Part shown: piece after piece, positions 1 to 64,000 of the stretch
How the letters are laid out: each line of letters starts with the position of its first letter
Position numbering within the stretch: the stretch's first letter is position 1
NCBI GenBank assembly: GCA_964023275.1
Contig: OZ029917.1
Coordinates: 20,433,988 to 20,497,987 of the forward strand
Length of the DNA stretch: 64,000 bases
Direction of reading: 5' to 3'
Source: Norana najaformis
Taxonomy: Eukaryota; Annelida; Clitellata; Crassiclitellata; Hormogastridae
Notes under the pieces: model-generated
Databases searched by the model: none
Seen by the model: only the letters and a program-made list of their open reading frames with translations
Told to the model about the DNA's origin: nothing
Program-made: the position numbers and the translations under genes

Positions 1-1070
1 GTGCTCAGCAAACAAACATCACTCAGCTGATGGCACATCTAAACCGTACGAGATATTACTGTTGTGTACAGCTAGTAACCAACGGTGTCATGTTGTTGTC
101 TACTGTTGCCTAATGTTGTACTGCTATGTTATAATTATGTTATAATTACTTATGTTACTTTGCCACGTAATTTATTCATAATATTGTAAGGTTTTAACAT
201 GCGAACCATGATAATTAAATGAATACAAGCTAAACGGAAGAGATCGAATCAGATGGGATCAGTCGACATATTACTTGTGTGCTTCTGTGACACATCTTTC
301 ACACCATTTTCTTCAGTACAATCCACGTATGCATGTAAATACGCCACTGCCGTACCCTGGTGGTGCCAGTTCCAAGCCTGGATAGAGGACGAGGGCGACG
401 CTAATCATCTTCCTTATGACATAGCGTCGTTAAACAGACACTAACGAAACACAATGATTATCAAATTTCCGATTCAGAAGTTTTAGAAGAACTTTAGAGT
501 CTTTGTTAGATATACCAGCCGTTTACGACTAGTCATGCGTGATGTTTCGTTCATTAGAGCGTAACAGTGTGTTAGTTACCTGTGGATACGAGAGGTTCGA
601 TCGATGGCATTCCGATCGATAACTCGATGCGTGCCATCTCTGGAGGAATCTCTCTTACGTGCCAAAACTGATTAGCCAAATATGTGGAAAAGACTTCAAG
701 AGGAACGAAGGCACTGCGTGCAGTATAATTCAATGCAATCAAGCTAAACAATTTCTTACACTCAGTCGGATATGCTTCGTGAGCTTTTCTCTAGTATTTT
801 CATCTGTTCGTCGATTTGTCGAATTGTCGTTTTGTCAGGTAAGGAGGGTCTCGAGAGTTAGGCGTGTGACGCCTATTTGGGTTTGTCTCATCTAGCCACT
901 TGTGTAATTTCGTGGATATGTTGCATAGACGCGCCGTAAAAATCGTAACCACGCTTTCATCAGCACCCCAAAGTCATGGGAACGAGCTCAAATACAGCCG
1001 CTCAAATACAAGCTATATCGGCGAGACACGTGTGTTCTGTATGAAAATCCCAAGGCTAGGCAGGAAAACG
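1..1070. other. Upstream stretch without recognised gene
   Basis: I see no coding exon here with domain support. The first 200 bases carry short AT-rich near-repeats (TGTTATAATTATGTTATAATTA). The signal-peptide exon of the downstream lectin gene should lie somewhere upstream of 2290, possibly here or left of the window, but none could be supported. Confidence 0.4.
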
Positions 1071-1074
1071 GGCA

Positions 1075-1960
1075 GATGGCTATGGTGGGTAGCGTTTGGA
1101 ATTGGAACGACAAAAAAAGAAATGATAGGATTTTGAAAAAGAGTCAGGCAGAGAGACAGCATGCCAGCTACGGTGGGTGATGTTTGGGATTGGAGCGGAA
1201 AGAGGGATAAGAGGAAGAAGGGAGTCAGGATATGATCTGTGAAAGAGGAATGTTTTCAGTTTTGAGTGAAAAGACAATGCAGAAATTGCAAGCGGTGGAG
1301 CATAGGTGAGTTTGTATGATGGGGCAGATAACTGTCGCAGTTCTGGGGAGTTTATTCCAGAGGGATTGGGCAGCTATGGCTATGGAGCGATTGCCATATT
1401 TTAAGAATGAGGTGGCGCACAGGCGGAGAAGTATTAGGGCAGAAGAGGAGCGGGTTGAGCGGAGTGGTTGGATTGTAAATAACTGACTAAGATAGGAGGA
1501 TTGGGAAGATTGAAGTGTGTTGTAGGTAAGAGATAGGAATTTGTACTCGATTCGTTCAGGAATTTTAAGGCAGTGAGGTAATTTAAGAACAGGAGTTATG
1601 TGATGGTGTTTTGGGATGTTGCTGACAGCACGAGCAATAGCATTACGAATGACTTGAAGGCCGATTATTTGGGTGAAGCCTATGTTCATGAAAAGTGAAT
1701 TGCAAGTCTAATTTAGCATGGACTGTGGATATGGCGACGGTTGATGCAGTTTTAAGGTCAAGCATATGGCGGATTCTACCAAGGCCACGGATTTGCATGC
1801 AGCAAGAGCGGGAGAGATGGGTAATGTGATCATAGAAACTGAGGTTTTGGTCGAAGATCATACCTAAGTTGCGGATAGAAGAGTTAGGGTTAAAGGTGTG
1901 TATGGAGGCAGGGGCGATGACCTCATATCTAGTCAAAGAATTCACGAATCCGTTTTACAG
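1075..1960 (-). mobile_element. L2/CR1-like LINE, 3' part with reverse transcriptase C-terminus (decayed)
   Basis: On the minus strand, adjoining frames encode the thumb and C-terminal region of a non-LTR reverse transcriptase. Recognisable pieces are a 'RNLGMIFDQNLSF' stretch, 'RIRHMLDLKTAS', 'HHITPVLK' and 'LWNKLPRTA'. The reading is split between frames at about 1650-1690, so it is not intact. The left part (about 1075-1290) is the LINE 3' untranslated region and contains a partial internal duplication: 1075-1110 resembles 1170-1200. The same family recurs in opposite orientation at 3.7-4.7 kb. Confidence 0.8.
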
Positions 1961-2289
1961 TGGTGTAGATATTTTAGTACTTTACGTCAGTTCTATGCAT
2001 TCTTTGTTCTCGAAATGTATTTTTAAAATTAACCTAACTGGCTAGTCAATAATTGTCTTCAGCGAATGCACCCAGCACAAGACTGCTCCAGTAGGGCAGT
2101 AAGCCCGCAGATTATGCTGTGCCGTCCTTCTTCCGTTGCCTTTTGAAGCCCGAAACATGTAAGTTATTTAACATGGATCCAAATCTTTAAGACGGGTTCC
2201 ATACAATAAAAGAGACAAAGTCTGCAGCATATATAGATACATATATACAGTGTGCGTCATTTCTGTCTTTTTGAAAGCGCCAAGCTCAG

Positions 2290-5200
2290 CAGCCGTTAGT
2301 GGCATATGCAGCGGATACGTCGATGCCAGAGGCGTCTGCTACGAGCTTTTCGTCGAAGATGCTCAGACCCAAGATGCGGCTGAATCCAACTGTGTGTCAG
2401 CTGGAGGACATCTGGCATCAGTGCAGGTAGCAACCACCATCACCTCACCACCACTACCAACCAAAATGTAATCTTTTGCCACTGCTTATCCTTCTCTTCG
2501 GAACTTTTTGGTGCTACAGGAGCTTCCAGACTTTATTTATTTGGCCCATTTTCTCCTTCTCCTTCTCCTTCTGTTCTTCTGTCCCTCTTTTTTACATTAC
2601 GTTCACATTGTGTATTACAACACTTATATTAACACCTGCAATCCATTTTGAATCAATTGTAAGAAAGTCTGTGTTTGATTCGTCTAGCGCATGTAAGGGA
2701 GACACTCTGCGAAGATGCTGGAATAATAGGACGACGTATCAGGAATTCTGTTATAATTATGTGTATTTTCAGAGCGCTGAAGAACAGAAGACATTGGAGA
2801 AATACCTGACCTTCGCCGCAGTCACAACACCTGTCTTGATTGGAGGGAAGCTAGACGAGCCTCCCGACAAACCTTTGATCTGGAGATGGGCTTCCGGTGA
2901 ATCAAACCATTTCTCAATAACTAATTAGGCCTACTCATAAATATATTTACAGGTAGATCTTTGTTCACTCAAGAAAAACATTCGCGAGACTGGTGAAAGA
3001 TGTCGCGGCGTCTTTTATCAGGTAGATATTCAGGAAACAGTGTGAGACACGTATTTCCCAGAAATACTCCTTAGTTTCAACGGTCCTCCTTGTGATTACC
3101 TGGATTTGATGCATGTGAGAAAATAATTAGAGGGTTAGAGAAGAACAGTATATCCACACAAACAGCTTGCTGTGCGTGTGTCTATGAATACAGGGACTAG
3201 TGACAGAGGCGGAGAAGGAAACAGAGACAGATAACTGGAAATTACAGAGGGCTAGAGATAGATATAGAGATGGACAGAGAGCTAGGAGAGACAGGGAGGA
3301 GAGACAGAGAGAGGAAAACAGAGGTAGAAGCATGTACACTTTGAGGAGAAAAGGTGCAATTTCTATCTCCCTTACATCAACCATAAACAAATGCCATTAC
3401 CTTTTAGTTACGGCTAAAAGGAAATTTTACTCTTCACCGGTTCGTGACAGATCCATTAGCTTTCGCCTTCTCTGTAAACCTTAAACTGGGGATCTCCTCG
3501 AGTCCAATTTCAAATTCACTTCCATCTTCTTCAATAACTGGCTTGTGCTGTTCTTTCTTTTCGGTCAAAATTAGTATCTTCCGTCTTTCTCTGTAAACTC
3601 TCCTTTCCAAAACCACCAACAATCTATCTGTTGATGCGCTCTCTCTCTCTCCCTCCCCCCAGTCATGTCCGCCAATCCTCCCTACCTCGATCTTCATTAT
3701 TTGTGTTCCAAACCACATAAAAAAAACTCTCTATCTCCCTTAGCCTGGCATCAGCCTCCACCTTCACCTTCAGTACTAATTCTCCTGTCCGCAACTTAGG
3801 TGTAATTTTTGAGCAAAGCCTCAGCTTCTTCGATCATATCACCCATCGGTCTCGCTCTTGCTTCATGCATATCCGTGACCTTCGCAGAATCCGCCATCTG
3901 CTTGATTTCAAAACCGCATCTACCATCGCCACATCCATAGTCCATGCTAAACTGGATTACTGCATTTCACTTCCTGAACATATGCAACACACAAATAAAC
4001 CACCTTCAAGCTATCCAGAATGTTTTCGCTCGTGCCGTCACCGAAACCCCCAAACACCATTTCATCACTGCTGTTCTCAGATAACTTCACGGGCTTAAAT
4101 ACCGGAACGAATAGAGTACAAAGTCCTACCATTTACCTACATCACAATTCACTCCTCCCAACCCTCCTACCTTCGTCACTTATTTACAATCCAACCACTC
4201 CGTTCAACCCCCTCGTCTTCCGCCCTAACACTTCTCCGTTTTCCCATCAGCTCATCCTTAAAATTTGAAAATTGTTCAGTAGCAATAGCTGTCCCATCTG
4301 TCTGGAATAAACTCCCGCCAGAATTACGACAAATATCTGACCCATCCTACGAATCCATGGGCACTTCAGCCTATGACCTCTGCGAAGGTCTTTCGCTCAA
4401 AACTGAAAACATTCCTTTTCCATAATCCTATCCTGATTCCTCTTGTTCCAATTATCTATCTTACAGCTCCTCCTATTCCAAACACTATCAACCGTAGCCA
4501 TGTGTCTGCCTACCTGATTTTTTATCTTGACCTGGAACCGAATCTGACCCTTCCTGCCTATCGAATTTGTCTGACTGAGCGCCTGTGAATAAGCCGGTTC
4601 CCGCACCTTAGCCTTCATTGGGCGCTGTAGAAATCTCAAGTTTACTGTTACGATTACGAATCTTTCAGCGCAATTTTGCATAAGCAATCGTATTTAGAGT
4701 AGGCTTAGGCTTGATGTATGCAGAAACATAATCGTTCCAGGCGCCATTAAAGACTGGTGTTATGTGTCTGAAACTGGCAGATGGCCAAGTCATCGAGGCG
4801 CAGGGCTGTTACGTCGACCGAACCTGGGATCGAGATTTGCCTACGCAAATCTCAGACATCACCGGTGGAATGACTCCAGCCAAATGCATCGACGCCTGCA
4901 GGAATGCTAACTATACGTTTGCCGGGCTACAGGTCGGTCGATAGGAGTTCGAAACCAGACGCTATTTTGTCACCTTCGTCTGTCTCTCTTGTCCTTATTT
5001 TCGTCTCTGTCTGTCTGTCTGATGTCAGAACTTCTATAGCGCCGTTTTACCTGATATGAGATGCAGTGCTGTAGCAAAACTCACTGCTAATTAACAGTGT
5101 CATGTCTCAGTTATCTGAAATAAGAAAATTCTCATTGGAGGTTTGGCCGTCTTAATTAATTCCAAAATCCCTTAATCGACTAACAATTTTATGCCTCGAT

Positions 5201-8200
5201 GAGTTCGTTAGAAGATCTTTACCACAGAAATGTGTCTGAATTAATTTTTCAAGCGACTATCTGGCCATATTACGGGCATCCAACATATCAAAAACCACAA
5301 ATGCATCACAAATCGTCGTTCATACTGGCGGTCGAAACATTTTCATTTCGTTTGGATAAATGCAGGCTGTGTTCATTGCACAACTATATCATTTTGGTCG
5401 TGTTCTATTGTATCTTTTCGCTCGGTCGAATTCATTCCTATTTCGAATCGGCGTTTCGGAGTTCTGAGTCATTCTCAGATTTTAGGTAGTTTTGTGGTCT
5501 TATACTAAGTTGATGGAATCGGCCCATTGCTTTTAACATATCACCCATTTACGCAGCCACTCACGTTGTGAGAATGCCACTGACTGCAGCCAAATACGGC
5601 GAAAAATTGTGCATGTATAGATATTTTAGTATGTGTAATGCATTTCAGAACGGTGACAGTTGTTTTTGTGGCGATTCCTACGGTTCATATGGTACTGTGG
5701 ATACGTGGAAAAGTCAGGAGAACTGTGTCTTGAGTTGCTCCGGAGATTCGACATTGCGTTGCGGAGGTTACGAGCGCAACTACATCTACTGCATCCCATG
5801 CAACGGTCGGTCTATCATCTGCTTCAGCAGCTCCATCCTGTCTACTTCAAAACACAAAACACATTCCTAAGATAGACTAACAGCTTCTATGGCACCAAAC
5901 ATAGTGCATGAGAAATCGACAAATATAGCGAGTAGTTGTATGCAAGGAAATGAGATTAGGCTTCTAATTAGGCCTCTAATTAGGCCTCTAGGCTCCTGTG
6001 TAAAGTAAATCGTAATCGTAATCTCGAGATTTGTACAGCGCCCAACGATAGCACGTCACTAGGACCAGCTTATTCACAGGCGCCAAGTCAAAACTAAATC
6101 GATAGGCAAAAGAGCTTTTGAACAATACTAACAGCAAGCCAGAGGCTTCACTTAATCTTCAGCACTTGTAACCAAGATCGGAAGCCACGGATCAATTAGC
6201 TGAGCATCTGAAATGACATCTGCATATTCAAAGACCGGGAGCTTATTGCATTTTCGAGTGCGATCGGTGTTTACAAACTTGTTTACTTCACTCCAGCAAA
6301 TTATATTACTAAGATAAGGTGACAGATATTGAACTGACGCAAACAAAGGCAGACAGGCAGACAAGAAGACAGACAAGAGAGGCAGACAAGCAGACCATTA
6401 GGTGAACGTTTACAGTCCATGAAACTGGCACTGCTACGGCTGCAACTATAAAATATTAAAACTCCAGATTATAGCGACTGGATAATATTGACGGCGAATG
6501 AAGAAGGGTGCGTGTTTTGGTGCGTTTAATGTGGCTGCTTGTTTGTGTTTGTCTGTGTTTGTTTTGGTCTGTTCGGTTCTTCAGCCTGCTGTTTATACTT
6601 CTGTTCGTACGTGCGTCTTTTTCTGTTTATTGGTTTCTGTTGTATTTGTGTCTCGGTTTGTGTGTCTACTGGTTCAACTAGAGTTAGGCGAAAATATTCA
6701 GAAATGAAAAGCCAAACACTTGATCAGGTGTACGAACACAACTAAACGCGCGTAGTGTTGTCAAGGAAATGAAACAAAGAAAAATAAACAAACAAAGAAG
6801 GAAAGCAGCTCAGAAAAAGAACAAAGAAGGCGAAAAAGAAGCAGCCATGGAAGAAACGAATAGAGGGAAGGACACTAAACTTTTGAACCAGTAACGTCGA
6901 GTAATATGTAAAAGTAGCCTATATGACAGCGATGTATAGAATGTGTGTGTGTTGATAGAGTTGAGAGGTTTGGATTAGAAAAGCTGTGATAATGATTACT
7001 GAGTCTGCACGTTTACAAGGTTTGAAAAGAGTGACGAGAAAAGTAGTTACGAGATAAAGAAGTAAAAGAACGTATATTCGAAAAGTAAATTTTCACGTAT
7101 TATAAAACAAACACATGCTCAGAATTTAGGCTGAGCATGTGTTTCTCTTATGTGGAAGTTGTTTTGGCGCCCTACAGGGTCGTTCAGTCTGTGGGGGTTC
7201 GGGAGGCCCAACAACTTCCAAGGTTACCAGACATGCGCACTTCTCACGACTGAACTCAGCTACAAGTTTGACGACGATTCTTGTGGTCAAACCATCGCTA
7301 ACTACATCTGCAACATTCGTTAGTAGACAATTAGTACATTAATTAGTAGACAAAGTAAACTCTGTCGTGATTATAACGAAGGAAGGAATAGACTAATCTG
7401 TTCAATTCGATTTAATTCAAGCCTCCTCAGCTCAATTCGCTAATCTACTCGAACCTTCTAAAAAGATCTCTAGATAGCCTTTTCTATAAACATAATCAAG
7501 AAGTGTCATTTGATAATATCTTATCTGTTCAGAACCATTGATTCTAGATGTTACGTTCTTGAGCGTTCCGATACAAGCTGCTCTTACTGAATGATTATAA
7601 AGTTCTCCATTCTGATCATAATCTGGTAATTGTTTATTGCCACAATTGGTTTCTGCAATTTTGGTTCAATGATGTCTTGTAACAGGAGTCGGCATCAATT
7701 AAGCAATTGAGCCAGAGATGTACAATACAACGCAATGCAAAACACTGCAACATAAACCCGTCAAATTCAGTGCAGTGTCTCTTAATCGCATCGTGTTCAA
7801 TCAAACTGAGTTAATCTAGGATATTATGAAACCTAAGAAACGACCGACCTTTTCGATGGTTGGTTTTGAGTTCATCACGCACACTCCCTTAAAATAACCA
7901 CACACACCAAAGTGACTTGCAAGAGCATAGTCATATTATAGGTTGATTATAAGGCCACTCGTTGTGACGTATTGGCGAATCCAGTCTCAGTTTTTACCTT
8001 TTATGAGGCATTGTGGTCTATTCAGCTAGCCCGCTAAGGGTCTGTGACCGAAAGGTTGTGGGTTAGATCCTGCTGAGGAAACTCCGCAAGTTATTTGCGC
8101 CAACTATTTGCGACAGCTCTGTCACCAAGCCGTAGAATTTGGTACCGGGGTAAAATGGAAAGTAAACGGAAAGTCCTGCGATGCACTGGCTCCGTTTCGT

Positions 8201-11200
8201 CCATTGGGATTCGTCCATTGCCGTCTCAAGAGCCTAAGAAAAGGAAATGAGCGCCTCTTCGGAGGACTTTTTTATCTTTACGTCCGGGGTTCGGATCCAG
8301 ATGTGCCATATGAAATTCACAGTGCGTCTTAGTGACGTGCAGCCTGTAAGGAACTAATGTGTGTCAGTCATTTGTCTGATATACAGGACTGGCGTCATTT
8401 CTTCAGCCCAGGTCAAAAGATCCAAGTCAGTCAGAAGAAGAATCAGAAGAAGAAATATGCTGAATACATCGGTACAAGGGCATCGTAATTAATTTACTTG
8501 ACAGGAATTATCAAAATGTAGGACCTACACAGCTTAAAACGAAGAAATTAACAAAAGAATCAGCTTGAGCGCTAAGCTGAAACAAAATTGATCAGAGATC
8601 GATACAACTGGACCATCTCCTCCTTACACATCTCAATTCAGATTGCAGTCTGTGAATTCAAATCAGAAAATGAACAGTTCAGACAATAATTTGTTCAAAT
8701 ATTTGGTCAGAATACTTCTAAGGGCGTACAGACAACGAAGAGTTTATGGTTTCTTCAAACCTGTTTCCAGCTCTTTCCAGCTGTGCAGCAGACGACGGTT
8801 CCTACTTCCTGTTGGGCGACACCTGCTACGTCATCAGCAGAGATGCTTGCACGTGGTTCGTGGCTCGAGTGAGGTGTCGACAGAGTGGAGGCGATCTGGT
8901 TCGAATCCGTTCCAGATATGAGTTTGATCGACTGGTTGTTCGTTTGACCGGACTGAAATACTGGATCGGTCTCTACGCACTTCCCTGGAGATGGAGCGAC
9001 GGTAATTTAACCGTTTCCTCTTCCTTCTGAAGTCCGCTGGAAAACAGTTTTTTTTAGAAATAAGCCAAATAAACAAGTTATGTGTGAGCTAATGCAATAT
9101 AGCCTATCCTATAACAAGTGAAAAATCTATTAACCCCTTCTCACTACGGTAATGATGATTATGTTAGCACAAAAAGTAGCAAATATGTGACATTAAATTG
9201 TGTGTTGTATGCTTCAGGGTCGGAGTTGACTTTTGCTAATTGGTACAGCCCTTCTTCTGTAGAAAGCCATGACTGGCAGCCGAAGAATATTAGCAATAGG
9301 TGTATGTTGCTGGACCCGTCTCTTAACTACCAGTGGACAGATGCCAGCTGCCTCTCAGCATATCCCTACATCTGCCAGAAAAGTGAGGACCGCTTATGCT
9401 TCTTCACTGAATGTAGCGTTGAGTATTCAATTCAGTGCTAGTCTTGTGCTGCTCAAATTGAAGCTCGCACATTGATTTGGTCAAGCTGAGACTCTCAGAG
9501 CTTAGAAAAACTGTTGCAGCCCTATATTGATTCTGAAAGCTTGAGCATGAAGTTGATAAACCGAATTATCAATTTACTGTTTTGAAATTTTAGTTTAATA
9601 AACAGCCTTTCAAAATATAAAGCAAATTTTTTATCCCCCAGCATTCTTCACTTATTCCACGTATATTCGCTTATAGGTTTAATATTGACGTATCTCTTTC
9701 TTATCTTAATCTGCAAAACAACCAAAAACTTATGTTTTCAGCTAACTGCACTTTTGCGGTGAATTCATAAATTAGCCCGATACAAATATTTGATTAATAA
9801 TAATACTCGTTGAAACACTCGATTGGCCTAGATGCTATATAGATAACTTTTCTGTAAGTAACTGCAAAGCAGTCGACTTTTGGCAAAACACATCATCCGC
9901 ATTTCATGACGGGTGAAAGTCAGTGATATACTGTCAGTAGTAAATACACAACCGCTTTTAAATCACTGCCAAAAAGCTATTACCGCTTTTAAATCACTGC
10001 CAAAAAGCTATTACCGCTTTTAAATCACTGCCAAAAAGCTATTACCGCTTTTAAATCACTGCCAAAAGGCTATTACCGCTTTCAAATCACTGCTAGACGA
10101 CGTTTAGTTTAAAAACCTGTCTAAGTGTAACCTCTAGATAAATTCTACTATTGCTACGTCTTACTTGTCCTCTTCTTTATATTCCTTCTACTCTTCCCCC
10201 TAATCTTCCTCCTTTGCATCCTATCCGTCTGCCTTCCCCTCCTTTCCATCCTTCCTCCATTTGTTGTATGCCCGGTGTCTACCTTCCTACGTGAGTTGAA
10301 TGCCTCCTCCTCCTCCTTCCTTACATCTTCTATTACCCTCCTATTCCTCCTTCCCATCCTTCCCAGCCTATTACCCAAAGTCATTGTGGCGCATTTGTTA
10401 ATATGCATACTGCAACATTTATTTGATCCCTTAAAGTGACAAACCAATGCGTCAATCCTCTTTCAACTCCTCCTACTCCCCTCCTCCTCTCCCCCTCCTC
10501 TTCCTCCTTCTAATCATCATCATCATCATTTTGCTCCTGTAACGACCTCGGCTATAAACGAGTACACTATCTCCATACACCGTCGATTGGAAGAGAAGGC
10601 GGCGAAGGAGAGGACTGGCCACCATCCCTCATATGTCGAGGCTAAGAAAATGAAGTCGCTAACGCTTTATACTCACCGCTGCTTCCCAGTGTTATCGTAA
10701 GGGTCTGTTCTTCTTTTGTTGCTATTAATTAAGTTTGCACGTAAAGCATGCGATATTTAGACCCTTGCAGTGATTTAAAAGCGGTAGTCGTTTGGCAGTG
10801 ATCCTCAATTTGAAAGCGTTAGTATATATGCTACTGCGGCCACTAGAATGTCTTTAGACAAAAAGTGAATTACCAGCCTTGAACACAGAAGTTGAAAATT
10901 CTATCTTTTAACAGATAAAGGTTACACAGTTAACCCTAATAAAACAACCTCCGCACAAGTCGTATCAACTTCAGTCACTTCCACCTCAGTCACTTCCACC
11001 TCAGTCATTTCCACCTCAGTCACGTCAACTCCGGTACCTTCAACCTCTGCCACGTCAACCTTAGTCACGTCAACCTCAGTCACGTCAATCTCAGTCACGT
11101 CAAACTCGGTACCGTCAACCTTAGCAGTTCCCACAACGACGTCGTTAACAACTTCGGTGAGGACGACTACAAGTAACTCAACAAAATCCACAACGACTTC

Positions 11201-12988
11201 AAAGATTACAGCGTCAACAACGACAAAGATGTCAACGATTAAACCGTCATTTACATTGCTGACAACAACTTCATCGTCGTTGTTAACGGGAGGAGTTCCA
11301 GAGCGTCGTTCTAGTGTAATTTCGGTTGAAGAAGGTGAAAGGTCAACAGATGGAAGCAATTCTTCTCTCGGAAGTACGTGTGGTATACATAATATACTGT
11401 AGGTGTTACTGAAATTTTTTTATAGCGCTGTCCAAGTAGCTCTCGAAGACAACACTTCTAACCTAAATGATGTTGGCGATCGTTTCATTTTAAAGCGAAC
11501 GAAAAATAGATCGTAACTATTGTTAGAATGGACAAAATTATATGTAGGCTTACGTACGAAAGCACTGCGTTTAGCTTTGAGCCTATAAGCATTGACCTAC
11601 ATTTATTTGTGGATAACCCATTGCCTCGGTAACCCATTACCCGCCTTAAGACGCATCCTTTTAGAGACCTACATGTGGGCAAGCTGTAGCGCTCTTGTGA
11701 GTTAATTTAAAAGCCCTATATAAGTTTATTGATACATACATTACCCATATGCTGAGCCAAAAGCAAGCGCCTCCCTTTACACTGAATCCTTCTTCTAATC
11801 TTTTCTCCAGCGGCACCCCTCTCTCCTCATACTTACTTCTCTCACGGCTTCTTCAGCTTACACGGCTCGCTCTGCTTAGTAAGAAAAGAAAACCACAACG
11901 GCTTACTTAGGCCTACTATTGCACTTGCTTACATTCTCGTATTTACGATGTGATCACATAATACAGACATGTGCACGACTTACCAGTACATCTACGATTC
12001 CTCGCTCAGCCGATGGACATACGGCGTGTTAACAAATGTCTTACTTAATGTCTTATGTCTTACATCTAGTCTGCTTACTTTACTCGTGCTACATTTCCGC
12101 AATCTTTACAGTTTATTGCCCTAGATTACGTTAATGATGCGCTGTTTTTCGTCAGTTGATGTGTCTGGCAGCGATGGTGAACATCAGTTGGAACCGGAGC
12201 CGAGTAAATCACTGGAGAGCCAATCTAGTGAAACATCTGTGAAGACACTCCCACCCGCTGTAATAGGTAATAATTACACACAAGATCTCGTCTAACTCAC
12301 GTATCCTTCGCGATCTCTCTATAGGAACCTAACTCCAATCCCGAATCTTCGTCTGTCCGATCGAGCTACCGTATGGAGAGACAATCCGATCTGTGGTTGT
12401 CCGCAAAACATGACCTACTTTAGACGCCTCCCTCCCTCCCTTGTCCGCATTTGTCCGCATCTGTATGACTCTTCCCTCAGTCTCTACGGACGTCCTTAAT
12501 TAAAAGATGACCCATCTGGCCTGACGATTCGTCTCGTATGTGAGCTAAGCTACGGAGAAAAGAGGGGTGAACCCCAGGGCAGACTATGATGCATTTACTG
12601 TCCGTTGCATTAGCATATATGCAGCGTTGCTTAATTCCGCAATTCCAGTTCGCTTCAAAATATAACATTTTCCGCGATATATCAGAAGTTTATGGCTAGG
12701 CCATATGGCAAGTAATTATAAACTATCAATACCCATGTGGGCGCCTCATAGCCTCAAGTGTTTATCTTAATGCATACACTCGACAATCGTTTATTGTTTT
12801 CCGGAGTATTTATGTGAAATGTGCATATTTGTCAAAATTTCTTAAAATCTGTTGACAGCAATCATTGTGTTGATCTGTGTTGTGACGCTGGTAACAATCA
12901 TCGCCCTCCTCATGATCCCAGTCTGGAGGAAACTCTGTCCAAAGTGAGACAGCAATCATACTTCACAAGCATTATAATAATGATGAGG

Positions 12989-13054
<66 letters not shown>

Positions 13055-13097
13055 TAATAATAATATATATAATAATAATAATATAATAATAATAATA

Positions 13098-13185
<88 letters not shown>

Positions 13186-15352
13186 TAGTAGTAGTATCAC
13201 GTAGGCCTGCATGCATAATAATTATGACTGTATTACCTATCATTATAATGCTAGAGCATTATTAGATCTGTAGGAGTAGCTCATAAAGAAATTGTTTGTT
13301 CGTATATGCCGACTACTTCCCATTCATATAACGACGAGGTTTTTCTTCCTTCTATATAGTCTCAGATCAGGTTATGGATAAGACGACGGCAATATAGCCT
13401 AGTGGTTTAGACACCCTACTTTTTAAGGGCTATACATGCTATTCGTACACATTCCATGATAACTTAACTTCATTTTAAAGTTTACGGAATGTATCCTCCA
13501 CTTCTCTAAACATTTTAGACGTAACCCTTTTCTCCAGACCTGACGAAGTAAATGTAAGTGGTTTTCTATAGCGATCGTATGGCCTTGACCCTGCCCATTG
13601 CTTCGTTGAATTTTCCGGGTGAGGTCCTTCACCACCGCTGCCCGTTTTGAATAAAGTTTTTTCAATTTTCGCTAAAGCTATTCAAACTCAATACTGAGTT
13701 TCACTACAAAACCATGCTAGACAAAGAAATGGCTGTTAACGTAATAGGGACCGGTCACAAGTCGTGCTCTATACATAAATTCGATTTCTAAGCGACTATG
13801 TTCCTGCGCTGCTGACGGCTGAATATGTGGAATGCTCAGGTATATTAAGCTTAAATTGCAAGCTTGGCCACTTTTGGCCACAGTCTCTTGCTATTTGTCG
13901 TGAGCTTTATAAATAATGAATACGTCTCCAGTATGTTCGAAGGTGTCACCTGGCAATACTAATTAGGGCCTACAACATTATATTATACCTGCTCTGTGGC
14001 ACAGCTGATGCTCGTCTCTTTAAAGCAATCTTGAACAACCCAAATCATGTCTTACATCAGTTACTCCCACCAGTTGAAACCCTCAGTTATTCCCTACGGC
14101 CCCACACCCATGATCGTATTATTCCTCCTGCTGACAATTTAACGCGAAAATGTTTTATTGTTAGAATGTTGTATGGATATTAAGTTTTCTTGTGTTCTTA
14201 AATACTTGTAAACCGATGTGCGATTAGCTATTGGTTAATAAAGAATATACTTACTTACTTACTTACAACTACGCAATTATTAAAATTCAAATTAAAAGAA
14301 TGAAACTTGACCCTGATTTTTGTACCATGAAGGTTGAGTAACAAAGTGAGCCCAATGAACAGTGAAGAAGCGTTGTACACCATTGAAGCTGAACCAAGGT
14401 GAGCTAATCTATCATTTCTACGTGCAATACTCGCATAGCCAGTGCGTATCAAGCTTGTAGAGCTTAACACTTACAGTTCACGCATTACAACAACGACAGG
14501 AAAACACGGATATCGGAGCATACGGGCAGTAAAAAATATTCAGTCAGCCAAAAAGACAAACTCGGACTCGCAGACCAACGGATGGACAGATAGACTACAG
14601 GCAGCAGACCGATAGAAATTAGTGACAAAAATTCATAGACTTCTATTGCTTTACAGGTAGGAAAATGATAGGATAAAATAGGTTAGGATATATGAAGAAT
14701 CCCACTAACTGTGTCGATGTTGAGGTATAAATCGTAAACCATACCACTTCTATCGTCACGAAAACTTGTTAAAAGGTGGGGCATGTCAAAGTGGTATGTT
14801 ATATTTGACATATCACATTCTAGAAATCCTGTACAGTTGATCGGGATACAAAAGACAGATCCAAAATGACCAGAGTTTGGCTAAATCATACTCGCTCATT
14901 AACACAGACTAAAGTGAGATGACAATCGTAGTATGATAAATATAACATCAGTATATCACGCATAATGAGCACAAGACTGTGCTCAATGCCACCTGAATTG
15001 AACCTAATATTGAACCTAATACAAACTGTGCAAAAGCAAAGTAACACAACTACATGATCTCTCAATAACAACTTGACGGTGTTTGAGAGAGAGAGAGACA
15101 GAGAGAAAAGCAGAAGAATAAAACCGATGGCATTAGCGACGAGACAAATAGATCTAGGCCTACATCTGTAGTTATACTTGCAGTAACAGCGACGTACAGC
15201 CTCTCGTGAAAGGATCCCAGACGAAAGCAATCAACCAAGACCAAAGTGAGCCTAAGAAAGAATTCAAGGAGGAGCAGAGCAATAAGGAACGCGAGCAAGA
15301 AGCGACACAAGAACAAAAAGAACAAGAAGACAGGAGTGACTTTGAAAGGTAA
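2290..15352 (+). CDS. C-type lectin / WSC domain transmembrane receptor-like protein (N-terminus missing)
   Basis: I assembled twelve exons by GT/AG borders and matching phases: 2290-2426, 2773-2896, 4781-4932, 5649-5805, 7178-7318, 8789-9001, 9218-9382, 10915-11373, 12156-12266, 12859-12943, 14333-14398 and 15184-15352. The order encodes the front of lectin domain 1 (CY, GGHLASVQ, WRW), a WSC domain (eight Cys, GCYVDR, SCFCG, CGG), the back of lectin domain 1 (WGFGRPNN, YIC), lectin domain 2 (CY, WIGL, WRWSDG, WTDASC, YIC), a Thr/Ser-rich stalk, about 24 hydrophobic residues followed by WRK, and a Glu/Lys-rich tail. Nearly all extracellular introns are phase 1, typical of shuffled modules. 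Neither lectin domain has a classic EPN or QPD sugar motif (domain 1 has RPN), so the ligand is unknown. The last exon reads into TAA at 15350-15352 with AATAAA near 15484. GTAAAA at 15349 could instead be a donor. The start codon is not in the mapped exons. Confidence 0.82.
3690..4690 (+). mobile_element. L2/CR1-like LINE 3' part, inside an intron
   Basis: Plus-strand frames encode 'FDHITHRSRSCFMHIRDL', 'RRIRHLLDFKTAS' and 'HAKLDY', with further pieces in shifted frames and 'FRSKLKTFLFHNPI' near 4400. It ends in the family 3' end (sequence like CCTGTGAATAAGCCGGTTCC, then GGGCGCTGTAGAAATC and a GATTACGATTACG-type tail near 4660). The reading is frameshifted and dead. It lies in the intron before the first WSC exon. 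Confidence 0.8.
4781..5805 (+). other. WSC domain module (two exons)
   Basis: Exon 4781-4932 carries the first three WSC cysteines, ending at 'FAGLQ'. Exon 5649-5805 carries the other five (SCFCG, ENC, LSC, RCGG) and the usual ending 'NYIYC'. The inner intron is phase 0 and both outer borders are phase 1, so the two exons form a symmetric cassette that can be included or skipped without a frameshift. WSC domains are putative carbohydrate-binding modules. The cassette sits between the exons for the two halves of lectin domain 1. Confidence 0.78.
6003..6112 (-). mobile_element. LINE 3' end fragment
   Basis: This starts with the tail repeat as GTAATCGTAATC, followed by the reverse complement of the family 3' end (TTTGTACAGCGCCCAACGA, CAGCTTATTCACAGGCGCC, AAATCGATAGGC). 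It is a short 5'-truncated copy in the intron after the WSC exons. Confidence 0.7.
8005..8100 (+). repeat. Possible tRNA-derived SINE fragment
   Basis: The stretch reads like a decayed tRNA head. An A-box-like part near 8020-8040 is followed by 'AAAGGTTGTGGGTTAGATCC', which matches the T-arm/B-box pattern. No complete tRNA cloverleaf could be drawn, so I do not call a tRNA gene. Confidence 0.4.
9940..10830. mobile_element. Foldback-type repeat with 31-bp tandem units at one end
   Basis: From about 9950 to 10096 a 31-bp unit (ACCGCTTTTAAATCACTGCC plus 11 more bases) repeats nearly five times. At 10767-10825 the reverse complement of the same unit appears about twice (GCAGTGATTTAAAAGCGGT). The pattern fits a non-autonomous element with inverted subterminal repeats. 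The inner part is pyrimidine-rich (CTCC and TCCTT runs, 10160-10515). It lies in the intron between lectin domain 2 and the mucin-like exon. I could not identify a target duplication. Confidence 0.55.
10960..11125 (+). repeat. 15-bp coding minisatellite in the mucin-like exon
   Basis: About eleven degenerate copies of a 15-base unit (like ACCTCAGTCACTTCC) lie in frame within exon 10915-11373. They encode repeats like V-T-S-T-S, potential O-glycosylation sites. Because the unit is a multiple of three, copy-number change would alter stalk length without frameshift. The long minus-strand open frame here is a mirror of this repeat. Confidence 0.75.
12990..13196. repeat. Triplet microsatellite cluster (AAT)n / (TTA)n / (GTA)n
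   Basis: A run of AAT/ATA triplets (about 12990-13090) is followed by TTA triplets (about 13100-13130) and then GTA/TAG triplets (about 13130-13195). The AAT and TTA runs are complementary, so the tract can fold back. The open frames of poly-Ile, poly-Leu or poly-Tyr here are artefacts. It lies just after the transmembrane exon, in its downstream intron. Confidence 0.9.
13955..14272 (+). mobile_element. LINE 3' end with (CTTA)n tail
   Basis: The plus strand shows the C-terminal end of a LINE-type polyprotein ('ADARLFKAILNNPNHVLHQL', then 'THDRIIPPADN') followed by a short 3' untranslated region ending in TTAATAAAGAATATACTTAC and a CTTA repeat. A closely similar 3' end in reverse orientation is at 28.25-28.32 kb. 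The fragment lies in the intron before the exon at 14333. Confidence 0.65.
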
Positions 15353-15370
15353 AACCTGTTACCCATCTCA

Positions 15371-15475
15371 AGTAATCGTAATCGTAAACTAAAAATTTCT
15401 AAAGCGCTACTTAAAAAGCTAAGCCAAGCTTATTCATGAGCGCTGCGTCAAGTTAGTGGGGTTGTCCAAAGATGC
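15371..15475 (-). mobile_element. LINE 3' end fragment
   Basis: It begins with the tail GTAATCGTAATCGTAA, then a diverged copy of the shared 3' end (TTTCTAAAGCGCTACTTAAA, AAGCTTATTCATGAGCGCT). This is the same family as the copies at 6.0, 18.6 and 59.4 kb. It lies just downstream of the lectin gene's stop and overlaps its probable 3' untranslated region. Confidence 0.6.
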
Positions 15476-18267
15476 CATGTCAAGAATAAAGTCCGCTTGC
15501 CAGGAGACCAGATAGAGGAGAGAGGATAGAGTACAGATTAGCCGAAAAACCTATCTTTCGGAAAATATAGGCTGAGCGAAACAGTACAGAAACATCGAAC
15601 CAAACAGAAGAGAGTTACAATGATTAGTTTATGCTATTGAAGTGGTTTATAACTGTTTTCTAGTTTTAAAGTGTAAACATATTCCGTTGGCCAGTGTTTC
15701 TGTTGAACTGTAGAGTTAACGTGAAACCGGCTGAAAAGACCGACCTGGGAAAGGTTTGATTCACAGCTGCACCGCCATGACAGTTTTTAGCTCAGACCAA
15801 TTTACCTTCGGCCAACACGACGTCAACGGATGCAAGATTTTTTGTCCCAACGAGTCCTGTGAAATGCTCTCCTTTATATAGAGAGAGACAGACAGACAGA
15901 CAGACATAATATATAGCAGGGCCTTTTAAATACTGCGAGAAGCACACATACAATTCCCACACTTGTAATAAATAATCATAATTTTTATTTAAAATAAAAT
16001 TATTTAAATTTTCTCAAGTTGGTAATTCTAGTAGGCCTAAACCAACAGCAGGTAGGCCATCTACTGTGTAAGTTTTTAAGTAGCCTAAATGTGTCCTGTT
16101 CTTGAGGAACTTTTCACTCAAACTTCAGGATTTTTACACGTGTGTCTACACACCAGACATGCAGATGACATTTAAAATCAAATTCAAATCACTGTTTCTT
16201 GTATGCAGTGCTGGATGTTGCTGGCATACATGGTGTAAAGTCAAACTCCATTCCAGAGTACTGTCACACATTATCACTCGGGTTTACGTGTTTGATAGAT
16301 AATAATCATTCCTTCATGAAATATCAACCAATCGGACTAAACCGTTGTAGGGATCGGGTACTTGCCAGTGGAAAGGAAGTAGTCTGCCTCCAGTTTAGGC
16401 GAGTTGCTTTAGGGTTGGCTAGAAATTAAGCCTCGCTTATATGACACTTGTATTACAATAATGGTCAATGTGGCCGTAGCGCACACGAGAAACGCCGCAC
16501 TATTGTATAGGCCTCTATATTATACCACTATATATATATATATATATCGTTTATCTGATGGGGTAATTATTTTAGTCTATATTGTCACCCCAGGGGTATA
16601 ATTCGCGACGGAGAGAGGGTGTCGACGTAACTGAGAATTATAAGCACTCGATTTGTTGGTTTCAAGCCCAGCCCCTAATCTCCACTTTCTCGGGCTTGAC
16701 GCCTGACAATTGCGAAAATCTGATATTATTTACCCAGATATCATTTACCTGTTCCAGTGTCTTTCATAAGTTTTGGAGTTAAGCTCTAATGGTATCCCTT
16801 TCTCTCACGAGTCAGAACTCTGCGGCTTTACCTTGGATAGGCTGATGTTACCCGCCCACCCCTTCATTTTCTCGCTAAGCCTCGATTGAGTGCGGCGTTA
16901 GTTCAGTCCCGGAAAGGTTTTTGGTAGAAGATGAAGCGGAAGCGGAAGGGGAAGGGGAATCCTTTTCTGAAAACGCAAATAGAATTACTGAACAGAATAA
17001 GGTTTGTCCACGCAGCTCTTCGATTGCTTTATTTGTAGCACAATGCAATGAAAAAACTGCATTCATGTAAGTTTGCGCCTTTGATTTAGACAATGTTATT
17101 CGAAAGAAACCGTTAGTTAAAATGCATGTATGGCGTACTGCATGGTGTTTAAATAATAAGAGACATCTGCTGCTTCCCCATCGTGAAACAGTTTCAGAGA
17201 CTTCTACTTTGTGGATCGTGCATTCGTGCTCGCCTAGTCTAAATACACATCCAATGGATTCAAAGGACTCTTCGCCGTTTATTAAATGCCGAAAAGGATG
17301 ACCGTGTTAAGTCCTTGCATACTTTCATGACCGATCTCATGCCTTTCATCCTCAGTCACAATCGATATAACTTAATTCCGATTATGCTAAATTAGAAAAC
17401 TCATGACCAATATGAAAACTTTGTTTTAATGAAACGCAATGATAAAATAAGTATTTAATGAGTTTTTAGCCGACTAGCTCACATGTGTGCTTTGTTTAGA
17501 ATTTCGGTTTCATCATATATACGGGTCTACTTAATAGCAGGCCTGTTAGTAGCCTACGCGCCTAAGTAATGTAATAGTTCGATATAAATGAAAAGCTCAT
17601 CCGCATGCAAATGATCCTCGAAAAGCAGAACAGGAAGTCCAGGTTCTTGCACACAGTTGGCACCAAGCCAACGAAGTCTTGTCCATATGAACGACTGGTG
17701 ACAGGTGCAGAGTTCCTGGTCGGTGCCCTGAAGTCGAAAACTGACTACAGCCGAATGAACTTGGCCTAACCAGCACGATTTCGCACCCAACCCAGACAGC
17801 CACGTCCGCTGGGCCTACTACGGGCCCACATTTTGCCCCACTGGTGGCAACTGGTGGCCAGCTATCTGCCCACTGTGAGCCACAAAACATGACTGTAAGG
17901 GAACCGACATCCTGGGATTTAAGCCGCATCCGAGTATCCCTTGTGCCACTGGTCAATCATGCAGGCTAGACCATTTTTCACTAAGTGACCGACCACACCT
18001 CTTCGTACTGGATGGAAAATGCCACTCCGAAGACCTGGCCCTGCCACTGCCTCACAAGGTCCGTGATTTTTATTGTAGAAAGCATGCAAGTCCGGGCTCT
18101 AAAGAGACAGGCTTACAGTAGGCGCATTCAACATACTCCGCTGCTCGAAAACGCGTTTTGATAAACCTACATAGAGCCTTTAGCAATTTCCTATATAGTC
18201 TTTAATAAACCTCTCGCAAATCCGCTATTGTGTTGTACTGTGTTGTTATTCGCATAATCAGTGCAAT

Positions 18268-18350
18268 CATAATCGTTATCTCAAGCTTTCTTCAGCGCCC
18301 AAAAAGCTAATTCGTGGGAATCAGTTTATGTACATGCGCTAAATAAAAAA
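18268..18350 (-). mobile_element. LINE 3' end fragment
   Basis: A degraded tail (AATCATAATCGTTATC) is followed by a diverged 3' end (TTCTTCAGCGCCCAAAAAGC, then a TTCGTGGG-type stretch). It is a short copy of the common LINE family. Confidence 0.5.
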
Positions 18351-18544
18351 CAAACTCTAGTCTAAATTTGCACTCCTTCAAAATCAGTCAATGACGGCGA
18401 AATGATGGGGAATTGTTACTCGTTTTAGGAGAATAAACACCTCTAACTTGGTCGATGCTCTTAGTTGGTGCCAACATTGCCTCTAAAGACGAAGGAAACA
18501 TTTTAAGGTTTCCAAGTCGATATCTTTTGACCAAATGTAAAAAC

Positions 18545-18790
18545 AATGCGCCTGTGCATAAGCTGGTTCCCGCGACTTAGCTTTCGTTGGGCGCTGTAGA
18601 AATCTTGAGATTACGCTTAATCATCAGTCATGACTGTAAGTAAATTCGGGATTTCTACAGCGCCTGAAAAAGCTAAGTTGCGGGAACTAGCTTATTCACA
18701 GGCACTCCATTAAAACAAAATCGATAGGCAGGTAAGGCAGATTCAGTTCCAGTTCAAGATCCAAGGGTCAAACAGGCAGACTGTGTCTGT
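18545..18790. mobile_element. Two LINE 3' ends, tail to tail (inverted pair)
   Basis: Bases 18545-18617 hold a plus-oriented 3' end (GCCTGTGCATAAGCTGGTTC, GGGCGCTGTAGAAATC, GATTACGC). Bases 18632-18790 hold a minus-oriented copy (ATTTCTACAGCGCCTGAAAA, AGCTTATTCACAGGC, AAATCGATAGGCAGG). The pair forms an inverted repeat with arms of about 70 bases. Confidence 0.7.
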
Positions 18791-19129
18791 AGAATCGGAT
18801 CGGCGAGAGAGTCTGTTATACAGAAATGATGTAGCCTAGAAAACGTGCATAGAATTTTTGCCATTGATGGTTGATAGCCTAATAGCCTGTGCCCTTTCGA
18901 AAGCGACTACCATGATAAAGATAAAATACGCAATCTTTTCAAAGCCTTTACCCGCTATGGTCAAGGCCATACGGTCGCTATATAAAACCCGTATACAGTG
19001 ACATTCGCATTTAGGTAAATTTCCAGAGCATGCATATCACTAGGTACTATGCTTAGTGCGCCACAATGTTAAACCACTCGACAGATGGCACTCAAATAAA
19101 TTGCTTTGTAAGTAAGTAAGCTAACATTT

Positions 19130-19690
19130 ATAGCGCGCTTAAAAAACTAGTCTTGCACGAAAGCGCGTAACATAAACTAAGTTAATAGTAAAAAAGTCTA
19201 AATAAATGAGTTTTAAGTGCAGCTTTAAATGCGACTATCGTAGGTGAAGTTCGGATGGCGATTGGTAGCTTATTCCATTCTGTTGGTCCGGCGAGAGCGA
19301 ACGCGCGGTTTCCAAACTTCCTGGTTGAGCGGGTGATAGCAAAACAGACAGATGTTGATGAACGCAGTCCTCGTCTAGATTGAAGGGAGGAGCACGGGGT
19401 GACGAGAGATGTCAAGTAGGATGGGGAGGAGTGGGTAGATATGCGGTACATTAAAAGACAGATCCTGGAGTTATGTCTTGAAAATAGTGAGGGCTGGTAT
19501 AGGAAGCCAGTGGAGTTCGCGTAGAGTCGGCGTGATATGATCACGTGGGGAGAGATTCTTTAATAAGCTTTGCAGCAGAATGAAGAATGGAAGTGGATGA
19601 AGTACCCCCAGGCCTCTTTGAACGCTTTTATAATTGCTTCTTAAAGATGTCATAGTCAATATCTGATAATTTTTATGAGTAAAAACAAAC
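19130..19690 (-). mobile_element. Second L2/CR1-like LINE, reverse transcriptase C-terminus
   Basis: On the minus strand the end of a LINE polyprotein is readable: 'NLSPRDHITPTLRELHWLPI', then in a shifted frame 'RICLLMYRIST', 'KFGNRAFALAGPTEWNKLPI' and 'FKAALKTHLFRLFYY' before the stop. This is typical of L2/CR1-type elements but differs from the family at 1.1-2.0 and 3.7-4.7 kb. A frame change near 19480-19500 shows decay. Confidence 0.8.
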
Positions 19691-20219
19691 ACGCAGTACA
19701 GCTATATTAATTTGTATTTGCTTACTAAAGTAGCACTAACACAAAACAGCTTTTAGTTCATAAATTTATAGCGCTACAAGAATTATCACATCCTGACATC
19801 TAGCAACTGGTTTTGCTTGTAGCCACATTAATTAAAATGGCGAGAAGGAAGTAAATTTGATTTTAAAATATAAATCTCGGTCAGTAAGAACGTAATAAAC
19901 TTTTGATAAGGAAACGTTTTATAAAATATAACATTATTTAACTGCAGTTCTTTAGATCAGTTATTTGTAGATTGTCATTTGCATAGGTAAACGTTATCTT
20001 TTGCTGTGGAAAGACGCTAATGCAGCATTTAATACAAATGCACAGCTAAGGAGCGCATTCTCTTGTTTTTAAGCTCTGTACTCGGGAACGACCGTGGCCT
20101 GGGGCGCCCATTCAAATGGACAGCAGTGATTAAAGATCTCGCTCAATAAAATCATCGAAAATGACACGGGTAGCGATAAAGTGTGTTAAAAGTGTTGCCT
20201 GTCATAATTGAGTTATTTT

Positions 20220-21309
20220 GGTATCCTGTCAAAAGGGCGAAATTAAAACGGGCGAAATTAAAGTGGTGCAGTCAAAAAGGCGATATTAAACAGAGCGAAC
20301 ATTAAAAAGCGCACACTAATAAAATAAAGAACACTTACGAGTCTTTATAATTTTCTAACATAATTTCCTGTTAGCAATAAGTTCGTCTTCTGCTAGATTA
20401 GCCACAAGTTTATTGTTCTCTGTATTTTAAAGAAGCTTTTCTTTTATCTGAGTTCAAGCATGTAAGTAACAAGTTTAAGATTTGCTAAAAGAATTTGTTT
20501 GCAGTAAGTTGGTCTTGTTCCTCATTAGCTACAAGCTTATTTTTCACTGTTTTTAAAGAAGTTTTTCTTTTATCTGAGTACAGTCGAGTAAGAAATGAGA
20601 TTTAATTAGTATTTGTTAAAAGTAGCCAAATTCAGGATATGTTAGTTCTTGATGGTTTTAAGAGGAGACTTTCAAGAACAGAATCTATTGGACATGTACA
20701 GAATATCACAATGCGTAGTGCAGGGTTAGATGCGATACGTAAGATGATGTTTTAACAACTTTGCATGCAAGCATGACCATGTTTAAAAAACCAACAGCTC
20801 AGCTGTAAGATAGCATCACAGGTTTGTCAACTTCTTGATGCTTACCATCCAACAATCAGAAAATTTATTGATGTACTTAAGAAGGAACAAAATTTCAAGA
20901 AACGAAAATAGAACACTTACGTAGTTGGACAGCGACCACTTATTCAGGGAAGAAGCAGTATAGTGATTGTGCTCAACAGATTAAATAAAAGAATTGTTGC
21001 CAATTATGCAAGGTGTTCAAATCTTGACTGTTTAAGGGGAATAGCACACAATCTGGATTTGCAAGTTTAAAATATTTCTGAACTTACAGGTGTAAAAGAT
21101 GTAATCAGAGCTATTTTTGAATAAATGTTTTTGAGTTTATGGTGTTTAAATTTACTGTTATTTTTAACATAATTTGCTTTTTTACGTGAATTATAATGTG
21201 CTTTATTTATTTTTGCCCGTATTATTTTCACATTTATTATCATGCACTTTTTAAAATGTTCGCCCTTCTAAATTTTGCCTTGTTGATTTTGTGCTTTTGA
21301 TAGTGAACC
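20220..21309 (+). mobile_element. MULE (Mutator-like) DNA transposon relic
   Basis: Long diverged terminal inverted repeats are visible. The left end reads GGTATCCTGTCAAAAGGGCG. The right end, reverse complemented, reads GGTTCACTATCAAAAGCAC. Similarity continues for about 110 bases (GCGAACATTAAAAAG versus GCGAACATTTTAAAAAG). Flanks GTTATTTT and ATTATTTT could be a degraded 8-9 bp target duplication. Inside, plus-strand frames recall the C-terminal end of MULE transposases ('HPTIRKFIDVLKKEQ', then 'LRGIAHNL'). Stops and frameshifts break it. It ends about 30 bases before the first coding exon of CUEDC2. Confidence 0.65.
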
Positions 21310-21339
21310 ATTATTTTAGAATTTTGTTGTACGTAGGTG

Positions 21340-24300
21340 ATGCAGACGAGAGAGAAGTTTATTAAGAATGCACTTTCTGAGTTTCTGAGGCGACACTCGG
21401 CAGAAGCTTCTGTCAGGTTTGTGTTGAAATTTTATTTATGAACAATCGTACATAGAAGGATTTACAGAATACCTGGATCACTGCAGTTAGTGGGGAAAAC
21501 GAAGCTTGCCAATGTTGGCAGAGAAATTTAAATTATTAGATGTTGGACATAAAGAGAGCTAAATGGGTGGGGCAATATGTGAAATATAGCAGCACCAAAG
21601 TTAGCATGTAATTTTACTAGCTCTGGTAGTCAGATGTGTTCTTTTGCTTACTGCCATTCTTTAACTCGCATTCAGCTATCTGTTATGCTTTTTTACTCTT
21701 CAAGGTTGGTGTTATTTTGGCGACAAATCAAAACTACCATAAAGGTAGATGGCCTTTACTTTATGAATTAACCCTTAGTTCTACACTTGCCACCTATCCT
21801 GGGTTGTGCTATTGTAAAATATCTTTGCTGTGTACACAGTTTTTGCCTGACTGGCTCTGTTATATTTAGACAATTTTTTCATAGTGCTAGGTTAACTATA
21901 GACAGTTTAGAGGACTATAATCGAGGACTATAATCTGCACAAATATAGTGCTTGATATCTTCATGTGTAGCGCTTGATTACCATTTTCAAGTACTTGTAC
22001 TTGCAACCATTGTACTCATACTTGATTAACTGTAAGGAAATAATTTTGATTTTATACTGCTGTATCAAGTCAATATTAAGTTTTGTATATGTTTAAGCCT
22101 GCCTAGTCATAGTCCACAGGTGCTATTAAATTGTTTCAACATTTGCATGGATTTTTGTGTAGTGTAAAGTTTGCCTACACTGTACAAGTTTTTTGTGAGA
22201 GCAAGGTTCAGGTGTGACTTCTGTCTATAAGCCTAATAATCTGAGTTAGCTAAGTGCAAAAATTGAATTTATGTTGGTCTGAGTTCCATTAGATTATGTT
22301 ATATAAAATTATGTATTGCTTGGGAACCAAAAATGTTGTGAATTTTAAGATTTAGGCATAGCTGAAGATACTTTATATATGTCAAGATTACTGTTTCAGA
22401 CAATAATTATTGCACTAGTAATAGTGTCATTAAAACTTTCTTTACCAACCTGCAAAAGTAGTCCTAATCCTGCCACTGCTTGCTGCTACTGTAATATATT
22501 TTTTTGACTCTTGTAAGAAAATTGTTTCTGGATATTTCAGTGCGATAGATGATGACATTGTACTCGATTACATGATCAGTATTCTTGAAGAGCTTGGTAA
22601 CTCTTCAGTGGAAGATGAAGCATTTGACATAGACCAGTTCACAGAAATGATGGAGGCTTATCTACCAGGATTCCAAAATTTTAACAGGTTTTAATTTTAA
22701 TTATTCAAATATACTGAGTAACGAGAGCTTCTTAGAGGTTCCGTACAGTGCTCTGTGTGAACTCAGATAACTAATCACTTATTACTTGTCCCTTTGAGCT
22801 GCACTCTTAAGAATGTGTTTATGTTGATGCTTGGCCAACATGTCAAAATTTGAAAGCATCTTGATTAGCTGTCTACATGAAATTCTTTGTGAAACGAGCT
22901 CATTGGTTTTACTTATGGTACATTGCACCTGTTTAAATTGCAAGTGAAATGGTATCTTGTGGTAATTTGTCAGTAGCAAAATGATGTGCACATGCACAGT
23001 TGCTGTTCAGTCCTTTTGAAGAAATGGTTTGTATGTGTTATCTGAACATGTATGCATGTAGCACAGTCATGATGTCATCCATGTAAGTGATCTGGTACTT
23101 AGTAATTGGCGACCCTGTTAGCGGGATAAATTGTCCTTTCTAGCTTTCTCATCCTTGGACACCTAGTTATCTGACTGGGTTTAAATATTACATCAGTTAT
23201 TTGCATTGTGGCTCAATAAAGCTTCTTAAGTTGAGCTTTTGAGTTACAGTGCAGTTCGTTTAAGACGAAAGACAGGGTACCAGCGTAAACATTTCATCTT
23301 AACCGGATTTCTTATTAACCGTTAGGCAAACGTAAGCGCAGCATGCCAGCGAAAAACGCGTTATGGCTGCATGACTAACTGTGCAGCAGCAAATGACGCA
23401 TAACCGTAGATGATCACGGTAGGCTAAGCACTGTAGCAGCCATTTTTAGACGCGAGTGTCAGTAAACCACTAGTCTGTTTCATGATGAAGCAGCAAGAGA
23501 GGGGCATTTTAAGGTTTTATGGAAGGGCTAAGGCCGATACATTTCATTACGACGCTATTTCAACAGCGAATCCGAATCGGTCTCGGACAGAGAAGCCTTT
23601 GAACGAGGGTACAGTACAAATAAATGTATGTACTGATTGATTTGTGGCAGATGCCTTTGTAGTTTGCAGGGCGCTTAGGAGATTCTGACCATTGACCAAT
23701 GTCTTCTCCACATGGCAAAGACTTGTCAACGAGGATATTAGGCTACTTGAGAAGAGCCGTGAAAGTTGCCTATATGTCTGATAACAGCAGGCACTATGCT
23801 GGTTAGATTAGTCAAAGATACTTAAACTGTCTAATGCGTCTAGCAGTAGGGCACTTCCACTGTGGCTATATCTCACTACCATAAATGTGCCACAAGACTA
23901 GCTTAATGTCCTTTATTGTCAGATAAAGAATACCCACGAATGAAGTGGCCACCTTAGTGTAGACAGCTATAAAAGTTTCAAGCACCAACGGATTTTGACA
24001 AGCCTGATGCTGTGGTCTGCGTGTCTCTTACCATTAGTCACCCAATTACAGTATAAACATGTATGCTATCTCACTCCTCGAGTGGTGACATTCTTCAAAG
24101 TCCGACGCTATCAAACTATCCTAGGTGTATACGGAAATGCGAACCTGAAACTTTACTGAAAGCTGCAGCTGTTGTGTATCAGTCAACATTTCGTCTTATG
24201 CGACGGACTTAGCACTGAAATAAATGCACGGGACCGAAAATCATTTTCGTAATAACCGATCTTTTTGTCATCAGTTTGCCTTAAGAGAATAATTTAACAT

Positions 24301-27300
24301 TATTATTGATTTACATCGGCACGGACTAAGTTTTCATTTCGTACTAAACGATATTTTGTCCTAGCCGTTTTCGTCTTAAGTGAATTGCACTGTATATAGT
24401 ATTTGCAGTGATAGTTTCAAAATTCATTCTTCAGTCTATTCAGCTTTCTTTTCTCTACAGCTTTTTAGCACAGATGTCAAAAAAATTTTCTACCTGGATT
24501 TTAAAATGAAATGAATTTTTTCTTGGGGGTTTGTTAACTGTAGTGGCTTGGGGTATGCCTCAGAATAGCTACTTAAATTCTTATCTGTTGTTTTTAACTT
24601 TCTTTATCACAGTGTGGAAGTGTCTGAGTGGATGTTTGAACTGGCTGGTCAACTCAGCAACCTAACATTCGATGCTGACTCACTGTCCAGTCCAACTGAT
24701 CATGAACTGTCTCCATTGTCCTGTCCTGACATGAGTGCCCTCCAGCTGAACAAGAGTGTGCCTCAAGGTGACTCATGTCAAAATGACAGGGACTGCGGAG
24801 GACCAAAATGGGTTCGAAGCAGATCGACTTCGAGTGCAACATCTAATTCTGTGTCTTCTGTGAGTACACAGCTGTATGTGGCCTGAACGTGAATTTTGTG
24901 GAAGAGTGGTGCAAGATATATGTTGAGGTAAGGTAAAGCCACACTTATAAAGTGGATATTAAATTATAGGCCTTTGTTGAGTACTTAGCAGCTCAGTGCA
25001 GTTGGTATTGGTAGTATTCAGCTGATGCTGTTTTAATCCAGTGACAGTGATGTTAACGAATAAAATTATAGGTTAGTGTTTTCACCCAGAATACACGTGT
25101 TGGAGGGCAACAATATTTATCTGGTGACAGAGTGACAGGTACACCTGCTCACAATGGACATGGGTACCAGAGGCACATTTGTAAAATTTTGCCATCTCTG
25201 TGGGGAGGTTCCAGTTTATGACAAAAATATACAACCAAAATCAGTACGGTATTTCTTTCATGGTTGGCTTATTGTCCAATTTTGCATGATACTATGGTGT
25301 AAACCTCATGGTGAAAGGCAGGCATATGAGTGGCTACATCGTCCCAACTATGGTTTAGAATTAACACACTACACTGGGGTTTTTGGTTTATCTGTATTTT
25401 TATGATATCCACATAGGATTCGGATGAAGTTCGCCAGGAGGATTTGGATACTCTCAGAGAGATGTTTCCGGATGTCAGTACTACGGAACTCATCCACTGC
25501 CTTGTCCTATCAGATGGTCACCTGGAGAGTGCTGCCCTCTGGGTCCTGCATCGGCAGGAGATGGGCGAATCTGTAGCACATTCAAGCAAAGTTTGTGATC
25601 AAAGTCAGCTCTTTGTCATGTATTTATCATCAGGTCAAACAAACTCAACTTTTGTGCTGAACTCTCTCATCATACTCTCAGCATCTGAAAGCATTGAGAT
25701 GCTCAAGAAATGCCTAGCCCCTTATTGGTATTTTTTTCAAAATATACTCTGTTGCTTACTCTATCTTTTCTTATTTTTTCGGGTAATCCATTTGTCTATG
25801 TTTCACAGTAAATCAGTTCAATTATTACTCCCTCCCTCTCTCTTTGTCTGTCTGTCTGTCTCTCTGATCTGCTTGCCCTTCGGTTACTGTCTCTCTCTAC
25901 AGAAGGGTTTGTTTACGAATGTCTTGGGTCTGATTACTTTGACGCTTTTTTTACACACTCTTGACACGCTTTTCATACATTCATGTTTTTGCCAGTTCCA
26001 CCAAGCTATCCATGAGAATTCACTGTATTTGTTTCCATCCAGATTGCGATTTTTGTGGTAACAGTGCATGCTCAAGACAACAGTCATTGGTGCAAAGCAA
26101 CAGTGCATTAAGGGCTTGTTTAAGGTCCCTAAATAATAAGCAACAGAAGCCTCCTGCATGTGTTGCTTGTACAGTAAGGAGGCTGTGCAGGTCGCAGGTC
26201 AGTTGATCCTGACAGGTCACAGTAACAAATGCTTTCATCGAGGCAGGGTCCTCCTGCCAAAACTCGAGTGACCGCCAGGTTTGTCCCGCATCATGCAGTA
26301 TCCCACCTCCGTCACTTCACACAACTCGTCATTGAGACCCATCTCTGAGCACTTAAAGGGCAAATAACCACACACAAAATTATCCTGATGGAATAAATAT
26401 TTATGGCTTCAGAGGACAGGACTGTTTGACCTGAGTATGAGACCCTTGCATTTACGGCTTCCAACCCCGACACCCAGCCGGCTTTTAGCAGACATGATAT
26501 ACCCACTGAGCATCTTTCTTCATGTACTCAGGGCTTCGTTTGACAGTGTAATCTTCGACGCAGCCGCTGTGAGAATGTCATCATATGGTTGCGCTCAGCG
26601 GTGTTCTTGTGGGTGCAGAAGCCCCATCATGTGTAAGGCATGCCAGGTCCAATCGTTGACGCTGTGGTGTCCTTGTGACAGCCACGTATCAAGCATTATG
26701 AATGACCCATAGTAGCTGTACTTGCCTGTGTTCTGGATTGAGCCTCCTGAGACTTCCTTAGAAGGCATGTCTTTCAAGAAACAAATGTGCATTTTGGGAA
26801 GTGGTAAAGCATTCAGCATGCTGTTTAGTAGTAAACTACCAGGGGCAGGTCATGCAGGAGCCACTGCCGTCGCAATGGCTGCCACAATCTGGCAGACTTG
26901 ACAGGATCATTTATGTTCCTTTTCTTTGGCTTCAGTCATGCTATAGCACTGTTCAGTCTGATTAACTAGTTTTTTCACGGTCTAATTGCATCCATTCATC
27001 TGTTGGTCCTTCCATCTGTTCATCGTTCTCTCTGAATTCTGTTCAGACATCTTGCTGCTTTGTCTAGGATGGTCACAAGTGCCGTTCTTCTATTCCTGAA
27101 GCGTTTGGTGAGCTGAATGATCATCATATGAAGAAATCCATCCTGGCCAAGTGAGTTACTGCCTTTACTCGTCACTTCTGTTTATCTAGTAAAGGATAAA
27201 TTTAGCATTTGAAAACCAGTTTCACAATTCCAAAGCCTAATAACATGACCAAAATTACTGAGGTCTAATATTAGTTGAACCAGTACTAATGTTGAATTTG

Positions 27301-29815
27301 GACCAAATCTGGTCCATCATTTTTAACCTGTAAAGGTTGAGCTGAACTCATGATGGTGGATGGTAATCAATTTAAGGGAATTAGTCCATAATTGTCAAGT
27401 AGAAACAGCATTTTGAGTTGAATGTTGTTTCGAGACTGTTACTGAGAAAAGATTGCTCTACTTGTATTCACTGCAGCCACAATAAAAATTTGATTTAGGA
27501 GAAGAGCGATAGTGAAGTTGAGCAACACTGTGCTGTAAAAGTTCCCCTTAGGGGGCATTTCCATGTGTATACATAGTATCTTTGGTTGATGTATTTAGAT
27601 TCCTTGTGTCGGCTGTTATTGTAAAGTAGCAGATCAGATCTGATACCAATACAACACACAACAGAATTAACAAATAATTTGGAAAGGGTAAAAAATAATT
27701 AAGTCTAAACAGCATTAATGTTTAATGGTCATTTCAAATTTTGCCACCTGTCACAAATTCGTTTAACGGTGTTCCACAATTTATAGTACCCTCGTTATGG
27801 TTTGGTCTGGAAGAGGCAGTAAGCTAATGGCAACCATCTGTGTAAAGCTGACCAGCATATCCCACATACCGAGATAATCTGCAAGGGTATGCTGGGTCTG
27901 TAAAATCTCATATAACCCGCTGGATATATGCATGAAAATGCAGTATATAAGCATATGATTGTGATAGCAAGGACCTGATGTTTTGCACAGTAATAAAACT
28001 TGTCTTTAGTTTTTGGCATTGATAATCATGAATCAGTTGACAGAAGCAAAAGAAATTTGGTGCACTGATTTAGATATGATGTGTTTCTTCAGTTCTTAAG
28101 CTAGGATAAATAAATCCAAAATCAAAATTGCCTCAGTGATGCAGATGAGCTCAAGAAGTATTTCAAGTTATCAAAGCTGTGTTAAGCATTTCTATTGTTC
28201 AGTTGTCGTAGATCATGTAAATAATTTTATTCTGTTCATGTAAGCAAGTAAGTGTATTCTTTAATAACCTATAGCTAATCACACATCCGTGTACAAGTTT
28301 TTAAGAACACAAGAAAACTTCAAATGTAGCATAACTTCAAATTTTGGCACCCCCAAAGGTGACTCAGATGGGCCCTTTTTACATTTTGTCAGGTTCTGAG
28401 CTGGTCCCCTATCAGATTTGGGCCAGGGATACCATAATTGCAGGTCCTGTGGTATCATGGTTACACTAATGCTTGTGTACTTTGGAGAAACTTTTTCCAT
28501 TTGCCCTCTGTTGTTGTTAACAAATAAACGACAAAACAATTTAAAGCCGTATTTGGAAAAGTTTTGTTTTGCACTAACCAGTTACATTTGTTTTTCAGAT
28601 ATTCTTACGTTGATACAGACGAAGACAAGAAACAACATAGACCAATTGCTCCAAAATCAGTGTGTATATCTTACTTATTCATCTGATGTGTTTCTATATA
28701 ATGTTCTATTTGCTAATTAAAAGTTGTACAGTTTGACATTGGTAAAGTTTATCTGATGCCTCGGAGTGAGAAATTTAGAGACAAGTCATGTATGGAGTGC
28801 TATGGACAATAAACTTTTCATGCAACCAGTTCTGCCTTACTTGCTATGTTCATTTGAACAAGAATCTGCAGAATGGTTAACAACTGGGTTGGTAACAAAA
28901 GAATAAGTGCCTCTGTATTGCTTGAAATTCTTGCAAGGTAAATTACTCCTTTGATGCTATTATCTATATGCTGGGAATGATTCAAGAACAAGACTGGCAA
29001 TCTGTAAAAGATGGAATTACTGGGCATTTTAGTAGTTTCCTGCTTTTCATAGTTACATGCCAGAGGTAGGTATCCATCATATAGGACAGACTCAACATGT
29101 TTATGACCTTAGTGGTACTCGGTACATGTGCCAAGTCAGACGTGTCAGTGTCCATATATTTCCTGCAAGTTAATTGCTAATCAAGTCTACTGTAGTAGTC
29201 AAGAAGCTCCTTTGTGTTAGTCATTACTCATCAGTGTGTTGTTGTCGTTGTCTGCAAAGGGGCGAACAGGGAAGTATCGCTGGTAGAGATATTGCTGGTA
29301 AAACAAGTACCAGTAAATTGTTGGTGCAGCATCAGTGGGTGCATTATACTAACATTTCGACACCCCAGCAGTTTAATGGCAAGATTTATGTAGCCTTCTG
29401 TTCCTACTAAGTGGCATTCAAACTGAAATGCTACTAAGCAGTATTTAGGAAACATTAATTTCATGGTGATTTTTAACTTAAATCAGAAAACTTGTGTGGT
29501 TAGACTGCGGGTGACAGATTTCCCAGTCACAGTATACATAGGAAAAAACTCGGTTTAATAATTCAAGAGTAATATTTCGAAAACTATTTGTGGTGTGGAG
29601 TAAAACTGCAGGAAGAAAGTTGGTCTGTTTGTCCTGGGTAAATACATTTAGTGCTGTATTTATTGTAGGAGCCAAAAAAATTAATTCGTTATCTCGACAG
29701 CCAAGTCGTTAGTGTTAAAGGTGAAAGATTTACTGAGGTAAAGAAGCCAGAAGACGATGAAACAAAAAATACTTATATAAACCTTAAACCAGCTAGACAG
29801 TATCGTTTTCACTGA
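21340..29815 (+). CDS. CUEDC2: CUE domain-containing protein 2 (CUEDC2)
   Basis: Seven coding exons join in phase: 21340-21416, 22541-22687, 24613-24859, 25417-25590, 27068-27150, 28599-28659 and 29669-29815. They give about 311 residues (the human protein has 287). The N-terminus has '[12 protein letters not shown]', matching the CUEDC2 signature. The CUE domain is exon 4 ('LREMFPDVS', then '[11 protein letters not shown]'), a small helical ubiquitin-binding fold. The C-terminus has 'HRPIAPK', '[13 protein letters not shown]' and '[12 protein letters not shown]' before TGA. In mammals CUEDC2 is an adaptor linked to steroid-receptor degradation and NF-kappaB control; the role here is inferred from orthology. 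The exon 4 donor (GTTTGT) is weak, so that border may shift. ATG 21340 is the first in-frame Met after an acceptor-like TAG, so an upstream untranslated exon is likely. Confidence 0.93.
23247..24392. mobile_element. Non-autonomous pogo/Tigger-like Tc1-mariner element
   Basis: The element starts CAGTGCAGTTCGTTTAAGAC. Its end, reverse complemented, starts CAGTGCAATTCACTTAAGAC. That gives terminal inverted repeats of about 25 bases with four mismatches. It is flanked on both sides by TA, as expected for Tc1-mariner insertion. Length is 1,146 bp and no transposase frame is recognisable. Subterminal motifs resembling TTCGTCTTA recur inside. It lies in CUEDC2 intron 2. Confidence 0.75.
28240..28322 (-). 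mobile_element. LINE 3' end, same family as 13.96-14.27 kb
   Basis: The reverse complement (TGTTCTTAAAAACTTGTACA, then GATTAGCTATAGGTTATTAA, then ACTTACTTGCTTAC) matches the end of the fragment at 14.27 kb over about 70 bases, including the terminal CTTA-type tail. It is an intronic insertion in CUEDC2 before exon 6. Confidence 0.65.
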
Positions 29816-32145
29816 CAGTTTTTACAACCTCTGAAAAGAGCAAAGAATGAAAATCTTGTAGTCAAAGTTTTAGTTGGCATCAATTTCATGTAATCTTGTT
29901 TATCTTCATTCAGTGTATGAAGTTCAGCATGGGTATTTTCACGCTGGCTAAATATTGAAATTTCTTTTGGTAAAATCTGATTTTTGTCAATTCATAAATT
30001 ATATCTAGCTTTTGACATTGACGAGGTGTGGTTGTCGAATTTGGATAATTTCTTCTATCAGGTTACCAAATACCAATTGGTTTTATTAGGGTAACACATT
30101 TCCAACCTGAAATGTGATGTTTTAGAGCCAGCCATGGAAATTTTACAGTAGCCAGGTAATTGAAGATCACCTTGTCATATTTTTCTGTGATTCAGGATCT
30201 TGGATATTATATATGTTGACTGTTGGCTACAAGACAGACATAGCTTGGCAGCCTTTCTCTTTTTAATCAAACTGCTATGATTGTTGACTGTGATGATCGT
30301 GCAGTTTGACTAGGCTTTATGATTTGTGTGCATGATCATAAACTGTTGCTTAACAGTTTTTGGGAAATTGCTATCAAGCTGTATTGTGAAACAGCATTTA
30401 AATGATGTCTGTAGATGCTCCTGTTTTGTTCGTTTTTGTTGAAATTTACTTCTTCAGATGTGTCCAAAACGTGAATCTTAGAGTTAAAGAAATAATTACC
30501 ATAATTTAGATATTACATTAGCTCAGTGCCAATTAGTTAATCGGGACTTTCCAATACAATACTGACTTGCTGAAGATATGCAAGTGAACCAAGTAATGTT
30601 CATGTGACTTTTGGCTAAATTTTCATAAACAAAACCAGAAACTATCAGTTTGATAATTATCGCGATCTGTTCTTTTTAGTGCAGCAGCTTTCGACTTGTA
30701 TGTTTTACGGAACTTGTTATGGATCAAATGGATTACCAGGAATTGTAAATGTTTTGAACCATATTTAAGTTTTTTTGCATATCAAAATCTGAAGTTGAAT
30801 TAAAGTATTGGTACTCTTGTTCTGAGGTCACCATTTTGTGTGGTGTACTGCTTTAATAAATAGAATGGTCATTTGAGTCAAGTCACTGAGCATTGGTTTG
30901 CAAGAAATTGAAGAAGCTGGCTTTGTTCAAGTACAAAACTTGTGTATGGAGTGGTGGAGATACAAATTACACTTTATGAAAATGCTTAAGAAATTTCCCG
31001 ACACCTATTCAGCGGTATCCGAGTGGTCATCTGTATAATGCACACTTGTGTCCATGAAACACATGGGCCATTCAGGCCTATGAGTTCAAACTAAACTTGT
31101 TTAAACACAGTACATGACTGGGAACACAAAAGATGTGAAACAATAAACAAAGAAAGAGCAATGATAAGCAAGGAAATGAAGTGTTGGAACTCGACGACAG
31201 AATTATTCGTGGCTAATCTGAACTATTCTCTTTATCCTGCTCCACTGGGCTGTACCATATAAACAGTCTTCCATTAGTGTTACTGTGATCTAGGTTTGAT
31301 ACTTTCATTCAGATGTGCCTGAACTACTGCAGTGCCATGCTATGATACATCTTAACCAGAGCCACATGGGTCACAATATATTGAGAGGTACTTGGTACTT
31401 AAGAGGCACTATGTAAAAAGTCTACAAGCATGCACACATTTTAACACAAAAGCACCAAAAAAGGTTTACTGGGAGAAGAAAGAGCAGCAAGAAAACAAGT
31501 TACCTTTGGTTCTATGGTCTATTGGTCCAAGTTCTATTGTGAATGTACAAGTATGGGCCAGAGACAATCTGGCAAAACATTAAATTTTAAGATTTCAACC
31601 CAAGAATTTTGCACTAATGCAAATTTTGCACAAATGCAGACCATGCAAACTACTGTACCAGATATCCATTACTACAAACATGGTGTAAAAATACAAAATC
31701 AAACACTTCTGACACATTCAACTGCCCAGGTACTATGTTAAATGCTACAGTTACATGTAAGATGCACACACATATTGCTACAAAAGGACTGAAAGTCACA
31801 AGCATTACAATATTTTCTGATGCCACTTAGCTGAATGGACAAGTCCACCAACACTGGAAGAGATTGGGATTAACTTAAATTACACTTGTGTCCTTTTGGA
31901 CATTTACGTTTCACTGTAGTAATGACGAGAGTGTATGCAAGAACTATTCATTGCTGTAACCTATAATGTGAATGTAAGTTGGCTGTTGGCATGTATACCT
32001 GAATGACAGAATTACAAAATGCACTTGGAAACATCCTCTGAAGTTCCTTGCTGTCTCTTTAAAACCAAATTTTTAATGCAGTGAAGCTATTGCTGTGCAG
32101 TAAACCAATACACAACGACTGACCATTTTGGAATGGCCATTCAAT
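29816..32145. other. Convergent intergenic region (CUEDC2 and USP 3' ends)
   Basis: This AT-rich spacer lies between the CUEDC2 stop and the proposed last USP exon. No coding exon is supported. Possible CUEDC2 polyadenylation signals AATAAA lie near 30856 and 31142. A stretch at about 31015-31095 has weak tRNA-head resemblance (ATCCGAGTGGTC, later GAGTTCAAAC) and may be a SINE relic. Confidence 0.45.
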
Positions 32146-35100
32146 TTATGAATAAAAATCAAAACTGCTTGTGCTGGCCTTGGCTTCTTTGCTGTCAATG
32201 TTATTTGTACTCTGGTCACTCGTTCCAAAATCGGCCTCAGCATCAGGTGATGTATGAGGAGCCAGAGCAATTGGCAAGATGCCAGAATTCAAGGCACAGT
32301 CGGAATCCGTGTTGTCATCACAGCCCAATTTTTGAGGCAAGCGCAGTTGCACAGGTTTACCTACAGATGTTTGGCAAATGCATTTAGAACTCAGGTGAGA
32401 AGGCAGACAGTTAAACATAATTCACAACATGCAAATGCATAAATAAATCAGGTTAAATAATAATTAATAAGAGGTAGAGTAAGTGTGATTCACAAAGCAC
32501 ACAGTAAAACAAACTAAGATTATACCAGTAGCAAAGAAAGGTAACAGCCTTTCACTAAGGCACAATACAAATATCAATTCTTTGCACCAGTAACTCTCGC
32601 AAGATATAAGGGCATTAGAAAACTTGCAGCCCAAGCCAAGAAATGAAAATGCCTACATGAAATAAAAGTGGTATGTGTATTACAAAGACGTCATATGGCA
32701 TAACCGTTTAGATACCACAAGAATGGCATAACATTTAAATACCACAACAAAATAGACAGGATTTACAATAACTTGATTTAAATTACTTAGTGACTGAAGT
32801 AAGACTTTAACCCTTAACTGACGAGAGAAATTTTTCCGCCTAGGCCCTGACGACGAGCGATTTTTACCGGAAAACGCCTATTAATTAAATAGTTTTCAAC
32901 TTGTTGTATCTCAGTCAGTTCTTGACCTACAGACATGTGGTTACCATCAATCTTTAGCATTTTATCTCCTCTTCCCATCCATTCGTCTAATTTTTGATAC
33001 AAAAAATTTTGGGGTACCCAAAGTTGCCCCAAACCGTACCCCACCCCATGTTTAAAACTTTTTTCATGTTCAGGCTCCTATGGAAAATAAATTTCAGTGA
33101 CAACATATGTAGTGTCAGCACAAAAATCGTGCAGAAATCAATACCAGACAAAACCTCACAAGAATTTTGAAAATATTTTCATAAATGAAGGAGATACAGT
33201 ATTTTTAGTATGTAAGATGAAGTCGTACAAGTTGAAGGAAATATAAGAAAACACCTGAAAAGTAAGAAATGTCTAACTTATCAGATCTTGGTCATTCTTT
33301 GACACACAGAGTTGAGGTTAATATCATTCTTTAGCATTTTATTTCCTCTTTCAAACCATGTTTCCAGTTTTTGAGAAAAATCTTTGGAGGTACTCATAGT
33401 TGCTCCAAACTGTACCCACCCCATTTGAAAACTTTTTTCATGTTCAAACCTCTATAGAAAACATTTTCAGCGACAACTCATGTAATGTCAGCAAATGAAC
33501 TGTGCAGCAATTAATATCAGACAAAACCTCCAAAAAGTTTGAAAATATTTTCATAAATGAAGGAGATATAATATTTTTAGTATGCAGACAGTAGTCGTAC
33601 CAGAGGAGTAACAAGAAATGCCTAAAACGTAAGAAATTTTTAACTTATCAGATCTTGGTAATTTTTGGCATACAGAGTTGAGGTTAACATCATTCTTTAG
33701 CTTTTTATCTACTCTTTCAATCCTTCAGTCCAGTTTTTGATAGAAAAATTTTGGGGCACTCATGTTGCCTACTCACCCTATCACCTCCCAAACACATACA
33801 TAGTAATACAACCACGACATCAAAAACACTGCAGCATGCACACCAACAGGACAACAGTAACATTACAACAAGCCAGGCACACAGAGAGGCAAACACACTG
33901 AAGTTTGTTTCCTTTTCAAATATTTGGTAGCTCTCAAAAGGGCCATTTTTATGAATGCCTGAGTGCACTGGATGGTCACCTTGAAGACGGATGAAGCTCC
34001 TGAATCGACTCCTCTTTCTCAATAGACTGCACTGAACAGTTCTAAGAGGACAATTTAGAATGGAAATTTTAAAATTTGTATCGATGTGCTATATTGCTTA
34101 CCTTCCTTACACTCCACAGAACCACTATCTGATTTTGCTCGTTGCAAATGTGGAAGCATAAAACTTTGCACAAAGCAACTTTACATGCTTCACATTCATA
34201 TTGAGCCTTCTTGGGGCAGCCTTTGGGATTCTTGATCTTGTTCTCTAAAATAAGATGCTAGAGGAGAAGTAGGGTTCCATTTTATTCTGTGGGGTTTACC
34301 TGCCTTCTGTGTATTTGGCCTACTCTGCTCACCATGCAGGACTGGTCTGTTCAACTAGCACATCAAAAAATTTATCCAAAAGCAGTTGGAAATATTTCAA
34401 AAATGGTGCATCAAGGGCTGGTCCGCCACAGACGCTTGTAAATGGAACAGTTAGGGGTCAAATGGGAAAATCTGCTACTTGTTCAGTCCTGTCTATCTCG
34501 CCCAAGTCATCCGCCTGACCCAGTTTGACAGTCCGCTAGCGTGTATACGTAGCCGTCTAATTCGGTGTCGATGTCAGAATGTTCTTTAGCCAAAACCACT
34601 TTATCTTCTTCACTGGTAGCAAAAGACAGGCTTTTATTGTCAGATGAGTCAAAACTGTCATCGTCTGATGCAAATTCATCAAGAATTTAAATACCACAAC
34701 AAAATAGACAGGATTTACAATAACTTGATTTAAATTACTTAGTGACTGAAGTAAGACTTTAAAGACCAATCACAAAGACTGGTCTGTTTAAAATAATTTA
34801 TTTTGCATACATTGTGTATTTGTTAACATCAGAACTAATTTGACAAGGCAGGTTTGGTGTGTGTATTAAAATTTTTCATCATGAGGCAAAAGCCTTGGTC
34901 TTCAAGTTCTTTCAAGGTAATGGTGCAATTCAAAAATCATAATTTCGAAACTGAATAATTCGTTTCAAATCCTCTAACCTTTTCGCTGATAAAAGAGCAC
35001 ATAGGCATGGCTGTAATCTGCTTCTTGAGGCTCCTGCTTAACTGTTGTTTCGTCGTTGAAGTAATACCATTCCCCTTTAATCGGGTGCCTAGCGTAGGCT

Positions 35101-38100
35101 GTGTAATGGCCAGAATTAGCCCCTGATTTAAACAGGAAACCAAAATTTTATTCTTCTCTTTGCTCAGTGAATAAGCAAAATAAGTTACACTACATCATAA
35201 ATTATTAAGCAGTAATACTAGGTTATTAGCAAATTACACATGGTCACTCAGATTTTGGATAGACAAGTATAAACACCAGATGCAAAATAATTGGCCACAA
35301 CTAACTGCGTTGATGCCAGTCAGTGGCATGATAGCCAAAGGGTTGAGCGATTGACTTGTAACATGAAGAGCATGGGTCCAAGCCTCCTCTGAAGTGGTTA
35401 CTGTGTAGGGACCTTGAGTAAGTCTTCACCCATAACTGCTTAGCATTGTTGACTGAAGCTTAGTCATTAGATACCGATGCTTAATAAATGCAGAAATAAT
35501 AATTACTTTGCAATGCAGAATACGGAGATAAGTGATAACATGTGCACTGGACGCCCAAGATCTTTCACCCCATGGATTTTGCTGATGATGATGCATAGGA
35601 AAATGCACAAGAACAAGGAAAATACAAAAATCAGCAAATGCAATATTGCCAGAAAGATAATACTGACAAACCTCCAAAATGGCAAACACAGCTCTGCAGG
35701 TCATAGGTCAAACTATCAGTCCGTGGACCAGACGTGTAGTTCGAGAGATCCAGATTTCCCACAGGAAAAATCACCTTACTGTCAATCTTTGTGCTTGAAA
35801 GCTCATGATATACAAACCTACAAACAACAACAATGAACTGATATCCAACAACAAAAACAAACTTTTCTAATGAAATTAAGTTGGTGAAAACAGTAATTAA
35901 GAAGGCATATACCAATGACAATTAATTCAAACTTTTAATTAGAAAAAGTTTTCTGCTTATTTAACCCTACTCAGTCGACTGCCTTTGATTTAAATGCTCT
36001 GCTTTAATGCACTTTCAAATAAATGTTATATCATCTTGCAAACTAAAATGCACTTCCAAACTAAGACTTAAATTAAAAATGAAATGTTCCTGAATTAGCT
36101 TATCACAAATCAGAAAAGTTTTTGAACCGAAACTAAATGACATAACTTTTCCAAAATCAAATAAATATCAGAGACATTTGACTAACTTTGTCAATACCAG
36201 TAGTAATTGCTAAACACCCATCCTGACACTCCTACTCACAAACTCATTACAAAATCACTGAAAAGCAACACGAAAAAAGAAAGTCGAATCACATCGTTGG
36301 TGGAAGTGATAAAGCCAGTACAGGCAAACAGAGTAATACACGTCACTTGCGGGTAAAAAGCGGGAGTAACTATGACTCTCTTCCCAAAGAGACTACGTCA
36401 CTTGCGGGTAAAAAGCGGGAGTAACTATGACTCTCTTCCCAAAGAGACTAAGACAAGCCTTACCTTTTCAGATAGACAACAAGTGTGTCTGGATAACGCC
36501 AAACTGTCATGGTTTTCTTAGCACATTGATTCTTATGGCACTTAGGACAGAACCAAGGATTGTGCTCATCCAGCATTTCACTACAAGTTTCATTCATTCT
36601 GTTACCAGAGTTCCACAGATTACAACAAACTTCAAAACTTCTATTAATTAGTAACAAAATCTACATTACTATAAGTCACTCACAACATTAAATCGATAAT
36701 AATATCTTCTGAAAAATTATAGCAGTCTATAAAAACACAAACTGTATTAAAAATGCAAAAAACTAGTTTTAAATATTCTAAACTGTGATAGGCTAACAAA
36801 ACTTACTCAAAAACTGTTAATTCATTTCCATAAAGATGAACCAAGATGAAAGCATATGTCATGATCAACAAAATGGTTAACATAATATGATTTTTTTCTA
36901 AACAAGGTCACTTTCCCTACCCATAAGGCAATAACCACAGAAGACTTGTAGTGAAAGCTGAAAAGGCTGTGATGTCATTCAGGTCTAAACTTAAGATTCA
37001 TCTGTTTCAACTTGCTCACCCACCATACCAAAGCTTCTGGTTTCTCTGACCTATCAGAATTCGACCCAGCTTCTCCAATGGATATGATTTTGGATTGCGA
37101 TTTTGACTTGAAGCAACCATCAACTGATGCCTTGGGCATTATGATAACAGCACTATGGAAGTCTTTAGATGACATTAGATTAGATAAAAATTTTCTCCAG
37201 CACATCATGGAATTAACCTATTGTTGCCACTCCCAACACAATGGTTTCTTGTTCATCTGTTCAATGAATTAGCACAAGCCAGGATGTAAGGGTAGTGTGA
37301 TAGTGCTGAAACAATGCTGTCTTACTTAACCATGTTAATGCAAAATGAAAAAATGTAAAAACACACTGTCCTATATTAACAGTAATAAATGCTGAGGTAA
37401 ACACAGAAAAGATAACTTCTCAATTGTTCAAGCCCTTCTCACTTAAATTATTAATTAGTTACCTCTCAGTAAATGCCTGAAAGCAGTTGTACAGAGTGAG
37501 AGGAGCCGATGAGCGAAGCTTTTCCATAGATATGTGGTCAACAAATCGTTTGGCCATTTCCATTTGTGCTTCGCTGAGATCAGTAAATTTAACAACAAGA
37601 TGGTCGCTTGGCTGAAGACTCAACTGCCCATCACGACTCAGCTCACAGCCGCTGCAGTGCTGAGTGTAGAGACAGCGCGAGCAACGATAACCCTAGCACA
37701 AACACCAGAAACATTGTACTAACACCACAAAAGATCTCTTTTAAATTGTAGCAGCAGGGGAAAACTATTAAATGTGATAAACCTGGGTCAGCCAAAAGAC
37801 CACATCAACTTAACAGACCAGTGTCAAACAACAGTTTCATCAATCAGTGTCATAAATTACTGCTACTGCAACAACTCCACTTCATTCCTTCATCATTACG
37901 CACCTGGATTATTGCAGTTACATTCTCACAGGCCTGCGAAGTTCAGAATTCATCAGGCTTTTTAGTCTGCCATCAACTGAGGCATCTTTGTGCGGTCATT
38001 AAAGGGTGCTACACAAATGTTCAAATACATACAGTATATGACCATCAATAAGTAGATCCTACACAAAAGTCAATTGCTGTTTTGAGGTCAAAACAGTGGA

Positions 38101-41100
38101 AAGCTTCCTCCCCAGGTATATGTCAAAGTTTTAAAATTTACAGAATAATGCTAGAAATATGCTGGTATCTTTAAACTACAATGACAGAATGCGGCAACAG
38201 AAAATATAACCACAGAAACGTAGAAACTATTGCCAGTTTGCATTAGAGACATCAGAAAATATAACCACAGAAATGTAGAAACTATTGCCAGTTTGCATTA
38301 GAGACATCAGAAAATATAACCACAGAAATGTAGAAACTATTGCCAGTTTGCATTAGAGACATCAGAAAATATAACCACAGAAATGTAGAAACTATTGCCA
38401 GTTTGCATTGCCAGTTTGCATTAGAGACATCAGAAAATATAACCACAGAAACGTAGAAACTATTGCCAGTTTGCATTAGAGACATCAGAAAATATAACCA
38501 CAGAAATGTAGAAACTATTGCCAGTTTGCATTAGAGACATCAGAAAATATAACCACAGAAACGTAGAAACTATTGCCAGTTTGCATTAGAGACATCAGAA
38601 AATATAACCACAGAAATGTAGAAACTATTGCCAGTTTGCATCAGAGACATCAGAAAATATAACCACAGAAATGTAGAAACTATTGCCAGTTTGCATCAGA
38701 GAAATCATCAGTTTAAAAACTGCCAGTGGTTTCATTGTTTGCCTTCTTCAAGTAATTATTTCTGCCTTAACATAAACTCAAGCTTTAAGAACTTTAATTC
38801 TACAAATAAGGCTATAATTGGACAGCTAAAAATAAAAGTAAAAGAGATTGTTCATAAAAAAGTCTTAGACAAAATGAATACGTGGTTCCACTTTTTGATT
38901 TTATTCATGAAATCAGTACCTGGAAGACTGTCTCTACAGCAAGATTTATTTACCACAATGGCCATATCGATGTTTGAGCATTTTATAAAATATATGCTAT
39001 GCAGACCAAAATGCAAATTTTGGTTGATGTGACATGGTATGAACCCAATTACACACATACATATACATACATACACACATCTTCCCTAGAATATGTTTCA
39101 GAGCCCCATGCTCTTGTCTCAAGCCACCTGGGTCAACAATCATTAAGCTGCACAGCCAACAGGGACCTGCTACTCTTACGACCAAACAACTAATCAAACA
39201 CACAGGGCATTCTATCACACTGAATGTTTTGTCAGGAACAATTTTCAACTAAAGATCAAAACTGTTCTGCCTGCCTAAAACAGCTCAAGAAACAATTATA
39301 GTTTATCTTAAGATAGCCATGTCTCTGCATCTTTCAAAAATGCTATATTTTAAATGCTATATTAATAAGCAGATACATACAATCACCCCAAATATGCCAA
39401 AGTAAACCCAACCGACCATCTCAAACGTGCCAAAGCTGCAACACAGAGAAGAGCAGTCCCTTAAGCTAGCCCAGAGAAGCAGCAACGGGTGTGAAGTGTT
39501 AGCGACTTCAGTTTTCTTAGCCTCAGCACATGAGGTCCTCTCCCTTGCCACAACAAGATAACCAAGCAGTTAATATGTCAGCCTTTAATACTTTAATTAA
39601 TGACCATAGTTCCAGAGACCTGGATTCATCACCTGAAATTTCATTCAGAAGCCAACAGCATCATAACGAAGGATGACAAAAACAGCGATTAATTTTGACT
39701 AACACACCTGACCATCCGTGAGTATAATGGAATAGTTGACAATGCATGGAACGACCCTGTCCACCATTTCATACAACAGTTCACCAGTCAGTTTGCTAGG
39801 CAGGTAGAGAATGTTGGGATGGCCAAACAGCTTCATGACCTTCTGACCCGATTCATCAACTTGATCATATCGGTACATAACAGGAACGGACAATATTCTA
39901 AAGCGTAAAAAAGTGTCTTGCATTTCTTTTACTAACTCATGCAAATAAATGGAATGCAGTCTTACTTGTACAATAATATATAACTGCTCTCTATGAAAGC
40001 AGACTCAGTAAACTGGAATAGGTAATCCTCCACAGTTAATAAAGCCAAGCGGATAACAAATTTTTTTCAATAAACCATAAAACATAACACAAAATTACCA
40101 AAAACAAGCTGAATGAAATTTACACATGCAATTCTTTGACAAAATACCTTGTTTTTGGATTATAGTCATCCGTGCTGTTCACCTTGACAAAATCTACACT
40201 TGGGTTGACTGTTTCCAAGCAGATCTATATATACAAGAACATGTGCACTCAAACTGTTACAGGTCTGGCACTTGGTCTCACATCAGATGGTATGAAATTG
40301 CATAGTACATTTTTATGTGATATTTCAGTATGATATGATATATGATATAGTCATGGTATGATATGACATATGATACAGCCATGGTACAATGTAATTTGGT
40401 GTTGTATAAGAAGTGGAATAGCATAGCACTTACAGGGCAAGCATAGGACGCACGACTATAATGCTTGAAAGACAGCTGCAACAACAAAAACCAACTGAGG
40501 TTATAGTTTTCAAATCCTTCATATAACAACATCATCAGTAAATAACTACAGCCACATCAGTCATAGTCATTATAACAAATGACTAATTGGCTTATGTTAC
40601 CAGGTGTGTAACCCTAAGGATAAAATTGATCACAAAAACAATGAGCTTGACGAGCAATGTATATAGCTATTCTTTTATTAACTCAAAAACCAAAAATCTC
40701 TTGATTCTGCATTCCATGATTGCTGATTGCTTGTAGAAATTAATATTATACCAAATAATTTATATACTTTCTGTATTAGGGTAGCCATTGTCACAAAGCA
40801 AAAAATTAAAGTTAAAAATTTAACTGTTACCCCAACAATGCCATATGTAGAAACAAATACAAAATATCTTTTAAATTGGAAAATATTCAGCAGTGGCCCC
40901 AAGCTCTAAACTGAGGGGTAATAGCTGTCTTATCAGACTTTCACTTGATTTTCACCACTACTCAAAATAACTGATGTCACTGAAAATTTTCTTCAGTTGC
41001 ATTTTTCTGTGACAGTTAGAATTTCAAAATACATCCAACAGCATCCACCATATGTGAAATACTGGTACAGATTTCCTTGCAAGGGTCTTTTTAGTACAGT

Positions 41101-44100
41101 TTGGAAATACTGCTGATGTTCACCAACAACCTGCAGAAGAAACTGAAGCTGCTTCTTTTCCTTTGGTTAACTTCTTGTTGAAATCCTAAATGAAGACCAT
41201 GTCTCTCTCAGCTCTGTCATAAACAGCTGCTAGTGCCTTAACCACCTGCAAACATCCACTGTATGATTCGGCTTCTAAAGCTGGATGTGCAGAATTGCTC
41301 CAAGCCCCTGTTGCCAAGTTCTGCAGTTGAGTCAACCCTAGGAAGCTTTGGAGGATGATTCAACTTTTATATTTAAGGGTCATTCTAATCAGCATCATAA
41401 AGTATTACAGCATGCATTAACTGTCACGACTACTAAGTACCAGGTCATCTGCAACAAATGAATTACAAGCAAGACTGCAGTACACAGATCCCTGATCAGA
41501 ACACATTAGAAAGACTAATTGAGAATTATTTTCTTGATATACTCACTAAATACAATTCCACGCTCAAAAGGCCTTAGCCATCATCTTTTCAAGTGTCCTC
41601 GAGTTCCAAATCAGGCCAGATATTTACAAAATTTCTCCATTCCACTCTCAAAATGAGATAGTGCACCAATATACCCAACTAATCACATTACTGTTACTGA
41701 TCATAGTGATTTGCAACACCATAGCTTTAACACTGCTTTAGGTACCTTGTAATGCAGCAAGCAGGTCAGCTCTTACCTAAAGCCTGTCCCTTGTAGGGAC
41801 TTGAGGGAAACTTGAGGGAATCCTAAACATCTGATTCTGCTATTCCATAAATCGACTCCATGGCATTAAATAGTCATGATTTATAAATTTAAGAAGTAAA
41901 TACATAAAAAATAACAGTGATGACAATACCTCGAGACAAGGGTGACAGAGAGTTCCACCACAGGAAGCGTGTACCACAAGGTCACTGTCTACCATTTCCT
42001 CCAAACAAATCGCACAGATCTTCCACTGATCAGGTGCCACTTCATTCTCACAACTTGGCACCTGTTCATCCATGTAACCACCTGATGCCCCATCTTCTCC
42101 AAACTTTGTTGGCTGCAGATTGCTGACCTCCATCTGTCTGGACCCGACTACAGCAGAAGGCTGGCCAATCTGGATGTTGTCATCTCCTTCACCCCACACA
42201 ATGCCGCTCCCCATGCTATTGCTCATCTTCCAGACATTCGTTCCAAGCAGATTCTCATCGGCACTATCTGTCATTGTCGCAGGAAGCTGAAGCAGGTTGT
42301 GCTGCCAGTTGACGTCTGGGTTGGACTCAAGTCGCGAGTCGCACATTGGCATTGACGACATCTCGCAGCTATTGTTCAGCAGGTTTTCACTTAATGACTC
42401 AGCAGCGTAAGTCGTCTCCATTTCCATTGTCATCTCATGTGCTGTGCGGACAGCAGTTTCACCCTCAAAGTAGTCAAGCACGTCGTTGACATTGGAGGGC
42501 GAATTGCAGTGGGTGGAAAGCATCTTGTCTTTGGCAGATGAAGATAAAACATTGTTTGGCAGCAGACTGTCACCCTCAACTTCAGGTTTCAAGTCACCAA
42601 AGGGGCTTTGTTCAGTCAGAGCATCATCAAAACGCGGCGGTGGAAGCATTTCAAAGGCATATATTGCTCGATCTGTGTCATTGATAAACTTACTCTGCAT
42701 GCTGTCTTCCTGTTCAAAATGAAAATATTTTATTCAAAACATATTTAATAGGAAACTTCAGCAATAAAATTATAAACACATGGCCATTCTCAATTAAGCA
42801 GGCATTTAAACACATCAGGTGTTTACACACCGCAGCTGTTGAAATGAAAACAGATATTTGAAAAGCCAGTGTTTCATCAAAACTAGTATTTAAAGGAAGC
42901 AGGTAACAAAGCAGCTACTTATATTAAACATTTAAACAGAACAGCTATTTAAAAGAAGCACAGATTTAAAAGAAGCAGGTCTTGAACAAAGAAAGTATTT
43001 CAACCAAACAAGAATTTAAAAGTAGCTAGTATTAAAACATGGCAGGCATTTAAACCAAGCTGATATTTCAATGCAACAGGGTCATTCTGAGTCAACTCAA
43101 CCAGCTTTGGGAAATGTCTCCACCTCACCATATCAGATTTTGATATATGTCAAGAACATGCCTTAGTCCTCCAAGATTCAGACCTAAATACCTAGTAGTT
43201 CCTAAAATACGAGACGTAAAACACACCTGGATTTGCCTGAATTTAAGTGCTAATTATAAACCCATTATAGCATGCTCCAATATAACACAAATTCAGTTAT
43301 AGTGCAATTGCAGTCATGGCAACCAAATTTTTCTATGAGTAACATTAATTGTACCACAATAGATGATAGTGTTCAATTGTTTTTGCTAGTGGCAAATATT
43401 TTGGCAACATATTCAGATGCTTTTGCAATGTGCTAACATATTTCTGCATTTGAGAATGGTTTTTTGCAGGAAGATCATAACAACATAAACACTGAGACAA
43501 TATTTTAGGATATCTGATAATTCTGGTATGCATTGAGATCATTCTATTAAGAATAAACTACGATACAATTTACGCCACAGGTGTGTTAATCAATCAGCGT
43601 TCAGCCATGATTTATGAACAGCAGAATAAACTTTCAAGATGATTGGGGACAACTCGTTTCCTTAGGAGATGTTGGAATCACTAGAAGGCCAGAAAATCAA
43701 TGCAATAAAATTCTTTCAAGTTAGAATTGTTTCATATTTTCTAAACAACATTAACAAAGTGTTAATAAGAAACAAAATTACAAGACATCATTAATAAATG
43801 GCATAACAAATCCGTTGAGAAGTTTTACACCATTCTAAACATATCTGTGCTATATAAATGTTGAGATGAAAATTAGCAAAGCCATAGCACAGCTGGCACT
43901 TTTTCTGTTGTAATCTGAGGGTGCATTTTGATCTCAAACACATTTTAATTGAAGCTAGAGGTAAATCAAAACACTCAAGCACGATTTAGTTTTGATTTTA
44001 AAGCACCATGCATGCCATGCAATCGTGCATTCATAATAACCAATCAAAGCAAGATTTGGCCACATAATTTGGCCGTCATGCAACATTTTCACTGCACAGA

Positions 44101-47100
44101 AAGACAACCACATGATTTCACATCCCCAAAGCCTACAAGCATATGCTAAAACACAACTGTAACTCATTCTGCGCGCAAAATTTGTTAACATGGTATTCAA
44201 TACATTGCAGTAGGTTTACAAAAGGTTGATGATGCAAATGATTTTTATGCTTTTCCAGGCACTGTATTTCAGTTGCTATTCCATATGCAAGTGTGAAACT
44301 TTCCACATAGCTTCAGTTTGTTGTGTAGTTTTGGGAAATGTATTATACTTAGGTCTATCTAACATATTTTAGTTACATGTGTGTCAAACAAGCTACTTTA
44401 TAACATTTAGCAAAACGTGACAGCTAATTCTCCACAATGTAGGGTCATTAATAAGCCATTTGACAACACACTGACTAAAAATTATCCAAATTTGGAATGG
44501 TGAAGCGGAGCCACTAGTAGAGTTGACAAGCAATGATCCAGCAAGTATTCAGCTTAAGCACGACCGTCTTTCTGCTTATCTCTGCATTGCCCAACACAAC
44601 CACTCACCAGAATCCGAGCAATATGGTTGTCAAAGACTTCTGCCAGAATGATGTCACAAGACTCCTCTCCGATCACAACAATCAACTCCTGCCGCAGTCG
44701 CCTGACGTTATCCTGTCTTGTAACAGTTATTAGATAACGGACCGGCTGTTTGTTGTCACATGGAATAAAAGTCACACCTGCACAGACAAAGCACTTATTC
44801 AGGAATCAATAAGGTTTGATTTTTTCCCAAAAAGGATAAATAAAATCACTACAAGTAGCCACTGTACGATCACAGTCATTAAGCCCTTATTAATTGCTCA
44901 TCCAATTCTCTGAAACTCTGTCCCAACTACTGCTCATTCAGCCCGGTCCTTGACTTCACGTTGACCTTGGCTCAATATCCCAGACTAAAGGCTTCTCATG
45001 CAGACTTACTAACCCTTGATTATCTCTCTCTTTCTCAGTGGAATAATGTTCTGGAAATTGCCCTGATATTTGGCTTGATATTGATAGACTATCAATTGAC
45101 GCCTTGTGCATCAGATACAGGCATAAAAAATTCTGAGGCAGTTTACCTACAAATGTGAGCCAAATGAAGCTTATGACAAGTTTAGTTTTTTCTAAACTAT
45201 GCTGAATATTAAAGTCCAATCAGTGACTGCCCTATTACTGAAGCAAATGAAAACCCTTGGCAAAATTTAGGACTTTAAACTGAAACACTCACTTATTTGT
45301 CGTTCTAGAGCGTGAGGTAATGGCACGGACAAATACATGAAAGGCTCAAATGTGACAGAGATATGGTGACACTCTAAACATATCACCTACAACAAAGTAT
45401 AAGGAAAAATTCTGCTCACAGAAAACAACTAACAATACAAGTAATTTAAGTTTAAACTAATTTAACTAACTGCAAATTCCCTACAAATCAGGAACTCAAA
45501 ATTATCCTGTAACAGAAGCTGTTCTACTTTCATTAGGCTCCAAATAAGTCCCTAACTTACAAATATGATGAAATTAAATCATAAATAAAATACATAAATA
45601 AAATCACAACTATACACAACAAGGTGGGAACCTCTAAAAATGGTGCATAAATTTGCGATGCTACTGCCCCGGGTGATGACTGAAAAGATTATGATGATGA
45701 CAATGATGATGACAACAACGATGAAGACAACATGTCTAGTTGATAGTAGTAACTCACAGTGCTTTTGAACTGTCCCTGAAAGGTATCGACGATGACGCTC
45801 TTGTTCTGCTGTGTGTACCTCAGCCAGGCCTTCTCTGCGCTTCGTACATACTTCATCAAGAGATGATCTTCATTATTTAGACACGTCATGGCAGTGGCAC
45901 TGAGGGTCCTCTGGACTGACAGCAGTTGGTCCCCAGATGCTGATGGCCCAGCAAACGCCTGGTCATCGAACGAGTGCATTCCACCAACAACAGAGGTCTT
46001 TGAATCGCAGTCTTTTGTCTGGTTCTGCTCTGTGTTGACTTTGAGCTTTGACTGCATCCTCAGGTTCTTCTCCTCCTCATCCACCTTGATCCTCTTTGTG
46101 TTGTTGATGTTGTACTCATCACCAGACTCCAGGTCCGAGAACAGCAGCTTCTTTCCGTAGTAGCCCTTGTCCGAGAACTTGTCTCGGCAGTTGACGAGCA
46201 GATTTGTCTCCTTGACCGGCTTGCACGTCTCTTTCTCTGTATCACAGGTAAGGAGGTCACTCAGTTGTTCGTAGGCATTTACCTCTTCATCCTGTACCAC
46301 GACTGACGACCTCGAGTTGTTGTCGAGCTTATGAAACTTCTTGCTATCTGTCGAAACGACGTCGTTCATGTACTCTGTTGCAAGAACATTTGTATTCAGC
46401 GTCTTTGTATCTTTCATGCAGAAATCCTCAATACTTGGAAGTTTCCGTTCACCAACAGCACCGTCTCCATCCATTTCCCTCTCCATTCTATACTCTTCCT
46501 TTTCTGGTTCATCCCCAGAGCAACCAACCTCTTTCATGTCTACTGCAACTGCAGCTATGCCGGAACTAACATCACCTGGACCTGTGCTGCCGAAAAATCC
46601 TGTTCCTGTCTTCATCACCTCAGGAATTGGGTCCCATCGCACATTACCGCCGCGGCTCTGATCGGAGACAGCCGAATCAGTGCTTGCATGGCTTGGCTCA
46701 GACAGGTTGCTGTCTTCTGATGCTCCATAAAGCTGGTTCATGCAGTCGAGCGTCATTGTCTCCTTGCGCGACTTTTCCACGATCGAGCAGACAGCAAAGT
46801 TAGAAGGAGGGCATGACAAATGGTATGCTTCACCAGAGCAGCACTCAGACCCTGCCTCTGAGGAATCATTGGATTCAAGTTCAGCCAGACAGTCTTTCAT
46901 TGACATTGTGCCATTTTCTCCTCCACCAGTGCCTCCTCCGACTCCAGTTCCTCCTTCTTCTGCATCGGTTCCAGAGGAGTTGCACTTGATGTGAGAACTC
47001 CCAGCATTAAGATGTTCATGCAGGCTGTCAAGAAGGAGCGCCAAGAACTCTTGGCAGTCATGCTTTGTGCAGAAACAGAGTTCAAGATATTGCCAACACT

Positions 47101-50100
47101 CACTATCATTAAAAATACTACAGTCATCTCAAATTGCTTTTTGCAGGTGCTTGAAAGTCACTATATAAATGTTTGTTACATTATATTACTGATTATCAAC
47201 ACCAGAAAGCAAGTTTCTAGAACAAATTATTTTCATTGCCTTTTACCAAAATGGAACATGTACTAACGGTAAGCAACAACAATCATGATGGAGAGAAACC
47301 TGACCTGAAAAGGCTAGTCTTTGTTGAACCTATTGCTATAAATATTGTAAATATTATCCTCTGCTAACTAAAATTATATTGTAGATCTCATTTTAAAAGC
47401 TATGTGAAAGCTTATGCTAAAACTAATTAGAATGAAAAACAAAGAAAATGCCTATGGACTTAAAATATCGTATTATAACTAAAATCAATGCTATTATTTT
47501 TAACCTCTGGTATAAATTATTCCTGAGGAATTCAAAAAAACTTATGAAGAGCATTGTTCTGGTATGGCTAGTCTTTGCTGATATTTTGCTTGGCAGTAAA
47601 GGTGCTGCAGAATGTGCTGAATGGCCACAGGTAAACATTTGAGAAAAAATATAGTCTTTCTATTATCTCCTAATATCTGTAAAAAGGAATCCTTGGCGGT
47701 AGACGAGAGCGAGGCCACCTTGTTACTACTATTATTAGTAGAATAACAATGTCCTGTCACCCAACAAACATAGAAATAAGTTATCTATAGCAGGGCTATG
47801 CAATCTGATGATGTCTGACCTGTCTATAGTCCTGAAACTGTGGATGGTAAAGTCCCACCATGTCTTTGAAGTCCGAAGGATGTAACAAGGAGAAACTGCC
47901 ACTCCAGAACTTCCGTAGCAGACTGGCAAATTTACCTGGTTTAAAATGCAGAACAGATTTTACACTTTCATTATGATATGATTAGCTAGTTTCTTTGTTT
48001 CATACAGAATTGCAGATGGCCATTTTCAACAGAAATCATCTGCTAAATTTTTTACAATTCACCCATTGAAGTCTTTTGGCAAAAAATCCATGAAATTCTT
48101 TCGGAAATGACACAGCATGTCAGCAGTGAAATGACCACATGTTAACCAAACGATCAGCTAGTTTCTAAACACTGGATTTTGGCTTGGATTATAGTTTTTA
48201 TCAGTAGCAGCCAATGGCCATCAGCTAATGCCTAGCATCCTGTTATAGGAATGTTACAGAAATCAAGGTAAAGTAGTTGAACATTCCTAACACCCCCACC
48301 CAAATCAAAACTGGTTCTCCAAGACTTAGGATCATACACACAGCTTTAAGTATCTTTCTGCCAAACTGCAAAGCCTACATCTGGGATTCTAATCCAAGTT
48401 GTAAGGACAAAAGATAATCATGGCACCAGAAGGATGACACTAGATTTAGAACTTTAGCAAAAACAGTCACCAAATTCAGGACTCATAAAGCACCTCTACT
48501 ACTTTTCCCGATCTGAGGAAGAAATACTTAGCTGACCTTTCCAAAGTCTACAGTGCAGAAGCAGATCAGAACTTACCTGTTAGGGTATGCCTGTTGGATT
48601 CATCAGTCTTGAAGTCTTCCATGAAATATTTGATGATGCATGGATTGCTCAGTAGGCATTGCATCCCAGAGTTCATGAAACAGGTGTTTCCTAGGTTACG
48701 CAGACCAGCAATTCCAGGCTCTGCTAGCGAATCTAAAGCCATAAGTCAAAGCTGGCTTAATAATGTGGACAGAGTCAGCCTGTAATCAATTCTAAAAAAA
48801 TTATGTTCTAATGTAAAGTTGAAACATTTTAAACAGTAAAATCAATACAGCAGAAGATTGGTTGAGATCTGCAATGCTAAGAAAACACAATGCAAAGAAA
48901 CTCTTGCTTGTCCACAGGTAAAGCACAAAATGATATTTAAGCTATAAAAGAGGTATTTACGTTAAAGGCATTATCAAGTTCAAGACCCTTATTAGACAAC
49001 AGCAACGTAAGGTTAAGGCCAATGCCAAATCAAAGATAAGGCCAATTTCAAAGCAACACAGAAAGGTAAGATCAAATAAGACAACACTGAATCTAACTCA
49101 CCCCAAAGGGCAACTAATGATGCTAAAATGTTCATGTGTACATTACATTTGATCACAAGACAAGTCAGTCCAAACAGACTACGATACAAAGGATCTGAAT
49201 GGGGAATTATCCCTATTGCTATTAATGCTATTAAGTCTCTTCAGATCAGCATCAGATAAAACAGACTGGATTAGACAAAAAAAACACCAAGGGCTCACCA
49301 TAGCCCCACCACAGATAATTTATGTCTTACCTTTAACATCTCTGTTATGTGCCTGAAATGCATCCAAGTCTGATGATAAAGTTGGAACTGAAGTCTGACT
49401 GTTGTTGCAGGGAACTGTTAAGAACCAAAAGATAAGAACTAAGCACAATGAAAGCGAGCAATTTTTCAATTCACAGCCAGGCAAAGTCACAAGTAAAGAA
49501 TAGTTTTTGTCAATGTAAACTTGGCAGACTAAGTCACTGGCAACTTTATACACCTGCATAAAAAAATAAAAAGGGTTTGATACTTCTATTATTTCTTGCT
49601 TAACATACAAAATTCAGAAGAAAACACACCACAGAGTTTTTAGAAATTATAACAAACTTTGGAATGTGATGCTCCAAATAATAATTTCAACACGATCATA
49701 AATTCAATTCTTGCAAGTTCATTTAATTAACATCACCTACAAATTCAATCAACTATTATTTGTATCTTAAGATGACATGCCAAAGATGGACCACATGGCC
49801 CAAAAACATTTACACTGGATAGGTCCAGCTTTCCAACACTAAGGTCTAATGACTACCAAAACAGCACTGAAGCAGCTGGGTTACAACTCTAGAACAGGTC
49901 TGGGGAAACTTTATTGATGATAGGCTAAACCTACAAAATGGAGTGGTCCTGTGGGCCAGGTGGGATTGTACAGTTGTCTGAGGGCTCCACCCCAAACCCA
50001 ATGTCAAGTTTACTAGTATTTGAGGCTGAAGAAAGAGAATGACAAAAGAGCAGAATGAAGGGACGAAATCAAATGAAGGAGTTTATCAATTCATCAACAA

Positions 50101-53100
50101 CAGAAAAATACAAGCATACTACAATAACAAAAAGAGTTATAAACATTTCTGCAGATACTGTCAAATGGACAACTAAAATGGGTCAACCAACATGCTAGGT
50201 GCAGGATTGTCCCCTTTAGAAGTATTTCAGATGGCCAAATGATTTATGCCCATTTAAACTGTATTTTAATGAATATAATTCAAACAAAATAAAGAGAAAA
50301 AACTTAACTAACAAGTTTTAAAGTTCACAGAACAGTCAAGTCTTTCACAATTACTTAGTGCAACAATCTTACAAGTTTAATAAATGGGTCATTCCATCTC
50401 AATTAAACAAATGGCTCCAGCTCGATCATCTCGGATTTCAATGAAAATTTCACAGAATGTTTGTTATGGTATTAAAGGAAGTTGTGCAAAATTTTAGATC
50501 AATATAATAAGTAGTTTTGAAGATACTGAGTCTCAAAGACATATGGGGTGATCTCGTTTTTGCCGTTTCGGAACTCGCGTCTAAATTTGTAACGATGTTC
50601 AGAAGCTCATAACTTCATTAATATCACAGATAATTTGATGAAATTTTCAGGATATCTAGTCTTTGTTGTTTAGATGAATTTCTTAACAAGAGAATGATGA
50701 GTGTTGAAAACTGTGATATTATGACCCATCTGAAAATAGTTTAAAAAAACTTGTGCTTGTCTGCCAATCGCACTTTGCAGCCCCGACATGGCCAAACTGA
50801 TGTAGTATCAGAGAATGTTTTCACAACTCATAATGCTACTATACTTTCTCTACAAAAATATCCAGAAAGATTCTTTTTCTGATGCATGCCTGCTACCATA
50901 TGGCCTTCCAAAAATGGAAAATTGTATTCTGAAGACCATTTTCAAAGCCAAAGATCATCATGTGGGACAGGTCATGGAGCAATGCAACTTGCATCATTGG
51001 AAAGAGCAGCTCAGAGACTGTAAGTGCACCAAAAATGGTGATGGGGTATCTTCTTGTTCAGGCTGTACTTTTATTTCATTTGTGGCAGTGTTTCCTGCAT
51101 ACGTGAGTTTATAATGGAGTCAATTTCATAGCATTACATTGTGAAATAATCTCTATACTGGGTCAGTTTACTCAGATTTCATCTAAACAACAAAGACTAA
51201 ATATTCTGAAAATTTCATAAAATTATCTTTAATAATAATGAAGTTATGAGCTTCTGAATATCGTTACAAATTTAGATGCGAGTTCCAAAAACGAGGTCAC
51301 CTCATACGTCTTTGAGACTCAGTATCTTCAAAACTACTTACCATATTGATCTAAAATTTTGCACAACTTCCTCTAATACCACAACAAACATTCTGTTAAA
51401 TTTTCATTGAAATCCGAGATGGCTGAGCTGGAACTTTCTGAAAAATTTGTTGAATTGAGATGGAATGACCCAAATAACTCTCCTTTGAAATGCGATAAAG
51501 ATGATGCATTTGCTATGGTGGAACAAATTCAAACAATACACTTTGCATCGTCAATAGGTCTACCTTCCCTGGCATCAAGAGGTGCGCCTTTGCGATTCTT
51601 TCATAACTTCTCCATTCGATTGGGTTTTCACCCACATAGCAATAAGCTAGCTAGTTACACAGCTCATTTGCAAACCAGCTTCATGCACCGTTGTGGCTTC
51701 CTAGTAGACCACTTGCGATTTTCAAGCATCCCTTAAAAAGTTTCACTTGTACAGTATAAGCTCGCTCCTTCCCCACCACTACTGCAAATTTGTGAATATT
51801 TTTATGTTTTGAATTGTAATGTACGTCTGGATATTATAGTTTTACAGCACTGACAGACTCCTTGCACACAGCTTTCAACTCATCATCACAAAAAATGTTT
51901 CCATCCACTCTTAAATATTTGCAGTGCATGCCACCATCTTCTAGTTTCCAATTTGAAGAATTAACTTGCATATATCCTATGAACTCCCCAACACTGCACC
52001 TCTTGCAATCTCTGCACAATACTCCTCCACACATCCTGTACTGATTCCTCCTCTTCCCTTTACATCCAATTCTAAACACTATCCACCCTATCGATGGCCA
52101 TCTGACTGTCTACATGCCTGATCCTTGGATCTTGACCTAGAACCAAACTTGATCTCACCTGCCTAGCGATTTTGTTTTTAGTAAGTGCCTGTGAATGAGC
52201 TGTTCCCACAACTTAGCTTTCTTTTTGCACAAGAAAGCACACTGTGCCCGTGGTTCTGTCACTGCAAGACTTAGTGATCATCTACTAATAGTACAACAAT
52301 GTTTAAAAAATAAACACAAAGAACAGAAATCAGCATCACACCTGAAAATCGAACCAAGAATGAATTTGTCAATTGTTGAATCCAGACATTTTAAAGTCAA
52401 GTTGATCTACGGGCAAACTGAAATGATGCCGTGGGCCAAATTGGGCCCTCACATCGTTTCAAGTACCACACTTTAAAGAAGCAGCGTTATAATGAGGTTG
52501 TGTTCTAAATCTGAACTAAATCAGGCTTTACGGCACTCACTGCATTAGACCAGAATCTGCATTTTAATGTCTCTTATAAAGAGACTGCAGTTCATTTTCT
52601 GTTCCTGTAAACTGATACAAGAGCTTGAGAAAAACAGACTTCAAATATCAGAAGCACACAAATTACTCACAACTTGGGACAGGAACTTCTGCTTCTAAAC
52701 TGGTCATGTCAATGTCACAGAGATACCCGTTGTTTCCTACGAATTCATCGGAAATAGCCGAACAATCAATATTACCTGAGTAACAACAAATAACAATATA
52801 CTACAGTGCAGTCCCGTTTATGCAAGGTGGTCGGTAGCCAAAGTCACCACGACTCACAAACTGCATCTTAAGAGTGCCATGCTGAAATACAGTAGTGCAC
52901 GATTTATGTAAGTCTTAGTGTGGCTAGAAAGCTGATGTGCTGGCACTCACATTGTAGCCCGCTACCATACAATTTTGTCCAATTACTTTGAAAGGCCACA
53001 CTGCTGTCTTGTTATGGGCAACAGTGATGTGATAAAATAATAGCCAATTTATGTCTTTTGGCAACATTAACATCAACTGTTTCCAGACATTATTGTAAAG

Positions 53101-55063
53101 GTGAAGTCCTGCATTGGACTGCCAAGCCTGTTGGTACACAGCTGTTTTAATCTTAACTGTTCCCAGTAGCTAAGCTCCTGCCGATGTTTGCTAGGCTGCC
53201 TACGGCAGGCACAGGCAGAATTTACCTCAGTTACAATTGTTACTAACTCACCCCAAACTCACAGATTAAGTAACTCCTTTATCTATTTGGGGGAAGTGGA
53301 CATATACACAGCTACATTAAGTTCACCTACTTTTGAACTTGTTGCAGGACTAAAGCTAGGTGCAGCCAGCAACTTTTGTGGCCTAATCAGGCAGCTGATA
53401 CAGGCTGTTTAACATAATGACAATATTAGCCTGTTCAGCGTGTTTATTGATTTATCAAAATTCTGCAATGTAGCACCACATTACAAGTTCCTGTACCATG
53501 TGCTAATGCATCTTCCGCATTAAATAGGTATTGTCTGAAGCCTGGCAAAAGCACGTATTAAGCAGATTCGAGTGTCAAATCAACCACAGATGCTTGACTA
53601 AAAAGAAGGATCTTGACTGTAACACTATCCCCAACTGGAGAGCCAGCGCAATATCTCTTGCCTGTAGCTTGAGACACACAAAAATTCTGGCATATCAGTC
53701 ATGACCCAAGCGGCACAGTTAAGGACGGACCAGTGCTGGCGAATTTGAAACTTTGGCAGACCTGCAAGAACAGCATTATAATAGTCCAGGCGTGTTATAG
53801 TGAAAGAATGGACAAGGATCACAGCAGCATCATGCAACAAATTCTGTCAAAAGACCCTGATCTGGTGCAGTAGGTGAAAGCAGGACCTGCAGAGAGAGTT
53901 GACATGGGCCACCATAGATAGATCTTCAATCAGAAGAACGGCGAGATCCCGGACGACATGTTGTGGCTTACAGTCAGGGAATGTCACTGCTATTGTCTGC
54001 ATTTCCACCTCTGCTCTTGCCTATCAACCAGATGAATTGTGTCCTCAGCGGATTCAACCTCAGCTGATTAGAGGACAACCAGGTCACAACTGCCTGGATT
54101 TTAGACATACAAGCAAGTGCATCTGAAGTATGACATGACGTGAACAACTGAATGTCAGCAGCGTATTGGTGACCCCGAGCTCCGAGGGCCATGATGATCT
54201 GGTCAGGTCGGCTGTATACAGAATGCATAGAAAAGGCCTAAGAACCAAGCTCTGTAGGACACCAATGGAACAACCAAATGCCACCATCATAGTTCATCCA
54301 TCCAGGAACAAATGAAGCCATTCTAGGGGTTGACTGACAATTCCATATGGAGTTCTGAGTTGGGTCAGCAAGACGTTATGGGTCACCATGTGGAATATTC
54401 ATCATAAACCCCAAAAATAAGTAAGTAAAAAGGGATGAACACAAATAATTGCTCTTAGCTTAGAGGCTGCTTCCAGATTCAGTCAGAGTAGCTAGCTTTT
54501 CCCAAATCACCAATCACCACTTTCTTTGACACTGAGCATTCTTATCAAGCTGGGTTTACAGATAATCCTTTCCAAGCCTTATCATATTAAACATAATTAT
54601 TAAAATCATCATGCCCACATATGCACAGTGCTACAATCTGATGAAAAAACATCGGCAGATCCTGCTACGCAACTGCACATGAAGAACTTGCACGGCGACC
54701 GATTTATTGGGGGCTGAAGCACAGTACACTGCATTAGGCAGCCTATCATGTGACACAACTTCATCCAGCATTCATATGGGAATCAAAGCATTAAACTTCA
54801 ATGACTTGTGGGGAAAATAGTAATGTGATGTATTGTACATATAGTTTAACAGAGTGGGCATATACACAATGCATTTAAAAGCATTTTATACAATTTTATA
54901 TTCTAAGCCTGGAATAACTGAGAACAATGGAAAAAGAAAAAAAATTATGCAAGGAAATAAAGTGAGGACATAGGAATAAAGTGATACCTGCAGAACTGAC
55001 TGGATCGAGGTTATGATCTACAAACAACTCTGTCTGGTCATATTCCTTTTTTACCTCTGCCAT
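32146..55063 (-). CDS. Ubiquitin-specific protease (peptidase C19) with internal RING-like zinc motif
   Basis: Exons on the minus strand in coding order: 55063-54988, 52775-52671, 49414-49331, 48732-48577, 47935-47820, 47062-45758, 45386-45293, 44777-44608, 42709-41930, 40475-40434, 40224-40148, 39897-39708, 37692-37463, 36598-36464, 35817-35672, 35122-34979 and 32360-32146. All phases agree, giving about 1,354 residues. If exon 16 instead reads through to TAG at 34974, the length is about 1,284. The Cys box is 'GLRNLGNTCFMNSGMQC' and the QQD-like box is 'YRQHDCQEFLALLLD'. The zinc ribbon uses 'CLEC' and 'CPKC', and the His box is 'NSGHYTAYARH' with 'YYFND'. The catalytic triad therefore looks intact. 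The core resembles the USP4/11/15 group (SVTFEPF, PLP) but lacks a DUSP domain in the exons seen. A 435-residue exon rich in acidic residues, a possible ubiquitin-like part (exon 8) and the RING-like motif are inserted in the core. The start Met is the best visible candidate; an acceptor-like TATAG lies just upstream, so more N-terminal sequence is possible. Confidence 0.92.
32811..34684 (-). mobile_element. Decayed piggyBac-like transposon (internally deleted)
   Basis: The left end is TTAA followed by CCCTTAACTGACGAG, a typical piggyBac-family terminus. On the minus strand, an acidic stretch ('DDDSFDSSDN' and onward, about 34665-34510) looks like the transposase N-terminus. 'GGPALDAPFLKYFQLLLDKF' (about 34440-34370) matches the early transposase region. 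A Cys-rich end ('YECEACKVALC', 'CFHIC', about 34215-34120) matches the C-terminal zinc ribbon. The DDE core is missing and frames are broken. The right terminal repeat is absent; the element instead runs into the duplicated 78-bp flank. It sits in the proposed last USP intron. Confidence 0.75.
32880..33775. repeat. About 370-bp tandem units inside the piggyBac relic
   Basis: Landmarks recur three times at about 366-374 base spacing. ACTTTTTTCATGTTC occurs at 33057 and 33431. A TTTAGCATTTTAT/TTTAGCTTTTTAT motif occurs near 32955, 33330 and 33700. A GGGGTACCCA or GGAGGTACTCAT type motif occurs near 33011, 33385 and 33755. Units are diverged and the first and last are partial. They probably represent an amplified subterminal region. 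Confidence 0.75.
34797..34802 (-). promoter_or_regulatory. AATAAA polyadenylation signal candidate
   Basis: AATAAA on the minus strand lies about 175 bases downstream of the in-frame TAG at 34974-34976. It would support a short USP transcript that ends with exon 16 read-through, as an alternative to splicing to the exon at 32360. Confidence 0.45.
35318..35405 (+). repeat. Possible tRNA-derived SINE
   Basis: The sequence has an A-box-like part (GATAGCCAAAGGGTTGAGCG) and a B-box-like part (CATGGGTCCAAGCC) at tRNA-like spacing. A full cloverleaf is not convincing, so it is more likely a SINE head than a tRNA gene. It lies in the last-but-one USP intron. Confidence 0.45.
36341..36450. repeat. 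Perfect 55-bp tandem duplication
   Basis: Bases 36341-36395 and 36396-36450 are identical (each starts CGTCACTTGCGGGTAAAAAG). The second copy ends 10 bases from the USP donor site at 36460-36463, so the duplication lies at the very start of that intron. Confidence 0.95.
36960..37020 (+). mobile_element. Small LINE C-terminus remnant
   Basis: The plus frame reads 'SFRSKLKIHLFQLAH', the usual end of L2/CR1-type polyproteins. Only this short piece is convincing. It lies in the USP intron between exons 13 and 14, antisense to the gene. Confidence 0.45.
38192..38702. repeat. 55-bp satellite-like array, about nine copies
   Basis: Unit 5' part: GAGACATCAGAAAATATAAC; 3' part: ACTATTGCCAGTTTGCATTA. 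Copies are nearly identical. One carries a 14-base insertion that repeats GCCAGTTTGCATT (about 38397-38420). The main variable position is CG versus TG in AAACGTAG/AAATGTAG. It lies in the USP intron between exons 12 and 13. Open frames across it are artefacts. Confidence 0.95.
40190..42020 (-). other. RING-like zinc-binding motif encoded across three USP exons
   Basis: The end of the 780-base exon gives 'WKICAICLEEM', then 'VVHASC', then 'TLCHPCLE'. The 42-base microexon 40475-40434 gives 'LSFKHYSRASYACP'. The next exon opens with 'ICLE'. Read together the spacing is C-x2-C-x11-H-x2-C-x4-C-x2-C-x16-C-x2-C. That makes eight possible zinc ligands, resembling a RING or related cross-brace finger. 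It is separate from the USP zinc ribbon, whose CxxC pairs are in other exons. Whether it binds E2 enzymes cannot be told from sequence. Confidence 0.7.
41090..41360 (-). other. Coding-like relic in a USP intron
   Basis: The minus strand has a partly open frame reading 'LQVVKALAAVYDRAERDMVF' and then a stop, preceded in the same sense by 'LTQLQNLATGAWSNSAHPAL'. It looks like decayed coding sequence, possibly from a mobile element, but I do not recognise the family. No splice sites make it a USP exon in phase. Confidence 0.25.
42800..43080. repeat. Degenerate short tandem repeat, about 20-bp period
   Basis: Variants of a motif like AGCAGGTATTTAAAC recur many times with irregular spacing (for example GCAGGCATTTAAAC, ACAGCTATTTAAAAG). 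It is diverged and lies in the USP intron between exons 8 and 9. Confidence 0.5.
50386..51471. mobile_element. Foldback element with about 300-bp inverted repeats
   Basis: The left end is GGGTCATTCCATCTCAATTA and the right end is its near-perfect complement (GAGATGGAATGACCC). The arms run about 50386-50680 and 51170-51471 and stay highly similar throughout (for example TAGTCTTTGTTGTTTAGATG in both). AAAT on each side may be a 4-bp target duplication. Length is 1,086 bp. A 99-residue plus-strand frame from 50815 lies in the spacer but matches no family I know. It is in the USP intron between exons 2 and 3. Confidence 0.85.
51995..52225 (+). mobile_element. LINE 3' end fragment
   Basis: A diverged copy of the common family 3' end: 'CTGATTCCTCCTCTTCCC', 'CCTTGGATCTTGACCTAGAA', 'GTGCCTGTGAATGAGCTG', 'CAACTTAGCTTTC'. 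The terminal GATTAC tail is missing. It lies in the USP intron between exons 2 and 3. Confidence 0.65.
53590..54420 (-). mobile_element. LINE reverse transcriptase fragment (inactive)
   Basis: Minus-strand frames give a reverse transcriptase palm: 'FLCILYTADL', then 'GHQYAADIQLFTSC', 'WLSSNQLRLNP' and 'TQFIWL', and further on 'FTITRLDYYNAVLAGLP'. The catalytic YADD motif reads YAAD, and frames are interrupted, so it is dead. The affinity is with the Jockey/CR1-type group. It lies in the first USP intron. Confidence 0.8.
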
Positions 55064-55309
55064 CTCTGTTCGGCTGATCTATAAACAATGTAACTAATTT
55101 TAGACATAATTTTGAAAATTATAAGCTTGGAATGATGACTACTAATCTTTTTATATATTTTCTTTCATTGACTCGTTACAAACACAAAATCAGTTGAATA
55201 AATCTGAATTATAGATGAATGTATGTATCTGAACACTTGTATAGAGCACTTCAAGAATCTCACTAAGGCACAGAGACACAGCTATCCAACAGATCTAAAA
55301 AGGTGCTTC

Positions 55310-55565
55310 TTAAGATAGATAAAATGTCTCTTGAGCTAATTGAGGTGATAAAGTTCTCAATTTTAAGGGAAGACTGTTCCATGAGGATAGGATGGTCCAT
55401 TGCAAGAGAAAGACTGATGCGTCCAATGGTTGTATGGGAATGTGGAACTAGCAGGTCCTCACGTGCTGCACAGTGTATTCATCTGCATTCTGGATTGATC
55501 TATGGTAACTCAAGTGAAATCCCTAGTTTTATCAATAGCTCGGTGGTGAAAACTAATAACAACCA
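55310..55565 (-). mobile_element. LINE polyprotein C-terminal remnant
   Basis: The minus strand reads 'LLVPHSHTTIGRISLSLAMD' followed by pieces recalling the conserved LINE ending. The open plus-strand frame over the same bases is its mirror. It is diverged and short. Confidence 0.45.
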
Positions 55566-56439
55566 CTCAAAAGTTGATTAATGAATAATAATATTACAGT
55601 TTCCTTTATTTATCAGACTTAAATGTGAAAAACTTTATATAGCACCAAGTGTTTTCAGGCTCTTTATAATCCAGGAAATACCTTTTCAATACCTATTCAG
55701 AAGAGCTAGTTCCAATAAAATGGTCGCAGGATTTAAGACGCGTTTCAGCCAATACGAACTCTGGTTTGAACGTATGAATCTGGGTATGATGTCGACAAGT
55801 AGGCAACATAAAGCAGAGCATTTGACAATTATATGGTATCCCTAAAGAATTGGCCAATTGTAGTCACCCTACTTGTAAACAATATGACCACCAATGACTT
55901 TAAGACATATCAAAGCACTGCAAGCTACCTGAAGGTCTATCAACTAAATAACTGATTAAAATGGATCCAGAGAATTCCAATCCAAGTTGGAGTTTCTGAT
56001 GAAGACGGACAGACAATAGTTATGGAAACAGATGAAAGTAAATTCTTTCATCAGAAGTACCACACAGGTTGGTGGCATGACTGTCACTGGGTGATCATAC
56101 TGAAAACTGTGTTACTCTGTCACTTATTGATTAATTACATACTTATTTGTCAATAGTCCTTCCAGTAGTTTGCAGTGCTCAAATTTCTTGCAGTTTGGGG
56201 TTTATGTTGTTTACAAGTACAGCAACCACAGTAAGCCGTTTCTTCAGGATTACCCAATTATATTAATTGCCATTATTTTCAACCTGTTGTTAACTGATAG
56301 CTGAAAAAATTGCCATGGTATAATTTTCACAAATTTTCTGATGAGATTTATGATGGTTATTCACAGTGTTGTTAATAAAAAGTCAACAAATGTAAGCTAT
56401 GTTCTGTTCTGAAATCCTCTTCTGTCTTGACTTCAGAAG

Positions 56440-57250
56440 AGTTCATGCTCTTGTTTGGAAGAAGAAGAGCCCAACAAAACCATCAGAAGACTAGGTAATT
56501 TTACAGGATTTACAAATCTCTGGAGATATGCCAATGACAATGTTCTGGTGGCAATATCAGAAGCAGAGCTGCAGGAGATAGTGGATCGGCTTGACCGGGC
56601 AAGCAGCAACCAGGGTCTGTTGAATAATATGGACAAAACCCAGCTCAAGGAAACAAATGGTACAACATGCAGCATCAGAGTACAAGGTAATCAACTGGTG
56701 CAGGTTGACACATTTCCATATCTTGGCTCTGAATGCAGTAAAGACTGGCTAAAGGAAAAGGTGTAGGCAGCATTAAAGAACGTATGGAAAAGTCATAGCA
56801 TATTACTTGTAAGAAAGATATGACTTCTGAAAGCTCTTGTATGGCCAGTGGCACAGTGTGGCTGGAAGAGCTGGACTACAAAAAAAGATAAAGAGGTTAG
56901 AATCGACTCATTTGAAGTCAAGTATCTGCGGCAGATTCTCAGAGTACTGTAGACTGCCAAGAAGACAAATGAGTGGGTCCACAAAACAGCAGGAGTAGAA
57001 AGGAGTAGAAAGCATGGATTAATCAAAAAGAGGAAGCTTTCATACTTCGGGCATGTGGTACGGAAGAGTGGAGACTGCTCAGAGAAAGAGATCATCCATG
57101 GCACAATTCCTGGATCCCAAGCTCGGGGAAGACCCAAGGTGACATGGATCGACAACATCAAGTTGTGGACTGAATAACTGTTTGACCACTTATTACAAGT
57201 GATACGGGGTCAAAGCAGACCGCACAAAATTGTCTGTGGTGCAGCCAATG
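56440..57250 (+). mobile_element. Non-LTR retrotransposon reverse transcriptase, C-terminal half (inactive)
   Basis: Plus-strand frames give 'RYANDNVLVAISEAELQEIV', 'VDTFPYLGSECS', 'LKALVWPVAQCGWKSWTTKK', 'YLRQILRVL', 'AKKTNEWV' and 'KRKLSYFGHVVRKSGD', ending with 'GRPKVTWIDNIKLWTE'. This is the RT thumb and tail of elements often annotated as endonuclease-reverse transcriptase in invertebrates. The YADD motif reads YAND, and there are in-frame stops (for example near 56764 and 56820). Confidence 0.85.
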
Positions 57251-58609
57251 CTTAGCTCTTGCTTGCTCTGGTTGAAGAAAACGGTAAATCCCAAAATAAT
57301 GTAGTCTGACTTTCACACTGGCAACAAGAGAAAAACAAAGCTACTGATCATCGATCAGTTACTTGTTAACATTTAACACGAACATAATTTTATTGTAAAA
57401 CACGATGCACGACGCTTAAACTCAGAAATCCAGATTTAAGGTAATATCAACATTGTCTAATCATTTATAAAAAATAAGGGAATGCGCTTAAAAGTAAAGG
57501 TGTCTTACATCATCCTGTGCGCTTAAAGATCAATTTACACGAAATTATATAAGCGCTATATAAATACTATACCCAATTTTGTCATGTCTAGTAAGCAGTT
57601 GAACGTCAGTTACTACGTCAATAAGCAGAAATATACATTTTAAAGAAGCGGAATATTTGAACAGTACTTATATCGCTTACTTTAGAGTCTTCGGGCTCGA
57701 ATTTGACCAATGTATCAACAAAGCAGCATCTTCCGCAATTTCCTCATTATGTCAAAATTTCAGTTCCATATACATTCACCAGATGTCGCGTATACTCGCT
57801 TAGCAAGTAAGTACATTGAAGCAGTACAGTACATCTGGCAACCTCATTGAATGACGAAGATAAAATAAAACATATGCTTTTGCATACATAGAGATTCTAA
57901 TTTTTCTGGAAGCAGAGCATCTTATTTTCTACTTCTGATGCGACGTCAGGATAGGGGTACAACGATTAAGACTAATTTCGTTAAATGAATCATCTGATTA
58001 GGCCTAATTTCCTTTGATGATTAAGTTTATGATCTCGGTGTACTTGCCGAAATCGCAAGAGATCTCAACCGTCACAGAAACCCCAGTATTAAATTAGCTT
58101 GGTGGTTAGGAGGGTATAAAGAGAGCTTATAAATGAATTAGGTCTAGACCTACGTACCATCCGTAGGACGGCATACGCTGACTGGATTGTTTAAATTTAG
58201 CCTATAGTTTCACTTTCGGTGAAAGGCCTCGTGTTTCGATAGCGAACATAATTATCCTGTCTGAAAGCCAGAAAATTTAACAGCGCCTTCATTAGCATAA
58301 TCCTGTTTCTATTACCTGTCTGCTTACTGCGGATTGGACATTGGAGTAATAAATGTAAATGTACACGTTTTTCTACAGCGACCGTGTTGCCTCGACCCTG
58401 CTCTGAATTGATCAGGTTGGAATTCTTTACCACCGCTGTCCGCTTGAATGAGTGCCACGCCATTTAAGATCCCAGTTTATGGAACGTGCTAGCTCGAGAT
58501 TTGAATCTCTGAAATATAGCTACGATCTGTATACGAACTGGAACCCGCAGGCACAGAGGCGCTTCGACGTACGGTTTACCAATATAACTAACCAAGCGAT
58601 TTAAGAGAT

Positions 58610-58885
58610 CTTACCTTTGCAATCTCTGCACAGTTGTTTTACTCACAATTTAAAACACTCCTCTTCCAGAAATCCTATCCTGATTCCTCCTCTTCCCCTT
58701 GTCTATCTTGCCGCTCCAATTCCAAGCACCATCCACAGCAGCCGTCTGACTGTCTGCATGCGTAATCCTTGGATCTTGACTTGAAACCGAATCTGACCCT
58801 TCCTGGCTTTCGATTTTATTTTACCTGAGAGTCTGTGAATATGCTGGTTCCCGCGACGTAGCATTCGTTCGGCGCAGTAGAGATC
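58610..58885 (+). mobile_element. LINE 3' end fragment
   Basis: The common family again: 'AAAACACTCCTCTTCCAGAA', 'TCCTTGGATCTTGACTTGAA', 'TCTGTGAATATGCTGGTTCC', then a CGGCGCAGTAGAGATCTCGAG version of the 3' end. It is 5'-truncated and faces the minus copy at 59.4 kb. Confidence 0.7.
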
Positions 58886-59385
58886 TCGAGTTTTGGATTC
58901 TCATTGAAACCCCTCCGTCGAAAACCGTTATCTTGCAGATTTTTTATTTGATTAAGCGCCAATGTTGAACAGTAGTAGTTTCCTCAGTTTAACGACAGCT
59001 TATGGCATCAAAGGCCGTTGCCGTCGCCCTCCTCCTTCATCCAGGCTTGGGACTGGCACTACCCCCAAACAAGGCAGTGGCGGAGTTTAACAGTCTCCTT
59101 AATGCGGGTTAATGTACGTAGACAATTTCGAGGTAAAGCATCATAGTGCTAGTATATTCCCGCGACTTATGTAGAAATCGCGAGTTACAATTATGATTAC
59201 ATTAATTAGTTTATTGACGAGAGCAATGACCCTCATTTTAATCGGAGAAATCCGATGTTTGGAAAGCAACCATAGAGCTTCTAGTCGAAAATAATAAAAG
59301 ATAAATTGCACTTGGTAGAGACATGTATTCTCATCAGCGTATGATTGCTCATAGTCTGTGCTGGCTTTGCTGATGTTGGATAATG

Positions 59386-59690
59386 CTCAGTGATCGTAAT
59401 GGTAATCGTAATTCCGAGATTTCTACAGCGCACAACGAAAGCTAAGTTGCGGGGGCCAGCTTATTCACAGGCGCTCAGTCAAAACAAAATCGATAGGCAG
59501 AAGGGTTCGGTTCCAGGTCAAGATCCAAGAGTCAGGGAGAGAGACAGCGTAGCAGCTACGGTGGATGATGTTTTGGGTTGGAGAGGAGAGAGATAAGAGA
59601 AAGAATGTGTATCAGGTTACGATCTGTGGAAGAGGAATGTTTTCAGTTTTGAATGAAAGGCCGAAGCAGAAATTGCAAGCAGTGGAACAG
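59386..59690 (-). mobile_element. LINE 3' end fragment
   Basis: Begins with the tail GTAATGGTAATCGTAATT, then ATTTCTACAGCGCACAACGA, GCTTATTCACAGGCGCTC, AAATCGATAGGCAG and 'GGTCAAGATCCAAGAGTCAG'. It ends near the LINE coding end (minus strand, 'FKTENIPLPQIVT'). It lies about 100 bases upstream of the aprataxin start. Confidence 0.75.
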
Positions 59691-59792
59691 TGATAAGTAT
59701 ATGCTCCATAATAATGCACATACTTAACTTGGTGCGATTTAATAAATTTTAAATAGTTCACTGTGTGGGTGTTGCGCAGAATTTTGATTAAA

Positions 59793-62700
59793 ATGTCGCA
59801 AAATCTTAAAAGAAAAATGTCGGGAAACGATTCACCAGCTGCGCCTAAAAAACGAACCGGACACTGGAGTGCTGGACTAATAGATTCCATGAAAGATCCA
59901 GATCTGAAAGTAAACGAAGATGACAAAGTCGTTATCATTAAAGATAAATACCCTAAGGTTAGTATTGTGCCGCAGCGCGGCAAATTTGATGAGAGCACGA
60001 GCAGCTGAATTGAATTGAAGTGACTTTATTGCTCACAAACAGTGTAGGAAATATATAAGGCAATATGCCAGCAGGTGCGGGTCCAGATTTGGGGACTGTT
60101 ACCAAATCTCACCAAATTTCACCGGATGATAGCTTTGGACATAAGTAGTCGAACGCGCCTCTTCCCGTCTTCTGTAAACGATCGGGGAATTTTCAGGGAA
60201 GTTTCAAAGTTTCAGCTTTACGCAGTGCGGGCGCCATGTATATTTACAGATTTGGTGAGATTCGGTAACAGTCCCCGAATCCGGAACTGGACCAACCCGC
60301 ATCAGTAGGCGCCAAAGGGAGAACTTAGAAGTAGGTACGTAATGCATTTGTTAATGTGCCATGAGTCCTTTAGCTCAGTGATGAATGTTCGGTGTGGGTG
60401 GGTCACAGCTGTTGGTTAACAAAAAAAATAGGTCTTGAACTACTCGACGAATATGCTCCAGACGACTATTGCTGCATGTCTTGTGTCATGGCGGGAGAAC
60501 TCGGAGCAATACTCTTATCATACTTTCTTGTGCATTATGATAACAGTGCTATAAGAAGTCATCAGATTAAATTAGATAATGTCAGGGACAGATGGATGGT
60601 TTTGTGTAGATATTTGCATAGAACTGGATGGCTGGTAGCACTGTAAGGAAGACAGAGGGTAATTTGATTGAGTAGTTGAGAGAGTTGTGTGTCGGGATGG
60701 CTATCTCATGATTCTAAACCTGACAGGCAGCCAGTATAGCTTCGCCAGTTAGGTGTGAAGTGCTCAAACCAGTGGGTTCCTGTCACTAGTCAGGAATGAG
60801 TTCAGGAAGCATTGCATTTTGGCAATGTTAGACTTTGTAGTCATACAGTAGTGAAATGCATTAGTCGAGTTTTGCTCTGATTACACCATAAGCGCCTGTC
60901 TCCAAGCGTTCCAGGGACAGGCATGATCAAGCATGGCACATGTATTTTATGTGAAAATGTGATGCTTCCCAAACAGCAGTGGTGTGCTAGTTAAATGTTA
61001 GTTGGGAGTCAAGTGTCACCTCGAGACTTTTCAATGTTCCTGATAATGATAAGTCTGTACCCACAGTGTTGACTGTTTCTAGACTGTTGATTGACACATT
61101 TATCAACGAGGAAGTGCCAGGTACAATGACTTCAGACTGCTTCAGATTCAAATGGAACCAAATGAGTCCCACTATAAGCTTACAGAGTAGCTTGATTAAG
61201 GTGACCCTGTAGACTTACAGCTGGACTCATGTGCATAAGGTTGTAAAGTGGTAAACCCAGTTTGACCATTGGGTTCTTAAATACAAGTTGTTGGCAGCTG
61301 ACTGCTGGGCAGTTTGTATAAAGAATGAAGATGCTTCAGGTATGTTTTGGGTCCATTCTGAAATTGAGTTTTTGTTTTGAAAATTTGAATTTGTCATGCA
61401 ACACCTAATGTACATTTTGACTTGGGAGTATTTACATTCGCAGTAGATAAACATATGAAAAGTGGTCTTCACATAAACTATAAAGGAGGGCAAGTGAAGA
61501 TGAGGAACAGAACAATGTCCAGACAATAAAAGTAACCATGGTAGACATGTTTTTAAAGTAAACCTGTTAAACTGATTGTTTGTACGTGTTGCACGTGTAG
61601 CAGATTGTTAAATCTTTGTGCCTGAAATCTTATGGTAATTAATGTCATCTTCTTAACTTTACCTTGGACAGTTTTTGTAAGTGGGAGCTGCTTGTGATTG
61701 GGTGTCACTTTATTCTGGTTATATCACTTTAGAATTTCACAACTGAAACTGAACTTTTTACTGCACTGTTTTCTCTGTTTTTGTACTAGGCTCGTTTCCA
61801 TTTTCTCATAATTCCTAAAGAGAGCATTGGAAGTCTTAAAAGTCTGACAAGAGAACATGTACCTCTGCTGAAACACATGCAGGATGAAGGTGAAAAGCTT
61901 GCAAAAAAGTAACTATTCTGTTTCGTTGTTATGTCTGTTTATAGTTTTTGAGACTGAGACACAAAGTGAATGTTGCTTTTTCTGTTTTTCAGAGTTTGTT
62001 ACATTATTGGTGTACTGTAAGGTGTGTCTTAATGTAAGGAAGTGCTGTAACAATCCAATGCAGTACTAGCGTTCCTTACAGCTGAAGGATTCACAAACGA
62101 ATTGCCAATTTTACATGAAATACACATGATGCACAACAGAATTCAAAAGCACAAATTCCGAGTTGAAAGGCAAGTATGTCTGGATGAACAAAGAAAGATG
62201 ATTTCCGTTGGTTCAGACAACTTAGCATGATCAGCCATTCCATTTTGCCTTCTGCAGACTCAGGTCTTGGGCCATGTTTGTACGTCTTGTACACAGCCAT
62301 CCTAATCCAGATCATTAATGCTACTGGAATGTAGATCCACCAATACACTGATGAAGTTCAGCTGTATTTGATGTGTCAGCTGTTACTTTTGTGTCAAAAA
62401 ATGCAGGCCAATGGTACAAAAGATCAGCACTGTATATGTCTTCCAGTCAGCTTTGCCTGCATTCGGCGAATACTCAGTTAATACGGCATACACAAAGATG
62501 CAAAGGACAAGAAGATAATGGTGGAATTCTCAGGCAGTGGAGCACCACTTGTCATCTGAGATATTTATGGGCAAAGAACTATCAATGGCTGACCCCGTCA
62601 ACTCGCTCTCCGGATCTTGCCTTTATATATCAACTGTGTCATATCACAGTCATATGGTGAAATCTCTTCTGTGACTGCTGTGACTTTTGTCCATTCATGC

Positions 62701-63830
62701 ATCATGATACCCTTGGATGACCACAGCAGTTCTTACCGTGCAGGCTTGCTGAAGTCCAGACATATGCTAAAGTTTCACATGTTTTGAACTATGTGCAAAA
62801 TGTGCTGCACTGGCTTCTCACGGGATTACATGGGGGTGAGCTTTGGCAGTTGTTGCAGCTCCAGAATACATCAAGTTGCTGTGCTTTGCAGTCTAGTGCC
62901 AGTCACTTTGAAGGTAATTGCATTCTGTAGCCCACGAGGACCTGCTGTGCAACTTTACAATTATGCAAACACTTCGTGCCCTCTCGTGCTCGGAAGCATC
63001 CTTCTGGAATGATCTTCTACAGAAAATACAAACTCTTCCTCCACAAAAGGCTTAAGGAACGTTTTCAGCCTAGGTTAAGTCACACCTCTGTAAAACCTGT
63101 TAGACAGAGCTATGTTTCAGTGCCTCGGAGAGGTTCTTCAGAAGGTTCTCAGATGCATACAGACACGTCAGCTCTTTGGCTAGCGTGATACCCACCTCTG
63201 TTAGCCATAGTCCCTGGATCACAGAAGCGCAGTTTTGGATTAAAACACTATATTTATAGCATTTACAAATAACGTTTTGAAAATACATCTCTGGTAGAAT
63301 TAATGAATGCTGCAGTGCTTGACTGGAATGCTTCGGTTTGAAAATTCAAAGGCAACTGCACGATGTTCAGTTTAAGTTTATATTCACATATGTAGAATTT
63401 TATTAATTCGTGGTTCTGTTTTGTTATCCTGTCACATTTTCGATAATTTTAGATCAAGTTCTAAACTGGAGTTCCGCTTGGGTTACCATGCCATTCCTAG
63501 TATGAGGTAAGACCTTGAGGCTATTGATTTGCAGTATAAAAACTCAAATTCTACAATCTGTGTTATGCTTATTATCTACCCATAACTTTTATATATTGTC
63601 TGTCACCTTCTTGCAAGTATTTGTTCTAGTGCAGCATAAGTAATGTGTTCCAAAAGGGCCTCTATGTTTACAAAACAGAAAAATTAATCATGAATAATGT
63701 ATTTTAAATTTGTTCTGTTGTTACAGTCAAATACATCTTCATGTAATCAGCCAAGACTTTGATTCAGTATGTCTGAAGACAAAGAAACACTGGAATTCAT
63801 TCACAACTGAATACTTCATTAACTCATCTG
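59793..63830 (+). CDS. APTX: Aprataxin (HIT-domain DNA repair hydrolase), 3' end outside the window
   Basis: Four coding exons join in phase: 59793-59957, 61790-61908, 63453-63506 and 63727-63830. They start with a basic linker ('KRKMSGND', '[11 protein letters not shown]'), then 'VIIKDKYPK', '[13 protein letters not shown]', 'LRREH'-like '[12 protein letters not shown]', '[14 protein letters not shown]' and the HIT motif region '[14 protein letters not shown]' with '[12 protein letters not shown]'. Aprataxin removes AMP from abortive ligation ends in single-strand break repair. The HIT motif reads Q-I-H-L-H: the catalytic middle His is present and the first His of the vertebrate motif is Gln. 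No FHA domain is seen upstream. A possible acceptor (GCGCAG at 59774-59779) leaves room for an upstream FHA exon. The C-terminal zinc finger should lie beyond the window. Confidence 0.92.
60070..60305. mobile_element. Foldback/MITE-like element in aprataxin intron 1
   Basis: The left arm (GCGGGTCCAGATTTGGGGAC, TGTTACCAAATCTCACCAAAT) and right arm (ATTTGGTGAGATTCGGTAAC, AGTCCCCGAAT, GGACCAACCCGC) are reverse complements over about 45 bases with few differences. They flank a spacer of about 140 bases. No transposase is present. Confidence 0.65.
60600..61215 (-). mobile_element. LINE reverse transcriptase fragment in aprataxin intron 1
   Basis: Minus-strand frames read '[20 protein letters not shown]', '[20 protein letters not shown]' and, in later frames, 'FHIKYMCHA' and '[11 protein letters not shown]'. 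These match the thumb region of non-LTR reverse transcriptases (the usual '[11 protein letters not shown]' stretch). Stops and frame changes show decay. Confidence 0.7.
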
Positions 63831-64000
63831 GTAAAACTAAACTGTTGCTTTTATGGCTTTTGTGTACATTCTGATAACTGAGAAATAACACAGCTTTCAG
63901 AATTTCCCTCATAATTGTAGGCAGGTTCTGTTTTTGAGCTAGTATGTGTATTTCTATGACTAGAGAAACCTGGTAAATGTGTAATATGTAATATAGTTCT

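Follow-up and report, generated by a model that had tools for sequence, protein, structure and literature searches.

The minus strand of a 64,000-nucleotide stretch of the Norana najaformis genome (GCA_964023275.1, contig OZ029917.1, 20,433,988 to 20,497,987; hereafter the window, to which all positions refer) carries an animal-like USP deubiquitinase gene. The best explanation of its product, with a probability of about one half, is a USP15-type deubiquitinase carrying a RING-fold docking module for E2 or E3 partners. In this reading, the insert that splits the USP zinc ribbon would comprise an embedded ubiquitin-like region, a linker of ∼209 residues, and then a non-canonical RING-fold zinc finger. 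The RING would most likely act as a tethered docking point for an E2 or, via RING–RING pairing, for an E3 of the RING type, so that the deubiquitinase stays close to the machinery that makes its substrates.

The gene was modeled as 16 hand-placed exons, across which 1277 codons are open; a frame break, or pseudogene, was dropped for this reason. Because exon placement relied on GT/AG, the splice signals are not independent support for the exons. Exon 1 (54988..55063), open in frame and followed by a donor GT, holds a possible start Met, its 5′ end being provisional; exons 2 (52671..52775) and 3 (49331..49414), both AG/GT-flanked and in frame, encode an N-terminal region without domain match. 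Of the USP core, exon 4 (48577..48732) encodes the Cys box NLGNTCFMNS with the catalytic C106, and exon 5 (47820..47935) a further segment, both aligning with USP15 (6crn); they are followed by exon 6 (45758..47062; 435 codons open), where the HDCQEF motif is followed by a long insert and then AEKAWLRYTQQNKSVIVDTFQGQFKST, and where both ends align with USP15. The two halves of the zinc ribbon, in exon 7 (45293..45386; CLEC from residue 617) and exon 14 (36464..36580; CPKC from residue 1153), and the core segment in exon 15 (35672..35817) also align with USP15, and exon 16 (34979..35122) contributes the His box SGHYTAYAR and FNDET.

The catalytic set is complete (C106, H1235, and N1252/D1253 as the third residue, for which Asn has a precedent in USP2), as are both CxxC pairs of the zinc ribbon. 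The product matched the Pfam UCH model (2.8e-61), and its closest PDB match was USP15 (6crn, 6.5e-79), with the Cys, ribbon, and His regions aligned. By these similarities, the enzyme is apparently an active deubiquitinase of the USP15/USP4 type. USP15, USP4, and USP11 share with it the order of the USP core and, as far as position and similarity indicate, would share a putative ubiquitin-like region inside the split ribbon. An N-terminal DUSP-UBL was not found upstream within the window: tblastn with the DUSP-UBL of USP15 had no match better than E 4, whereas the USP15 core, used as a control, gave 8 matches at E up to 1e-3; the modeled 5′ end is provisional. These enzymes differ from the Norana protein in the content of the insert, which here contains a RING-like finger and an extra cysteine cluster.

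The putative embedded ubiquitin-like region was assigned to exon 8 (44608..44777) by its position between the CxxC pairs and its similarity to USP15, USP32, and USP19 sequences; a BLASTP alignment with USP15 covered the region, and the segment alone had no Pfam or PDB match. Exon 9 (41930..42709) encodes the end of this region (YAFEML), the ∼209-residue linker, and the first six ligands of the finger. The seventh, C975, is located in exon 10 (40434..40475; 42 nt, phase 0-0), which encodes LSFKHYSRASYACP, and the eighth, C978, in exon 11 (40148..40224; 77 nt), which also provides the return link to the USP core. All three exons are AG/GT-flanked, and their in-frame join reads on, still in frame, into exon 12 of the USP (39708..39897, joined at 39897), which encodes the post-RING part of the insert (ILSVPVMYRYDQ...) and is weakly similar to USP15 (E 0.24). 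No Pfam model exceeded its cut-off for the post-RING part, and the best PDB match (E 0.92) was not meaningful. Exon 13 (37463..37692) carries the extra cysteine cluster, C1069-x2-C1072-x5-C1078-x2-C1081, which resembles USP32.

The preliminary description had proposed that three exons at these positions join in frame to supply eight Cys/His ligands between the Cys box and the His box, separate from the zinc ribbon, and the reading frame and AG/GT signals bear this out, with the boxes at C106 and H1235 and the ribbon at CLEC/CPKC. All ligands of the proposed pattern are present, the last gap being x14 instead of the x16 originally given: C934-x2-C937-x11-H949-x2-C952-x4-C957-x2-C960-x14-C975-x2-C978, starting with CAIC and ending with CPIC. 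The finger sits between the zinc-ribbon halves, C-terminal of the ubiquitin-like region, and the proposed placement in a USP4/11/15-type insert fits, both by the USP15 alignment and because USP4/11/15 are known to carry their embedded UBL at this point, flanked by the CxxC pairs (PMC5372499). In the proposed fold, C934, C937, C957, and C960 would form one zinc site, and H949, C952, C975, and C978 the other.

The ligand set is neither canonical C3HC4 nor C3H2C3, as Gly954 stands where all five aligned PDB RINGs carry His. His949, which falls into the same alignment column as the first RING His of MDM2, may for this reason substitute for the canonical His. After the last Cys follows Leu979 instead of the linchpin Arg/Lys, which is present in 4 of the 5 aligned RINGs; the fifth, Pirh2, has Met in this position despite being an E3, so the linchpin feature is not absolute. 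Binding of E2 enzymes by the finger is only possible: Ile936 and Pro976, residues that RINGs binding E2 typically have at these positions, are present, but Gly954 and Leu979 depart from the canonical pattern.

Sequence profiles point to a RING. The joined segment of 96 amino acids scored 30.7 bits against zf-RING_2 (E 3.9e-07; cut-off 27.3) and was also above the respective cut-offs of zf-RING_UBOX (28.7) and zf-C3HC4 (26.3); a piece of 80 amino acids likewise had three Pfam RING models above cut-off. None of nine shuffles preserving Cys and His passed any cut-off. When the full protein of 1277 amino acids was used, all three scores were below cut-off (zf-RING_2 23.5, zf-RING_UBOX 21, and zf-C3HC4 15.7), and NCBIfam contained nothing near cut-off for the segment. 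Among the PDB matches listed for the segment, most were RING proteins, including tandem RNF4 (5.9e-05, a sum over two copies with 0.21 and 0.26 each) and RNF13 (0.0014). Exon structure, Pfam, and PDB sequence matches support the proposal that a USP core contains a nested RING-like finger; the absent canonical His and the full-protein scores count against it.

A possible, if unlikely, alternative is that the finger derives from a RING but has a structural role, packing on the ubiquitin-like region or the finger subdomain, and would regulate access of ubiquitin without contacting E2 or E3. Alteration of two positions important for E3s is consistent with this, as is the finding that in USP4 the embedded UBL and ubiquitin compete for the core (PMC5372499 and PMC9939025); tight packing is, however, disfavored by the long linker N-terminal of the finger.

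Rather unlikely is the reading that the finger is an active E3, the RING adding ubiquitin and the USP core removing it, with chain editing as in A20. The CxxC pairs are complete, the CAIC and CPIC signatures are in place, and the sequence matches include the RINGs of E3s, among them RNF4 and RNF13, but the canonical His and the linchpin position are altered, the latter being less telling in view of Pirh2. More doubtful still is the wider proposition that one USP chain would be both RING ligase and deubiquitinase, with the ligase nested in the finger subdomain, and thereby a chain editor outside the A20 family. Ligase activity of the finger itself would be less likely than a docking role.

A splicing artifact, in which the exons at 40475 and 40224 would be joined differently from the model, or a pseudogene, is very unlikely. 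The donors of exons 9 (GTATTG) and 11 (GTATTT) deviate from the consensus, and exon 10 can be omitted without loss of frame, whereas omission of exon 11 shifts it. Against an artifact, all 16 exons are in frame through 1277 codons, and the RING match depends on the modeled join: with the same left flank, zf-RING_2 scored 22.2 without the 42-nt exon and 23.0 with intron 9 retained, both below the cut-off of 27.3. In matched pieces, exon 10 was worth ∼8.5 bits (30.7 versus 22.2; 31.2 versus 22.7). Chance completion was assessed with in-frame chains of one or two exons between exons 9 and 12. Under the strictest splice filter, 3 of 143 chains completed CxxC and 2 of 143 CPxC, both of the latter using the exon at 40224, which again speaks against an artifact. 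Control stretches of equal or slightly shorter length in three other introns of the gene yielded CPxC in 0/144, 0/40, and 0/40 chains, and plain CxxC in 9/40 chains of the last of these; with looser filters, some CxxC was completed by 72/910, 184/2477, and 666/10830 chains. The eight-ligand join is more than chance.

Least probable of all is homology to the MYND of USP19, the finger then being a divergent MYND or another finger of the treble-clef type. USP19 has its MYND in a similar slot after the ubiquitin-like region, but the 18 Pfam families found for the segment at E up to 1 are mostly RING or RING-like and include no MYND, B-box, or FYVE model (HMMER filters dropping most matches above 0.1), and PHD scored 10.1 bits, its cut-off being 24.

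Inserted modules have precedents in USP domains, namely, the B-box in CYLD and the MYND zinc finger in USP19, which follows a ubiquitin-like region inside the USP domain; by Pfam, the finger described here differs from the latter in being RING, not MYND. A figure legend in PMC9939025 names a MYND for a set of five USPs, USP19 being one of them, without specifying its carrier. Of the USP32/USP6 pair, USP32 likewise has an additional CxxC-x-CxxC cluster ahead of the C-terminal half of the ribbon, but its insert is not known to contain a RING. The RINGs of RNF4, RNF13, Pirh2, and TRIM2 resemble the finger in their CxxC pairs, CPxC signature, and sequence match; all four have the canonical His in place of Gly954. 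MDM2/MDMX, with a C2H2C4 RING, have His in the H949 column (MDM2 alignment), whereas MDM2 has Thr in the C952 column and His in the Gly954 column. A20 (TNFAIP3) combines a deubiquitinase and E3-linked zinc fingers in one chain, in that case an OTU protease and A20-type fingers arranged side by side; the finger here is instead nested in the USP core, not adjacent to it. The RING of MDMX, which is related to MDM2, is described as C2H2C4 with both His serving as ligands (PMC12751038).

A joined piece of 349 amino acids had no relative in viral or genome contig collections, in which animal DNA would not be expected; pattern matches occurred in 4 stretches of the viral and 19 of the genome contigs, with no relative among them. 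Among the literature matches listed on USPs or deubiquitinases with RING, USP inserts, MYND, and MDM2, no USP with a RING insert was described, including the passages covered of PMC5642568, PMC6465955, PMC9939025, PMC5372499, PMC12751038, and a domain-architecture survey (PMC4327156), the supplementary tables of which may list the combination. As the finger appears to be of a ubiquitin-attaching type and lies inside a ubiquitin-removing enzyme, one protein may link both opposite reactions. If true, a RING in the insert slot of a USP would mean that the deubiquitinase is physically coupled to the E2/E3 machinery, and it would allow a direct test of whether, in some animals, opposing ubiquitin reactions are carried by one chain.

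The minus-strand USP deubiquitinase gene was modeled as 16 exons with 1277 open codons, positioned by hand from 55063 to 34979. AG and GT served as the placement signals, and the GT-AG boundaries of all 15 introns are a consequence of this procedure. The first exon stays open upstream of the Met, which is a provisional 5′ end, and the last exon, if read on, yields one extra codon and then a stop; additional exons 3′ of exon 16 may exist. The product matched the Pfam UCH family (2.8e-61), and among the best 60 of 91 matching distinct PDB sequences the closest was USP15 (6crn; 6.5e-79), with chains of USP15, USP4, and USP11 at ranks 2-7. With the Cys box (C106), both zinc-ribbon halves, and the His box (H1235) all present, the catalytic machinery looks complete. 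At the third triad position the sequence is FND; USP2 provides a precedent for Asn there.

A RING-like finger inserted in the core of this enzyme had been proposed in the preliminary description. Its three exons (42709-41930, 40475-40434, and 40224-40148) indeed join in frame, and the ligand spacing was correct up to the last gap, which is x14 rather than x16: C-x2-C-x11-H-x2-C-x4-C-x2-C-x14-C-x2-C (C934 to C978). An intron interrupts the final CxxC. The frame would be lost if the 77-nt exon (40224-40148) were skipped, but not if the 42-nt exon (40475-40434) were.

Whether chance splicing could complete the motif was addressed by enumerating chains that run in frame from exon 9 to exon 12 through one or two candidate exons. 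Four filters were applied; under the strictest, which required a pyrimidine-rich acceptor and a donor GT[AG][ATG][GT], CxxC was completed in 3/143 chains and CPxC in two, both via exon 11. In three other introns of the gene (stretches ≤2032 nt), CPxC was found in none of 144, 40, and 40 chains; plain CxxC occurred in 9/40 chains of the third. Because the looser filters let many CxxC chains through (72/910, 184/2477, and 666/10830), the strict filter matters.

The joined 96-residue segment exceeded the curated Pfam cut-offs of zf-RING_2 (30.7 bits; cut-off 27.3), zf-RING_UBOX (28.7; 25.2), and zf-C3HC4 (26.3; 21), and matched 15 other families, all under their own cut-offs. Within the full protein, the same three models scored 23.5, 21, and 15.7, each below its cut-off. 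With left flanks matched, zf-RING_2 dropped to 22.2 without exon 10 and to 23.0 with intron 9 retained; in shorter pieces, the values were 31.2 (full join), 22.7, and 23.3. Without exon 10, zf-C3HC4 scored 21.6 in the shorter piece, marginally above its cut-off, and 20.2 in the longer one. Much of the RING signal is thus already contained in exon 9 alone. None of nine Cys/His-preserving shuffles reached any Pfam cut-off, and just one of them gave any RING match (15.4 bits).

RING proteins were the majority of the 53 PDB sequences matching the finger segment at E ≤10. Top-ranked was a tandem RNF4 chain (5.9e-05), the two copies of which individually gave 0.21 and 0.26; the strongest single-copy match was RNF13 (0.0014). 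Other matches included plant cellulose synthase fingers (0.32 and 0.36) and, at E ≥0.48, a few unrelated chains. The PDB evidence is thus supportive but modest.

According to PMC5372499, USP4/11/15 carry a UBL domain between the zinc-ribbon CxxC pairs, followed by about 170-240 residues. Here, that slot is occupied by a ubiquitin-like region, assigned by position, which alone gave no Pfam or PDB match. BLASTP against approximate sequences of USP15, USP19, and USP32 returned 33-37% identity over this region and the preceding core; with a database of three sequences, the E-values are hardly informative. Downstream of this region lie a linker (about 209 residues), the RING, and a further cysteine cluster (C1069-x2-C1072-x5-C1078-x2-C1081; exon 13, 37683-37645). 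The latter, possibly another zinc site, aligns with a similar cluster in the approximate USP32 sequence. In USP19, a MYND finger lies in a comparable slot. No DUSP-UBL pair was seen within the window with an approximate query. Searches of an open-access library for USP inserts or for USP with RING brought up no description of a USP with a RING insert; automatic annotations of such an architecture may well exist.

Intron 12 of the gene contains a 55-bp tandem repeat of about nine copies (38198-38707), and intron 14 a different 55-bp unit in two perfect copies directly after exon 14 (36340-36450). Elsewhere in the window, an open frame at 25417-26058 (plus strand) represents a further ubiquitin-related gene, with a match to the CUE ubiquitin-binding domain (28.7 bits, cut-off 21.1). 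Plus-strand open frames at 8722-9438 matched C-type lectin (26.0 bits, cut-off 22.6; a second match was weaker, 16.4), and a WSC-like domain at 5514-5867 (plus strand) scored slightly under its cut-off (25.8; 27.8). The C-type lectin and CUE matches, together with the presence of introns, point to probable animal DNA. Related open-frame pairs at 1228-1954 (minus strand) and 3721-4422 (plus strand) resemble, by eye, LINE-like reverse-transcriptase remnants.

As to the kind of RING, the finger was aligned with RNF4, RNF13, Pirh2, TRIM2, and MDM2 from the PDB. The canonical His, present in all five, is Gly954 here, whereas H949 shares a column with the first RING histidine of MDM2. As PMC12751038 describes the MDMX RING as C2H2C4, both of its histidines being ligands, a complete second zinc site formed by H949, C952, C975, and C978 is plausible. 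The last Cys is followed by Leu979, in contrast to Arg or Lys in four of the five aligned RINGs and Met in Pirh2. Retained are Ile936 and Pro976, positions that contact E2 in many RINGs. Judged from these residues, the finger would be compatible with a ligase, but a docking module fits it better than a strong ligase.
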